A stretch of 64,000 nucleotides of DNA from Pleurostoma richardsiae. Lineage: Eukaryota > Ascomycota > Sordariomycetes > Calosphaeriales > Pleurostomataceae. Both the position numbers and the translations under genes were made by a program. Numbering within the stretch: position 1 is the first letter of the stretch; each line of letters opens with the position of its first letter. Under the pieces are notes generated by a model. The model saw only the letters and a program-made list of their open reading frames with translations, was not told the DNA's origin and did not search any database. Where the stretch lies: assembly GCA_030052745.1 (NCBI GenBank), contig JANBVO010000016.1:434001-498000 (forward strand), given 5' to 3'. Of the stretch, positions 1 through 64,000 are shown in pieces.

Positions 1-831
1 TGGCTGTTGATATTGTGATGCTGCCGGCACTTGCTGATCGTTCGAGACTGGTTGTGGTTGTTGGTATTGTGGCGCTGCCTGTGGTTGCTGGTAATTCGAG
101 GTCGGTTGCGAATAGCTTTGTGACGATGGTTGTGGTTGCTGGTAATTCGGCGTTGGCTGTAGTTGTTGGTATTGTGACGATGGCTGTGGTTGTTGATACT
201 GTAGCGCTGGCTGCGTATGCTGCTGAGCCCCTACACCAGAAGCGGAACCGGAAAGAGAGGACGAGTCGTAAACGAAGTCAGAAAGTGTCGAGTCCGGTGT
301 GGCATGGTCACCATTATCATCATAACCTTCTCGGTCAGAGCCATCACTATCCGAATTGTCCCCCACATGCAGCTGCTGCTCAGCACGTACCTGCTGGAGG
401 ATCAGCTCCCAGCATTGCATCGTCAAGCGTTCCGGCACAGTGTGGCATCTGGTATGATCGAGGCCATGTGCCTTGAGGTATTCGTCCCATAGCCTCTCGG
501 TCCACTTCCGGTAAAAGCTACTAGCCTGCGTTTGGTGCCAGCCAGTGATGCCGCAGACAACGCAACGGGAGAGGTCCCTAAGCAGACTATCGGTTTGCGG
601 AGAGGGGATGTCGTTGTGCAGCAACTGGTAGATCAAGATCGGTCGCTGAGACTGGTTGCCCCGGTTGATGGGTCTTGAACAGTGGGGTGCGTTATAAGCA
701 TACGGAGCATACGCGAGGCAGCGATGCTCGGATGATATGCCGAAAAGACCGTATATGTGCTCCGCAGAGTAGAAGCGGCACCCCGGAGCAGCAGTGTTTT
801 TTTGCAGGTAGGTGGAGGTCGACTCGGTCAT
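1..831 (-). CDS. Hypothetical protein with Q/P-rich repeats, cut by window edge
   Basis: An open frame runs leftward from the ATG at 831 and is still open at base 1, giving 277 codons with no stop, so the C-terminus lies outside the window. The first ~110 residues have scattered Cys/His/Trp (pattern C-x7-9-C-x-R-P-I, then CVVC and a GWHQTQA stretch). That order loosely resembles the N-terminal part of fungal DUF1766/T5orf172 proteins, but the GIY-YIG-like domain would be off-window and this link is only a guess. From about residue 200 the protein becomes a repeat of units such as QYQQPQPSS and NYQQPQ, so it is probably disordered. The plus-strand open frame over the same bases is a shadow of this repeat. 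Function is unknown. Confidence 0.55.
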   Translation of the reverse strand, partial: MTESTSTYLQKNTAAPGCRFYSAEHIYGLFGISSEHRCLAYAPYAYNAPHCSRPINRGNQSQRPILIYQLLHNDIPSPQTDSLLRDLSRCVVCGITGWHQTQASSFYRKWTERLWDEYLKAHGLDHTRCHTVPERLTMQCWELILQQVRAEQQLHVGDNSDSDGSDREGYDDNGDHATPDSTLSDFVYDSSSLSGSASGVGAQQHTQPALQYQQPQPSSQYQQLQPTPNYQQPQPSSQSYSQPTSNYQQPQAAPQYQQPQPVSNDQQVPAASQYQQP

Positions 832-2118
832 ATTTGAGTTGTCATGGTCTGTGACACTGGTCACGCTCTTCTCAGGCGGATAATGGATGATAGAAGCTCT
901 TCATGGTATCAAGACGGGCAGATCACTGGCCATTTGTAATACTGTCAGTCTCTGGTACCATCTGTTCTCGGGTCTCTTCCCTGGTATGGCCGACAGGGCG
1001 GCCTCTTCCCGGCCAAGAAGCCGGCATGTATCGCCTGCATCAAGCTTGTTCGGAAACAACCAACACGGTGTTTGAAAGGGTGTGGTAATGTAGAGTATTG
1101 GACAGGCCCCTTCTTTGCTGTCGTCCTCAGGCCACGGGATGTGGTTAAGCTAAGGATTGGGATTGTCTGCCTCGCGAAAAGAATGGCATGCTGTATGATT
1201 TGAACATGCTTCAACGGTATCGTACAATAGATATCTAGTAATGAATGCTATGTTATCTTTATTTCCTCGGGCTGCGTCTAACCAAATCCTTGGCCGAGCT
1301 CTACACATGGACAGTCACCTTTTAGCCGGCTTCTCGATGGCCATAGGTGATGAGACTCGCTCGAGCGCCGCGGGCGCAACCCGGCAACCCGGTCCAATCG
1401 ATTAGCACATTCATCACACCTATCGCGTCAGGCCCCTCCCGCTAGCCCGACGAATCATGCAGGCTATGCCTCGAGAATCTGCAGTTGGTTCCAGAACAGC
1501 CAGGATATGGGGTGGCTCAGTGCGGGTGTGATGGGTGATGCCTTGTATTGCGAGGCATTCTCGTCTCCGTTCCAGTTGGCAAGCGAGTGCGCGACCAATA
1601 GCAGTCTAAAATTAGACACCGAGCACCATTCAGATAACCCCCATGCGGGAGTGCGGAGATGCTGGGCCGTATCACGATGATGCTTGAGGGCTGAACTAGG
1701 TTGCATGCTGCGAACGACCGCCCGAGTGGGCCGGCCCGCAGTTATCCTCATAGAGCGAGTTCCTTTCGCCGATGCGGTTATCAATTCATTCTCTAAAGCT
1801 ATTCGGTTCAGCCGGCCAATTACTGTTTCATAGCTTGCATACCCGCAGCTGTCTTCTTTTAGCCATTCGCGGAGGACGCGCCCTACAGCTGTGATTGGCC
1901 TTCCAAATGGCCTGAAACGCAACAAGAAGTTACCGACATCCATTTTCTGCAGGAGACCTGATGAATTAGAATGGTTCTAAGGAGAAAGAATTGGAGCAGG
2001 GATCCAAGGCGAAGGGGCCCTAGTAGTCATCGCCGGCATTTATCTTTTTGCTACAAGGCGCCGTCATTCTCGACCCTCAGTGGCTTGCGCCCCTGAATTG
2101 CCTTGGGGTGCTGGGCCT
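832..2118. other. Intergenic region, no supported gene
   Basis: No gene with recognisable domains was found. A 159-codon minus-strand frame at 1464-1943 begins with a fragment (IGRLN and surroundings) faintly like retroelement pol proteins, but it is not convincing. The rest looks like ordinary intergenic DNA. Confidence 0.4.
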
Positions 2119-4040
2119 TCAGTTTGGAATTACAGGAAGGGTAACGTAGTTTCCGAGCTGCGGTCCAAAGTGAATGTGATTCATCCCCTGAAGCACATCT
2201 GGAGACCTGTGATCAGAAATTAAGTTAGCAACGTGGTTTGGCAGAGCTGACCTGGCCATGGTACGCTCACCTGTCCCTTGGGTCATTGTGCAAAAAGATC
2301 CCCGAACCCTGCGTATCGCCCGACGACACCTCGAACACGATCTTCCCGCCTTTCTCCACGACGACATTAGTGGGCCAGATCTCGATGTCCACGGCGTACA
2401 CTTCCCCTTGGATTACGGGCAGGACGTCCCGACTGGTATAATCGCGATGGGGCAGCCACAGCCTGTGTTTCGGGTGGTCTTGGTTGACCTTCCGCAGGGA
2501 CACCCTGAGCCAGCCCTTGGTGAGGGGTACCGGGTCTCCCGCGGTACCAGTATAGAAGATCTCCTTTCCATGAGTTCCGATGTGACGCAATGTCACAAAG
2601 ATGTCTATGTCGCTCGGTGTCGGCCCGGCCGGGTCTGGGCTTACCGACACATTCAGATGCGCGGTGATATGTCCAGTGATCTCTGTCTCCTCATTGAAGG
2701 ACTCAGTGCTGAATTGCAGATAAGAAGGGTTCTCGATTGTACCCAGCGCGCGGTAGGACAGCTTTTTCGCGTCAGATACCAGTGGCCCGCCTTGCGTTAG
2801 GCCTAGGTTTGGGGTGAGGAAGAACTTGGTGTACTGTGTTCGAGTGATCGGCCATTCATTCTCCTCGCGTCTCCCGTACGCCTTCTCCGCCTCAGCATTG
2901 TTGAATCCGACGTCACCCTTGCGGATGACCAAACTGACTCGCGGCACCTTGCCCTCTTGGCTCCAGCCCACGCGGTCCTCGCCCTTTAGGAAAGCGTCGA
3001 GAAAGCTCAGCTGAATTTTCACTTCGTCTTCGTAGTAGAAAGGCAGGTCGTGCCGCCCCGTGATCATGCGGAGATATTTGAACTTGGATCCAGCATGCAT
3101 GAAGCCTTGTATATTACCCCGTAGATGAAGCAGGATTCCTCCCCAGTTTCCGACTGAGAGGAGCGGGACGTCGATATCTCCCATGTCATATTCCTTTGAA
3201 GCGTAGTAAGCATCATCCCGGAAACGATTGTTCTGGTTATCGATATTCTGGTCATTCCGGTTCTTCGCCAGCTCCTCCTCGTTAAGGTCGCCTTCGATAG
3301 TGTCCGGTCCCCAATTACTAGCGCTCCTTCCGGGCCGGCCGTACTGGTTGGTGATGACCTGCCTGTTCCACCAGAAGCGAATGAAGCCATTGGAGAAGAT
3401 ACCTCCATGACGGCATCTATCTCTGTAATAATCTGACATGCCCTCCCACGGTATTATAGCAGATAGTCCCTTCGGTTTACGAGCAGCGACCCGCCATTGG
3501 CTTCCAGCATAGTAGCTGATGCCCAGTAGACCGACCTTACCGGACGACCAGGGCTGCTCGGCTGCCCACTCAACTACGTCAAAGAACGCCTCGCTAGTGC
3601 CCCTAGACATAGTATCTAGGACGCCTGGGGATTGGCCCAGTCCTCTCTCATCGGCACGAACGAGGGCGTATCCATGCTGCGTCCAGAACCCGGGATCTGG
3701 TACTTCCCAAGCAGAGTGCGCAGACTTTTGCTGGGGATTTACCTCGGCAAAGGACTTGGGGTGGAAGCTGGAGTCCGTCAGCATTTAATTAGTTCTTGGG
3801 GATGAGATTATCTAGTCGATGCATAACTCACTCCTTGTAATGGATATCCTTTCCATAAGGCCCGTACGTGACCAGGACGGGCACGGGGCCGGAAGCCTTG
3901 GGACGGTACACATTGCAGCGTACTAGTCCGTCCTCGGATTTAAGTTTCACAGTCGCATTTTGTTCGAATATGTATGGAAACAATGTTTCGTCCACGGTGT
4001 GGAGGTCTTTGATCTGATTCGGCATACTGGCGGTTGTCAC
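2119..4040 (-). CDS. CocE/NonD family (S15-type) alpha/beta hydrolase
   Basis: Three exons: 4040-3832, 3767-2271 and 2206-2119, giving 597 aa. Both introns have GTGAGT/GTGAGC donors, and joining them restores family sequence (DIHYKDFHPKSFAEVNP at the first joint, NDPRDRSPDVLQGMNHIHFG at the second). The protein belongs to the X-Pro dipeptidyl-peptidase S15 / cocaine esterase-like family. The nucleophile elbow GISYYAG puts the catalytic Ser at about residue 154. The C-terminal half is the jelly-roll domain typical of this family (TGHITAHLNVSVS, DIFVTLRH). No signal peptide is visible, so a cytosolic acyl-ester or amide hydrolase is likely. It is divergent from the monooxygenase-decarboxylase fusion at 4423 across a 382-bp shared promoter region, which suggests co-regulation. 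The substrate cannot be read from the sequence. Confidence 0.88.
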
Positions 4041-4422
4041 TGATAAGATACCCTACCGGCGAAGTATGGTGAAAATGACTGGGTTCCAGCGGAGGGTGAA
4101 GTGGTAATTCTCTCTGTAGCACCATCAAGAGAACCAGTCTTCTACTAGACTTTCTCCGGCCGGGCCTTCTCATCTGGAAACATGTGGAGCCGAGGGCGCA
4201 TACCCGTGTGTGGAGCCGAATCCCGACACCGAGTTATCATACTGATCCCGACGCGCTCGGAAAGTGGGTGTGAGGCAACGGAATAAGCAGGCAGTCGGAT
4301 CGTTTGATGGCGACTGCTGGTACAGGGAATACCTAGCATGGTACGTTAGATAATGGCCTGCCTTCCTTGCATCGGTACCAACCAAGTTGCTTTTGCAACG
4401 CCAAGAGCGGAAATAATCAAGA
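4041..4422. promoter_or_regulatory. Divergent promoter region
   Basis: A 382-bp gap between the start codons of the S15-type hydrolase (minus) and the flavoprotein fusion (plus). It contains no supported gene and must hold both promoters. No specific binding site was recognised. Confidence 0.5.
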
Positions 4423-7059
4423 ATGGCAGCTAAGTCTATCAACGACGACCCATTGAGGATCGTAATCGCGGGAGCAGGTATCCTCGATTCGTCACTTATC
4501 ATTTGGCGGGTAGGCATACTGATTAGGAGCTAGGTATCGCTGGGCTCACCGCGGCTGTGGGTTTTCGCCAGCAAGGGCATGAAGTCACCGTATGAAGTTT
4601 AATAGCTACCCGCAATACAGGCAGCTCACAAACATGTCGTTAGATTTTCGAGAAGTCCGAGCTCGCACAAGAAACAGGCGCTGCCATCCATCTCGCCCCG
4701 AACTGTCACGGCATTCTTCGGCGGCTGGGAGTATATCCTGAGAAGTTCGGTGCAAATCCACTGAATGGGGTAAGCCATATACAGACAGACTACTAAATTC
4801 GCCCGAAACACTAATCAATTGTTCAGATCATTGAATACGATCACCTTGGTGAATTGCGCTTAGATATCGACTTGCGCGAGAGTTTGAAGGTGTGGCAGCA
4901 TGTGAGTACAGGGCAATACCCTTCATCCGATCAAGACAAGTATCTGAGCAGCTCGATATTAGCCCTGGCTACTTAGCCACCGCGTCCAACTTCATAATGA
5001 GCTGAAGAAAGCAGCCACTGAGGCGGCCGGGGAGGGACGGCCAGCAGTCCTGAGGACTTCAAGCCGCATCGTGGATGTTGACCCCTCAACCGCAACAGTC
5101 ACCCTCTCAGACGGCTCTAAATTCTCCGGTGACCTCGTCGTCGGAGCAGACGGCGTGGGAGTAAGTATCCCTGTCATCCCTTCAAGTCAACCCCCCCTTT
5201 GACGTGATGCTGTCCGTAGTCCGCTATAAGAAAAGCCGTCGCTGGCGATGACATCAAGCCATTTGGATCTGGCAAAAGCGCATTCAGATTTCTCATCCCT
5301 CGACAAAAGGTCTCAGAGAACCCGGTCACAAAAAAATTCGCCGAGCGAGAGGGTTTCATGACGATGTGGCATGGAAACGACCGGCGGCTCGTCATGTATC
5401 CTTGCTCTAACAATACGACGATGAACTTTGTTGCAATCCACCCTAGTCAGATCACAGATCAGAAAGAAGATGGTAAGAATGATGCCTAAGGATGAAGCAC
5501 ATGCTCTCAAGGATAACTAACACGTGCTCTCGGCGAGGACAAAGTCCCTAGTGACGATCTAAGTAAGAACGTGACGCAACTCTTGGATATATATAGAGAT
5601 TTTGGGCCTGCTGTGAATGCCCTCCTCAAACTGACTGACGTCAATGAGCTTAAGTTGTGGACATTACTCGACATGAAGCAGTTGCCGTCCTGGACAAAGG
5701 AGAAGGTAGCTTTAGCTGGAGACGCAGCCCATCCTTTCTTGCCATGTAAGCACCGATAGGAAAGAATAACCGCGGAGACGAGCTAACACATTACGTAGAC
5801 CAAGGGCAAGGAGGTAAGATTGTTTTCGTAAATTTGAAAGCCGTGCTAACAATAGGCGCAGGTGGTGTCGCGATGGAGGATGCCGCCTCGCTTTGTGCTC
5901 TCCTCCCAAGAGGCACTCCAAAGAACGAGGTGCCCGAGCGTCTTGCCTTATACGAGAAGATTAGAATGCACAGAGCCCATAGGATTCAGGAAATCACCAG
6001 ATGGGCCGGTGCCGATCTGCATGATGAGAATCGGAAAAGTTTCAACAGTAAGTCGCGAATCCCGCACGGTGTGGTTCGTCTTGGGCCTAACGCGAGGCAG
6101 TCATGGAATTTCACCGTTACAACTTCGGACACGACGAGTGGCACAACACCACATTCGAGCTGAAGAAATGGCTGTGGTCGCGCAACGGGAACGTATACTG
6201 GAGACAGCCTGTGTCGTTTGGACCAATGACGAGTCCGCGACAAGACCACCTGGGACGAGCGTTTGCCTCTAGAGATGCAAAGTTTGTGACTCATTCAGTC
6301 CGGTTCAGGACATCGGCAACGTACCTCAAGACATTGTTACCGAGCCCGCAATTCAGCTTCTCTTGGCCAGGCTCCATTGCCGAGGCGACCCTCCGTTGCA
6401 CGGAGCTAGACAACCTTGCGTGGCTCGGCGGGGGTGGGTACCGGTTCGTCGGTCTCTGGATCCACGGAGTGCGATACACCAAGAAAGACGGCTCTGAGCT
6501 CTTTGGCTCATTCCTTCCAGTGTTGTTCGAGTCACTCTGTGACCCAATCACGACTGGCCGAGAAGAAATCGGCATGCCAAAATTGTATTGTGATATCGAC
6601 CTCACGAGCAACGAGAAATCGTCACGGATCACCTGCGGCTGGAGGGGTTCAACTTTCCTAGATATTGAACTGCTCGGCCTCGAAGAGATGGCTCCAGAGA
6701 AGTTGGGAAATGGGGAACGGAAAAGTGTTGGTGACGGACAGTCTCTCTCTACCGCCCCGCAGGATCATGGTCTCTTCGTCTACAGATACGTGCCCGCGGT
6801 TGGAAAGAAGGGGATTGCGGATGCCGAATATCCCGTCTTTATAAACTATGGTGAGGCAAAGACGCCCCAGGTGGTAACGAAGTCCCTGGTTGCATCTGAT
6901 TCCAGGATCGACATTGGAGGGCAAGACTGGGAGAAGCTGCCGACACTCCACCATATCGCAGGTGCCCTAGCTGAGATGCCCGTCTACGAAATTATAAGGG
7001 CCACAAGAGAGGAAGGGCGCGGAGTAGACGAGCTGTCGCATGCACAGCGTATCGAGTAG
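4423..7059 (+). CDS. FAD monooxygenase fused to acetoacetate-decarboxylase-like domain
   Basis: Ten exons: 4423-4477, 4534-4589, 4644-4769, 4827-4901, 4963-5160, 5220-5472, 5545-5745, 5799-5813, 5862-6047 and 6101-7059. The total is 2124 nt, or 707 aa, and exon 8 is only 15 nt. Residues 1 to ~400 are a salicylate-hydroxylase-type flavoprotein: Rossmann motif IVIAGAGIAGLTAA, VVGADGVGS, and GDAAHPFLPYQGQGG split over three exons. Exon 10 continues from the usual end of such enzymes (NFGHDEW) straight into an acetoacetate-decarboxylase-like domain. That domain carries GREEIGMPK, whose Lys (about residue 549) matches the Schiff-base lysine of the family. Inference: one chain may hydroxylate an aromatic or polyketide acid and process a beta-keto-type product. 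The acceptor of intron 6 (AAAG) is non-canonical but is the only one that keeps the frame. Confidence 0.83.
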
Positions 7060-7263
7060 GACACAGTCCAAAAGAGACGGTGGTAACCTTTGCTCATCAG
7101 TCGAAACTGCGCCGAATAGAAAGGTGAAATCTCATATATCGCTTGGCCTTGGCCAGTAAAAACTGACCATGGCTTCGCCATTACCCAAATGTCTCTCATA
7201 TGATACGCCCTTCGCAGGAAACTCCAGCCCGTGGTCATAAGATGCACAACAACTATTAGCCCA

Positions 7264-9296
7264 TCAGATGTCCTCCTTGGCCACCCTTGGCTCCACCGTC
7301 TTCTCGTCCTGGTCCTGGCTGTCGGAGTCCAGTTCGCCCATCGCAGCCTCGAGGATGACCTGGTCGCCGTGGATGGTCTCGGCAACCTGGGAATGCGTCT
7401 CGGGGAAGAAGTAGCTCAGGAGTATGTAAATGACAAAGGCGCTGCTGTATCCCCAGAGATAGAACATGTAGTAGATCTTCTCAGCTCCGCCGACGCTCGG
7501 GGCAAGTGATGAGTTCACACTCGCGGCCCTAATGTTACACCCCGTTAGAAACTCCAACAGTTCTATCGTCTCAACTAGGGGTTTACTCACATCCCAGGGA
7601 GGTTCGGCACCACGCTCACAAGCAGAGCGATAACGGCACGCCAGTTGGTGCCGTACTTGTTATACCTATATCGACCGTGCGCGCGGTACAGGCCAGGCAC
7701 ATCCAGCTTCTGTTTGTGCGTGACCCAGTAGTCTGCTCCAAGGATAGCTGCAATAGGAGCCAGGAAGATGCCCAAACCGGACATGAAGTTCATCAGAGAG
7801 GCAGCAGAGTAAACGATCTTCCAGGGCTGCATGATCCAGGCGGCAGTAATGGTGGCCAGGATGACGCCCCTCTTGATGTTGATGTACTTGGGGAAGAGGC
7901 AGGTGAGATCGTTGGCGCAGCTGATGACGTTCGCGGACAAGTTGGTACCGATCTGCGCCACAACCCAGGTGAGACCGACCCAGAAGGCACCGCATCGTCC
8001 GGCGGGTCCGTCCCATTTGGCCGCAAGCTCGAGGGGGTCCCAGATGTATTCTCCGTATACAACCTGTGAGAAGGTGGTTAGCCCATGTCAAGCCCACGAG
8101 TCAGGACTTTTTGCAAACCTTAGAGCAGGAGCAGCAGATGATGCCGAAAATACCGAGGACAAGCTGGATTGCAGGAAGGAAGAGGACCTGCCAGTAGACG
8201 CCCTTGTCCGACCTCAGGTATCTGGTGAAGTCAGGAATGTTGGTAGACATCGTTGCTAGGTCTGGGTTAGCCAACCGCCTCCTAGTGCGGCAACATATGA
8301 AACTTACCCCATCCTCCAGTGATACTGGACAGACTCGACAGAATAAGCCAAGACCGCGTCTCTCCGCTGACTCCGTAAGGCAGGTTCCAGATGTCTCCGG
8401 TACCTCCTGCTTTGCGGGTCATGGTGATGACTACTGCCACGGAGCTCACGAGAACCAGCACTGCACATGTGTCAGTCACAGCTTACTCGATTAAATTCTT
8501 GAAACCGCGCGTTGAGGCCAAGGTCAATGATGAACCGAGGATGGACATACCACACTTGGAGAGGAAGAACCACTTCAGCTTGTGGGGCGGGATAAGTAGG
8601 ATAGGGAATTGCAGCGACCAGAAGATGAGGTGGCTGACCATTCCCTGTGTCGTGACACCGATGCTCTCAGGGATGTGGTTGGGAATGTCGAGGTACGAGG
8701 GCCAGATCGACCGGATGATCTGGGTCATGGCAGTGGAACCAGTGTACGTCTGGATCGCATGCCAGAAGAGCGCCGTGACAGCGCGAGTTACGACAGCGAA
8801 CCGGGAGAAGTACCAGCCGAAGGAGGCACGCATCGCGACGGGAAAGGGAATGTGAAGTCGAGCACCGATCATTCCGTTGAGAACGAGGGGAACGGTGCAA
8901 ACGAAGGAGCCGAAGATGATGCACACGATGGCCTCGCGCCTTGAAGACTGTCAGAATTCGTGTCGCTCACAATTCAGCTGAAGTCTTACCATGTGAGGCC
9001 TAGAGCAATGATGGACGCCGGTGCCATCCATCCCTGGGCGTTGAGCGCGTCGGAGAACCAGAAACCGAGGACAGTCCAGGATGTCCAAGTGCGGCGTTCG
9101 ATGGGTGTGACATCGCAATCGATGTTTGTCCTGCAACAAGATTAGCAACCACCGGTAGTTGAAGGCATCACCGTACTGGAACTCACCAAGTTCCCTCCTC
9201 GGCAAATGAGGAGGGCTCACGGGGCAAGACCCAGCCCGAGGGCCGGGTCTTCGCCTTAAGGTCAGCCTTAACGGCTGTGAGGCGCTCCCGAAGCAT
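7264..9296 (-). CDS. NCS1-family nucleobase/allantoin-type permease (Fur-like)
   Basis: Seven exons: 9296-9187, 9130-8990, 8939-8551, 8460-8308, 8255-8119, 8063-7591 and 7528-7264, giving 555 aa. The N-terminus carries TNIDCDVTPIERRTWT followed by WFSDALN, typical of fungal Fur-type NCS1 carriers of uracil, allantoin or uridine. Later blocks are NIPDFTRYLRS, GTNLSANVISCANDL and the late-helix region GADYWVTHKQKLDVPGLY. About twelve hydrophobic segments are spread over the chain, so it is a plasma-membrane proton symporter. It lies head-to-head with the biuret/allophanate hydrolase fusion at 10602, separated by a GATA-rich region, which points to uptake of a nitrogenous heterocycle or ureide. 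The exact substrate is unknown. Confidence 0.87.
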
Positions 9297-10601
9297 CCTG
9301 GTCAGGTAAGGCTGGACCTCGTGGTTCAATTGAGGGCGCAAGCGCAATAGGGTGGTGGTTTATAAGCGCAGTAGCGTCTGGCGTTGCGAGCATCAAGATG
9401 CAGAAGTTCGTTTCAGGATGGGGACAGATGGACCCAATATATGCTTCCGACCCCGGGAACCTTGCGAGATGCAGTCTTGCTGCGAGATCGACAAGATAAC
9501 CACCAAGAATGGAGTCGCCGTCTTACTAGCCAGGTATGCACCCCATAAGGAAAGGGACGTCAACTGCAGCCATGGAGATAACTGCAGCAGATGTCACACG
9601 TGATAAGCAAGGGCGGCGGTCAAGAAAAAGAGCCCGTCGGCAGCGAGGGTCGCATCGCCTCATGGAGAGATAAGGTTAAGCCCGGGTTCGCGGAAACGGC
9701 CTCGCCTGCTGATAAGGGATTACTCTTGGTGGCGCCTTTGCGTAAGGGCTCGTTCCTACGAGTGGAGACGGCACTGGGATCCGGCTGCGACTCGCTCGAG
9801 GGAGCGAATGCAAGCCACCGGTCCTGGGCCGCGGTGGGCCTGACAAGGCGCCGCCTGGCGCCTCTATCACTTGGGGGTTGCGGCGGCGTGGCTCTTGGGT
9901 CCGGTTCGGCGTCGACTAGCCGGACTCGGCCGCAGATGCTATTGGACACCTCCGTGCAGTTGATAAGATACGCCGGGCGCCTCAATCAATGCCCGCCGGC
10001 GCGCCGGCGGCCCGCAGGCGGTTTTCCCACTTCCACAGCCTGTCTTCAGCGCCCGGATAACCGCCAGCCGACAACTCCTTAACAGAAACAGGCACAAAAA
10101 TCCATATACAGTTGATAGAGTGGCTAGACACTACGAGCCTCTGCCTGATATTAACCATTGATCGAGCTCCGGCGGCAGATACACGATCTCCTGATCCGTG
10201 AGCAGTCGATCGTGGCCGGGTACGGGTCCCGAAAGGCGGCCGGCGGCGTGGCTACAAGGGCTCACAGGCTCACACTACATAACCTCGCATATTCCCAACG
10301 CCACTCTGTGCTCCTCGGCGATAAGATTGCATTCCCCGATACCAAAGATTGTCTATCGACCGCCTGATATCTCGTCTTGCGATTATCCACGTGGTTATCG
10401 GGCTAGAACGTCGCGACTCGAAATCTCCTATCACTACGCACCAGCAGGCAGGCTGCATCAAGTCTCCAGCCGGCTGAGAAGCGTGCAGACTCGACTCGGA
10501 ATAGGGAAGGGGATATCTTCTGTGTGCTCTTGTTTGGGTAGAGCATAGACGACAGCAGTATCTTCATTGCAGACATTGTGGTTAAGGCTTGCTCTCTCAA
10601 T
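9297..10601. promoter_or_regulatory. Divergent intergenic region rich in HGATAR sites
   Basis: A hand count finds HGATAR or its complement at 9494, 9576, 9601, 9668, 9710, 9864 (complement), 9961, 10319 and 10395 (complement), with a further weaker case near 10428 (complement, CTATCA). Chance expectation for 1.3 kb is roughly four. HGATAR is the known target of AreA/NIT2 GATA factors that activate nitrogen-catabolic genes. Open frames at 9591-10082 (+) and 9620-9985 (-) have no recognisable domain and are treated as noise. Confidence 0.6.
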
Positions 10602-12841
10602 ATGGGTTCCAGCAACAAGTGGCTTTCAATGCCGCACTCCCGGCCGTACGATTTCAAGTTCCCCTTGGCCACTACAGCTCTCATCATCATAGATATACAG
10701 CGGGACTTTGTCGACCCGGGAGGATTCGGCTCGATTCAGTGCGGCAACGACGCTGTCTTCTCCAAGGCTCGCTCCGTAGTGCCAGCGACGCGCAGGGTCC
10801 TCGACGTCTTTCGATCGGTCGGCAACCATGTCTTTCACACCAGAGAGGGCCACCAGCCGGACCTGGCCGATCTGCCCGCCTCAAAGAAGCTGCGGCAGAT
10901 CAGCGCGCCGAACGGGCATCACACCATGGGCATCGGAGACCAGGGCCCGATGGGCCGTCTGTTAGTTCGTGGGGAGTATGGCCATGATATTGTGGACGAG
11001 CTTACGCCGTGGCCCGGCGAGGTCGTCATCGACAAGCCCGGCAAGGGCAGCTTTTGGGGCACAGGTTTGCACCGTGAGCTATTGGCTCGCGGCATCACAC
11101 ACCTTCTCTTCACTGGTGTCACAACTGAGTACGTTGAAAGTTCTCTTCACGGTTTGCTGTGGAGGGAATGCTAATATTGGTGTGCAGGTGTTGCGTCACC
11201 ACGACGCTGAGAGAGTGCAATGACCGCGGATATGAGTGCTGTGTGCTTGAAGACTGCACCACGGGCTTCGATGCCCAACAGGTTGCTGGCTCCCTTGATA
11301 TCGTATGCGCACAGGACGGACTGTTTGGGTACGTTGGCCACAGCTCCGACTTCCTGGCAGCCGTTAGGGACATCGTCACGCCGGCGACGCCTCCAACCAC
11401 GCCACCTGTCTTGGATGACGACGTCCTGCCGCCCATCGGCACGCTTCTCTCGCGTTACAAGGCCGGCATCATCAGCCCTACCGACGTTGTGAACATCGTC
11501 TTCAACCGTATTGAGAAGTACAAGGAGGTGGACCAGGGGGTGTGGATCCATCTTGAATCGCGAGAGAAGTGCCTCGAGGCAGCCGAGAAATTGGCACTGA
11601 AGTACACCGGCAAGCCGCTGCCGCCGTTGTTCGGCATCCCTTTCTCCGTGAAAGACTCGATTGACGTCGAAGGGATCGAAACGACCGCTGCATGCCCGAG
11701 CTATGCGTACATGCCGACTTCCAACGCCCTGGCCGTTCAGCATATCCTCGACGCCGGCGGCATCTTTGTCGGTAAGGCCAACCTCGACCAGCTCGCGACC
11801 GGATTGTCGGGGTGCCGGTCTCCTTATGGAACTCCCCACAGTGTCTTCAGCGACAAACACATCTCCGGAGGCTCGTCCTCGGGGTCATCGGTGTCTGTAG
11901 GTGCGGGCCTCGTCTCCTTCGGGTTGGCGACAGATACCGCCGGAAGTGGACGAGTTCCAGCAGCATTCAATGGCATTGTCGGCTTCAAGCCAACCAAAGG
12001 CACCGTCTCAGCCAGAGGCCTCGTCCCAGCATGCAAGACCCTGGACACGATCACCGTGGTGTCGTCGTCTGTCTCCGAGGCACGGAAAGTGTGGCAGATC
12101 ATCGCGAAGTACGACAGTGAAGACCCCTTCGCCAAGCTCCCGCAAAGCCTCGTAACCTGGAAGACCGACTTCAGGGGCCCGCGGCTGGGCGGCTTCACTT
12201 TCGCCATCCCTCCCCCCTCCGCCCTGGAAGCCTGCTGCAAGGAATACCAAGCACTCTTCGAGCAGGCAATCAAGGTCGTGCGCTCCTGCGGCGGCCGGCT
12301 AGTAGAGGTCGACTACAACATCTTCGAGCGCGCCGGGCAGCTACTGTACGACGCGTCGCTGCTGCACGAGCGGATCACCTGCATCGGGCTCGAGTTCCTC
12401 CAGGCCGCCCTGCCCGACCTGCACCCGACCACCAGGGAGCTCTTCTCGCGAGCGCTCGCGTCCCCGCCCTCCGCCTACGACGTGTTCCGCGACCAGGCTC
12501 TGCAGGCGGAGCTCACCCGGAAGGTCCACAGGATCTTCAACACGCTGGCGGGAGGCATCGACGTGCTCATCGTGCCGACCACGACGCAGCATCCGACGAT
12601 CGAGGAGATGAATGACGACCCCATACGCCTGAACGCCAAGCTCGGGACTTTTACGCACTGCGCCAATGTGGTGGACATGACGGGAGTCAATGTCCCGGCA
12701 GGCTCGTATACTGATGAGGCGAGTGCAGCCACCTTGCCTTTCGGCATCACGGTTCTTGGCGGAAGTGGCTATGACGCGAAGGTTCTGGACATTGCGGCGG
12801 TTATCGAAGACTCCTTAAGCGGTAAAGCGAAGACCACGTAA
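10602..12841 (+). CDS. Isochorismatase-like / amidase fusion: putative biuret-allophanate hydrolase
   Basis: Two exons, 10602-11128 and 11188-12841, giving 726 aa. The start is the ATG at 10602. Residues ~1-235 are a cysteine-hydrolase (isochorismatase-like) domain with Asp in LIIIDIQRDF, Lys in IDKPGKGSFWG and Cys (about residue 178) in GVTTECCVTTT, the last completed across the intron. Residues ~250-726 are an amidase-signature domain with Lys in FSVKDSID, the GGSSSGSS loop, and DTAGSGRVPAAFNGIVG. That last form is the one known from allophanate hydrolases (AtzF type). Biuret hydrolases are isochorismatase-like and release allophanate, so the simplest inference is that one polypeptide converts biuret to allophanate and then to CO2 and ammonia. 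The C-terminal domain of bacterial AtzF is absent. The neighbouring permease and GATA sites support nitrogen scavenging. Confidence 0.85.
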
Positions 12842-13163
12842 TGTGAGCCTTAATGTCGGTCGCTGCGGTATTGTACATGGCGGATCTTGGTTGTACATAC
12901 GCTGTAATGTCTTAGCCTTGCCACATTCTACGGTGAAGACGTAATCGTCAAGTCTAGGGAGTGGATGATGTATACTTCAGTTTCAAGGAATCTGGTCGAT
13001 ATAGCAGACTGCCTAGTCATGACCCCGTACAAAACGGATAGCTATGTTTGCCCCTCAGAGACGCCGCCCAGCAATGATATGAACAATGATGACCCACCCC
13101 AGTACCCACACTTTTGAGCCTTTCATCCCTGGCCAAGGCGTACAATCTTCCATGATACGGATC

Positions 13164-14876
13164 TTACTCAGCAGGAGCGAGATTCGCCTTCGCCGGACCC
13201 ATAACGCAGAGGCCCTTGTTCGAAAACCTGCTCCCATGAACAGGACAGTCCCAAGATTTCTCCGCGGGATTCCAGCAAACCACGCCCTTCAAATGAGGGC
13301 AGAGCGCGCTCATCTTGACAACCTCTCCGTTCTCAGTCTTGTATACTGCAATGGGCTTCGACATCGTCGGGTTTAGTACACCACCACTGCCCGGCGCCAG
13401 GTCCTCGATGTCGGTGATGTCCGACTGGAGGAACCGCTTATACTCGGTGTTGATCGATAAGTCGTGCTGAATCACGTCCTTGGCAGACTTCAGGATGGAA
13501 GTCACCCTCTTGGGGGAGTAAAGGCTGGCCCACGTATTGTCAATTCCCTCGATCTCGTCAGCGATCAGCTTGCCAGCCAGGACACCATGGGTTAGTCCAT
13601 TGCCCGAGTCTCCAGTAATGATGAAGACGCGCTCGTTGCCCTGGTTCTTGCCGATGAAACCCATGTAGTCGGCAGGCTCGATAATCTGGCCACTCCACCT
13701 GTAGTCCACCGATCCCGCCTGTGGAAATCGCTCACGAGTCCACGTCTCCAGCTCCTCGAAGCGGCCAGCCGGGCCTTCCTGGCCCACGGCATGGTCGCAG
13801 CCACCCACAATCATGTAATCATCCTTGTCATCGCATGCTGTGAGGCGAACGTACTTGTAGTTCTCGGCGGAGTCGTATATGAAACAGTCCTCGACAGAAC
13901 CCTTGGGCACGCGGATCGCGATGGCGTACGTCCTGTTGTACTCGACCTCGGTGATGACGCTGAGCTTCTGTAGAGGAATGCAAGTTGCGTCCACGGCGTA
14001 TTCGCATTCGATGGTATGTCCCTCCTCTGTCTTGACTTCCACTTGTTTGTGGCCGAATCCCAAGAGCTCCGTGCCCTTCTCGGCGAAGGACAGCATACGC
14101 GTTCTGGTGAAGCAGCTGAAGTTAGGCTGCTCCTGGAGCCAGTTCAGGATGCCGACGAGGTATAGAGTGGGATGGAAAGCTGCCTGATGGTGGAATATGG
14201 CACCGTCACGCTGGTCGGGCTTGCCATTCCACCCCTTAATAGCGAGGCCGTCTTTGTACTCCGCGTCAATACCCAGCTCCTTCGCCAGCTTAGCTTCCTC
14301 CTTCAGCTCCTTTAGGTCTTCATCGTGCTTCTTATCGCCAACTGGCCACTGAGATATCTCGTACCCAGGGACATGGCGGTACTCGCAGTCGATGCTCAGC
14401 TCGTGGCTGATCTCTCCAACACGATTGAGCGCCCAGGTGTGACTATCGGCCGCCGCCTTGGCGCCCTCCAAGCCGTGCTTCTTCTTGATCTCAACATAGT
14501 GGTCGTCAAGCGCATTCGCTAGATGGCCGCTCGTGCGCCCGGTCTCGCCAGAGATGATGTCGCGGGCCTCAATCATGATGACTTCCTTTCCGCGCTTGAC
14601 TAGCTCGTAGGCGACGGAGATACCTGAGATCCCGGAGCCGATGACGCAGACATCGGTCTTCATGCTCGCCTTGAGGGCCTGAAACTCTGGCCGGCTGGCA
14701 TACTTGTCCTTGTGGATCCAGACGGCGTCCGTGGCGCCGGAAGTCTGCATGAACTGCTGGGGGTTCGCTGCCGAAGACATCTTAGCGATGTGGGTGATCC
14801 GATGGGCGAAAGGAGCGATGACAGCTGTGTTTTTGAGCAGGCCGAAGATGTATCTTGTGTGGGAAGGCGGGGGCAT
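13164..14876 (-). CDS. FAD-dependent oxidoreductase with C-terminal Rieske domain
   Basis: A single 570-aa exon. The first ~32 residues are basic and free of acidic residues, so they could be a mitochondrial presequence; a second ATG at 14780 would give a cytosolic form beginning MSSAANPQQ. Then follow a DAO-type FAD domain (VCVIGSGISGISVAYELVKR, IEARDIISGETGRTSGHLAN) and its C-terminal FAD part (FIITGDSGNGLTHG). The last ~90 residues form a Rieske [2Fe-2S] domain with CPHLKG and CPVHGSRF, in the C-x-H...C-x2-H spacing. This architecture is known in bacteria and fungi as a DadA-like flavoprotein with an attached Rieske centre. The substrate is unknown, probably an amine or amino acid. It converges on the amidase fusion, ending about 320 bp from it. 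Confidence 0.88.
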   Translation of the reverse strand: MPPPSHTRYIFGLLKNTAVIAPFAHRITHIAKMSSAANPQQFMQTSGATDAVWIHKDKYASRPEFQALKASMKTDVCVIGSGISGISVAYELVKRGKEVIMIEARDIISGETGRTSGHLANALDDHYVEIKKKHGLEGAKAAADSHTWALNRVGEISHELSIDCEYRHVPGYEISQWPVGDKKHDEDLKELKEEAKLAKELGIDAEYKDGLAIKGWNGKPDQRDGAIFHHQAAFHPTLYLVGILNWLQEQPNFSCFTRTRMLSFAEKGTELLGFGHKQVEVKTEEGHTIECEYAVDATCIPLQKLSVITEVEYNRTYAIAIRVPKGSVEDCFIYDSAENYKYVRLTACDDKDDYMIVGGCDHAVGQEGPAGRFEELETWTRERFPQAGSVDYRWSGQIIEPADYMGFIGKNQGNERVFIITGDSGNGLTHGVLAGKLIADEIEGIDNTWASLYSPKRVTSILKSAKDVIQHDLSINTEYKRFLQSDITDIEDLAPGSGGVLNPTMSKPIAVYKTENGEVVKMSALCPHLKGVVCWNPAEKSWDCPVHGSRFSNKGLCVMGPAKANLAPAE

Positions 14877-16185
14877 GTCGCTGTCGACGCCTAAGAAGAG
14901 GGGAGGATGAAGGGGATCAAGCAGAGATCAAGGAGTGAAGGAGGGTAAGATGAGAATCCTTGCCGAGTTCCGCACCACACAGGCTTGATCGAGTGAATAG
15001 CTGCCCCATAGGACGTGGACTGCAGACCTCACGGGTGTGAAGCCTGCTTTATTGCTCGACCGCATCTCCTCATCGTCTCGTGCAACTCTTCGACACACGC
15101 GTCGAGTTGGCGACGCTGTCCCTCAATGTCGTCGCGTCATGATGAGAATTGGTGGCCTGCTGATTGGCTGACGCAGCTTCAGATCTTCAGGTACAAACAT
15201 GAAGGCGTCACGATCTCGTAATTGCTACGGTCCGCCAAGTACCTTACCGTACCGTGTGCCTCTGTGATGCGGAGGTGGGTCCCGCAGCAACCGTAGGAAA
15301 TGCTCCGCGCCAGTCATAATCGAGCTTCAGCCCCTAATGAGCTGGGTACCTAAGGTAGCTACCTAGACATTATTAGGTAATCGAGTCCCCTGCGTAAGGC
15401 GTGCAATGGCCGATGACTGAAGAACTCGACGGCCCTCGAGATCGCTTAGAACTGATTCACCGCAGGCCTATGGGGCAGTATGTTCGTCCCGGATAATTGG
15501 CCCTGAGACACACCGGTTGTAGCATCAACGGTATATGGCAGAGGTAGTTACAGAGTAATCAGCACTACTGCGTAACAGCCGGCTCTCGTGTGCCGGTCGC
15601 CCCACTCAACTGCCGATACACCTACTCCTACGGGCCGGAGCCGCGGTCAGCACCACCGGACTGAGGCCCGGAGGGAACGGGGGCTGTGAGTCGGCCATCT
15701 GCTAATCACAGGTTTAGTTGGAGCGACAACATATGCTCAATCCTAATCAAGTATCTATCACTCCCGGTCCGCCCTGTCCCATTAGTCAGGTCGCTAGTGG
15801 CTACAACTGGCTAGACTTTGAAATTAACCTGCTGAATGTTGTAATAAGAGAGCCTTAGGGCGACCGGCAGCTGTTGCTTGAGTTACAAGAGCATGTTGGC
15901 TGATTCTGGCTGATGCTGGCTGATCGTGGCTTATTTTGGCTTTTCTCATTTGGTCTAGGTGGCTGTGGTGGTGACGAAAGGCAGTGACCTGATCCTTCTC
16001 GGCCGACTCGGCCGACAGCTCGTGGGCATGTCTTAAAGTCCATGACGGCCATCCCTGAAGGTTCGCGAATCGTATATAATCCCACGTACGTATGTTCAAC
16101 CCCGAAACTCCATTGCTCGTAGAGTTGTCTCCTTACCTGGCATGTGCCGTTGCTCACGAATGACAACCATCTTATTTCCGTCGCC
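14877..16185. other. Intergenic region with decamer repeat
   Basis: 1.3 kb without a supported gene. It contains TACCTAAGG/TAGGTA-type motifs around 15347-15380 and a short tandem repeat at 15897-15946 (listed separately). Open frames near 15824-16317 on the minus strand are repeat-driven or antisense to the next gene. Confidence 0.5.
15897..15946. repeat. Tandem decamer repeat TGGCTGATNN
   Basis: Five consecutive 10-bp units, each starting TGGC. The first three read TGGCTGATTC, TGGCTGATGC and TGGCTGATCG; the last two are degenerate (TGGCTTATTT, TGGCTTTTCT). The repeat lies about 240 bp upstream of the gene at 16186. It is either a simple tandem duplication or a cluster of protein-binding sites. 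Confidence 0.8.
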
Positions 16186-17016
16186 ATGAAGATCCTCATC
16201 GTTGGCGCGAGCGGAATGATTGGAGGCGAAGCCCTCATTCAATGTCTCGCTCATCCAAGCATCTCGAAAGTCGTCGCGTTCGTGCGTCGGGATCTGCCCG
16301 CCGGCGTATCTGGCCATCCGAAGCTCGAGAGTGTCTTAGTCAAAGACTTTGCAATATGGCCAGCAGGTGTATTGCAGGCCCATGCAGACGCCGCAGCCAT
16401 GATCTGGTAAGTTTGGCGTGTACTTGGGGGCTAAGTTTGGGGAGCCTTTCCTAACTAAGTATCTTAGGGCAATGGGCACGTACACCGGGAGCCTCACTGC
16501 TGACTTGGAGTATCCCCTCGCCTTCAGTGAGAGCATGGCAAGGGTGTTGGAGACAAAGCCCAGCAGATCCCAGTTTAGATACGTCCATCTAAGTGGCAAG
16601 TTTGTACGTCAAAACCAGGAGGCGAAGCTGTGGTTCTTTGAGAAGCCGCGCAAGATCAAGGTATGGTCCAATCAATCGTGGGGTTTCTGGATCTGACATT
16701 GTCTCAGGGCTTGCTTGAGACCAGAGCTCTCGCATTCGCAGAGAGTCACGCTGCCATTTGGAAGACTTTCATCATCAAACCAGGAGGAGTCGTACCCAAG
16801 CAGATAATGGACGGCGGTATGACTGGCGTGTTTACCAGGATTGGCGCGGTCATGGGCGAGAATTGGTCCGTCCGGATCGAAGAGCTGGGTGCGTTCATGA
16901 CGTATCTTGCTATTGATGGGAAAGGAGAGGACAGTATCATTGAGAATGCACGCATCGTGAGGAAAGGGAGGGGGCTTCTGAAATCACGAAAAGACAGATC
17001 TGAGTTGTGTGGTTAG
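16186..17016 (+). CDS. Small NAD(P)-binding (atypical SDR/NmrA-like) protein
   Basis: Three exons: 16186-16406, 16468-16660 and 16708-17016, giving 240 aa. The N-terminus ILIVGASGMIGGEAL is a Rossmann dinucleotide-binding motif of the atypical SDR type. Family proteins of this size in fungi resemble HTATIP2/NmrA-like oxidoreductases or sensors. A catalytic YxxxK is not obvious. The middle exon has YVHLSGKFV, the position where related proteins carry the active-site strand. It converges on the transcription factor at 17121-19215. The role is unknown, possibly a redox sensor or reductase. Confidence 0.78.
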
Positions 17017-17120
17017 TGATTGTCGATTTCTCTCTTCGAGCAAGCGTCCTGAGTAAAGAGCAACCACGTCTGGGGATTGGTAGGATAACCATGAAGATGC
17101 TATAATCTCTCTCAAGTAGT

Positions 17121-19215
17121 TCATTGTAAGATAGTCGGGTCTATCAAATCGTCGAAAGCTAGCCCTGTGTGTTTATGTGAGAGCTCTTGATTTTGTGTTG
17201 CTACATCCGATGTTGACTTTGCTGCGAACGACAGCTTGATCAAGCGCGAGGCTGGACTTTGTACATCGAGCAACGGTAGGATTGAAGACGCAATAATACC
17301 CTTCATCGAAGACTTAGTCGTGCCAAGATCGCCTTCGACAGCCATCCCAGGGTCCAACGATGTTCCGAGTTCCAACGAACGGTTGGTTCCAGCAAAGTTG
17401 CTCGCTTCAAAGAAGGTATCCTCCGAGTCAGCGGCAACAATGCCTAGCATGGTAGAGAGAATCTCAGAAGTCTGCCGCGCTACATGCTCTCTGCTGCACG
17501 ATGTCCCAACAGCTCTAAATGAATCAATGACTTGGTCAAGTAGAGCTCTGTCCGAATCGCTCCTCAAAGCTGTCGAATGCGTGTTATGATATCCAAGCTG
17601 GAATTTAGCAAGGAGAAGGACCACTGCAGCTATGAATCCCGACTGATCGACAGTTCTGCAACGAGATAGGTGGTCTTTCGCGTGTTGCAGTCCAAGGTAT
17701 CGGTGAAGTGTAATCCTGGATGCCTCCATACAACATTGCAGACTGTCTAAAGAACCATCTGTGGCTTTTCCAAAAGCAATGGGTATATGCGCGAAAATCC
17801 TTGCTTGGAACAACCAGAGCTGGCATATAAGACGATTAGGCTCCTTGGCTGAATCAAGCGGCCGATCTTGACGGAACGATGGGACTCTCCACCAAGTGGG
17901 TGGCTTTGAGTCCTGTAATCGGTTCAACGCTTCTTCAATCTCACGCAGTGAACGACGGTCTTGATGAGGGCCAACGGCGTTTCTTTGTGCGATGCGCGCC
18001 ACGATTAGACAAAGTCTGCGCTGGACGTTTGCCTCGTCGTCAGCAAGCGGATCGTTCCAGGCTTCGTCGTCGGGGCCAAATGGTGCGATGCCAAGTGCAG
18101 GCTCAAGTCCGAGGAGAAGGCTGCAGTAGCAGTCACCACAGACAGTTGCGAGCCACAGGCGTCGGCGAAGGCCTATGTCGCTGCGAGATGAGTTGCGAGC
18201 GGAGAGGGAGTAGCTGTCCTGGAGGCCTTTCAGTCTCGAGATATCGAGAATTCTTCTAAAGGTCATCCATGCATCTCGCATTTCGGCATCGTTAAGTTGA
18301 ATTAAGCCGAGCAGGGTCAAACATTCTAGACCTTCCAACGAGCGAGCTTCCTCTTCATGGGATAGGATGAATAGCTTGACCCGCTCAACAATCGATTCAA
18401 TGGTCTTTTCGACACTTTGAGATTCGAGAAACTGCAAGTCGAAACTGGCAGGCAGTTGTTGCATATAAAGGGCGAATAATAGTAATGTTTTGGCGACGTG
18501 CGTTGCACTGCCTCTCGGAATGGCAGCGATCTCGAGAAGCTGGGATGCGTCGTTCGGCGTCAAGACGCTCCCGCGGGGGTTTTCCGCCCCCCAAAGCCAA
18601 GCATTAGTATTTGTGACTATGGTAGCTGCATCCTGTACAGACGGCAGAAGGGAGACAAGTGACTGCTTGGCGTCTGCCCTAGTTGTCTGGACTTGATGCG
18701 TGACAGCGCCATGATCGTCGACAAGAGGAAGCGTTCCGTTGGCGGGAGGGTGAAGTAACTGATACTGTATAAGAAACTAGACCCCTCAGAGCTTCAAAAT
18801 GAGGTTTATTTGACAGAACTTACAGAATCATTCCAAAGAGAAGCGCCAACTGCATGCTCCGATCCAGATGAGCCTTCAGCCGGCCGGGACAGTTCTTGGG
18901 CCTCAACCAGCCTTTTCAGAAGAGATTCAATGCGCTCTAGTCGTACCTCGTTCTCCTCCTTATCACCATGAGTGGGAGAGCCTCTGCTACTCAGCTCCTT
19001 CTCAGGCGGTTGAAGAGTGCACTGCGTCCCGCTCTTCGCGCATTCAGCGCAGGTTTCAACGTCCTCATGGGTGAGCTGACACTTGACCTTTCGTTTTCTA
19101 CCTAGTGCCATGGTTGTTAGCCTACAGTGAAGGCGCATCCAATTTGCCTATGCTTACATTGATAGCAGCTTCGGGTACTGCGTCGCAACCGCTTGCGGGA
19201 TGGGCCCACTTCCAT
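17121..19215 (-). CDS. Zn(II)2Cys6 transcription factor
   Basis: Three exons: 19215-19158, 19101-18824 and 18764-17121, giving 659 aa. Intron 1 interrupts the zinc cluster; splicing yields CYQCRKRKVKC followed by CAEC and a sixth Cys six residues later, the canonical binuclear cluster. A nuclear-type basic stretch (RKRLRR) precedes it. A short leucine-rich segment (RLERIESLLKRLVEAQ) follows and is likely the dimerisation coil. The large last exon is the fungal-specific regulatory domain. The chosen ATG (19215) lies 16 residues before the first Cys; frames extending further upstream lack an ATG. It is divergent from the NCS1 permease at 20767, so that permease is a candidate target. Confidence 0.88.
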
Positions 19216-20766
19216 TTTAAGATGCTCATCCGATGTTGAGGTAGGGGAGGTTGTCGCCGCTGAAGTGAGGTTCGCTGCCGGGATCGGCTGCCTACTAGTT
19301 AAGCGTAGGGAGTGCAAAATGGCAAAGTTAGGTACCTACCTAAGGTCCTGTTTGTTTACCTGCTCTTTTCTGACCAATTAGGTTTCATGCTTGGATTCTG
19401 CCCCGCCACCACATACCCAGCCCTGAACCGGACTGTGACATACCGCACTTCGGGTGCGGAATTGACTGAATTGGTTGTTCGATTCTATTTACTTGGTAGG
19501 CCCTCGGGGCCACATTTTATCCCAAGCCATTTTGGCCCAAGGGGTTATGTTTTCCCGATTCCGGTCATGTATGTACCGGCGATCATTAGTGCAACTTATG
19601 CAACATGACAACTAAACCTACCTTCTGCGTCCTGGGGGACTGCAGCCTCGCAGGCACCACGCCGTAGCCTTTCTAGATTGCGTCTTTACGTTTACTGAAT
19701 CTAACAACGGTCAATATTCCGAAGATGTATCACCCCTGCGGCGGAGCTGATGCGAGAGATGAGCCCGAAAACGGCACCCTGTCCTTGACCATGTTCACTG
19801 GACTATGCCTTATGTGGCGTCAGATCTTTAGCTCCCACGGTTATCAGGGATGGTTGAAATCACAATGACGAAACTTTCATGGATGACATCGTCTGTGGTA
19901 TATCGAGGAGAAGGGCTCTAACAAGTCAACCAAATGCTTGCAAACGCGGCGGCTTGAGCGAGCGGAGCCGAGTCTTGCAGGCAGCCAAGCTAAGGCGATT
20001 AAATCACAGCACGTGGCAAAGTGGGCAAGGCAGAGAGGTCGGCACTATCGACTGCAGCCCTGTCTTGGCTTGGTTTCGAGGTTATCTCTCCCCTGCAGCA
20101 CGTATAATCTGCAGCTGCCAAGAGAAGATACCATCTGTACCCAAAGTGGTGAAGTCGTTCGGTCTTCCACTTGTCAGAGTTGACTCAGGTGTCGGTATCC
20201 GGCACGGAGAAGTCCCACGGAGGTATAGCTCCAGACGAACATTGATAACCGTGGTTGATAGCTGATAGATTTGGCGCTTGAGCTAATGCGCGACTTGCGA
20301 AGGACTAGCCGTCTCCGGCTTAACAGCATATACAAGACCTGGGGAAGGCTACGCTAGCCTTGAACCAGGAGGCTGCAAGGGGATTTACCTAATACTATCC
20401 CATTCACCTCCGTATAGACGAGGATTAGTGATTGCCATTGCAAAGCAGCTCCATGCGAGTCTCCACTCCCGATAAGACACTCTTCCTGTCAAGAATGGGG
20501 GCCTAAGACTGCCCTTGTCCTCCTCGCCATCACGGTCGCGAGTCAAGGTAGAGCGCTAATGTTGATAGGAGCGATAACCGTCGAAAATGGGGGATATCCT
20601 TCGCCTCGGCGACACCCTGTTATCTCCTGCGTATTTTCGACCACGGTGAGCGGGAAGTTATGTAAAGGAATCAACTACCACAGGATCTTCGCGGCGTGGC
20701 CCCGACCTGTGCCGTACGAGTTAGAAGAGCGAGTGTCGAACTATTCTTCTACCCTCAACGACTAAG
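19216..20766. promoter_or_regulatory. Divergent intergenic region with clustered GATA sites
   Basis: 1.55 kb between the Zn2Cys6 gene and the second NCS1 permease, with no supported gene. HGATAR or its complement was found by hand at 20045, 20082, 20243, 20256, 20263, 20470, 20563, 20572 and 20620. That is nine in ~600 bp, against about two expected by chance. The region also holds a GGTACCTACCTAAGG motif at about 19331. Confidence 0.6.
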
Positions 20767-22389
20767 ATGGCCGATAACACAGACTCGTTGGCTGAGAAGG
20801 GGCGTGACGTCGTCGCGGGCTCAGACACTGCTAAAGGCGAGGACCACATCCTGCCGGCTACCGAGACGGGTTTCATCGACGAGGTTCTCTTGCCGCACAA
20901 CAAGTTCCAGAGATGGGCACTGCATCTCGAGGAGAAGCTCGGCCTCGAGGCTCGTGGCATCGAGCGAGTCCCTGAGGAAGTTCGCGCCAGGAAGACGGCC
21001 ACCGGTGACTACATCCAGATGGGCCTGATCTGGTTTTCCGCCAATCTCACCGCCAACAACACCATGCTTGGCCTGCTCGGGCCATTGGTGTTTTATGTCG
21101 GCCTGAAGGACGGTATGATTCTCGCGGCGTTCGGCGCCATGTTCGGTGCTGCATGTGCTGCCTATATATCAACCTTCGGCCCCGTCAGTGGCAACCGTAC
21201 TCTGGTTAGTTCTCAACTCGACTCTAAAGTCTTGGCGGGCGGACCGCGAACTGACACCAAGAAGGTCATTGCACGATACACGATGGGATGGTGGCCCTCC
21301 CGCGTCTGTGTTCTATTAAATATCGTCATAATGCTCGGGTACGGCTTGATCGATTTACTCATCGCCGGCCAAATCCTGTCCCGCATCAATGGCAGCGGCA
21401 TGAGCGTCATCGTGGGCGTTGTCATCTCGGCCATCATCACCCTCGCCATCTGCATCTTTGGCATCCGCGTCTTCCATATTTACGAGCGCTACGCGTACAT
21501 CCCGCAGCTGATCGTCCTGTTTATTCTTATCGGCTGCGCTGGCCCGTATTGGGACACGAAGACGCCATCCGAGGGCACCACCGAGGAGCAGCACGCCGAC
21601 CGCATGTCCTTCTTTTTCCTATGCATGTCGGGGTGCCTGGCCTGGGCTCCCGCCTCGGCCGACTTCTACGTCTACTTCCCTCCTGATGCCAAGCGCTGGA
21701 AGGTTTTCACGTCCACGACGCTCGGTCTTGGCCTCTCCTGCGCCTTCACCTACATGGTAGGTGTTGGCATCGCTTCTGGCGTTGCTGGCGTGGCCAGCTG
21801 GGGCGAGGCGTACGATGTCAGCGTCGGTGCGCTTTTCGACCAAGTATACTCCCCGCTGGGTGCCTTCGGCCATGTATGCTCGTGTATTATTGCGCTGGGC
21901 CTCATCTCCAACGTTGTGCCCTCCCTCTACAGTGGCGGCCTGTCCTTCCAGCTTCTGGGGCGCTGGCCCGCGCAGCTGCCGCGCCTGTTCTGGACCACCG
22001 TCAGCGTCGTCATCTGCACCGTCCTTGCCTGTGCCGGCCGTGAGAAGCTCTTCGAGATCTTCGAGAGCTTCCTCGCCCTCATCGGCTACTGGACCGCCTT
22101 CTGGGTCACGATGACGCTCGAGGAGGAGCTCATCTTTCGTCGCACCCGTGGATACGACTGGACAACCTGGAACAACCAGAGCAAGCTGCCCATCGGCATT
22201 GCGGCTTTTATTGCTTTCCTGGTTGGCTGGGCCGGAGCTGTTCTGGGCATGTGGCAAACTTACTACACCGGCCCTCTGGGTAAGCTGGTCGGTGTTGGGA
22301 TCGATTTGGGTATGCCGGTCAGCTCGGCGTGGGCCGCTATCGTGTATCCTCCTCTGCGCTGGCTGGAGCTGAAGTACATCGGTCGGTGA
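20767..22389 (+). CDS. NCS1 purine-cytosine permease (Fcy-type)
   Basis: Read without splicing this is 540 aa. Family features include the N-terminal charged tail, RGIERVPEEVR, MGLIWFSANLTANNTMLG, GPVSGNRTL, ARYTMGWWPS and the late DWTTWNNQSKLPIG. Twelve hydrophobic segments are visible. Bases 21205-21264 (GTTAGT...CTGAC...AAG) are very probably a 60-bp in-frame intron: removing them joins GNRTL to VIARYTMGWWPS, as the family expects, and gives 520 aa. The inserted segment VSSQLDSKVLAGG looks foreign to the fold. The gene imports cytosine, purines or related bases. Its upstream region is GATA-rich, which fits nitrogen control. Confidence 0.87.
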   Translation: MADNTDSLAEKGRDVVAGSDTAKGEDHILPATETGFIDEVLLPHNKFQRWALHLEEKLGLEARGIERVPEEVRARKTATGDYIQMGLIWFSANLTANNTMLGLLGPLVFYVGLKDGMILAAFGAMFGAACAAYISTFGPVSGNRTLVSSQLDSKVLAGGPRTDTKKVIARYTMGWWPSRVCVLLNIVIMLGYGLIDLLIAGQILSRINGSGMSVIVGVVISAIITLAICIFGIRVFHIYERYAYIPQLIVLFILIGCAGPYWDTKTPSEGTTEEQHADRMSFFFLCMSGCLAWAPASADFYVYFPPDAKRWKVFTSTTLGLGLSCAFTYMVGVGIASGVAGVASWGEAYDVSVGALFDQVYSPLGAFGHVCSCIIALGLISNVVPSLYSGGLSFQLLGRWPAQLPRLFWTTVSVVICTVLACAGREKLFEIFESFLALIGYWTAFWVTMTLEEELIFRRTRGYDWTTWNNQSKLPIGIAAFIAFLVGWAGAVLGMWQTYYTGPLGKLVGVGIDLGMPVSSAWAAIVYPPLRWLELKYIGR

Positions 22390-22980
22390 AACTTGTATTC
22401 TTTTTTGAGACTGGATGGCGAAAGCTTCATGTACACTCCCTGAGCGGTAGACCCTACGTTGAAATATTGAGAAACCAAAACTACAACCCCCCACTGCTAT
22501 TGTGACATCTGCGTAAAAGCCCTTGCTAGGTAACGCAGTACGTGACATACTTCCCTAAATGATACCTTGAATTAGAATTGCGCGTGGGCTCTTGCAACTG
22601 TTCTCACAGGTTCGAATTCATTACTTGTTCATTCACGAGCGCTCAGGTTCCCAATCGAATTGTATTGTAAGCTTTTCGCTTGGCAGATACAGACGTCCGG
22701 CGAAATGAGTTTACCCTGTACATCACGGGCTTTCGAACAAACGAATCTCCTGGAAGCCTTGTGAGACAGATAACTGCAAGTGTGCATTACTAACTGGTCA
22801 ATGAGCATTAAATTCCATGGTGGATGTGCGTCTAGAGATCATTACCAGTTGCACTACGTACGTCGTCTTGATTAGGCAGAGAAATAACCTCGACCTGTAT
22901 ACCTAGCGCCACTCATATGAGATCGTCCACTCTGTGCAGCCCCCTTTTTATGAAAGTCTAACTTAGGCCTTGTACTGTAT
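22390..22980. other. Intergenic, convergent 3' ends
   Basis: 590 bp between the 3' ends of the NCS1 permease and the P450. Nothing was recognised apart from presumed untranslated and polyadenylation sequence. Confidence 0.5.
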
Positions 22981-24679
22981 TCAAATGAACTTCTCGTTCA
23001 GTGTGAACTCTTTCCAGTCATCCGCGTACTGCGTGCTCCTGATGCCCTCAGGGTACCTGCTCAGCAGCTCCTTCGCATTGTCCCACGCCTGAGTGACCAT
23101 CGCGATGCGCTTCGGGTCGCGCCGCACCATCTTCAGCGGGAACGGCTTCGGCCGGCACACAATGCCCTGGGTGACCGCCTCCGTGCTGACAGGGATCTTC
23201 TCGCCCTTCTCATCCACCGCATGCTCGAAGCTGAACGCCCACAGCATGTAGGCGATGCCAAGGAAGAGGCTACGCTCCGCGATGTTGAGGCCGGGACACA
23301 CCCGGCGGCCCGCCCCGAAGGTGAAGTGGTCGCGCTTGCTGACGTCGTTGAGCGTGGCGCTCTCCTGGGCGCGCAGGAAGTCATCCTTGTACCTGTCCGG
23401 GTCAAATCTGCGCGGGTCAGGGTACCGCTCGGGGTTGTTGTTGAGCGCCCAAACATTGATCATCATGCCGGTCTTGGCGGGGAAGTGGTAGTCGCGGTAG
23501 GTGTCGTCGCTGGTGGTGGCGTGCGGCACAATGCCCAGGATGGAAGAGGGCAGGAAGCGTAGGGACTCCTTGACGACGCCGCGGATGTACTGCAGCGACA
23601 TCTCGTCGGCCATCGTGGGCAGCCGGTCGGCCCCGATTACGCGGTCTATTTCTTGTTGCGCTGTTTGCACGGTCAGAAGCCTTCCTCTCCAGGGGCGATT
23701 AGGAGATAAGCATACCCTTCTTCTGCACCTCGGGAAAGTTGATCATGGCAACAGCAAAGGACAGGAAGATAGACGCGGTGGTGTCCGAACCAGCCTCCAG
23801 CAGGGTCCCGCTGACGTAGGAGGCCCAGTCATCGCTGAATCCGTGCTTCTCCTGCAGCTTGAACATGGTGTCGCAGAAGTTCTTGGATTTGATGCCTTTC
23901 TCGTTGCGCTCTCGGACCCTGTTCATGTACGACTTGTACAGCTTGAGCTCGGCCTGGTGAAGCGCCTTACCCCGCCGTTTGCTGGGGTTCATCCAGTCCG
24001 GCATCAGCCGCAGGATGGGGAAGTAGTCCAGCATCGAGGCGGAGACGTTTGAAGCCACGGCGAACTCTTCAAAGCCCTCGTAAATGGCCTTGACGTCGGG
24101 GTCGTTGAACGCCAGACTCCGCCAGCCGAACGCGATGCTTGTGATGAGCGAGGTGCTGTAGCGCCGGACGTGGTCGTGGTACGCGTTGGGCTTCTTGACC
24201 ATATCCGCCAGCATGTTCCGGAGCTCGAGCTCTTGGTAGGGAATGTACTCCACTGCGGTCTTGATGTTCAGGAGGTTGTGAATCATCTTGCGAGCCAGCC
24301 GCCAGCCGTCGTCGTACTGCATCAAAACCAGGCGATAACCTCCGGAGATCAGGGTCTGGCCGACGTACATATCCGGACGCGAGGAGTAGTTGTTTGACCT
24401 TTGGTCAATGAGATCCTTGACAACCTGAGGCGAGTTCAAGACGACCATCCGCTGGTTTCCCAGCATGACGGAGTATATCTCACCGTACTGGTCGGCCCAT
24501 TCCCTGAACTTTACGTGCACATCTTCTTTGGGCAGCTGGTGCAAGTTACCTACGATCGGAAGCGTTGGAGGGCCGGGTGGAAGACCCTTTGGCCGCCGTC
24601 CGACCTGAAGGAGCTGGTAGATGATGAATCCGATAGTGATAACCACCGCTAGGGCGGCCGGGGAGACGGGAAGCGCCAT
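22981..24679 (-). CDS. Cytochrome P450 monooxygenase
   Basis: Two exons, 24679-23716 and 23660-22981, giving 547 aa. The joint restores VQKKAQQEIDRVIG. An N-terminal hydrophobic anchor (AALAVVITIGFIIYQLL) is followed by the proline hinge GLPPGPPTLPIVGN. The helix-I motif is AGSDTTAS, ExxR is ESLR, and the haem-binding loop is FGAGRRVCPG with Cys as thiolate ligand. It is therefore a microsomal class II P450. Overall pattern places it near fungal O-methylsterigmatocystin oxidoreductase-like (CYP64-type) enzymes, but the substrate cannot be assigned. It is the nearest oxidative gene to the Lys2-like reductase at 25371 and reads in the same direction. Confidence 0.93.
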
Positions 24680-25370
24680 GTCGAACGATATGCCTTACGC
24701 TTACACCGATGAGTGACGGGCGCTGTCGTGGTACCGTATCAGCAGAGTGACAGTATCACATCCGTGCTGCCTTATAAGAAATGGTTCCCGTTCCCTTCGA
24801 ACGCCCTATCGCTGCCGCGAGACGCGGACAATGGGAGACCAGGTGTGCTTACAACTCACATTGAGCTGAGCTTTGATTGGGAATCGTGTCAAGGGTGGGG
24901 AGAACGGACTGGTGCCGTTCTTATCAAGGGTGGGAGACTGAGATTTGGAGCAGAGGGGTCAAGCTAAGCCTAGCCTTTTGAGCCGTGGGAGCCCGTGAAA
25001 GATTCGAGACCGAGAATTGTAAAGTCTCAGTGGAAGCCAGCAGAGTTGACTAACAGTGACCTTACTCGTACTAACTTTATACGGGCAAGAACCTTATGGT
25101 CGAGAGATAATAGAGTCGTACCTTACTTATCAAGGATCTCAGAGTACAGATCTACGGGCTGACGATAACCCGCACTGTGCAAGAAAGGATGTAATCCTCC
25201 GTTACTGTGTATCGCCGGCAATACAGGCTGAGGTGAGGTTAGCTAACAGCTCCCCTTACATCTCACAAGCTTCACTGGATCAATGGATCAATGGGCAAGG
25301 CAAGCTATCCATATGTACGCTTTTGATTCAAGAACTAGAACTTTTCAAGTATGGCCTCCATGCATCCCTC
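24680..25370. other. Intergenic, no gene seen
   Basis: 690 bp between the P450 start and the Lys2-like stop. It holds the P450 promoter. The 227-codon plus-strand frame beginning at 25056 runs into antisense of the reductase gene and is not supported. Confidence 0.5.
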
Positions 25371-28300
25371 TCACCTCGCAGACCGACCGCCCAGCCCCGC
25401 AGCCAAAGCCTGCAACTTGGCCCCGTCCAGCTTGGGCAGCTCATTCGGCCCCTTCTGCGTCGGCGGAGGCAGGAATCCAACGGCAACCAGGTAGGCAAGG
25501 TACATGCCCAGCGTCTGCACGCTCAGCGCGTTGGCCGCCAGCGGGTCACCCTTCAGCGTGTGGTCGTACGCCTTCAGCGACGCTGCGGCGTTGGCGTCAT
25601 CCAGCTCGGGCGCGACGGTGCCGGCGGGCAAGTCGCCGACCACGAAGTGGAAGAGCGGGAGCAGCGCGTGCTCCTCGGTCTTGGTCTCGTCGCTGACGTA
25701 CCCCTTGACCTTGTCGCACCACTCCCGGTAGGGCACTAGAGGCACGGGGTAGCCGAACGCCTCGAGGGCACCGATCCACTCGTTGAGCGTCGGGCGCGGG
25801 TGGCCCGTGACCTGGGCCACGCCGAGGTGCTGACCGGTAACGGCGGGGAGGTGGAACGCCGCGGCGACGACGATGCGGCTGACCTGGGTGACGGGCACGG
25901 CGTTGAGCGTGTTGGCGATGTCGGGGCGCGCGCCTACCTGCAGCGAGCCCTTCCACAGGCGGACTAGGAAGTCGTCGGTCACCGAGATGCCGGAAGTCGG
26001 ATCGCCAGTTACGTAGCCCGGCCGTACAATGGCGCCGACCAGGCCTCGTCGCCCAGCCTCGCGCACGATGTACTCGCTTGCCCACTTAGACTGACCGTAG
26101 CCCGTGCCAAGACCCTTGCGACTGCCCTCCAGGTCATCTGACTCCAACACACCGGCCTCGCTCTCCCGCGACAGCTGGACATAGTGCTCATTATCCAGCG
26201 CTGAGGTCGAGCTGACGAAGGCAAACCGTTTGGCCTTTCCCGTAGCGCATAGCCCCACACACGTCATCGTGCTAAGCACGTTGGCCGCCCGCAGGCTGGA
26301 GTACGGCAGCATCCAGTTGACCTGGGCGCCGTTGTGGACGACGGCATCAACCTCGTTGGAGAGGCGCTCCCAGACCTGCTGAGAGAGGCCGAACTGCGGC
26401 TTGGAGATGTCTCCGACAACAGCCTCTAGTCGAGACTCAGATGTCCAAGCCGGGGACCACAAGTCGTAAGCCTTGGCGGCAGTCTCCAATCGACTGAGAC
26501 CTGCAGCCTCATCCTTGGCTCGTACCAATGCAATAACACGCGCCTTGAGAGCCCCCTCGAGGAGCTCATGTAGGACATAAGAGCCAAGAAAGCCGGTGGC
26601 ACCGGTGAGGAATACCGTTGGACGAGTACTTGAGTACTCGGGCTGCAGTGGTGCGCTCTGGAAGGAGGTAGGTAGATGCTGCGCCAGATCTCTCGCGTCA
26701 GCAGCATACGCCTCGTCCTCAGCATTCTTGTCTCCAGGAAGAGGCATGGCATCCAGGCGCAAGCCAATCGGATCTTCAGCTCGGTCGATTTCCGCTGCGA
26801 GGGCCTCGAGAGTCTGTGACTGGAAGATCACGCTCACGGGCAGATCGATATCTTTCCACTCCTTCTTGATACGGAAGAACATTTGCTGCGCAAGGATGGA
26901 GTGACCGCCCTCGTCAAAGAAGTTGGATTCTGGCACGAACATGCGTGCCGAGCGGTTGGGCAGGATAGACGCCCACACCTTAGCGAGCCGGGTCTGGGTC
27001 TCGGTCATGTTGGCAGCAGGCATGGACGACGTCCTCCGCTTGGTGAGAGCAGCGAGGTCCGCGGCGTCAGGGAAGGGGAGAGCAGGCTTGTCAATCTTGC
27101 CATTGGGGTCTGTGGTTTTTCCGTTAGCACGGTGAACCTATAATTCCTTTCATTAGTATGGAACTTACTAAGGGGCATTCGAGCAAGAGGGATGAACACG
27201 GTGGGGACCGCATATTTCGGAACTCTGGTCGCAAGGAACTTCTTGCAGTCGTTGGAGAGCGACTTGAATCTACGAAGCATTCCACGCATCGATTCGTCTA
27301 CTGAGCTCTCGTCCACATCCTTCTCGCCACCCTGCTTGAGGTGCTGGAGCCATCGCTTTGTTTCGGGCACGAAGTACGTGACGAGCGTTGGCTCCTCGTT
27401 CTTGTCTCGTCGCACAATAGTGACGTTTTCCCGCACGAAGGGGTGCTGCGACAGGTTGACGTCGATCTCACCGAGCTCGATTCGGAAGCCACGGATCTTG
27501 ACCTGCGAGTCGACACGGCCAGTACACTCGACACTACCGTCATCACGGACACGGCCGAGATCACCGGTCCTGTAGACACGATCGCGCGGGCCCTTGTACA
27601 GCTTCATCCACGGCTGCTTCACTCCAGACACGAGCAACTGCTCATACTGTTGGTTCCACCTAGCCGGTTCAACAAACCAGTTGGTGAGGAACTTGGATCG
27701 GTTAAGCTCAGCCGTCTTCTCGTCGTCTCCGAGGTACCCTTCCGCCAGACCACCTGCGCGGATGAAGAGTTCACCTTGCTCACCCGGCCCACAGAGCCTG
27801 GTCTTATCATCCCGGTCGACGACTAGGAGCTGGACATCCTGCATGCCCTGTCCGACTGGGATGACGTCGGGCAATTGGTCCAGGAACGTGGGGTCCTGAG
27901 CCTTGCTCGGGACGGGGAAATACGACACAGCTCGCTGCGACTCAGTCGAGCCATAAAGATTGATAACAGTGGTGTTGGGGGCGAGGTCTCGAAGCTTTCT
28001 GCAGTCCTTCTTGGTCAGGAGATCTCCTACGAAGAAGGCATTCCGGAGAGATGGGAACTGGGTCGTGGCGCCGCCGACGAGGATTTGACCCATGGCGGGA
28101 GTCAAGTGGGTTACTGTGACGCTGTGGTCCCTCATCCACTCCGCGAGCAGCTCGTAGGTAATGACATCGACTGGCGGAATGACGAGCTTAGCTCCAAGGA
28201 AGATAGGGGTGAAGATGTCCCTCTTCGTGAGCATACGTTAGGACCTCCTTATCAGCAGGAATGGAGCAAGAAGAAGCTTACCTGGATTGGATCGTGGGCA

Positions 28301-29163
28301 ATCCCGGACAGCATGGTGAACCTATCTTTTTCAGACAGGCCAAACCTTTCTGCCATCCAAGGGAAGTAGTATGTGAGGGAGAAGTGTCGTCCTAGAACGC
28401 CTTTCGGCCTTCCTTCAGAACCGCTCGTAAAGCTCAAGGTGGGGTTTGAGTCGGGCCCGACAAGAACGTCTGGCTCTTCATTTCTCCGGGAGACTTGAGG
28501 TTCGAGGCAGTCCTTCCCATCGACAACGCCGCCCTTGAGCGAGCCGTCACTGGCAAGCTCCAGGGCCGGTACAGTAGCCTTGATCTTGAGCTCCTTCGCG
28601 ATGAAGTCCATCACCAAGTCGGAAGGCTTGCCGGATGTCTCGTTGGCCTTCTGGATGCAGACGAGAAATCTCGGCTGCGATACATCGAGGAGGATCTTCT
28701 GACGCTCAGGGGGATACTGGGGATCGAGGACACTGACGGTGGCGCCTGCCTTGAGGGCGCCCATGTAGGCGACGACGAGGTCAACCCTAGAGCATCCGAG
28801 TTAGCGCACGATAATGACCCAGTGCTTTGTAGCTTCAACTGACCCCCGGTAGGCATAGATCATGACCACATCCCCGACCTGGCACCCGTGGTCGAGGAAG
28901 TGGTGCGCCAGCTGGTTCGAGCTCTCGTTGATCTGCTGGTATGTGAAGGTCCGCTGCGGGGTCCGCTGGCTTCTGGTTTCGATGACACACTCCCTGTCCG
29001 GAAACCGCTTGGCATTGGCGGCGAAGATGTCGTGAATGGCTGGAAAAGATGTGAGCGGGTGGGCAACACACGAGAGGGAGGACAGAGCGCGTCACCGCAT
29101 AGTACCTCCACGATACTCGTTCCAATGAAGGTCCGTCGTCGGGTCCGGGATGACGGACGCCAT
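25371..29163 (-). CDS. Lys2-like A-PCP-thioester reductase lacking the N-terminal region
   Basis: Five exons: 29163-29106, 29039-28844, 28786-28282, 28222-27169 and 27109-25371, giving 1183 aa. Residues ~20-640 are an adenylation domain ([52 protein letters not shown]). The carrier domain has [12 protein letters not shown], whose Ser accepts phosphopantetheine. The last ~430 residues are an NAD(P)H thioester reductase ([45 protein letters not shown]). This is the layout of L-2-aminoadipate reductase of fungal lysine biosynthesis. Known Lys2 proteins are about 1400 aa and carry roughly 200 extra N-terminal residues. Here the ATG sits directly before [17 protein letters not shown], and no coding sequence for the missing part was seen upstream. 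It could be a specialised paralogue reducing another amino or carboxylic acid. Confidence 0.88.
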
Positions 29164-32038
29164 GATGAACAAGCCGGGACGATGACGCCGGGACGGACCA
29201 ATTCCTCTTCTAGAGCTTGTCTGTTCGGTATTCAGCACTCGGCGAGTCGCGGATCCGTCGCTGGAGCTGTCGTGGGCAACTGTATCGAGCTGACGTGGGA
29301 AGCGCTTCAGGTGTGACTGACGGTCAAATTTTCAGCGTTCACCGGCTTCGGCACGGCATCCGTGACTCAATACCCCGCGGCAACTGTTTTCTGCCCCACC
29401 GCCTCCGAGCTGGGCTCCGATTGCCAGCTGCGGCATTTTGACCCGCGCTCGTGTTTCACGGCACAAGACGCTGCTTACGGGCTTCGTGCATCGTCGAGAT
29501 AAGAGATGAGGGTCATCAGGGGATGCAGTCGACGATTTAAATCAGCGCAGGGCAGTCGAAGACCTCGTGTTCATGCCCTGCATGCCTCTTGACGCATGCT
29601 CGCTTACGTCACCGGCTCTGCGGGGACCCTTATCTGGTACCTTATCTAAGGTTAGGCACCTTATCTTATCAGATATCTAATCAAGCACGGGCCATCATCG
29701 CCTCTCCTCAAGGTGGCGTCCGAGAACTGAGAAAAGAATCAATCAGGGGAAGCAGATCGCTGAAAGTATGGTTTCTCGCTCGGATTGATGGATTCGCTAT
29801 TGAAATAGGCGGAAAGTGGTATGTCTAGCTACATTTTCGACGCCTGTAGCCGCAGCATAACAAGGCCAGTGACCACTCAGGCCCTCAGCAACAGGTAACT
29901 AGGTATCTTGATCACCTCTCCATGCCTATCTATATTCTTTCGTTTCCTTCCTAAACTTCGCTATTCACTACCGGGTAGATATCATTAGGAATGAAATCTC
30001 CAACCTGACGCATAAAAGCCTCTTTAGGTCGAGCAAAGACAAACCTCTCTGCACCGCCTTGAAAGGTTTGTTCCGTTGACCTATAATCCGGATCCTGTTA
30101 GAATGGTCGGTGCCGAGGGTGGCAGTAACATGTGAAGACTGAAGATAGGCCTGCAGGTCTACATCGCAACTGGAGATACCCATGTGAGGCTCTTGAGCTT
30201 CAAATGCGGGGCCGTGCCAGGAGGGATCAAGAAGTCGACATTTATCTGGCTAGTGACTCGGCTTTACGACAACCAGGGTGAAGAGGGTGTTGCAGGCACG
30301 AAACAATACGAGGCAAACATCCGGTCACTAATGCAAGGGTCCACTCGGTCCAGGTCCACCAGTCGGCTAGCCGACCCCTTCCGCTGCGTGGCATGATATT
30401 TCTCGATCGCAGAGACGATGGAGAGGCCGAAGAAGTGCGCAGCGCGTTAGCGAAACCCGGAACATACGCCCCTTGCGAGTTCTCGTAGAGAGCAACCGTG
30501 AAACGAGAGACCGGCGAGCGCCGCCACTTAGCGCGCGCCAGAGGCGCAAACCGCTTCGGCGTCCTAATAGTAACAACGTCGGCGCAGTAGACTCATCTGG
30601 GAGACACCTTGGCATCTCATCCTTTAACACTCGGCTGAGGCCGGCTTGGCTAGCCGGGGTTTTCTTCATGACGTTCGCTCCAGGTGGGTGCCAGTTTCCC
30701 TAACTTCAGCCACCGTGTCTGTCAGCCTGTTGCTAGATTGCTGGGCGTCTTCCTTGGCGCATTGCGACTAGAACACTGCGGATCCTGGGGCGTTGTGCTA
30801 AGCGATTAACCTTAGCGGGCTGTAGCTTTTGATCTGGGGGATCTGAGGATTCCCAAGCATCCCTGCATCTCCGAGACGTCGGAGGATCTTCACATAGACC
30901 CACCATCTTCGAATGTTTGTGGTTTGGGTGTTTCATGCTTGGCGCTGTGCATCCTCGGCAAGTCTTCTTGTTTCTGTGACGGCTAGAATGCTAAAGACCT
31001 AATATCGACTGCTAGATGAGGAATTGCCGTTTTGCTAGTGGGTTGAGGAACCTCACAGCATGCCATGTAGGGTAAGAAGTTATGCGAAGTGTTACAGATC
31101 TTCGTGGCCACCGCACGGATGGCCAAGCCCCTACAAGCTTTTTTTTTGTGTCCCAAAAGGGCGAATGTTGCGGCCCTTGTCGCCAAGCCTCGGGCTTGGA
31201 CTTTCTGGGGACCGCAATGCCGTAATCTAGCGCGGTAGGGAGGCAGTTCTCCTTCATATGTCAGAGCTGTGGCAGGGATCACGGGATCTTCGGCAGGCAT
31301 TACCTAAATGCCGTTTGCAACAATCCCAGTGTGTTCTCCTTCGCCTCTGCCCGCTGTTTCGTGCATCTGTGCATTTTGGTTTCATGCCAAGTCTCACCGG
31401 CGAACCCCAGTTGGGGTGGCACTGGCGGCTCGTATCGACTTGAATGCCGAGCCGGCTGGTCCTGCCGTATGTCGCCTTGCTCGAAAACCCAGGAGTTTGA
31501 CCCGGCTCGAGGACTTCGGTGCCATCATGAGAATTGTCTCAGCCGTCTCGAGAGATGTCCAATGGGCCCACTTGTCCGGGCGAAGTCATGACGCCCCGCA
31601 TGGAATGCGGCCTACTCGACTACATCGAGCTCACAAGAGGTATGTCAGGGATGGGAAAGTTTCCTCGCCGTCGCAGGCTCGGAAGTCGGCTGTACGCGTG
31701 ATGCAAAGGGGCGAGAAGCCGGAGGCCCAAGGCATTGCTGCCGTTTGGGGTCATGATCGCGAGACCATCTCGCCGTGAGTCGACTTCTAGAACTATAAAG
31801 GAGACACTCCCCTCTGCCATTATTGTCTTCATTCCGTTTCCATCCACACACACTGCAGGCTCCTCTCTTCTCTCGCAATCTTCATCTTCCTACTCTACCA
31901 GTCTTCCCTTCTTCTCAAGGCAGTGCCTTTTTGTTCATAAACCCTCTCTTCAGCACCAAGGCCTCGATAGAGTCGCGGCATTGTCACCTTCGCTTCCAGC
32001 TTTCCCTCTTTGTCGACGATCATCCCATACCTACAGCC
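29164..32038. other. 2.9-kb gene-poor stretch
   Basis: No supported coding region. Visible elements are TACCTTATCTAAGG/TAGGTA-like motifs at 29637-29665 and 29896-29905, and a short imperfect repeat in the minus-strand reading around 31100-31210 (ARGLATRAAT and RGLAIRAVAT as translations). All open frames are short, mutually overlapping and without domains. The last ~250 bp are the promoter and pyrimidine-rich leader of the Egh16-like gene. Confidence 0.45.
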
Positions 32039-32902
32039 ATGATCTCCAAGATTATCGTCCTCGCCCTGGCGGCGGCTCCTCTCGTCGCTGCCCACGGCAA
32101 GGTCGCAGTTATCTCCGGCGATGCAGGCGGCAATGGTACTGCTCTTGGAATCCAGGGCGCCGTTGTCCCTGGCGCGGGGCGTAACTCCAAGGTACGTTCC
32201 CCCTTCACCACCTCTAACTAGCTGGAGTCAAGACGGGCAATAATGCTGACAACTTACCCCAGACTGAGGTTGATACCACCATCTTCGGCTCCACCGACAT
32301 TGCCACCGACGGTCTTGGCCGCACAGAAGGCAGCGGCAAGAACACGGTCGATATGCTATCGCAGGCCATGGAGCTCTCCGGGTCGACGCTTCCGCAGGTC
32401 TCGGCGGACGGCAACGGCTCCATCAGCGGGACATTTCACATTGTTACTACTGACGGTGCCGGCCCTGTTCAGGCCGTGCTCGACTCCACGGGCACCGGAG
32501 CCTTCAGCCAGGGTGTCATGCTCAACACCGTGACCCAGGTTCCCGGAACTAAGGGTAACATCGCCGCGCCCGGCAGGGGACGCAGGTGGCTGTCCAAGCG
32601 CGCCGCCAACGTCAACGAGGACTACCCCGTCGCGTTCAGCGTCCCGGCCGGGACGACTTGCTCCGGAACTGTGGCTGGCCAGCAGAATGTGTGTCTTGTT
32701 AAGATCGCCAACAGCAACAAGGTTAGTCTCCTAGCCGCCCCTGAGTTTCTTCATGATCGGCTCGCTAATTCCTGGGTGCGAAAAGGCTGGTCCATTTGGT
32801 GGTGTGGTCGCTATTCAGATGGCGGGCGGCGCTACCACTTCAGCCACCAACACGACCGCCGCAGCTGAGGAGAGAAAGAGGGCTTCGAAGTTCTCTAGCT
32901 AA
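32039..32902 (+). CDS. Egh16-like secreted protein (GEgh16/Gas1/MAS family)
   Basis: Three exons: 32039-32191, 32263-32721 and 32786-32902, giving 242 aa. A signal peptide (MISKIIVLALAAAPLVAA) is followed by HGKVAVISGDAGGNGTALG. The mature protein would therefore begin with His, as in other members of this family. The middle exon carries NTVDMLSQ and QVSADGNGSISGTFH, and the C-terminal exon starts AGPFGGVVAIQMA, a family signature. A dibasic KR near residue 163 (WLSKRAAN) could be a Kex2 cleavage site. Homologues in plant-pathogenic fungi are expressed in appressoria and affect host penetration; their molecular function is unsettled. No enzyme activity is claimed here. Confidence 0.85.
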
Positions 32903-33291
32903 TTGGACGAAGATCAGCGAGATATTCAGGTGAAAAGCAGGTTATGAAAGGAGAATAGTGAGAAAGGGGCTAGTGTACTGTTGGATTCACATTCTCTATA
33001 GGCAACTGGTAGCGGTTGGAAGCCTGAGGGAGGAGAGGAGTAAGCAATGAAGGCACCGAGTTATATATAAGGCATGACCGCCCATGTTCTCAGCACGAGT
33101 TGATAACCTCTGACTCAGTCTCCAATGGACGACACTAGTAGACACCGTAAGAGTGATACCAGGGACACTTAGGCCGTTGTGAATCAGCATCTCCAGAATA
33201 ACATGGCATCACTGACCGAGCTAAGAAGGGTGGCTAGGAGCTCCTACGAATGGAATCTGCTATGATGTAATGACTTAGTTGCTAACTGTAC

Positions 33292-34348
33292 CTAGAGAAT
33301 AGCAATTGCATTGGCCAGACTGGCAACAGCACCGGGTAAGTTCCATGGTGTACTGACAAATAGGAAGGAGTATTTGCCAGCCTGTCTGCACTTCTCAGAC
33401 AAGTCCTCCAAGTCAAGCATTTCTCCAATCAAAATACCCCAGCAAGCTAGCAAGAACTCGTGTAGCATAGGAATCTGTGGGGGCCACGCCTCGAAAGCTG
33501 GTTGATCTCCGCCGACGACAGCAAAGTATTGATCATGAAGCCAAGTCTTCATTTCTTCGCTCGGCTCCACACCAATGGCATGTGGGTGCTCATCGGCCAC
33601 CCCTGCGAGCTCTTTTTCGAGGCCCTGGGCGAGGCTCTGGTTGTACTGGCGTATCCAGCCCGTACGTATCAGAAGAATATCACCGCATTGGAACTCGACC
33701 CCTGCCCAGTTCGCTACTGCTAGAAGCTGGTCGAGTGATATAGCGTAAGTCTCGAGCGGGTTGTATTTGAGACCAGTTTCCTCGGCCCAGCGGGCGAAAT
33801 CCAGAAGCACGCCTCGTCCGACGATTCCATGCTTGCTGGCTGCCTGTATCCCGCATCTTGTACTCGTGCTGGCGATCTCTTCTTGTGTCAGGCCGTTGTA
33901 GAAAGTCTTACAGGACTGATGCGCTACGTGCCGGAGGCCATCAAATTGAGATCCTGATTGTGTGTTCATGTGAAGGATATCATCATTGACCAGGATACCA
34001 CCGAACCCTTCTAGGTGTCGTTCGCATTCTCGTCTGCCGAAGCCGGGACGCTTTGGCAGGGTCATATCCCAATTCAAAGAGGAAACAAGCCCGTGCTTTT
34101 GCTCGTGAGCAATGGCCGATTTGACATTGTCTGACGTTAAGAGGTTCAAACGTCCGATCTGAACGGGGTTAGCAGCCGAGCATATTTCTTTTCATAACAT
34201 TCGTCCAAGACCGGCTGACCTCGTCGTTAGGTCCCCAAATCCATGCTGCCTCTCTCGGTACTCCGGAGGGCTTTTCTGATTCTACGATCTCTTGAAGAGT
34301 TGGGAGGAGCTCGCCTATTTTCAGCGGGTTTTCATATTGGGTAGGCAT
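33292..34348 (-). CDS. Cyclase-family (PF04199) metal-dependent hydrolase
   Basis: Two exons, 34348-34220 and 34158-33292, giving 331 aa. The joint restores WIWGPNDEIGRLNLLT. The family includes kynurenine formamidase-like and other hydrolases of cyclic or amide substrates, and is widespread in fungi as putative cyclases. The metal-site region reads MNTQSGSQFDGLRHVAHQ, in which the canonical His-Gly-Thr-His is altered to TQSGSQFD, as in the larger fungal subfamily. A later block is VGRGVLLDFARWA. The start was set at the ATG at 34348 because the longer frame begins with GTG. It opens segment A of the catabolic island and may hydrolyse a ring product. A CGGACCTCCGG sequence lies 415 bp upstream, at 34764. 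Confidence 0.83.
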
Positions 34349-35261
34349 CGTAGACTGAGGCACGATACTCTCCTTTTCTTGCTTAGATAGTGCACTGGGT
34401 ATATAAGGTCAGGTCTTGTGTGATGGCGCCCCCGCGGGCATCTGTAGTGGTTCCAGACCTCGGCCGGACCGACTTACCAGTGGAAACGCCAGGTGCGCAC
34501 CTTGCTTGTGAGTAACCAAGGACTGCTCGTATTCGACCCAGTAAAATTCTGACAGGTAACCTGTGTAAGCAATTGAGAAAGTAAAGTTTCTAGAATCTAC
34601 ATCTTGAGGAAGAAGACAGGTCCCTTTTGAATCCCAAACGGCATCCGGTCGTTCCACTCCACTAAGGTTTCGGCATGGTCCCGAGGTATCTAGCGGGATC
34701 ACAACCGCGGTCCGTCCTCTAGTCCCTCTAGCTACGTTCCGGCACATAGCGCCGGAATATGCCCGGACCTCCGGAATTGAGGGGCGCCGTCTGTGTAGAG
34801 GACCCTACCAAAAAGAACCGTCTCACTGCTTCTGTTTAATACGAATAAGATGCTAGTAAGAACTGTCTACCATTCAGTATTTCCTATTTTATTTTCCTGG
34901 AGATTGAGCTAATATAGCTACTGTACGGATAAGCTACAGCCCACACGCCCTCGAAATCTTTAGAAGGGCATATAGTAAAAACCGTCCATGAGCTAGGTCC
35001 TACACTGTATGTTGCCGGGTCAGTCGGAAGCAAAGGGGCATTTCTATTGGTATGGTCCTCCTTAATGAGCTTTACTTTCTGACAAATAACCACATTATAG
35101 TACCTACCTAGGTAGGCATCTAGCGCAGCCTCGGTTAGTCCATCTCCCCTGCAGGCTGTTTGATGGAGTGACAAGCTGCCATATTTCTAAGCGTAGAAGC
35201 TAGTGATCCATGTTCGATTGAAAGCCACCAGAAATCGAAATGAAACCACAAAAGATTATTA
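34349..35261. other. Intergenic, AT-rich, no gene supported
   Basis: Frames at 34409-34747 and 34884-35174 (minus) show no recognisable domain. The region contains a TACCTACCTAGGTAGG palindrome-like motif at 35101-35116 and a CGGACCTCCGG element at 34764. Confidence 0.45.
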
Positions 35262-36291
35262 TTAATATGTCGCTGGCATAGAGCAGAGTCTCCCGCCATC
35301 GGTGAGAACTACCATGCCGTTACAGTACGCTCCGGCCCTCGAGGCCAGGTAAAGGATGGTCCCGGAAATATCCTCAGCGTCACCCGTCCTCCCAGCAGGA
35401 ATGGTGGCCAATAATGACTCGCCATCAACTTCTAAGGCCGGATAGGACATATCCGTAGGGTATACTTGAGTTTATATCAGCATTGTTCATGGTGGAATAT
35501 CGAAGGGAACATCAACTTACAGCCAGGGGCAATGGAATTGCAGCGAATCTTGTAAGGGATGAGGTATGTAGACAGCTGCTTCATCATATGGATCACTGCA
35601 GCCTTACTCGTGGCATAGGCAAAACCGCTGGGAGCTTGCCGGTTGAAGGCGGTGATGCTCGCGGTCATGATGATCTGGCTGGAGAATCCGACATTCTTTT
35701 GCTTGTTCCCCGCGTCCAACAACTTTAAGAATGCAAGCACTGTATAGAACGTGCCGGCATTGTTGACCCGATAGGTACTCAGAAAGGACTCCAGTGATGT
35801 CTCCCACCAAGCGTCGACAACCTCGCAGAGTGACGCCCCTTTCGAGATCCGTGGCGGGTACGGTCCAGGTACGCCCGCGTTAGCCACGAGCAAGTTGACG
35901 TAGCCGACAGACTGTCTGATTCGCTCAGTGGCGGAGAGGAGACTCTCTTTCGAAGTGATGTCGCAGTGGATTGGCACCAATCTGCCGAATTTCTATTGTG
36001 CTTCGGTTACTCTAGGACTTTCATCAACAGCCCTCACTCGATCACCACTGACCGACTGGTTGCAGGCCTCATCTAGTTTGTCTGCATTCATGTCAAGTAT
36101 GAAGACATGTGCGCCGTTCGCTTCCAATGCTCTGGCCATAAGAAGTCCCAGTCCTTTGATCGTGGCTCTGTCAGTATCGTGGATGCAGGCGTCTCGTCGT
36201 CACGCTTACCTCCACCGGCACCTGTCACGGCTGCCACTAAGCCGTTCACATTAAATAAGCCACTGGCATTTGGGACGTCCTGGGATGCCAT
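35262..36291 (-). CDS. Short-chain dehydrogenase/reductase (SDR)
   Basis: Four exons: 36291-36210, 36153-36053, 35992-35521 and 35464-35262, giving 285 aa. The spliced N-terminus reads VNGLVAAVTGAGGGLG, the TGxxxGxG cofactor motif. LLVANAGVPG is the NNAG equivalent, and YATSK holds the catalytic Tyr and Lys. The C-terminus has PGLYPTDM and NGMVVLTDGGRL. It is a classical SDR, soluble, NAD(P)-dependent, most likely an alcohol/ketone oxidoreductase. It is divergent from the alpha/beta hydrolase at 36845; the shared 553-bp promoter region contains a CGGGGCTCCGGC zinc-cluster-type site at 36468. Confidence 0.87.
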
Positions 36292-36467
36292 CGTTGTTCG
36301 TTACAGTAACGGTGAACACTCTATGAAGACGGTAAGAGTGATAAAGACCTTGGCTTGGCTACTCTTGTTGAAACTGTGTGGAGGTATTGATGAAGTAGCG
36401 GGAGTTTGCATTGACCGCTCTAATTGCCGAGAGGACGGAGGCGTGATGCCTGGCGGAGTTGCCCGAC

Positions 36468-36479
36468 CGGGGCTCCGGC
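36468..36479. promoter_or_regulatory. Inverted CGG-N4-CCG site (CGGGGCTCCGGC)
   Basis: This matches the CGGNGCTCCGGY consensus shared by promoters of segment A. It lies between the divergent SDR (start 36291) and alpha/beta hydrolase (start 36845). Such inverted CGG triplets are the recognised half-sites of Zn2Cys6 dimers. Confidence 0.6.
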
Positions 36480-36844
36480 TCGACAGGTCGGCGGGCCGAA
36501 AATCGTCAAGGCCGCTCAAGAGTTTCGCTCCGGCACTTCAGCGTCGATAAATCTACGGCTGAGAGCAACGTATATGGTTTACTTCAGAGATAGTCAAGAG
36601 CCTCCTATTGAGTGCGATTCGCATAGCAAGATATGGGATTCATGAATTGCAAGTTCTAGGGATTTTGCGATAAAGTGTATATTGACGGAATTCCGAACAG
36701 ATCGAGGGCTGCAAGCTGGGGAACACTTAGACCCGCTAGGGCCCTGTAGCTGCCCCTCCATAAAAGCACGCCGCGCCCCTAGACGGTAGATCACCGCGTC
36801 CCGTGGGGTTCTAGCGAAGGCGTTTCTACCTGCGATACCTTACC

Positions 36845-37921
36845 ATGAGCCCGAACGACAGATTCGAGCTGCTCGACAGCACCCCAAGGTCTAGCTTGAC
36901 GACCATCAACATCGCTGGATTCTACGTATACCTCTATGGCGTTGAGGAACTGACGCCTGAGCAAGCTGAAGACACCGTAGTTCTATTTCACATCCACGGC
37001 CGTACAAGAACATACAAAGACGCCGAGGAGATTGCACACCATTTGCTAGAGGAATGCAGGAAGCGTGGTCCCACGAAAAAAGGTCTGGTGGTTGCTACCT
37101 TGGATAACCGGAACCATGGGATGAGAACGGTATTAGGTGCTATCTGTCTCGATTGCCTCCTCGGATAACTGACTAGATCAGATTGATGATGTCGCAATGT
37201 ACGCTTGGTTTGTCCGTTTTACGAAGAGGCTCGAAAACTCACGAATAATTACAGCCAGGACTGGAATGGTGGAAACCCTAGACATGCGTTCGTTCTCTCC
37301 ACGCTGTAGAGGTACGCGAATATCGCTAACAACACACACAGACAAGACATGCTGTCAACACTCGGTATGCACTCCCAAGTTCGAGAGACCTGAGAATGTG
37401 AAGTCTCACAATAATGAACAGATGGTATCGTAGCCGACGTCCAGGTAGTCATGACCTTCTTGGAGAGCTACGTCGATGGCTTGTTTCGGCCCACGGAGTT
37501 CATTGCCACAGGCTTGTCCTTAGGGGGGCACGTAACATGGGACGTCCTGGCCAAAGATCCTCGCGTCTCCAAAGCCGTTATTATCGTAGGATCGCCAGAT
37601 TTGACTAGCTTACTGCTCGATCGCCTCGGAGGATACCACACCGTCTCTAGCGTCCCAGCGGGGACGAAGGAGTGGCCAAAATCGATAGAGCGGCTCTATC
37701 TCGCCAGGGATGAAAGCGTGAAGACAGTTTCTGGTAAAAGAATCCTGATCTTGAATGGCGCTATAGATCCCCTGGTTCCTAGCAAGTTCACCCATGACTG
37801 GGTAGACAGCTTTGCGTCCAACAATGATGTTACTTTCATCGAGCAGGAGGACACTGGGCATTGGCTGTCCTGCCAGATGATGGAGAAGATCATTGACTGG
37901 ACTTTGCAGGCCTTAGCCTAG
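36845..37921 (+). CDS. Alpha/beta-hydrolase (esterase/lactonase-like)
   Basis: Five exons: 36845-37129, 37182-37198, 37255-37287, 37343-37365 and 37422-37921, giving 285 aa. The three middle exons are only 17, 33 and 23 nt. The spliced centre reads DWNGGNPRHAQDMLSTL then DGIVADVQVVM. The nucleophile elbow is GLSLGGHV. The acid is likely in NGAIDPLVP, and the catalytic His in DTGHWLS. HIHGRTRTY and TLDNRNHGMR are conserved in fungal relatives of this type. There is no signal peptide. Beside a Baeyer-Villiger-type enzyme it is a good candidate for opening the lactone or ester product. Its promoter holds a CGGGGCTCCGGC site at 36468. Confidence 0.85.
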
Positions 37922-38112
37922 ACCGGCAACCCTGGTTACGTTTCGTGTGACTCCTCAGGTCCGTGACTGAGACCAGGGAGTCGTCTGATCACACGATGGG
38001 AACCACCAAATACCCGTTGGTTGTGAAGTGTTGCTTGGGAAAGCGCCGTTGCCGGTGATGCCAAGGTCGGACGCCGACAGAAACTGGGGATCCGATAGAA
38101 CTGTGTCTTGCG

Positions 38113-40811
38113 TTAGAATATGCCAGGTAGTATTAAGGAAGGAGTCTCTTCAATCGTACATCTATCAATATCCAGCAGAGATTCATTGAAAATGTTATCA
38201 TCAGGTAACAGCCCATCAGAGAACCCCGCCAATAAGTCGGCTGGAAACTCTGACTGACATGCGGTGGCATCGGTTCTTGAATCTGCATCCCTCTGCCTCC
38301 GGGGGAGGATGTTCACCGTATCCCAAGTCATTCCAGTTGCCGCATAGTCGTTAGACAAAGAGTCTCCGGTGGTCCGGCTCTCACTTGTTTCTTGCCTTTC
38401 ATCATCGGTAGCGTCGGTGTCTTGTGCGAGGATCGTCGTCATCTCTTTCTTCACCACCTCTCGAGCCAAGTTCTCCAGTATAGACAGACTTTGGCTTGAG
38501 ACGACGACCTTCTTCTGTAATTTCCGTTGCATCCTGATGATTCTGGATAAGCCTTGCTTTGCCTCCCATGCCCTTCGACTTAGGGGAGCACTGCTAGCAA
38601 ACACACTCAGAACGACGCCCGCGGTGAAGAGGTGAATGCCGACATATGAGATTGCGTGAGCCTGTTGGCTGCGCAGGAATATGTGATGCTTCCCGATGTT
38701 CGATATCCTCAGAGCTGCTTTCCAGCAAGTATCAACTGACCGACTGAATACTCGATAAGACGACGCAGATTGTAGGCTGCTCTTCAGCGCTAGGATGGGC
38801 CGGTGAATCAAAATCAGGGCGTTGTCGTAAGCCAGCTGGAACAGGAGCGCCTGCATCCCATATATCCCTTTGCGCATCTTTATCCTTCGTTTCTGCACCC
38901 TTACAGAGTCCTTTTGAAGGTCGTCACGAACAGGGATAATAATACCATCCTCACCATCCTCATCGTCGTCACCAACCCCGTTTAATTCGTCGTAGGGTGG
39001 ATATGTCATATCATTAGAAAGTCGAAGTGCCTTTGGAAGGTCGTTGTACCAATTCTGCAACTTCATTTCCAGCCTCTGGACAGTATCGACGAGGTTTTCA
39101 TACTTCGACCCTGACTTCGCCGTCGTGGCCATTGACGCAGGAAAATCGTACTTCGACAACATGGCATTAGGCGTGTCGCTTGACTGTCGATAGAGAGCTG
39201 ATATTATCTCGCCGAGGATGATGTATATGTGTATCTTGTATGTCTGATATGTGAGCAATGTGACCTGCCTGCGGTTGCCACTGGCTAGATCCACCAGAGA
39301 CGGACCTTGGAGGTCGTCTTCGATCATCAGAAACGACGAACATCCCGGGGGTGGATAGATGTCATCTTCGGACGGCGGACCGGCTACACAATCGTCGTCA
39401 GATATTAGAAGCGGGAGGCCATAGCACATAGCCAAGAACCGATCTGAAGTGTGGACAGCCCAGAAAAGTCGCCGACGTAGCTGACATCTCTCGGCGGGAT
39501 CCATACGCTGGTAATAGGGAGAGTTCCAGCGCAACTCCGAGGACTCCTTGTGTAGACTCAAGGCTTGGGCGGCTCGCACAGTGCAGCCTGAGTTGGTCCA
39601 GGCTAGGTTTGACTCGCCATGGTAAAGATACAAACTGCCCAAGAGCAAGAGGACTTGGACAGTTGCTATCGTCCCGCAGGCCAGGGCATCGGTGCAATTG
39701 CTCCGTACCATGAAGAATAATTGGGAGGTTGCCTTGGAAAGGTCAAATTCTTGATTGTCTGTTGACTGGGGAGTTGGGAGATGGGATGATCGGTTGACGT
39801 CGAGGTAGATATCTCTGCACCGCTTGGTACGGGCTGAGTGTATCGAGGCATATCGACCTCCCATGACAACCACCGTCAAAATGAGCAGAGCAAATGTAAA
39901 GTCCTCATCAGTATTGGGGACAAGGTTGGGATCTTTTGCATAGACGTCCATTATGGTTCGGTAATGATGCAAGAAGTGGCCCTCATGAACCACTACCATA
40001 AACCAATGCACAGTGTTGAAGTAAACGGCGACAAGGTAGTCGGTCACAGGCCGCGGTGGGAGACGCGACAACAATGAAGCCGCTGATAATCGGCTGTACG
40101 ACCAGGGTAGCACAGCGCGATCTCGCTGATCAATGACTGTGCTCGCGGCTGGAGAGGGGACTGCCCCATTGCCGGGGATCGGTCTCGGGGATATTATCGC
40201 AGGGGAGATTCCTTCTTCCACTGAGGGGCAAATGGGGGAGTTCTCCATTAAATGACCAGGTGTCAGCGTGAAGAGCCTCGTGTTCATGCTGGATTCTTCG
40301 ACGGCAACCATGGCAACACTGTCGTCGACGCCATCTTGCTCCGGACTGCCAGCCTGAGCTTCGGCTGATGGTGATCGGCGATCGTTTCGGGCGACAGAGC
40401 GACGGCTTCGAGTGACTGACGCATTCCCAGCAGACTGAGTACTTGAGATCCGCCGAGCCTTTGCGGGACGATCATCTGAGGGGCCAGCCGGTGAGGGTCT
40501 AATACTCGGAACATCGCAGCTTATCTCAGTTCTGGCGTCGGTAACAGGCCGACTGATGCACTCTACGTCAGCCTTGACGCACACCGAACAGGGCCGGAAG
40601 GGATCGCACTGAGAGGGTCATGAGCGTGCGGCCACCATTGATAGCAAGCATGGGGAAGTACTTTTGCTTTCTGCTTCCGGCACCTCACGCACGCTCGCAC
40701 AATCTGCCGCGTCGTGATAGAGGTATCCTGAAGATGTTGACTAGCATCTCTGACCGGTGACGGCTGGACACCTAGCTCGGTTCTCTGGGGAGAGACGTTG
40801 ATGGTGGACAT
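38113..40811 (-). CDS. Zn(II)2Cys6 transcription factor, candidate regulator of segment A
   Basis: Two exons, 40811-40662 and 40608-38113, giving 881 aa. Splicing completes the zinc cluster ACVRCRKQKAKCDPF followed by CSVC and the sixth Cys (VEC). A serine/arginine-rich linker follows, with SVARNDRRSPS. The fungal-specific regulatory domain begins near residue 210 (AVYFNTVHWFMVVVHEGHFL) and includes YRVFSRSVDTCWKAALRI. A second acidic patch (DDDEDGEDG) sits mid-protein. The gene is head-to-head with the BVMO at 41574, and the region between them carries three CGGNGCTCCGG sites. Regulators of fungal catabolic clusters are usually placed exactly so; local pathway control and possible autoregulation are inferred. 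Confidence 0.9.
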
Positions 40812-41289
40812 GTCGCTGTAGAAGGGGCTCTCAAGGTTACATCTCAGTTCGGTGAAATGGAAGAGATGGAACGATAGGGAGGGCCCACGACGAGCTTGAA
40901 GAACGAGACGCTGTACTACAACGTGTTCTCCTGCCTAGACGAGAACACAAAGAATCATAGCACGTAGTCTTCGGTATCGTGCAGGAACGCCATCAGTGAA
41001 ACGACACTATCCCCATGGGGATGTGTATGATTGGGGGCCAGCAAGTGCACGCGGGGAACACGGTCTGCGGGGGATTAGTTTGCGGGGACTGGAGGCGAAG
41101 ACGCAAGCTAGTGAGACTGGCAGACTGGGTACGCGTCCACATGATCTGGCACGGAAGACTATTGGGCTGCTGCATGACAGTCTAGTCACACCCAGCTAAG
41201 CGTTGAACTAGGCGGATAAGCGCGAGGGCCCTTGGGATGTAGCGGAGGACCGGAGTTCGCGTCTTGCACAAATGCCGGCTTAAAGGATC

Positions 41290-41394
41290 CGGAGCTCCGG
41301 TGACCTAACGCGACAAGCGAACCACACAATGACGGATCGGCGCTCCGGTCGAGTGATGGCCCCTATAGGATCGTAAGTGACACGGCGCTCCGGT
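41290..41394. promoter_or_regulatory. Three spaced CGGNGCTCCGG sites
   Basis: Exact copies start at 41290 (CGGAGCTCCGGT), 41338 (CGGCGCTCCGGT) and 41383 (CGGCGCTCCGGT), spaced 48 and 45 bp. Each is an inverted CGG pair with four bases between, and each is followed by GT. The first is part of the perfect palindrome CCGGAGCTCCGG at 41289. They lie in the 762-bp region between the Zn2Cys6 gene and the BVMO. Confidence 0.72.
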
Positions 41395-41573
41395 GACGCC
41401 GGCTTTGTATCCGGACTCGAGCGATAATGCTCCTCCAAGTGAATTCAGAAGATGTGGCAACGACTGTTGTTATTTTACTTGAGTCTAAATCAACATGGAC
41501 GCCATTCTCGGTCCAACTTGTTTGAGCAACCTCGCAGACATTCTACGTTTCAACTTTGGTCTTCACGAACGAA

Positions 41574-43454
41574 ATGCCTCACGTCACTTCCGTCGATACT
41601 AGTCAGAGCTTTGCTGGCGAGGTGACCGAGAGTGTTCCTTACCATGTAGATGGCTTGAAAGCTGTCGTCAATGGCAACGGTAACGGCGTCCACAACACCC
41701 ATCCGACAGTTGCCAAGACCAGTGGGATCTTTTCCGTCGAGATTGACGATGCCCGTCCCCTGAAGGTCATCGTCATCGGGGCGGGCATATCCGGTATCCT
41801 CGCGGCAATTCGATTTCCTCGCCGCATTCCCAACTTGGACCTAGTGGTTTATGATAAGAATCCTGAGGTTGGCGGGACTTGGTACGAGAATCGGTATCCT
41901 GGAATCGCATGCGGTACGCTTCCTCCTGCATTACTCTTCTAGTAGTATGCCGTATTGACTCGTGATTTCGCAGATATTCCTGCCCATGTCTACCAGGCGT
42001 CGTTTGAGCCGAATCCAAACTGGTCACAATTCTACGCCTCAGGTGGAGAAATCCTCGAGTATTGGAAAGGCATCGTCGCCAAGTACGATGTACGGAAATA
42101 TATGAAGTTGAGCCACCGAGTCATCGAGGCTAGATTTTCCGAGACCGAATCCAAATGGCATGTCAAGGTCGAGAACTGTCTTACGGGCGAGGTGGTGGAA
42201 GATTCATGCGACGTCCTCTACGCTTGCATCGGCGCTCTCAATGACTGGAAATGGCCGGACATCCCTGGACTCTCGACTTTCAAGGGAAAGCTTCTCCACA
42301 GCGCTGCATGGGATGACGATTGGGACGCGACGGGACTTTCCGTGGCGGTGATCGGATCGGGATCCAGTGCCATCCAGATCGTTCCAGCTCTCCAGCCCAA
42401 GGTGAAACACCTCGATAACTACGTCCGCGGCCAGGCTTGGATTGCTCCCCCAATTGCTGAGGCCGAGGTGCGAAAGCATACTCTGACGGAAGCCAACTTC
42501 CATTTCACCGCGGACGAGCTGAAAGAGTTCAACGAGAAGCCTGAGGCCCTGTTGGCGTATCGCAAAAAGCTGGACAGCGAGATCCAATCCATGACCAAGG
42601 TCACGCTTCGAGGAGAGCTGGCCAACAAGGCGGCCGCAGACTTCACTCAGAATATGAAGGCCAAACTTGCCAAAAAGCCTGAGATCTTCGACAAGATCCT
42701 CCCGTCATTTACCCCTGGCTGCCGACGCATCACACCAGGGCCGGGTTATCTCGAGGCCCTGGCCAAGGATAACGTCTCTTTCGTTTCGGATGCTATCTCC
42801 AGTGTCACCGAAGAAGGCATCATTACTGTCGATGGTACCTTGCGTAAGGTCGATGCCATAATCTGTGCTACCGGATTCGATACCTCTTTCACGAAGCGCT
42901 TCCCCATCTATGGCCTCGGTGGACTGGACCTCGGCGCTAAATGGCAAGAATATCCAGACACCTACATCAGTCTCAGTACCCGTGGCGTCCCCAATTTTTT
43001 CGTCGCCCACGGTCCCAATTCTGGTCTCGGAGTTGGGTCGCTCAGCATCGTCCTGGAGCGGACGTGCGACTATGTCTGCGGTGTCGTGGCTAAGATGCAG
43101 AAGGACCGTATCGCCACGATTCAGCCAACGCAGGAGGCCTGTGATGGCTTTGTAGCGTACTGCAAGGAATACTTCGACAAGACTGTTTTCACGTTGCCCT
43201 GTCGGTCGTGGTACAAACGGGGTACAATTGACGGCCCTGTTACAGCTCTATGGCCCGGCTCCGCGCTTCACTTTGTCAAGACACTAGAGAAGCCGAGGTT
43301 TGAGGATTATGAGTACACGTACGTGGAAGGCAACAAGATGGGCTGGCTGGGCAATGGGTTCACCGTCTGTGAGCGAGATATCAAATCGGACAAGAGTCGG
43401 TATTTGGAGCCTGAGAATATCGATTTTCCGGCCGTCGCAATTCCGTCGACTTGA
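41574..43454 (+). CDS. Baeyer-Villiger-type flavin monooxygenase
   Basis: Two exons, 41574-41913 and 41974-43454, giving 606 aa. The first FAD-binding motif is VIVIGAGISGILAA, then GGTWYENRYPGIAC, which joins across the intron to DIPAHVYQASFEPN. The BVMO fingerprint is present as FKGKLLHSAAWD, in the F-x-G-x3-H-x3-W-[PD] form. The second Rossmann motif, for NADPH, is AVIGSGSSAIQIVP. The conserved late ATGFDTSF motif is also present. The enzyme should insert oxygen next to a ketone to give an ester or lactone, using FAD and NADPH in the cytosol. It is one of two BVMO-like genes in the window (the other at 62360). Three regulator-type sites lie 180-285 bp upstream of its start. Confidence 0.9.
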
Positions 43455-43730
43455 CCAGGTCAGAATATCCTGTAGATAGACTAGGTTTACAAACTCGAGT
43501 GGTTTTATTGCATTAGAAAATTGCGTTGCCATGAAGGGCGTGAGAGCGACTGTATCTGCGAGCGTGGAGAGCAAAATCGTCTGAGATTACCACTAACACC
43601 TACTGTAGCAATTGGAAGCATAGGACTCGAGCCACTGCCCCTAACATGGTGTTGTGTTTCACTGATTCACACCTCTTGTCATGAAAATATGGCATCGGTA
43701 AACAGAACGGCACATGGTCTCTGTTCGTAG

Positions 43731-43742
43731 CGGAGCTCCGGC
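43731..43742. promoter_or_regulatory. CGGAGCTCCGGC palindromic site
   Basis: An exact copy of the segment-A motif (CGG-AGCT-CCG) about 215 bp upstream of the zinc alcohol dehydrogenase start codon. Confidence 0.65.
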
Positions 43743-43953
43743 AGGCTTGAGAGTGCAGATGAGATGCGGGGGAAAGGAGCGCCGCGCAATAACGACCCTC
43801 CTGAGGTGCTCTGTTCCCCTCCAGACTAACGATGTCGCCACACTCTGCCAGCATTTATGTCTCGCTGGTTGTGGAAGTCTTGGTTTACCGCCAAAAAGCA
43901 GCCCACCATTTCCTTTCAGATTAACCTTGCCCATTTTGTCGCCTTGGCCAAAC

Positions 43954-45045
43954 ATGCCTGTCCTCACTTCGCCCCCGGCCACTCAGCGCGCCGTTGTGGT
44001 TAGGCGCACGGGCAAGGACTGGGATGTCGAAGTCAACGACTCATATCCAGTGCCCAAACTTGAGCCCGGCCAAGCCCTCGTGCAGTTATCCTACACGGGA
44101 GTCTGCCACTCCGATCTTTCCGGCATCAACAGTGGATGGAGCCGGCAAACGACATGCGATGTGCCTGGCCATGAGGGCGTCGGTCAACTCATCGCATACC
44201 ATGCGGATACGGACCCTTCTACGGTGCCGCCCCTGGGTACGAAGGTCGGAGTGCCTCTCATTCGACACCCATGCGGTTGCTGTGCCGTCTGCCACCTTCC
44301 CGACGGGGAAGTAATGTGCCCGAATACAGACTTCCACGGAATGCAGTCAAATGGCACATATCAACAATACATGGCCGTGTACACTTCATACTTGGTGACG
44401 TTGCCCGAGGCATCTGGCATCGACGATTCGTTCTTCGCACCAGTACTGTGCGGCGGTGTCACCGCATATAAGGCTTTGAAAAAATCCGGGGCAAGGAGTG
44501 GAGATTGGGTCGTCGTCGCCGGAGCGGGAGGCGGGCTTGGGAGCTTCGCGGTCCAGTATGGTGTGGCTATGGGAATGCGTGTGATTGGCATCGATACGGG
44601 AGAAGAGAAGCGGGAAGCAACACTGCGATTAGGAGCCGTGGCCTTTGTCGACTACCTTCTCGAGGACGACGTGCCTAAGACTATCTGCAGCATCACGGGC
44701 GACATTGGAGCACAGACAGTTATTGTCCTCGCGCCGAGCGAGACGACTTACAACCAGGCGCTTCAATATGTCGGCTATCAGGGATGTATTGTGTGCGTCG
44801 GGCTCCCACACGAGAATGTACGAATGGCAATACCGCCGGGGCTTGTCATCCACCGAGATTTCTCGATCCGCGGCAGCATGGTTGGCACTCGTAAGGATAT
44901 CGGTGAGGCACTTGGTTACGTGGTCTGCGGGCAGGTGAAACCCGATGTCTCCGTATATCAACTCGAGGATATTGCCGACATCTACCGTAGAATGGAGAGG
45001 AACGAGATTATCGGAAGGGCGGTTCTGAAACTCACAGCCGACTGA
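43954..45045 (+). CDS. Zinc-containing alcohol dehydrogenase (ADH1-like)
   Basis: Unspliced, 363 aa, starting at the ATG at 43954; the same frame is open further upstream but without family sequence. Catalytic-zinc ligands are in YTGVCHSD and the GHEGVG block. Structural-zinc cysteines are in CGCCAVCHL and VMCPN. The NAD-binding motif is AGAGGGLGSFAVQY. The length matches yeast-type ADHs. In segment A it could oxidise the starting secondary alcohol or the omega-hydroxyacid released after ring opening. The promoter holds a CGGAGCTCCGGC site at 43731. Confidence 0.92.
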   Translation: MPVLTSPPATQRAVVVRRTGKDWDVEVNDSYPVPKLEPGQALVQLSYTGVCHSDLSGINSGWSRQTTCDVPGHEGVGQLIAYHADTDPSTVPPLGTKVGVPLIRHPCGCCAVCHLPDGEVMCPNTDFHGMQSNGTYQQYMAVYTSYLVTLPEASGIDDSFFAPVLCGGVTAYKALKKSGARSGDWVVVAGAGGGLGSFAVQYGVAMGMRVIGIDTGEEKREATLRLGAVAFVDYLLEDDVPKTICSITGDIGAQTVIVLAPSETTYNQALQYVGYQGCIVCVGLPHENVRMAIPPGLVIHRDFSIRGSMVGTRKDIGEALGYVVCGQVKPDVSVYQLEDIADIYRRMERNEIIGRAVLKLTAD

Positions 45046-45449
45046 GGGAGGAGATAATTCCGTTCGATGATGACTTTCATATCTAGATATCAGTCCATAG
45101 CAGCACTGTGCCGAGCGGAGATTGTGACATACTCCGTTTGCAGCAGTTAATAGAGCTGAATGTCGATTCGAAACCGCTTGGACGAGATGGGAGTACAAAT
45201 GGGGATATCTATTCACTAAACAGAAGACAGTAAAGCTCTTGAAGATTCTTAGGCTCTTAGCACACTTCTTCTGCAATCAATTTTGATAGTCACGTAACTC
45301 TCAAAGCGTTTTGGTATATAAGGCTTCAAAAATGAATACCGAGCACGCGAAGTTGAAAGGCAAACATCGCAGTGACGCAGCTATCCTCGTGCCCCATTTT
45401 GTCCACGCAATACCAGCGTTCAAAGCATCATCTGCTAGGAAGGAAGCGC

Positions 45450-47332
45450 TCAGTAGGTGTGTACCTTTGAGTGCCGTGACATCTTCCGTAGACGCTTTCC
45501 AAAGATTGAGAAGAAAATTATACCAAAGATCGCTGGGCCAGTGACTAATCCCAGCTGTGTCATCATGGGGGGGATATAACCGTCATCCGCGACCCAGTCG
45601 ATTATGTAGTAACCCATGCCAAACTTGTAGAAAGGATTAGCTTCTCGTCACGAATATGATTCAACAATGGTAACATACTCCGAACGTGTTCTTGACCACG
45701 GTTGCAATGGTCATGATTTGGCCCGAAACCGGCTTATAGCAGTCGACAGCATACTATACAGTGATTAGGAGAAATGATTCGAGTCAAGTAGTTGAGGAGC
45801 AACAGGCAGGGATTACATACCGTGATTCCAATTGTCGAAAGGCTCACCGTCATGAGGCCAACAGCCCCGAAACCGACGACAATGACTGCTTCCCAAGGCC
45901 ACTTCCGATCGAAGCCGACCCCGACGACAACCATGCCGATGGCTGAGAGAATGACAAATGGTATCATAGACACCAAGCGCATTTCGGGCTCTCTGACACC
46001 ACGGTTTCGCTTTGTCTGGTAATTGGCGACCCAGTCTGACATGGGCCCGGCTGTGAACATACCGAGCGTGCCGCCACAGACCAGCGCCAGGTTGCTCAGG
46101 CCGACCTGGCCATCGTCGAAGTTGTAGGGTGGCGCGGTGAGAGCACCGGATTGGATGTAGTTCAATGTCAACAGCCCACTCGCAGAGAACGCGAGCATCC
46201 AAGCGCCGAATATGACGATTGGAAATTGAAGGAGACTGAAAGGCGTAATGATGTGCCTGGAGACTTTTGACATCGCATCTCTGTCGCCAGCTTGGATCAG
46301 CCGAAACTGTTGCTTGGTAGGACGTCCACGGCCCAGATATTGGTCGGTGTCAATGGTCTGACTGGTTTCACTGTCCGTATTTGCTGGCACTTCAAGTTGA
46401 CCAATCTGGTTCTTCTCACCCGAAGGCCTTGGGCTTGCTGCAGGGGCGACATCGGGGAGATGCCGGATATACTTGGTCTCTGGGTGTAGGAAGATCACCG
46501 ATAGAAAAGAGGCCGCCGCAAAAGCTGTGATGATCCAGTAAAACGTCCTCCATGTCGAAAAGTGCTGAGCACATGCGCCAGCAATCAAGGGACCAAGGAA
46601 CATGCTGTTGAAGAGGGCAAAGAAGTAGATGCCCATGTAAAAACCGCGCTCGTGGAGGAAGAAGACGTCGCTCACGACCATAGGCATGAGGCTTTCGCTG
46701 ATGGACATTCCGATGGAGATGAAGATGCGTGCGCCCATGAAGGAGCCGTATGACTGAGCAGCACCATGCCAGATCGTAGCTCCTAGGCAGATCAAGGAGC
46801 AGACGATCAGAATGAAGCGTCTTCCATACACCTCCGCAACAGGGACAAGGATGAAATTAGTGTATCCGGTTACGATGACGAGGGTGCCAGTCTACCGAAG
46901 CAGAAGTTAGTCGCCGCAGAATGTGCAAAATGGCTTCTGATACCTACCAATAGCGCAATGGCCTCAGCATCCTTGTTGAATTGGGCTTCAAAGACCGAAG
47001 TCAAAGGGGATACAGAGAGAGATGTGATAACGGAAGTCATGATGAAAAGGACTTCAATAACCACGACAATCCATTTCCAAGTTGGCGACCAATTCTGCTG
47101 CAAGTAAGCCAAATGTTGATAGTAAAGCCACGGTCATATCATTTACCAGAGGATCATCAGGACTGTGGGATGGCTGGGGAACGAGCACCATTCCTTCCCT
47201 GTCGTTGTGACTGTGGGTGAAGTGGGATCCCTCGAAGTCACGCATGACCTCCGTTCCAGGGTAAATTTCAACCTGGAGGCCGGGAGGAATGGATTGGGCT
47301 TCCGCGTCGTGGGCCATACTCGCGATCGTCAT
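45450..47332 (-). CDS. MFS transporter (DHA1-like)
   Basis: Five exons can be joined. The first is 47332 to about 47157; others begin at about 47099 (QNWSPTWKW), 46893 (TGTLVIVTGYTNF), 45763 (YAVDCYKP) and 45636 (FGMGYYIIDW). The stop is at 45450. The N-terminal tail is hydrophilic. The loop 2-3 signature appears as VAEVYGRR, and the second-half equivalent is AGPMSDWVAN. Helix pairs are visible throughout, and a long charged central loop (GEKNQIGQLEVPANTD) separates the halves. Fungal carriers of this layout are proton-coupled importers or exporters of small organics. Placed head-to-head with the SDR at 47641 over a shared CGGAGCTCCGGT site, it is a candidate importer of the pathway substrate. 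Confidence 0.86.
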
Positions 47333-47508
47333 CTGTAAGTCAAACCAAGTGTTCGAGAGGGTGTGACGAGTTGCACAAGCCAGCGCCATGCCGTGGCGGT
47401 CGAGTCTTGCGATCTTATATCAACCTCACCTGGATCGGGGCCATGGGGACGGCGTTCCACTCGAGTGTAAGGGGCTGGCTAAGACAAATGTAGCGTAGCC
47501 TAGCACTA

Positions 47509-47520
47509 CGGAGCTCCGGT
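47509..47520. promoter_or_regulatory. CGGAGCTCCGGT palindromic site
   Basis: An exact copy of the segment-A motif in the 308-bp divergent promoter of the MFS transporter (start 47332) and SDR (start 47641). A related CGGTGCTCCG lies just inside the SDR first exon, at 47652. Confidence 0.65.
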
Positions 47521-47640
47521 CCCCATGGGGTATCATGAGGGGTCCGCCCCCCCGGAAGACTTCTTTATAGGGCCCCGACCCTCCACGATTGAAGAGTGAA
47601 GCGTCCCTCAAGCCACGCAACCCCGCACGTCGAATCCAAT

Positions 47641-48519
47641 ATGCCAGAGTCCGGTGCTCCGTACTTCCAGCGTCTATTTTCCCTTTCGGGCAGGACAGGT
47701 AAGAAAACGTAAGCAAGTAGGAACCGAATTCCCGTATTGATCAGATCTTTAGCTCTTATCACCGGAGCTGGTAGGGGTGTAGGCTTTGCCTTCGCACGTG
47801 CCCTAGCCAACGCGGGAGCGGACATTGTGCTGGTCTTGCATCCCTCCGAGGATGATGGGGCGGCCGGGCAACTGAGGTCCATTGGCGTCAAGGCCTATAC
47901 CTTCAGAGCAGATCTCAGCGACCGCGAACAAGTCCGAAACTTGTTCCCTCGGGTCTGGGAGGCAGGAATCGTCGTCGATATCTTCATCAACAACGCGGGT
48001 ATCGCCCATCGCGAGCCTATACTAAGCTATCCCGAAGACAAATGGTACGACATAATTCAGGTCAATCTCTCGGCTGGTTTCGTGCTGGGACAGGCTTTCG
48101 CCCGCGATGTCGTCCGCCGCAAGGCCTCGGGAAAAATCATCAACACTTCTTCGGTCGGCGGCTTCTTGGCTAGCAAGAATACCGTCGCGTATACGGCAGC
48201 AAAGCATGGTATAAACGCTCTGACAAAGTCTTTCTCGACCGAATTCGCCGGGCTGGGAATCAACGTCAATGCTATCGCTCCAGGATATACGATCACCGAG
48301 CTCACTAGGAACAATCTTGAGAAAAACGGCGGCGATTTCTTGAAGCGGATTCCTATTGGGAGGTTTGCGGAAACCTCCGACCTCGAGGGTGCCGCGCTGT
48401 TTCTAGCTTCCCCCGCGTCAGACTACATATCCGGTCAGGTCCTTGCAGTGGATGGAGGAAGAATAGTCTCGGACTTTGAAGCAGACTTAGTCACAGTCGA
48501 TGCTGGCCAAAGGCCGTGA
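47641..48519 (+). CDS. Short-chain dehydrogenase/reductase (SDR)
   Basis: Two exons, 47641-47698 and 47753-48519, giving 274 aa. The 19-residue first exon ends LFSLSGRT, and the acceptor at 47752 keeps the frame into ALITGAGRGVGFAFARAL. A simple one-exon reading would begin at a TTG and lack the first strand. Classical SDR motifs are TGAGRGVG, INNAGIAH, Ser in NTSSVGGF, YTAAK, and the C-terminal SGQVLAVDGGR. It resembles 3-oxoacyl-ACP reductase or gluconate-5-dehydrogenase-like SDRs. It shares a promoter with the MFS transporter and is probably part of segment A. Confidence 0.87.
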
Positions 48520-49219
48520 TGAAAGCTGGAGGGACGTCCGAAAGCCTCGGCGCTGACCATTGGGCCACGATGACGCGAATGAAGGCTAATAGTGGTCGAA
48601 CATGCAGGTTGCCTTTGTCACCGAACCAATTTCATCTCGTATTATCCTAGGCAAGGTTTCCGCAGATTTAAAGAGTTTACCTCCCTCAATTCCAATTCAT
48701 TGTTGTATCGTCGATAATGCTGGTAATCCACTGTTCAAAATCCTCGCAAGTTCCGCTTCGTGGTTGTTGTCAACTCAACCAGATAATCAGCCATGTCCCT
48801 CTGTGATTCCCGTAGAAGGGCTAGTGCGAAGGCGCCGGTTTAGAACGGACGGTCTGACCGTCTGAGTGACCCCTGTTCCGGCTTGTTTCTTTCTTGAATA
48901 TGCCAATATACCTCTTCTCCGTCGGCGGCGTTGTTTAAGTCTTGAGACTACTTACGGCTGTACACCCCAGTATCATGCAAATATAGCAAGGCCTCATCCA
49001 TATACTCTTCGTCAGACCCAGTAGCCGCTAGAATTTAGCTCTATGTGATTCTACTGGAACTCGTTTTGTTTACATTGTTAGTCTACCCGGTTCACCACAC
49101 CACGCCGCTTCTCGCTTCCTCATGTCCGCCTGGGGCAACGCCGCCTCCGTCACGTTGTGGAGTAGATATGCCTCAGACGGTTTTGCCTGTAGTATGCTAT
49201 GATTAACTGAATCATGGGA
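48520..49219. other. Convergent intergenic region
   Basis: 700 bp between the 3' ends of the SDR and the phenol monooxygenase. It contains a perfect short inverted repeat GACGGTC-T-GACCGTC at about 48848-48862, able to form a 7-bp hairpin, but no supported gene. It forms the boundary between the two regulator territories proposed here. Confidence 0.45.
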
Positions 49220-51355
49220 TTATGCGTTACTTTTGTTCACAGGGAGGAGAAATCCTTCGAAAAAGGCGCGGATCCCTTCGGTATCTTCCAGTGAGGTGAT
49301 TTTCGAGATATCTGCGACCAGTGAGCGTCGTCCAAAGAGACAGATTTTAAGGGTTCACTGACACTGGTCTGGGCGCACAATGACCAAACAACCTTCCTTT
49401 GAGTCAATCCCGTATGACTTGTATGCGTGCCCGTGTCCTGAGTTGTAACTGTCGTCATCGGCAAAGGTCTTGTGAAGGCCTGTGAATGAAGGTCAACCTT
49501 GCACGCATTCATTTGATGACAAGACAATAGATGTGCTTAATGAGAGCACAGAAAACAGCCCATAACTGGCAAGCCGACGATGAAGTCCGTGTGTTGTCTT
49601 ACACTTTATCCCCCATTTGCCCGTGACCGGGGTGAAGAACTGCGGGATCTGCTCCTGTTCGACCGACCTGCGATTCGATGCGAGCACCAGCAGCCCTTGT
49701 ATGAAGCTGTCAGGGTCTACGTCTTTAGGAGTGAACTTCTGGACGATGACATCCAGCTCTAGCCCGATCTATTTGCCATGATTCGTCAGCAACTCTTCTC
49801 ATGTATCATCAGAATCCTGGTGGACTCTGCACCAATGGGCACATGGGGTTTGGTGCAGGACACTTCTAACAACCTTTGACAGTCTCCTGGCGACTTTCTC
49901 GTCAAGAATATCCCCGCCAAATACCACAATGTGCCACCTAGAGTCCGATGGCAAGGCTCTCATCAATTGCATAGCTCTCGCATCGCTCAGTCGTACAACC
50001 TGGGCGCTCGGGAACCGCATCCCAACCTCTAGGCCTGTAGCCAGTTTCTTCGCGTCATCACTTAGCGACACTAGTTGCGACGTGTCGTACTTAACGCCCT
50101 GCCCAGCAGTGTACCTCCCAGCCTTGACAAACTGGTTCTTGAACTCTTCTGTGGTAATCCCGTGAGCCTGTCGGTACGTTGACGAGAACAACTTCGTAAA
50201 GAAGCGGTCGAACTCGATCAGATCGTGGGCCGTCCTCTGCCGCTCAGATACGTACGTGTCTAAGATTTCCGGTGATGTCTGTCCCCTCAGAACGGCGGCG
50301 AGCTTCCAGCCGATATTATATCCATCCTGTAAGCTCACATTCATACCTTGTCCAGCCTTGGGCGAGTGGGTGTGGCAGGCGTCACCTGTCAGAAAAACGC
50401 GGTTCCCTTTACTGAAGAAATCGGCCAAACGCTGGCCGATCGAGTATGCAGACCACCAGACTGTCTCGACTATTTCTAGAAAATAGGGATTGAAGATGCG
50501 GCGAGCCTTCTCTTCTAGGGTTGAAAAAGTGACGTCTTTAACAGATGCACCTTGAAGTTCGACGTAGAATCGCACCAGATAGTCTCCCTCGCGGGGAATG
50601 ATCATCAGGTTCCCAGCGTCGGAATGCAATATGGCTTTCTTACGGATATCGGGAAAGCTGGTCCTAGGATAGATGTCCATAACACCCCAGACGGCATCTG
50701 TGCTGTCACCGACCATATTGAAGCCAAGCGACTTCCGGACTACGCTATGAGCTCCATCGCACGCCTTTGCGAACTCAATCATTAGGTCTCACACTGGCAG
50801 CGAGAAATGTGAAATGCGTTGGAGGAGACGTACCAGCACATATTTGGACTTGAATACCTTTTCAGTCCCGTCAGCAGTCACAGCTTTTGTGGTAACGCAG
50901 GAAGCCTCGTAGTCCTCAGCAGCCGTATCATCAACTTCCACATGCTTGACCTCGACTCCGTAGTCCATCTCGATCCTGCCGGAACACCGCTGTATCTCCT
51001 CGATCATAAGTCCATTTAGCCTGGCCTGATTGAGGATCACATGCGGTTGATGGCTCAGACCTGGCTCTAGATCTGGTGCGTAGTGCGTCCGCTGAATGCT
51101 TCCCTTGCCGTCCGATGCCCAGAAGGCAACCTCTAGGACATGGTATGCCTCCTTGAGTAGGCTCTCCGAGATTCCAAAGCTTTCGAAGATCTCGACGGTC
51201 CGACACTGCACACCGTCTGCCTGGCCGTTCTTCAAGGGACCTGGCCGGCGCTCCACTATCTTGTAGTTGACACCGCAGCGTGCGAGCCACAGGGCAGCAC
51301 AGAGGCCTGCGGAGCCACTGCCGCAGATGAGGACGTCGACGCGTTCTTCTGCCAT
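49220..51355 (-). CDS. Phenol 2-monooxygenase-type flavoprotein
   Basis: Five exons. Exon 1 is 51355-50834, exon 2 runs from 50764 to about 49880, and a third begins around 49767 (LDVIVQKFTPKDVDPD). The fourth carries LHKTFADDDSYNSGHGHAY. The last carries ISKITSLEDTEGIRAFFEG, ending at the TAA at 49222-49220. The product is about 640 aa. It has the group A flavin hydroxylase fold: DVLICGSGSAGLCAALWLAR, VLACDGAHSVVRKSLG across intron 1, and FLTGDACHTHSPKAGQGMN. The C-terminal thioredoxin-like domain matches fungal and yeast phenol hydroxylases. It would hydroxylate a phenol ortho to its OH using NADPH and O2. A frame ending at 49799 reads into intron and is not the true terminus. Confidence 0.87.
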
Positions 51356-52055
51356 GGTGACTAGGTGATGGAGAGATGATTCGGCAGGTAGAGGCGTTGT
51401 ACTAACGTGGGCAGAAGGGTATGATGTTGACGTTGATCACACTAACGATCGGAACTGACAGAGGTTTATGAAAATCACCTGCGTAGATAACACACATCAA
51501 GTCTGTCAGCAACTCATTGTTTCTTTTTGTGATTGACGTTGAGCTAGAGCGCTGACTCCAGATCATCGTAACTCATTACCCGAGACCGAATGCCGGACAG
51601 GGTTTTGCGAGATCGTGAAAGTCCCAGCGCCTCGGTCTCCCCTCCCTTCGGAACTCTCCCTATCTCCGCACTTCGCAGCTGAGCTCGAGTCGGAAAAGGT
51701 CCTATTCGTCCTTACATGCTGGGGTAATTAGTGGCCCATGCCCCTTGGCCACCCTAGTGACTTAGTGTGAGCCACACTACATTGCGGGGACAAGATCCGC
51801 CGCGGGAGACCGCTGGGAACGGAATGGCATCCGCAACCCGCCCGTTGCGCCCGGACGCCCGGACAAGTTCTTGGCCACTCCGCTGATGATAGTGTACCTC
51901 CGGAAAGTAGAACCCTGGGAGACTTGCACCCGAATTGGTACGGGCGCATAAGATGCCAAATAGTATCTAGTAATGTAGTTCCTGTACTTTATCATGTCTC
52001 GCATTCGGGTCATAATTATCCCCTGCAAGACCCAATATCGGAGCGAGTCGCAAAA
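51356..52055. promoter_or_regulatory. Divergent promoter region
   Basis: 700 bp between the phenol monooxygenase and the beta-lactamase-like esterase. A CGGGAGACCG element (CGG-N4-CCG) occurs at 51803, but its core differs from the segment-A motif and such a loose match can arise by chance. No gene is supported. Confidence 0.4.
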
Positions 52056-53562
52056 ATGGAACACATGTCACTCACGGCCGATGTCGTCTCAGACCTGCAA
52101 AAGTTGGTCGATGGTGCCAGCTCGAACGAAAGTACGGAGCTGCCATACGCGAGCGTCGCCGTCATCGGCAAGGGAACTGGTGAGCTTTTCGCGCAATCCT
52201 CTGGTAATGGCACCACGGGCATTCAAGTACGCAGTCGTGGTGAAGGTCAGCGAGATGACATACTGTGGCTCGCGTCGTGCACAAAACTGGTCACGAGCAT
52301 CGCGTGTATGCAGCTCGTCGAACAGGGAAAGCTTGCCCTCGATGATGCGAACCAGGTTGGGGGCTTGTGCCCCGAGCTGCGGGAAGTCAAAGTCATCCAG
52401 GAGGATGGGTCGCTCGTTGAGAAGGACAGACCCATCACCCTGAGAATGTTGTTAACCCATACAGGTGAGCACACTCCATTTCCCTCGGCTCTCAGTGCAG
52501 CAATTGGACTGACTTCTCGTCGCAGCTGGTTTTGGGTACTCGTTCCTGAACCCCAAGTTGGAGAGGTACCGGCGGCAAGAATGTGGCGAGAACACGAATT
52601 ACGATGAGCTCTCCGGTCGGTTTGGAGACTTCTTGCATCCCCTTGTCAACCAACCTGGCGAAAAATTCGAGTATGGTGTACGTCCACCTCCATCTCCAGT
52701 CAGTTCGCCTCCGCTGATTAAAGTTCTTGGGTCAAGATATCGATGGACTGGGCTGGCATACTTGTTGAGCGTGTCACCGGTACCAAGCTTAATGACTATA
52801 TGCAACGCCAAATCTTCCAGCCTTTGAAAATCCACGACCTCTCCATGTTTCCTACGTCGCAAATGAAGGCAAGACTCGTAGGTCTCTGGAACCGCAGTGC
52901 AGACGGCCGACTTTCGCGGAGAGAATATCCCTTCAACAGACCCTTGGACGCTGTCAAAGCCGCGGATTGTTTTCACAGCGGAGGGGCTGGGCTGTTCGGT
53001 AGTATCCAGGAGTACACAAGTCAGTCTTAGACCCCTGTCTTCCATGCTGTGTGCTGGTCCCGTTAGAGCCTTAGCTCTTGTATCACCATCATCTCTCGCC
53101 AATGTGGAAGAGGAACTACCAGCTGACTTCTGTATAGAAATCCTGGCTGCCATTCTGAACGACGGCACTTGCCCAAGGACAGGAGCTTCCATCCTCTCAA
53201 GTGCCACCGTTTCCGAGATGTTTACCAACCAGCTGACCGACTGGCCCAACTTCGCACGGCGTCATCTACCCGCCGTGAAACCCGAGCTGGTCTACCCAGC
53301 CGAAGGGTTCTACCCGCTGTGCCCGCCGTCACTTCCTCAGGGGTGGGGCCTGGGCTTCATGATCTCGCCCGGGATGACGGGACGCTCGGAGAACACGGCG
53401 CATTGGTCCGGGCTGTCCAACGTCTTCTGGTGGATTGACCGCAAGAACGGCGTCGCTGGCGTGGTGGCGTCGCAGGTGCTGCCGTTCGCTGACCCGAGGG
53501 CGGTGATGCTGTGGGTCGAAGTTGAGGGGAAGGTGTACGAAGGACTGAAGAGGGAATCGTAA
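52056..53562 (+). CDS. Beta-lactamase-fold (class C/LovD-like) esterase or transesterase
   Basis: Four exons: 52056-52464, 52526-52677, 52737-53019 and 53138-53562, giving 422 aa. The serine-lysine dyad motif S-x-x-K is SCTK in LWLASCTKLV. The joints restore THTAGFGYSFLNP and FEYGISMDWAGILVERV; the latter carries the conserved Tyr region. HWSGLSNVFWWIDR near the C-terminus is the equivalent of the third (KTG/HxG) motif. Fungal members include LovD-type acyltransferases and EstB-like esterases. With no polyketide synthase nearby, an esterase role in catabolism is more likely than acyl transfer in biosynthesis. It is divergent from the phenol monooxygenase. Confidence 0.87.
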
Positions 53563-53739
53563 GGATAGAATCCAGGTTCGCTTCCCTAACTTACCCGGGA
53601 GAACGACACGGTGTAACATGGGTCGATCAAGTTTGTGGGAGCTGTATTACTGATCTTCCCAATATCTACGGAAATGGAAAAATCATAGAATATATCCTTC
53701 CTCCGACATCTACACAGACTGAGAATGTAAAGACGCAGG

Positions 53740-56700
53740 TTATCCTGCCGGGAAGTTGCTCTGGTCCTCGAGGAATGGCATGAACGAGAGCCATGTCATA
53801 TCTGACGGGTTCCACATCCAAGCCTGGTCGAGGGGACCCTCAGGGAACATCCCAGGTGAGAACGGATCCTCGTTCCTTAAATCGAAATTCAAGTTCAGGT
53901 AATCCTGCTCTGTTTGCCTGTTCACAGCGGTTGCCACGGCAGGCCTCTGTTCCCGTAACTGCATCTGTCCAAGACCAGCGTGGAGGGACACAGTACCGTC
54001 AGCTGCATGATCGTTAGCAAGTCGGCTGCTTGTGAAATTACGTCACAGAGCGTGCATCAAATGCTCTTGGAACCTACCGCTTCGATCTGTGAAGACTTCC
54101 TGTTTTATCAAGTCTAGAATTTTGCTGCACTTCTGAGCCGAACGGCTTTGCGATTCATAGCCCCGTAGAAAAGAGAGACAGCGATTGAAACCATCAGCCA
54201 GAGATGTGCGATCCATGATATTCGCATGTTTTAGAGAGCAGAGGTATCCCAGGAGGAACACCATAGCAGAGCTGTGTATGTCTTTATGAAGGTGAGAATG
54301 CAGATCAGTCCACAGTACATATAGGCTGCCAGAGGCATACTTACAAAAGACGTTGTACCATGGCGCTGGAAGAACCTCCAGCCTGGACTGTGCCTTTTCC
54401 GTAATGACATTCACGAGATCCTGCGTTACGGATAGGCAAAGCCTGGCTGCCTTAAAGAGCATGCCCTGACGCATATTCGACTCAATGGAGTCGTCGTCGG
54501 GCGTTCCGGTCCCAGACCGACGAGACATGTCACAGAGTACCGACAGGACAGGGCGTAGCATTGTTAATCGAACATGTAAATACCTGTAGAGAGAGTCAGT
54601 TTTATTGCCATCGCTTTTTCTGGAAGGGCCTGGGTATATAATGAATCTACTTTAACTGACCTCGTTTCCAGCACCACAGCCTGTCGTTGATACAAGACTT
54701 CCCGTTCCGGATCGACGCATCCAGATGAAAAGTCCGTGTTTCCGTATGTCTGGACTTTCAAGTGCGTGGGTAGCCTCTTATGCCACGTCGTGAGTAAGCT
54801 GTCCACGTCAAGAAGCATCTGGAAGTCGGAGGTCTTGACGCCACCGCCCATGACTGAGGCAGCCATGTAATTGATGCTCAAATCAAATACGGTGCTTTCT
54901 TCGTCTCTGCTGTCGGGCGCCGCATAGTAGAATGCGGCGAGCACTTGACCAAGGATATCTTGAAGCTTGATCGCCTGCACATAGCACTCTGTAACGCTTG
55001 GTGAGTCTTCTGATTGACTGCCTGGAGGGTCGGGAAGGCGGGTTAAGAACTGGTCATCTATGGCGGAGGGGAGGATGAGCTGTCTTTGAGTTGTCGTGGG
55101 GTGAATCATCAGCGGTCGCCCATAAGTCAAGGACAGAACCCTGCTCCATGGTTAGATATTGCATGAGGGGGATGGATCTGGCATTCAAGGGCAAAGCACA
55201 AAATCCGGAGAACCTACCTGTCAAGGAGAACACAACCCGCCCACGTCCTCCGCCGCATTTCTGTGTCCAGCTGGTCGAAGTTGCTTTTGGGACAGCAACC
55301 CTGCTCGCACCCTCCTCTGGGTTCGTGATGTAGACCTATACACTGCGCAACGCGAATAGCTAGCCCGACGATGTTCCAACAAGAAGAGGACATGTCTGTA
55401 CTCTGGAGATACTGTCCCATGAGGAGCAGTGTCTGGACCAGACCTATGTTTCCCTGGGCCAGTAGGTCTAGGTCGACGAGCTTCTTAGCCCGTTCGAAGA
55501 AGGAGCGGCTCACGCTATCGCGGTGCCTCTTGTCAATCTTCAGGTTGAAGAGGGCACCAAGGGCGAAGACGACGTTCAGCAGGCAGTAAAAGCAGCGGTC
55601 TCTGAGGCCATCGTAGTAGTCTGACGCCCGTCGATGCGTCTCCTCCTTCCTTTGTATTTGTGGCTTTTCCGGGAGGCTCCAGAGAGAGCGATACCGTTCG
55701 CAAAAGGATGGTCGATGTAAAAAGGGGTATAAAGAGTGATACTCCTTCCAGTAGCTCCCGACCAGGCTGTCCGCTTCTGCTCGAGGCGGGAGGCTCAGGC
55801 CAAACATTGCGTTGATGCTTCTAAACCCAGAGTTCCGCGTCGATGGCGTCCGAGATGTGCCCATAGACGTGGCCTCGTCGCGGCACGACGCACAGGGCTC
55901 CGATCCTACGGAGAGAAGCGGTCCGTGCCCGCAACATCGTCGACCTAGAACGTTGCGAGCCTTGCTTAACAGACTCAACGTGCTCGATGGGCCAAAGTAG
56001 TCCGATTGTCGCCGCGCTCGGGGACCGGCTCCCGGACCGCTGGCGTCTTCGACCGAGCCGACAACGCCCATGCCATCCATGCCCGTTTCGCCGCTGTCCG
56101 AACCGAAGACATCAAAGCTTCCTTCCCGGAATCCTTGGAGAGGAGATGTCGCTCTTCCGGATGAGCCAAACGAGAACCTCGGCCTCGCTGCTGCGGACAT
56201 CGACCCGGAATCTGAAACGCTATTTGCCCCGATGGAGGCTGACCCAGCAGGAGCATCGGGATAGCAGGCGTTAATGTTAAGGTGAGCCGGCTCTATCTGG
56301 GGCGGAGGGGCCGGCGCTTGCGGTTCTACCAGCTGTTGTAAGGGTGATGCATCATGATGAGCGTATCTTCGGATCGCTTCTGACGACGACTCTGTGCTCA
56401 TAAGTGCAGCACCGTTGGTGACAGCTTGCGCCTCCTCCAGTTCCCGTATGCGAGATTTCAATCCTTCAACATAGCTGCAAGTCATACGTCAGAAAAATTT
56501 ATCATTACAGTCCACACCGGAATGTATCGCAAAGGCTGTCAGTTAGATGGCTCACCTATTGCTCCAGGCCTTGGTGTTGCGATCCTCATTCCAGACACAC
56601 CGCCGCGCAGACCGCCTCGAGCAGGCGCCACACACAGGTTTGACACCGTCACACTTGCGCTTTCGCTCGCGACACTCGTCACAGGCAAGTGCGATACGGC

Positions 56701-56752
56701 GCCGTTTCCTCACTGCGTCGGGCTCGGGTGACGCGGCTGTTGAGTTCGACAT
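53740..56752 (-). CDS. Zn(II)2Cys6 transcription factor, candidate regulator of segment B
   Basis: The start is the ATG at 56752 (MSNSTAASPEPDAVRKRRR); the longer frame begins with GTG. The zinc cluster is in the first exon: CDECRERKRKC, then CGAC and a sixth Cys after six residues. It is followed by an alpha-helical linker (YVEGLKSRIRELEEA). Later exons carry the fungal-specific domain (GSYWKEYHSLYPFLHRPSF, CWNIVGLAIRVAQCIGLH). Further exons lie around 55130-54660, 54590-54360 and 54310-54080. The last encodes LREQRPAVATAVNRQTEQD and stops at 53740. Total length is roughly 850 aa; not every internal joint was verified. It sits in the middle of segment B, where three promoters share a different inverted repeat. 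Confidence 0.82.
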
Positions 56753-57381
56753 TCCGGGCGCCGTATGAAGTAGGGAACCGAAATGGTAATCGAGGAACAA
56801 AGGGGAAAGACCAAGGTGTCGGTGAGGTACGGAATTCGGTGCCACTTCGGTGAGTAGGGCGCAGACTCCCTCCCAATATCGCGTCTTGTCCCTCTTTAGG
56901 CTCTACACCGACAGGAAGGTTGCGGTTGCGCGGGACAGAAAGGAGCCGATGCCTGGGGAAACTAAGGTCATCAATGCGTCTCCCCGCTTCCCCCCGCGTT
57001 TCGTCACGGGGCAACCCCACGTCCTAGCGCCTGTTAGTGCGGAGAAGCGCTGGGTCATTGGGGCTCCTGGCCCATGGCACCGGTCCAACGTGTCGGCAAG
57101 TGGTTCTGGGATTTCTGGATGTTACGCCGACTCTCTTCCAATGCTGGCACACACTTTGGCTGAGCTACAAACTCATTGTCCTAGGCATCCGATGATAAAT
57201 TCTTCTGGTTCGTTGACATCTGTCTCATACCACCTAATTAGCTAAACAAGTAGCTGCTACATACTGGGCTAGGTGGCTGCTGGACATAACGGCACGGATG
57301 TGGGGTTATTTGGACGGGCTCTCAACAACCGGTAAGGTATTTTACATGCTCGAGTATCAACCGAGTAATAGAGCTGTTTGT
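56753..57381. other. Intergenic, no gene seen
   Basis: 629 bp between the regulator start and the SDR stop. It must contain the regulator promoter. No motif was recognised. Confidence 0.45.
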
Positions 57382-58396
57382 TCATACCCTCAGTTGGGAA
57401 TGCAGGCCCCCGTCCACGGACATGTTCAGCCCCGTAACACCGTTAGACAAGCTACTTGCCAGGAAAACCACGGCGTCCGCTATCTCCTCTGGTTCTCCTA
57501 ACCGCTTCAACGGGTGGCAATCAGTGAGATACTTCTCGACCTCTCCGTTGTCCGTCATGGCTGAAATCATCGGCGTTCGAGTGACTAGCAACTCATCATT
57601 AGCTCCAAGCCAACAAACATGTTCTCGACAATAAAGTAGATAGGAAAGTCGGCAAAGTGCATTTGAGGCGGAGAAATGAGACAATAGCTTACATCCCGGG
57701 AGGACCGAGTTGCAGTGAATTCCATGTGGTGCGTAGTCCATGGCTACCGCCCTTGTCATGGCGATCACCGCGCCTTTGGCTGCTGCATATGCCGCCGTCC
57801 CGGACTTGCCAAGTACCCCGAGGATGGATCCCATGTTAATAATCGTTCCTGCCCTCTGGTACTCTGGTATACGATTCTGCTGCAGCATTTGTGCGCCCGC
57901 GTACTTGCACCCGAGGAAGACACCCCTCACGTTGACTCTCCAGGTCGAGTCGAAAACTTCCTCGGTAGTCTCCCATACAGGTAAGGGTTTCGACGCCTCG
58001 GGGGCAATGCCGGCGTTGTTAATCATACTAGGAAGAGAGCCATGTCAGTAGATAATTTGGGGCAAACTGGAACTGTGACAGATTACGCTACAGTAACACT
58101 CACATGTCGATACGTCCAAACCTCTCTACAGCGGTCCGTGTTAGGTTCTGTATGCTCTGTTCATTTGACACGTCGGTCTGTATGAAGATACTTTTGCCCC
58201 CTCCTTCACGGATGAGTTCATGGGTGGGTTGAATATTATGAGAAGACGGTGTCCGGTCAGCGCAGACAACGGTCGCTCCCTGCCTCGTCAACGCGAGCGC
58301 CGTCGCTCGCCCAAGGCCTGAGGATGCCCCGGTAATGATTGAGATTCTCCCTGTGAGGAGAGCTCCTAGCGCAGAAGTAGCGGACTTGATGGCCAT
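57382..58396 (-). CDS. Short-chain dehydrogenase/reductase (SDR)
   Basis: Three exons: 58396-58104, 58027-57693 and 57584-57382, giving 276 aa. The ATG at 58396 is used because the longer frame starts with GTG. Motifs are ISIITGASSGLGRATALAL, RIDIMINNAGIAPEA across intron 1, Ser in INMGSILG, YAAAKG, and PGFTRTPMISAM across intron 2. The C-terminus has VTGLNMSVDGG. It is a classical SDR, probably NAD-dependent with a dihydrodiol or hydroxy substrate. A CGGATGTGCTTCCG inverted repeat lies 254 bp upstream. Confidence 0.88.
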
Positions 58397-58649
58397 ATCG
58401 AAAGGTCTTGTTGAAGGGGAGATTGAGCATATCCTTGGGGCCACAGGAACGACGCAGGTACTAAGTAGGCTTACTTAGCCGTAAGAGAGTGAGAAATCGA
58501 ATGCCTTGCGCTGTTTACCTAGACCGCGGCAAGCTAATGCGATTTGATCAAGTGGTAACAGTACGAAATACCTCTCTGTTCAAGGGAGCAGACTAGTCCC
58601 ACCGGATGCCCCAGGCTTGGACATTGCCGGGAAGCTCGATGATACTTTG

Positions 58650-58663
58650 CGGATGTGCTTCCG
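58650..58663. promoter_or_regulatory. CGGAT-N5-TCCG inverted repeat, copy 1
   Basis: CGGATGTGCTTCCG lies upstream of the SDR starting at 58396. It is one of three related elements, one per promoter, in the 58-62 kb segment. Confidence 0.5.
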
Positions 58664-58937
58664 CAAGGGCCCGGAAGTCCATCCGGCGGTCCACTTTTCG
58701 CGGCCTAATGGTGTCTTGCCGGTAGCAGTGAGTGAGCAACTCAGTATGGTTCCGCCGCTAGGGCTAGGTCATTTTACGGGCCAGTTGAAGAGTGCGCTCT
58801 TCGTCCAGCGCCGAAATTATGGGAATGGGACCTGTATTGGAGCTAAGCTCTGTTGCTGGAAATGCTACCGACTCCTACTCATACCATTCGCCTTGTCTTG
58901 TGTAGCGATTCTAGGCAGCAGTGGATTGAAAGCCAGA

Positions 58938-60274
58938 TTAATTGACATCCTGCCATGAAAGAATCGGTTTGATGACCTAGATGCCTACATTAGCAACGGA
59001 GGGATTGTGGCAGCATGCGTGAAATTGGTAGTCATAACAAAGTGCTTACGGTTCCTGATTTGAGATCTGCTATTGCCTGGTCTAACGATCCTGCAGGGTA
59101 GCATCTTGACACCTTATCAATGGGAAATTTCCCTTCATGGTATAGCCCAACAAGCCTAGGGATCAACTGTAGAGTCGCGAGTCAGCGGGCATCTCGACGA
59201 TGGCTAGAAAGAGACAGCAACCTCTTGAGGATTTGCCTGGCCCTCGATTACGCCTACTAAGCGCTTGCACGAGAGCAAGAAATCCAGCGTATCAATCTGC
59301 AGAGTCGCCGTCGGTGGCGGCACACCCACAAAAGCAAGCGTGCCCTCATGTGCCAGCGCCTTCACAGCCGGTCCGTGAAGAGCAGCAACGCCTGTCGCAT
59401 CAACGATGTAATCAGCGCCATCGGGGAACAAGGACCTGATTCCAGCTTCCAAATCCGCCCCTTTCGGATTGATGGTATGAGTAGCCCCCAGCGATGACGC
59501 CAATTTCAGCTTTGAGTCGACGACATCCACTGCGACGACAGAATCGACACCTATGGCCTTGGCCGCCATCAGCGCAGCAAGGCCCACCGCGCCCATACCC
59601 AAAACGACAACCTTGTCTTGTTTCTCCGGGTGGAGGACGTTGAGTATCGTCCCCGCACCAGTCAGATAACCGCACGACAGCGGCGCCAGGAAGGGCAGCT
59701 CCTCGGGTCGCGCCGCGGGGATCTTGACCACAGCCGTCTCGGTGACGACGGACAGCTTACTAAGAGAGGACTGTCCGAAAAACTGTCCGTGAACTGGCGT
59801 GCCGTCCGAGAGGGAGATGGGAGACCTCGCACCGGGGCCGCTGCGTGCCGTGTTGACGAAGTTGATCTCCGTCATGTAGGGGCAACTGCCGCACCGGCCG
59901 GATGTGCAGGCACGGCACCTCCTGCACGAGTGGAAGGAGAGCAGGACAGTATCACCAGGGGTCAGTGACTTGTCTGCTACGTCCGAGCCTACATGACGAA
60001 CGGTGCCGACGCCTTCGTGACCAAGGACCGCAGGGTAGCCCCCAATGGGCATGCCACCATGTTGGACTACGATATCCTGCAAGTCAAGATTTAGCAGCCT
60101 TTTAGGAGTGGTATGCTGGTAGCCACTTACGGTATGACATATTCCCGTGTATTTGATCTCCACGAGGACCTCATCTGGTCGAACTTCGTCCAGCACTACA
60201 TCTCTGAAGGCGAAAGGGGCGCCTTTGCTTTCCACGACGTAGGCTTTTGTGGAGATATTCTTTGGTTCAGCCAT
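58938..60274 (-). CDS. Zinc-dependent aryl-alcohol-type dehydrogenase
   Basis: Four exons: 60274-60131, 60076-59222, 59166-59050 and 58976-58938, giving 384 aa. The first intron is a 54-bp in-frame segment; removing it restores YTGICHTDIVVQHGGMP. Stopping at 59204, as the raw frame does, would lose the last ~50 residues (LIPRLVGLYHEGKFPIDKV and SGTVIKPILSWQDVN). The catalytic zinc site is in GICHTD and GHEGVGTV. The structural zinc cysteines form CRRCRACTSGRCGSCP. The NAD motif is VVLGMGAVGLAALMAA. The type resembles class-III-like aryl-alcohol and benzyl-alcohol dehydrogenases. A CGGATGGGCATCCG element lies 187 bp upstream. Confidence 0.9.
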
Positions 60275-60460
60275 TATAGTGAGATACCGATAAGCCGTGA
60301 CCAGACCCAGACCTAAATGTGGATGGTTATGATTTCTTCAATACCTAGGTCTCCCGGCAATATGCTCTACGGCACGGGGATCGATGCATCTAGCTCTTGT
60401 CCAGTGGACATGTGATTACGCCACGGCCAAGTACCGCTAGCGGGGTAAAACAGCGGGAAG

Positions 60461-60474
60461 CGGATGGGCATCCG
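60461..60474. promoter_or_regulatory. CGGAT-N5-TCCG inverted repeat, copy 2
   Basis: CGGATGGGCATCCG lies upstream of the dehydrogenase starting at 60274, between it and the 3' end of the decarboxylase. CGGATG and CATCCG form its perfect 6-bp arms. Confidence 0.5.
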
Positions 60475-60723
60475 GGATACTGCTCCCCGCAAAAGACTTG
60501 CTGCAAAGGAAGACTCCAATCACCCTCCGGGTAGTGCTCCTGCAGACGGCCCGTCGCTTTACTCTGCACCGGGGAGCGGGGATAAGAGGTCAAACATAGA
60601 TAGAAACGCGGAGATGTAAGCTTATCATGATGATTTGGCAATCATAGCGACATTTGATAGTAGGTCAATCATTGGACTATGTGTTTCAACCATGCAGACC
60701 GCTGCCTCAAGCATGAAGGTCTC

Positions 60724-61730
60724 CTACTTCAGCCTAGGGAACAACTCCAACGCATTCTCCCTGTTGATTTTGTCGTGCATCTTCGGGTCCTGGAACTGAT
60801 ACTTGTCCTGCCGGCTTGTATGGAAGTCAATGATGCCATTGTGCGCGTACGGCGTGTCACTGCCATAAAGCAGGTGTCCCGGCTTCGCGAACGTCTCCAT
60901 GATCTTGAGAACGTTCTCTGTCCCGGCCACGGCGGTGTCGTAGTAGAAGTTCCTGGCGTCGTCCCAGAAGGCATCAAGCTCCTGTTCGTTCTTGGGCAGG
61001 ATGCTGGCCGGGCGGCCGATCAGGAAGGGCAGCGTGCCGCCGGCGTGCGAGAGAATGATCTTGCAGTTGGGATTGTTTCGCACCGTCTTGTTGTACAGCA
61101 TATCGAGGGCAGTCTGCGTCGTCTCAAAGGGGTACCGGATGATCGGCTGCGGCAGGTTGCTGACCTGGGCGATGTCGACCGGGTGCGTGGGGTGGACGAG
61201 AATGACAGCATGACGGCGGTTCAGCTCTGCCCAGATGTCCTTGAAGTCAGGGTGGCCTAGATAGTGGTTGTCCTCGCCATAACGAGTGAAGAGCGTGACA
61301 CCGTCGGCCTTGAGGACGTCGTAGGCATACTCGATCTCCTTTAGAGCAATCTCCTTGTCCAGGATGTTGGGCAACGCCGCGAAAAAGCCGTATTTCTTAG
61401 GGTGGGCATCCCGAAGCTTGGCCGCGAACTCGTTAGTCTTGCGAGCGAGAGTCGCACTGGCGTCACGGTCCTTGAGAATACAGGCTCCTGGAGCCGTGAG
61501 AGACAATATGGCCGTCGTGATACCGAACTTCTTGTTGACAGCTTCGTCCAGCTCGGGAGTCCAATCGGGAACGAACCAACCCGATGGGTCCCCGCCAGAT
61601 GTTACCACGGCTGATATCAGATGCAGTTAGACACTAAAATGACAAGTCCTTATATGTTGTCTTGCTACATACCCTCGCGATAGAAGTCCGGTACGAAGTG
61701 GTGATGAACGTCAATTCTGTTAGGACTCAT
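60724..61730 (-). CDS. ACMSD-family amidohydrolase, 6-methylsalicylate-decarboxylase-like
   Basis: Two exons, 61730-61673 and 61610-60724, giving 314 aa. The first exon supplies the metal-binding N-terminus MSPNRIDVHHHFVPDFYRE (His-x-His). The second starts AVVTSGGDPSGW. Further ligand blocks are VHPTHP, ILSHAGG and YGSDTPYAH. This is the amidohydrolase-2 / ACMSD decarboxylase family, non-oxidative and zinc- or manganese-dependent. Fungal relatives of this length include 6-methylsalicylate decarboxylase and dihydroxybenzoate decarboxylases. It likely removes CO2 from a hydroxybenzoic acid to give a phenol, which the phenol monooxygenase at 49220-51355 could then hydroxylate. It is divergent from the BVMO at 62360. 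Confidence 0.88.
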
Positions 61731-62179
61731 TTTGAACGGGTGACCGATAATCTCTGAGAGGTCAGGAATTGTACGTTATGGGTCGTGCTCGCCTGAAGTT
61801 TGAAGTATGCACAGGGCTGTAAGTGAGGACCAGTATCACTTGCATCATATTTGTACCTCTTTTGATGGACGTCCTTCCGGCTAGGAACCGCTGTCGGAAT
61901 AGCATCCATCGGTGTCGATCGAACTGGCTTCAACGGGGTCCCCATCCTCGCCTCTCTCCCCGCATTCTTTCGTGAATTCTGGGGTCTGGGGAACAGTCCA
62001 GGAAGCTAGCTGCGTCTGAGATCCATGCCATGGACGCTTATGCGAGAGTAATGTCCTGTGCTGCTGAGCCCGGAAAGCAGTCCCGGATATGTACCCGCAC
62101 TCCGGATGTCACCAATTTAGTGTGCCACGATCGCCGCCGTTCCCCACAAGCCTTCTCCAGTGAGTCGGCAACTGTAGTT

Positions 62180-62193
62180 CGGATAGCTTTCCG
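62180..62193. promoter_or_regulatory. CGGAT-N5-TCCG inverted repeat, copy 3
   Basis: CGGATAGCTTTCCG lies in the 629-bp divergent promoter between the decarboxylase (start 61730) and the BVMO-like gene (start 62360), 167 bp before the latter. Confidence 0.5.
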
Positions 62194-62359
62194 GCCCGTA
62201 CAAGGGACTTCACAGATTAGTCGACGTTAGCACACGCATAGGGTGCCTTGATATGAGATGAAGCTCAGTATCGTCTGTGTATCAAGAAGGCCAACTCAAC
62301 TCCTTCTCTTCCAGTCCTGTTTGCTGTAAGGAGCTTTCCAGCAATAACGCCCGGCCACT

Positions 62360-63838
62360 ATGAAGTACGAAACTCACGATCACGTCGATGTCTACGACGT
62401 GGTCATCATCGGTGCCGGAATCTCGGGCATAAATGTTGCGCACCATCTGCAGTCCAAGCTTCCATCCCTTAGTTACGCTATCCTTGAGGGTCGTGACTGC
62501 ATTGGAGGCACGTGGGACTTATTTCGCTACCCCGGAATTCGATCAGATACCGACCTGTTTACTTTTGGCTTCGCATGGAGCCCTTGGACGGAAAACCGAG
62601 CCATCGCGGACGGACAGTCCATTAAGAAGTATCTGAGCACGACAGCTGAGAAGGAAGGCATTCACAGCCATATCCGCTTCCAGCACCGCGTTGTCTCCGC
62701 TAACTGGGTGTCCGTTTCCCAGTGCTGGGACCTGCAGGTCCAGATCCCCGGCGGTACAGAAACTTGCAAGACTCGATTCGTGTTTCTCGGCACTGGATAC
62801 TACGACTATGAAGAGCCTTTGAAAGCCGACATCCCCGGGCTGTATGATAACTTCAAAGGCAAGGTCGTACATCCCCAGTTCTGGCCAGAAGATCTCGACT
62901 ACTCCGGAAAGGAGGTTGTGGTTATTGGTAGTGGCGCAACAGCTATCACTTTGCTCCCCAACCTGGCGACAAAGGCCGGCCATGTCACCATGCTTCAGCG
63001 AAGTCCTACGTACATCATGTCGATCGACAATGCGGCTGGCAACTCTTTGATCCACAGAATTCTGCCTCGTTCTTGGTCTTTCAAGCTGAGCAGACTCATG
63101 TTCATGTGGACGACCGCTATAATCTTCTATCTGTGCAGAGCCTTCCCAACCAGAGCGCGGTCCATCCTTCAGGGAAAAGTGGCCGAGCAATTACCTAAAA
63201 GCATACCGCTTAATCCGCATTTTCAGCCCACGTACCGCCCCTGGGACCAGCGGCTCTGTTTCACTCCAAACGGAGACTTCTTCGATTGTTTGAGAGCCGG
63301 CAAAGCTAGCGTGGCAACGGGACAAATCGAGAATGTGACGAAGGATACAATCGTCCTCAAGTCCGGGCAGGAAATCAAGGCAGAAATTATCATTACTGCT
63401 ACAGGCCTCAAGCTGGCACTAGGTGGGCGTATCCAGGTCAGCCTCGACGGGAAGCCCGTTGACCTTGCTGATCGGTACGCATGGAACATGTCCCTCCTGC
63501 AGGATGTACCCAACATGGCATTCATGATCGGTTATGTGAACGCTTCGTGGACGCTAGGGGCCGAGACTACCGGGCAGCTAGTCTGTCGACTGTTGAAGCA
63601 CATGCAGAGGAAGGGCTACACCAGTGTTATCCCGAGACTACCGGCCGGGTCTCGTGTCCAGCCGCAACTGATGTGGAATCTTGACGCGACATATGTCAAG
63701 CAGGCTGCCAGTCGCATGCCGAAGTGCGGTGACATTGGACCATGGAGAGGACGGACCAACTACTTTGCGGACCTGTGGCGTGCTCGACACGGAAACATCA
63801 CCAAAGACCTTGAGTTTTCGAAGGGAAGCAGTGACTGA
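62360..63838 (+). CDS. FAD-containing monooxygenase, BVMO-like
   Basis: Single exon, 492 aa. Motifs are VVIIGAGISGINVAHHL, GGTWDLFRYPGIRSDTD, the BVMO fingerprint FKGKVVHPQFWPE, the NADPH-binding VVIGSGATAITLLP, and the late ATGLKLA. A moderately hydrophobic segment (FMWTTAIIFYLCRAF) lies mid-protein, as in EthA-like BVMOs, and overall it resembles that bacterial/fungal group rather than the gene at 41574. The predicted reaction is oxygen insertion into a ketone or oxidation of a heteroatom. The ATG at 62360 gives a short leader of the expected size before the Rossmann strand. Confidence 0.9.
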   Translation: MKYETHDHVDVYDVVIIGAGISGINVAHHLQSKLPSLSYAILEGRDCIGGTWDLFRYPGIRSDTDLFTFGFAWSPWTENRAIADGQSIKKYLSTTAEKEGIHSHIRFQHRVVSANWVSVSQCWDLQVQIPGGTETCKTRFVFLGTGYYDYEEPLKADIPGLYDNFKGKVVHPQFWPEDLDYSGKEVVVIGSGATAITLLPNLATKAGHVTMLQRSPTYIMSIDNAAGNSLIHRILPRSWSFKLSRLMFMWTTAIIFYLCRAFPTRARSILQGKVAEQLPKSIPLNPHFQPTYRPWDQRLCFTPNGDFFDCLRAGKASVATGQIENVTKDTIVLKSGQEIKAEIIITATGLKLALGGRIQVSLDGKPVDLADRYAWNMSLLQDVPNMAFMIGYVNASWTLGAETTGQLVCRLLKHMQRKGYTSVIPRLPAGSRVQPQLMWNLDATYVKQAASRMPKCGDIGPWRGRTNYFADLWRARHGNITKDLEFSKGSSD

Positions 63839-64000
63839 ATCCTACAGTGGAGAGACTAGACTCCTATAGGGCATTTAGTACTAGCATAATCTCATCATCG
63901 CAGGTGGCGGCACTGGTTTAGAGAATCATTGTATGTTCTTCAAATTCAAACATGGCGTGGCTGTCATTCGGGCGCACACTAACCAATCCTGTAGCGTCGT
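63839..64000. other. Right window edge, no gene seen
   Basis: 162 bp of 3' flank of the BVMO-like gene. No reading frame can be supported. Confidence 0.4.

Follow-up and report, generated by a model that had tools for sequence, protein, structure and literature searches.

In fungal carbon regulation, competition between a pathway activator and the carbon repressor CreA was first proposed for AlcR and has since turned out not to apply in every case (PMC8844935); the same source, in the part drawn on here, gives the CreA motif as SYGGRG. The site of the cellulose regulator CLR-1/ClrA is tabulated in a review as CGGN5CGGNCCG (PMC5468973), and Gsm1 is reported on CCGG and, together with Rds2, on CCGGAGTTA (excerpts of PMC12719309). 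Type I Baeyer-Villiger monooxygenases (BVMOs) are recognized by a fingerprint quoted as FxGxxxHxxxW(P/D) (PMC3762062), and the physiological substrates and roles of BVMOs have been called "widely unknown" (PMC4498894). The locus described here is best read as a fungal switch of a well-known kind; what appears to be new is this example, probably a zinc-cluster regulon dedicated to one pathway of ketone/ester catabolism.

An exact count of CGGNGCTCCGGY over the window, by which we mean the whole 64-kb stretch of DNA that was analysed, returned six matches, every one on the + strand and intergenic within a block of seven predicted genes at 35.3–48.5 kb (SDR1, alpha/beta hydrolase, Zn2Cys6 regulator, BVMO, zinc ADH, MFS, and SDR2) (Table 1). 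All six coordinates given in a preliminary description were correct, as was the placing of the sites in promoter regions: by the gene models, the nearer start codon is 127–279 bp away, and five start codons have their nearest site at 127–218 bp. Each gene of the block adjoins a site-bearing promoter and the window's six exact sites all lie in the block, which supports, as far as a single regulon is concerned, the earlier proposal that the 38113–40811 regulator controls 35.3–48.5 kb. The densest group, of three sites, falls in the regulator's own promoter, common with the BVMO. We think it likely that the six sites serve as operators through which this Zn2Cys6 protein, the predicted binder, governs its own gene and a catabolic regulon dedicated to it. 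Two weaker relatives had also been named: CGGTGCTCCG at 47652 is no promoter element but coding sequence in the first exon of SDR2 (MPESGAPYFQ), and the element at 34764, which does lie upstream of a likely cyclase start with two mismatches to the motif, is uncertain as a member of the regulon.

Table 1. Predicted genes of the block, the six exact sites and one weak relative (positions in the window)
Feature	Position	Strand	Remarks
SDR1, short-chain dehydrogenase	35262..36291	-	PF00106 6.8e-22, main exon; stop by eye
Alpha/beta hydrolase	36845..37921	+	288 aa spliced; GLSLG elbow
Zn2Cys6 regulator	38113..40811	-	881 aa spliced; Fungal_trans PF04082 4.4e-19; Zn_clus 1.1e-07
Type I BVMO	41574..43454	+	606 aa spliced; FKGKLLHSAAWD fingerprint
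Zinc alcohol dehydrogenase (ADH)	43954..45045	+	363 aa, single exon; PF00107, PF08240
MFS transporter	45480..47332 (approximate, by eye)	-	PF07690 1.6e-25, main exon
SDR2	47641..48519	+	274 aa spliced
Site 1, CGGGGCTCCGGC	36468..36479	+	divergent SDR1/hydrolase promoter; 182 bp to SDR1 start, 372 bp to hydrolase start
Site 2, CGGAGCTCCGGT	41290..41301	+	regulator/BVMO promoter
Site 3, CGGCGCTCCGGT	41338..41349	+	regulator/BVMO promoter
Site 4, CGGCGCTCCGGT	41383..41394	+	regulator/BVMO promoter; BVMO start 186 bp away
Site 5, CGGAGCTCCGGC	43731..43742	+	ADH start 218 bp downstream
Site 6, CGGAGCTCCGGT	47509..47520	+	divergent MFS/SDR2 promoter; 182 bp (MFS) and 127 bp (SDR2) to starts
Weak relative, CGGACCTCCGGA	34764..34775	+	two mismatches; ~415 bp upstream of likely cyclase start

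The motif had been expected well below once per 64 kb, and 100 dinucleotide shuffles of the window agree (mean 0.14, maximum 2, none with six). The genome (39,432,242 bases) holds 81 matches, six in the block and 75 elsewhere (a figure in which one palindromic place on C54 appears twice, once per strand). Extrapolated to the genome, the shuffle rate of 0.14 per 64 kb predicts ∼86 chance matches; the count outside the block is thus close to chance, and the block stands out. A reversed-pattern control gave 165 matches genome-wide. From the other 75, we would expect 0.021 sites per 11.05 kb (Poisson P of six or more, 1.2e-13), and when 81 sites were placed at random 20,000 times, no 11.06-kb window contained more than four, a number reached once. 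Allowing two mismatches leaves a slight excess (54 vs. 41.8 expected; three of 100 shuffles reach 54), and dropping the final Y (CGGNGCTCCGG) yields 155 matches in the genome (71 + 84, each palindromic place being entered twice), with no new place in the block among the 100 matches listed. An unbiased word search (gapped 10-mers with one wildcard, four cluster promoters, 2123 bp) put GGNGCTCCGG and CGGNGCTCCG on top, with seven and six copies across all four promoters; both are the same word as the motif. The best of 60 shuffles reached three promoters and three copies, and the best of 60 random window sets reached four promoters and four copies, once. The site is concentrated, as in a regulon, in the promoters of linked genes, with about the chance number of copies elsewhere.

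Although the motif is not common in the genome, 42 of the 75 outside sites are in coding-like DNA (score of 3 or more) and 33 are not, and all six block sites score below 3; this threshold was chosen after the scores were known, and the score is rough: a set of points in known exons, which partly served for training as well, falls below 2.4 in one-quarter of cases. Any regulator of the site would need either to pass over the 33 non-coding-like places or to act on them. Given this roughness and the near-chance frequency of the motif away from the block, we claim no distant target. Three exact sites, one of them coding-like, lie within 14.2 kb on C94, where the three frames scanned gave a single Pfam match, to a carbon-nitrogen hydrolase. 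Counting against the proposed regulon, 6 kb at the regulator's nearest paralogue in the genome (on C50, 43% identity) contain a single CGG-N4-CCG but lack the exact site. Groups of sites were also absent from 19 other BVMO-bearing stretches (L020–L038, some overlapping), five of which have one CGGNGCTCC each and fourteen zero. A BVMO paralogue on C2 was considered as a second locus, with seven and eight CGG-N4-CCG in two overlapping stretches, and was rejected: the sequences are not the motif. That locus has 60%–61% GC, and other spacings are frequent there too (N0, 5–6; N7, 5–6).

Gene identities are by family, from models built on the window sequence with some ends set by eye, and most of the seven genes encode enzymes that look suited to ketone breakdown. 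The BVMO carries FKGKLLHSAAWD at 216, between Rossmann motifs GAGISG at 69 and GSGSSA at 241 (the second GxGxxA, not GxGxxG), as in type I enzymes; its best PDB match is cyclohexanone monooxygenase 6era, and the top PDB matches of the ADH are alcohol dehydrogenases. The hydrolase matches PF12146 weakly, under the cut-off, and the fold predicted for its orthologue P0155 (mean pLDDT 89.6) points to serine esterases, e.g., YjfP and TT1662, and also to monoglyceride lipases; this predicted fold fits an ester-cleavage step. A 5′ intron immediately upstream of the ATG is possible in the MFS gene. In the proposed regulon, the regulator would most likely bind at its own promoter and at the BVMO, ADH, SDR1/hydrolase, and MFS/SDR2 promoters, and the genes would be turned on jointly when a ketone-type substrate or product is present. 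The MFS carrier would take up the substrate, the ADH or an SDR would convert alcohol to ketone, the BVMO ketone to ester or lactone, and the alpha/beta hydrolase would hydrolyze the product, after which ADH/SDR would oxidize the released alcohol; CreA would impose glucose repression via the same DNA as the activator.

MFS carriers frequently export; the one here could likewise be an exporter instead of an importer, and detoxification could be what the genes are for. A biosynthetic or detoxifying block, with its regulatory logic unchanged and hence overlapping our preferred explanation except in the pathway, seems to us possible but on the whole unlikely: BVMOs do occur in fungal biosynthetic clusters, e.g., that of aflatoxin (PMC3762062, in part), but the ten frames scanned at 33–51 kb included no backbone synthase, and ADH, BVMO, and hydrolase make up the textbook ketone-to-ester-to-alcohol sequence.

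The zinc cluster of the regulator is complete (CVRCRKQKAKCDPFRPCSVCVKADVEC at residue 41, CX2CX6CX5CX2CX6C) and conforms to the Zn2Cys6 pattern CX2CX6CX5-12CX2CX6-8C, and the Fungal_trans match in Table 1 covers the middle-homology region; the zinc cluster matches Pho7 best, and Leu3, Ppr1, Gal4, and Put3 weakly. Synteny was judged from locus tags and from the size of the longest contig of the protein matches. Hydrolase, regulator, and BVMO bear consecutive tags in Zalerion maritima (MKZ38_008851-53), Sporothrix bragantina (SBRCBS47491_003923-21), and S. curviconia (SCUCBS95973_005429-27), and adjoining tags are found for regulator and BVMO in S. eucalyptigena (SEUCBS139899_002238/39) and for regulator and hydrolase in Penicillium nucicola (N7511_003790/91). 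For at least 16 of 34 regulator matches the longest contig is as long as that of a listed BVMO or hydrolase match; 18 of 34 are without such a partner among the BVMO and hydrolase matches listed (for the BVMO, 120 of 540), including all six from Lipomyces and the two from A. flavus with visible locus tags (P0025 and P0031). Among the matches listed, the regulator is linked in Sordariomycetes, Aspergillus, and Penicillium; the only pair from Limtongia with equal longest-contig size is BVMO and hydrolase, and no Lipomyces regulator has such a partner. Dactylonectria and Thelonectria, which we take to be former Cylindrocarpon relatives, hold regulator and hydrolase relatives. In two non-fungal collections scanned with the regulator alignment A1, none of the stretches that matched a pattern (eight in genome_contigs, 41 in viral_contigs) encodes a relative.

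Given the consecutive tags in three other species, assigning the site to the cluster regulator is reasonable, and the earlier suggestion that the cluster's own Zn2Cys6 protein is the likely binder gains from its complete zinc-cluster domain and from the way it neighbors BVMO and hydrolase genes in other fungi. It is improbable, in our judgment, that these operators are bound by another protein, zinc-cluster or not, encoded elsewhere, with the cluster regulator using a different, weaker site. A zinc cluster alone does not reveal binding specificity, and at another Zn2Cys6 gene, on C48 (L107; Zn_clus 7.2e-11), one exact site precedes a possible start by ∼80 bp; a BVMO paralogue follows some 5 kb further on. 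However, the motif is present there in one copy only, and its genome-wide number is close to chance, whereas the cluster regulator recurs next to BVMO and hydrolase and has the three-site group in its own promoter.

The site had been described as palindromic, with the regulator binding inverted CGG-N4-CCG. The whole core is symmetric in only three of the six copies, the remaining copies being asymmetric; all six have an invariant right half, GCTCCGGY, and a left half that varies. Half-site symmetry of the Gal4 type is lacking at pairs 2 and 6 from the center, which are complementary in three and two of the six sites, respectively, with the right arm invariant there. Each of the six can be read in two ways, as CGG-N4-CCG or as a direct repeat, CGG-N5-CGG. 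The cluster promoters contain nine inverted N4 and ten direct N5 (three and two, respectively, with the sites masked), against 0–5 for every other spacing or orientation. CGG-N4-CCG as the sole reading is unproven, and we reject it because CGG-N5-CGG is equally enriched; binding to an inverted palindrome is not supported as stated. After the zinc cluster, an 11-sequence alignment inspected by eye has no conserved heptads and a divergent linker. The NirA-type site is CTCCGHGG and was ruled out by eye, the sixth letter being G in the motif. FarA recognizes CCTCGG, which occurs zero times in the four cluster promoters and five times in four other intergenic pieces.

The CreA/Cre1 consensus SYGGRG lies, as a sequence match alone, within all six sites, on both strands in three of them, and the cluster promoters contain 12.25 matches to it per kb (8.0 with sites masked) versus 4.81/kb over the window. 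With the consensus inside each site, glucose repression via the same DNA is likely, and the regulon is probably carbon-repressed through the sites. We find it very hard to believe that they are CreA/Cre1 sites that make a pathway-specific factor unnecessary: the right half, read on the − strand as CCGGAG, fits the consensus, which is present throughout and enriched, but CreA requires six loose letters, whereas the present site has ten invariant positions, one C/T position, and a constant distant CGG, and CreA sites would be expected in eight SYGGRG variants, not as CCGGAG in one fixed context. Local duplication or chance can be dismissed almost entirely as the source of the repeated words, for although 41281–41304 and 41374–41397 are 79% alike over 24 bases, so that duplication may account in part for the three copies in the BVMO promoter, the other promoters have just the 12-base word in common, the four flanking bases on each side differ, and a word common to four promoters exceeds all 60 shuffles.

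Tentatively, and with a good deal of doubt, the regulon under the cluster regulator may be taken further: the hydrolase–regulator–BVMO module could be a conserved regulon for ketone catabolism in fungi that has gone undescribed, its composite operator being an asymmetric zinc-cluster site, CGG-N5-CGG, with a built-in CreA site. Relatives of the module proteins span Lipomyces, Limtongia, Aspergillus, Penicillium, and Sordariomycetes. If true, induction and carbon repression would converge on the same bases in each promoter. The block would offer a compact test of an activator and CreA competing for, or sharing, one element, a model that does not hold universally (PMC8844935). Together, site, regulator, and gene set would give a direct route to inducer and substrate; the site predicts responding genes, and the recurring triad can be traced across genomes.

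Among known systems, CAMO of Cylindrocarpon radicicola is likened to this locus as a type I BVMO, and no regulator or cluster for it was found in the portions of the literature searched. CLR-1/ClrA is likened by its site: the CGG-N5-CGG core geometry occurs in all six sites, but the NCCG extension in none (PMC5468973, in part), and the target genes differ. Among gluconeogenic zinc-cluster proteins, the Gsm1/Rds2 sites come close to the CCGGAGC of our sites, whereas AcuK/AcuM sites are given as CCGN7CCG and the six sites have a spacing of 5 (PMC12719309, in part). As in Gal4/Ppr1/Put3-type dimers, CGG-Nx-CCG can be read in all six sites, but here the right half is fixed and the left is not, the spacing is 4, and no coiled coil is evident by eye. 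The AlcR site differs from the site here, as do the enzymes of the regulon. What the AlcR ethanol regulon of Aspergillus nidulans does have in common with this locus, as read here, is a set of catabolic genes governed by one pathway-specific activator, AlcR itself being under CreA (PMC8844935).

The 12-bp word CGGNGCTCCGGY occurs six times in the window against 0.14 expected, and six copies were reached in none of 100 shuffles. The preliminary description was right about the six coordinates and about a chance expectation well below one per 64 kb. With two mismatches permitted, the excess was slight (54 matches against 41.8 expected; three of 100 shuffles attained 54), which leaves the near-exact form as the only unusual one. 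We also tested every 10-letter word containing a single wildcard across the four block promoters (36293–36844, 40812–41573, 43455–43953, and 47331–47640; 2123 bp in total). The top words, GGNGCTCCGG (seven copies) and CGGNGCTCCG (six copies), were each present in all four promoters. The best word in 60 shuffles had three copies in three promoters, and 60 sets of random window pieces from outside 33–53 kb gave at best four copies in four pieces, once. The same word was recovered without being sought.

A genome-wide count, proposed in the preliminary description, covered 39.43 Mb in 136 contigs, the window being 434001–498000 of contig C45, and returned 81 exact matches (46 + 35), with one palindromic place on contig C54 counted twice; 75 lay outside the window. 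The window shuffle expectation extrapolates to ∼86, which puts the pattern close to chance outside the block; a reversed-pattern control had 165 matches. The other 75 sites imply 0.021 expected per 11.05 kb (P = 1.2e-13 for six there), and even tenfold that density would give 0.004 expected six-site groups (windows in 1-kb steps). When 81 sites were placed randomly 20,000 times, the fullest 11.06-kb window held four, once. These results confirm that the six-site observation is real. Scored with a rough codon model built from 28 long window frames (a quarter of known exon points fell below 2.4), 42 of the 75 outside sites were coding-like (score 3 or more, a cut-off chosen after the scores were seen) and 33 were below; the six block sites scored −1.3 to 2.6.

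Every exact site of the window is inside a block of seven genes, summarized in the table.

Exact sites, block genes, and flanking genes, with the distance from the modelled start to the closest exact site
Feature	Coordinates	Strand	Distance (bp)	Remarks
CGGNGCTCCGGY copies	36468, 41290, 41338, 41383, 43731, 47509	+ (all)		exact match
Cyclase (PF04199)	33295-34350 (33.3-34.35 kb)			flanking; without exact site
Short-chain dehydrogenase SDR1	35262-36291	-	182	
Alpha/beta hydrolase	36845-37921	+	372	GLSLG elbow; relatives carry this name
Zn2Cys6 regulator	38113-40811	-	484	
Baeyer-Villiger monooxygenase (BVMO)	41574-43454	+	186	type I fingerprint
Zinc alcohol dehydrogenase (ADH)	43954-45045	+	218	
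MFS carrier	about 45.48-47.33 kb	-	182	
Short-chain dehydrogenase SDR2	47641-48519	+	127	
Phenol-2-monooxygenase-like enzyme	49200-51356 (49.2-51.36 kb)			flanking; without exact site
Beta-lactamase-family gene (PF00144)	52058-53562			flanking; without exact site

A weaker relative at 47652, noted in the preliminary description, sits in the first exon of SDR2; another, at 34764, has two mismatches and precedes the likely start of the cyclase by ∼415 bp. The three flanking genes may form an adjacent set for aromatic degradation. Around two of the three BVMO-promoter sites, 41281–41304 and 41374–41397 form an imperfect 24-base repeat (79%), hinting that this array may have grown by local duplication. 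The SDR1/hydrolase promoter holds an extra right half-site, GCTCCGGC, at 36527–36534 without a left CGG, ∼60 bp from the site at 36468.

Under an inverted CGG-N4-CCG reading, pair 2 from the centre is complementary in three of six sites; for pair 6, which lies immediately beyond the core, the count is two. The right arm is invariant at both pairs. A one-directional CGG-N5-CGG fits all six. Block promoters contain nine inverted N4 and 10 direct N5 pairs, and other spacings occur 0–5 times. By eye, an 11-sequence alignment revealed no conserved coiled coil behind the regulator's zinc cluster, which is intron-interrupted and whole after splicing. Given the half-arm mismatches, the N5 fit, and no evident coiled coil, we describe the site as apparently asymmetric, with inverted N4 and direct N5 both fitting. 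The sites had been proposed as palindromic operators of one catabolic regulon; a single regulon under the resident Zn2Cys6 regulator is likely, and the palindrome, with its asymmetric arms, is not established.

Elsewhere in the genome, the nearest paralogue of the regulator, on contig C50 with 43% identity, is accompanied in the 6 kb examined by a single CGG-N4-CCG, which is not the motif. Among 19 other BVMO-bearing stretches (L020–L038, partly overlapping), five had one CGGNGCTCC each and 14 had none. A GC-rich BVMO-bearing stretch on C2 with seven to eight CGG-N4-CCG was rejected as a second locus, its sequences not being the motif. On contig C48 (L107; 631600–641500), one exact site at position 1164 of the stretch lies ∼80 bp before the possible start of another Zn_clus-domain gene. 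Next, at 4182–9663, come an MFS gene, a paralogue of the BVMO with 39% identity, and an aldo/keto reductase. The paralogue, with CGGGGCTCC upstream, is some 5 kb beyond the exact site and Zn_clus gene. Perhaps L107 is a second ketone cluster; by itself its lone site is no evidence. Three sites outside the window (L050, C43:862; L051, C44:110949; L053, C45:862) share flanks ATATGGCGGAGCTCCGGC(T/C)AGGAA and are repeat copies, perhaps subterminal, two being equally far (862) from a contig start. Contig C94 has three exact sites within 14.2 kb (69473, 78647, and 83709), one coding-like; a carbon–nitrogen hydrolase frame adjoins the first.

Protein searches with the regulator, BVMO, and hydrolase gave 34 regulator matches, and 120 of 540 BVMO matches were listed. 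All three proteins had consecutive locus tags in Zalerion maritima, Sporothrix bragantina, and S. curviconia. In S. eucalyptigena the regulator's tag directly adjoins that of the BVMO, and in Penicillium nucicola that of the hydrolase. A locus tag was visible for seven of the 34, five of which had a BVMO or hydrolase neighbour; two A. flavus regulators had neither among the matches listed. Taking equal contig size to mean the same contig, 16 of 34 had a longest contig matching that of a listed BVMO or hydrolase match (for example, all three at 592700 in Thelonectria olida), and 18, including all six Lipomyces, had no such contig among the matches listed. This co-location supports the regulator as a putative local controller; it bears on the regulator, not on the site. 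The closest solved relatives of the BVMO are cyclohexanone monooxygenases. The predicted structure of a hydrolase orthologue (P0155; 25 sequences, mean pLDDT 89.6, pTM 0.90) resembles the serine esterases YjfP and TT1662 (TM 0.63–0.68 on query), and also thermophilic and monoglyceride lipases.

Overlap with the motif of the carbon repressor CreA must be added to the earlier regulon model. CCGGAG, a match to the CreA motif SYGGRG, is on the minus strand of all six sites, and SYGGRG is additionally on the plus strand of three. Its density was 12.25/kb in the four block promoters (8.0 with sites masked); the window as a whole had 4.81/kb, and four further intergenic pieces 5.5/kb. We infer that CreA may act on the block sites. 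Excerpts of PMC8844935 give SYGGRG as the CreA motif, note that about half of CreA targets lack it, and report that competition between CreA and AlcR is not universal.

No paper among those listed in open-access literature searches describes this gene set with this site in its title or abstract opening; three papers with CGGN5CGG concern fungal biomass degradation, and six others, judged by title, bacteria or their lipopeptides. The cellulose regulator CLR-1 has the site CGGN5CGGNCCG in excerpts of PMC5468973 and PMC6498484, whereas all six sites here lack the terminal NCCG. An A. terreus salicylate cluster combines a BVMO with an SDR (excerpts of PMC7842363), but with other partner genes. The block probably belongs to a known type, the pathway-specific zinc-cluster regulon.
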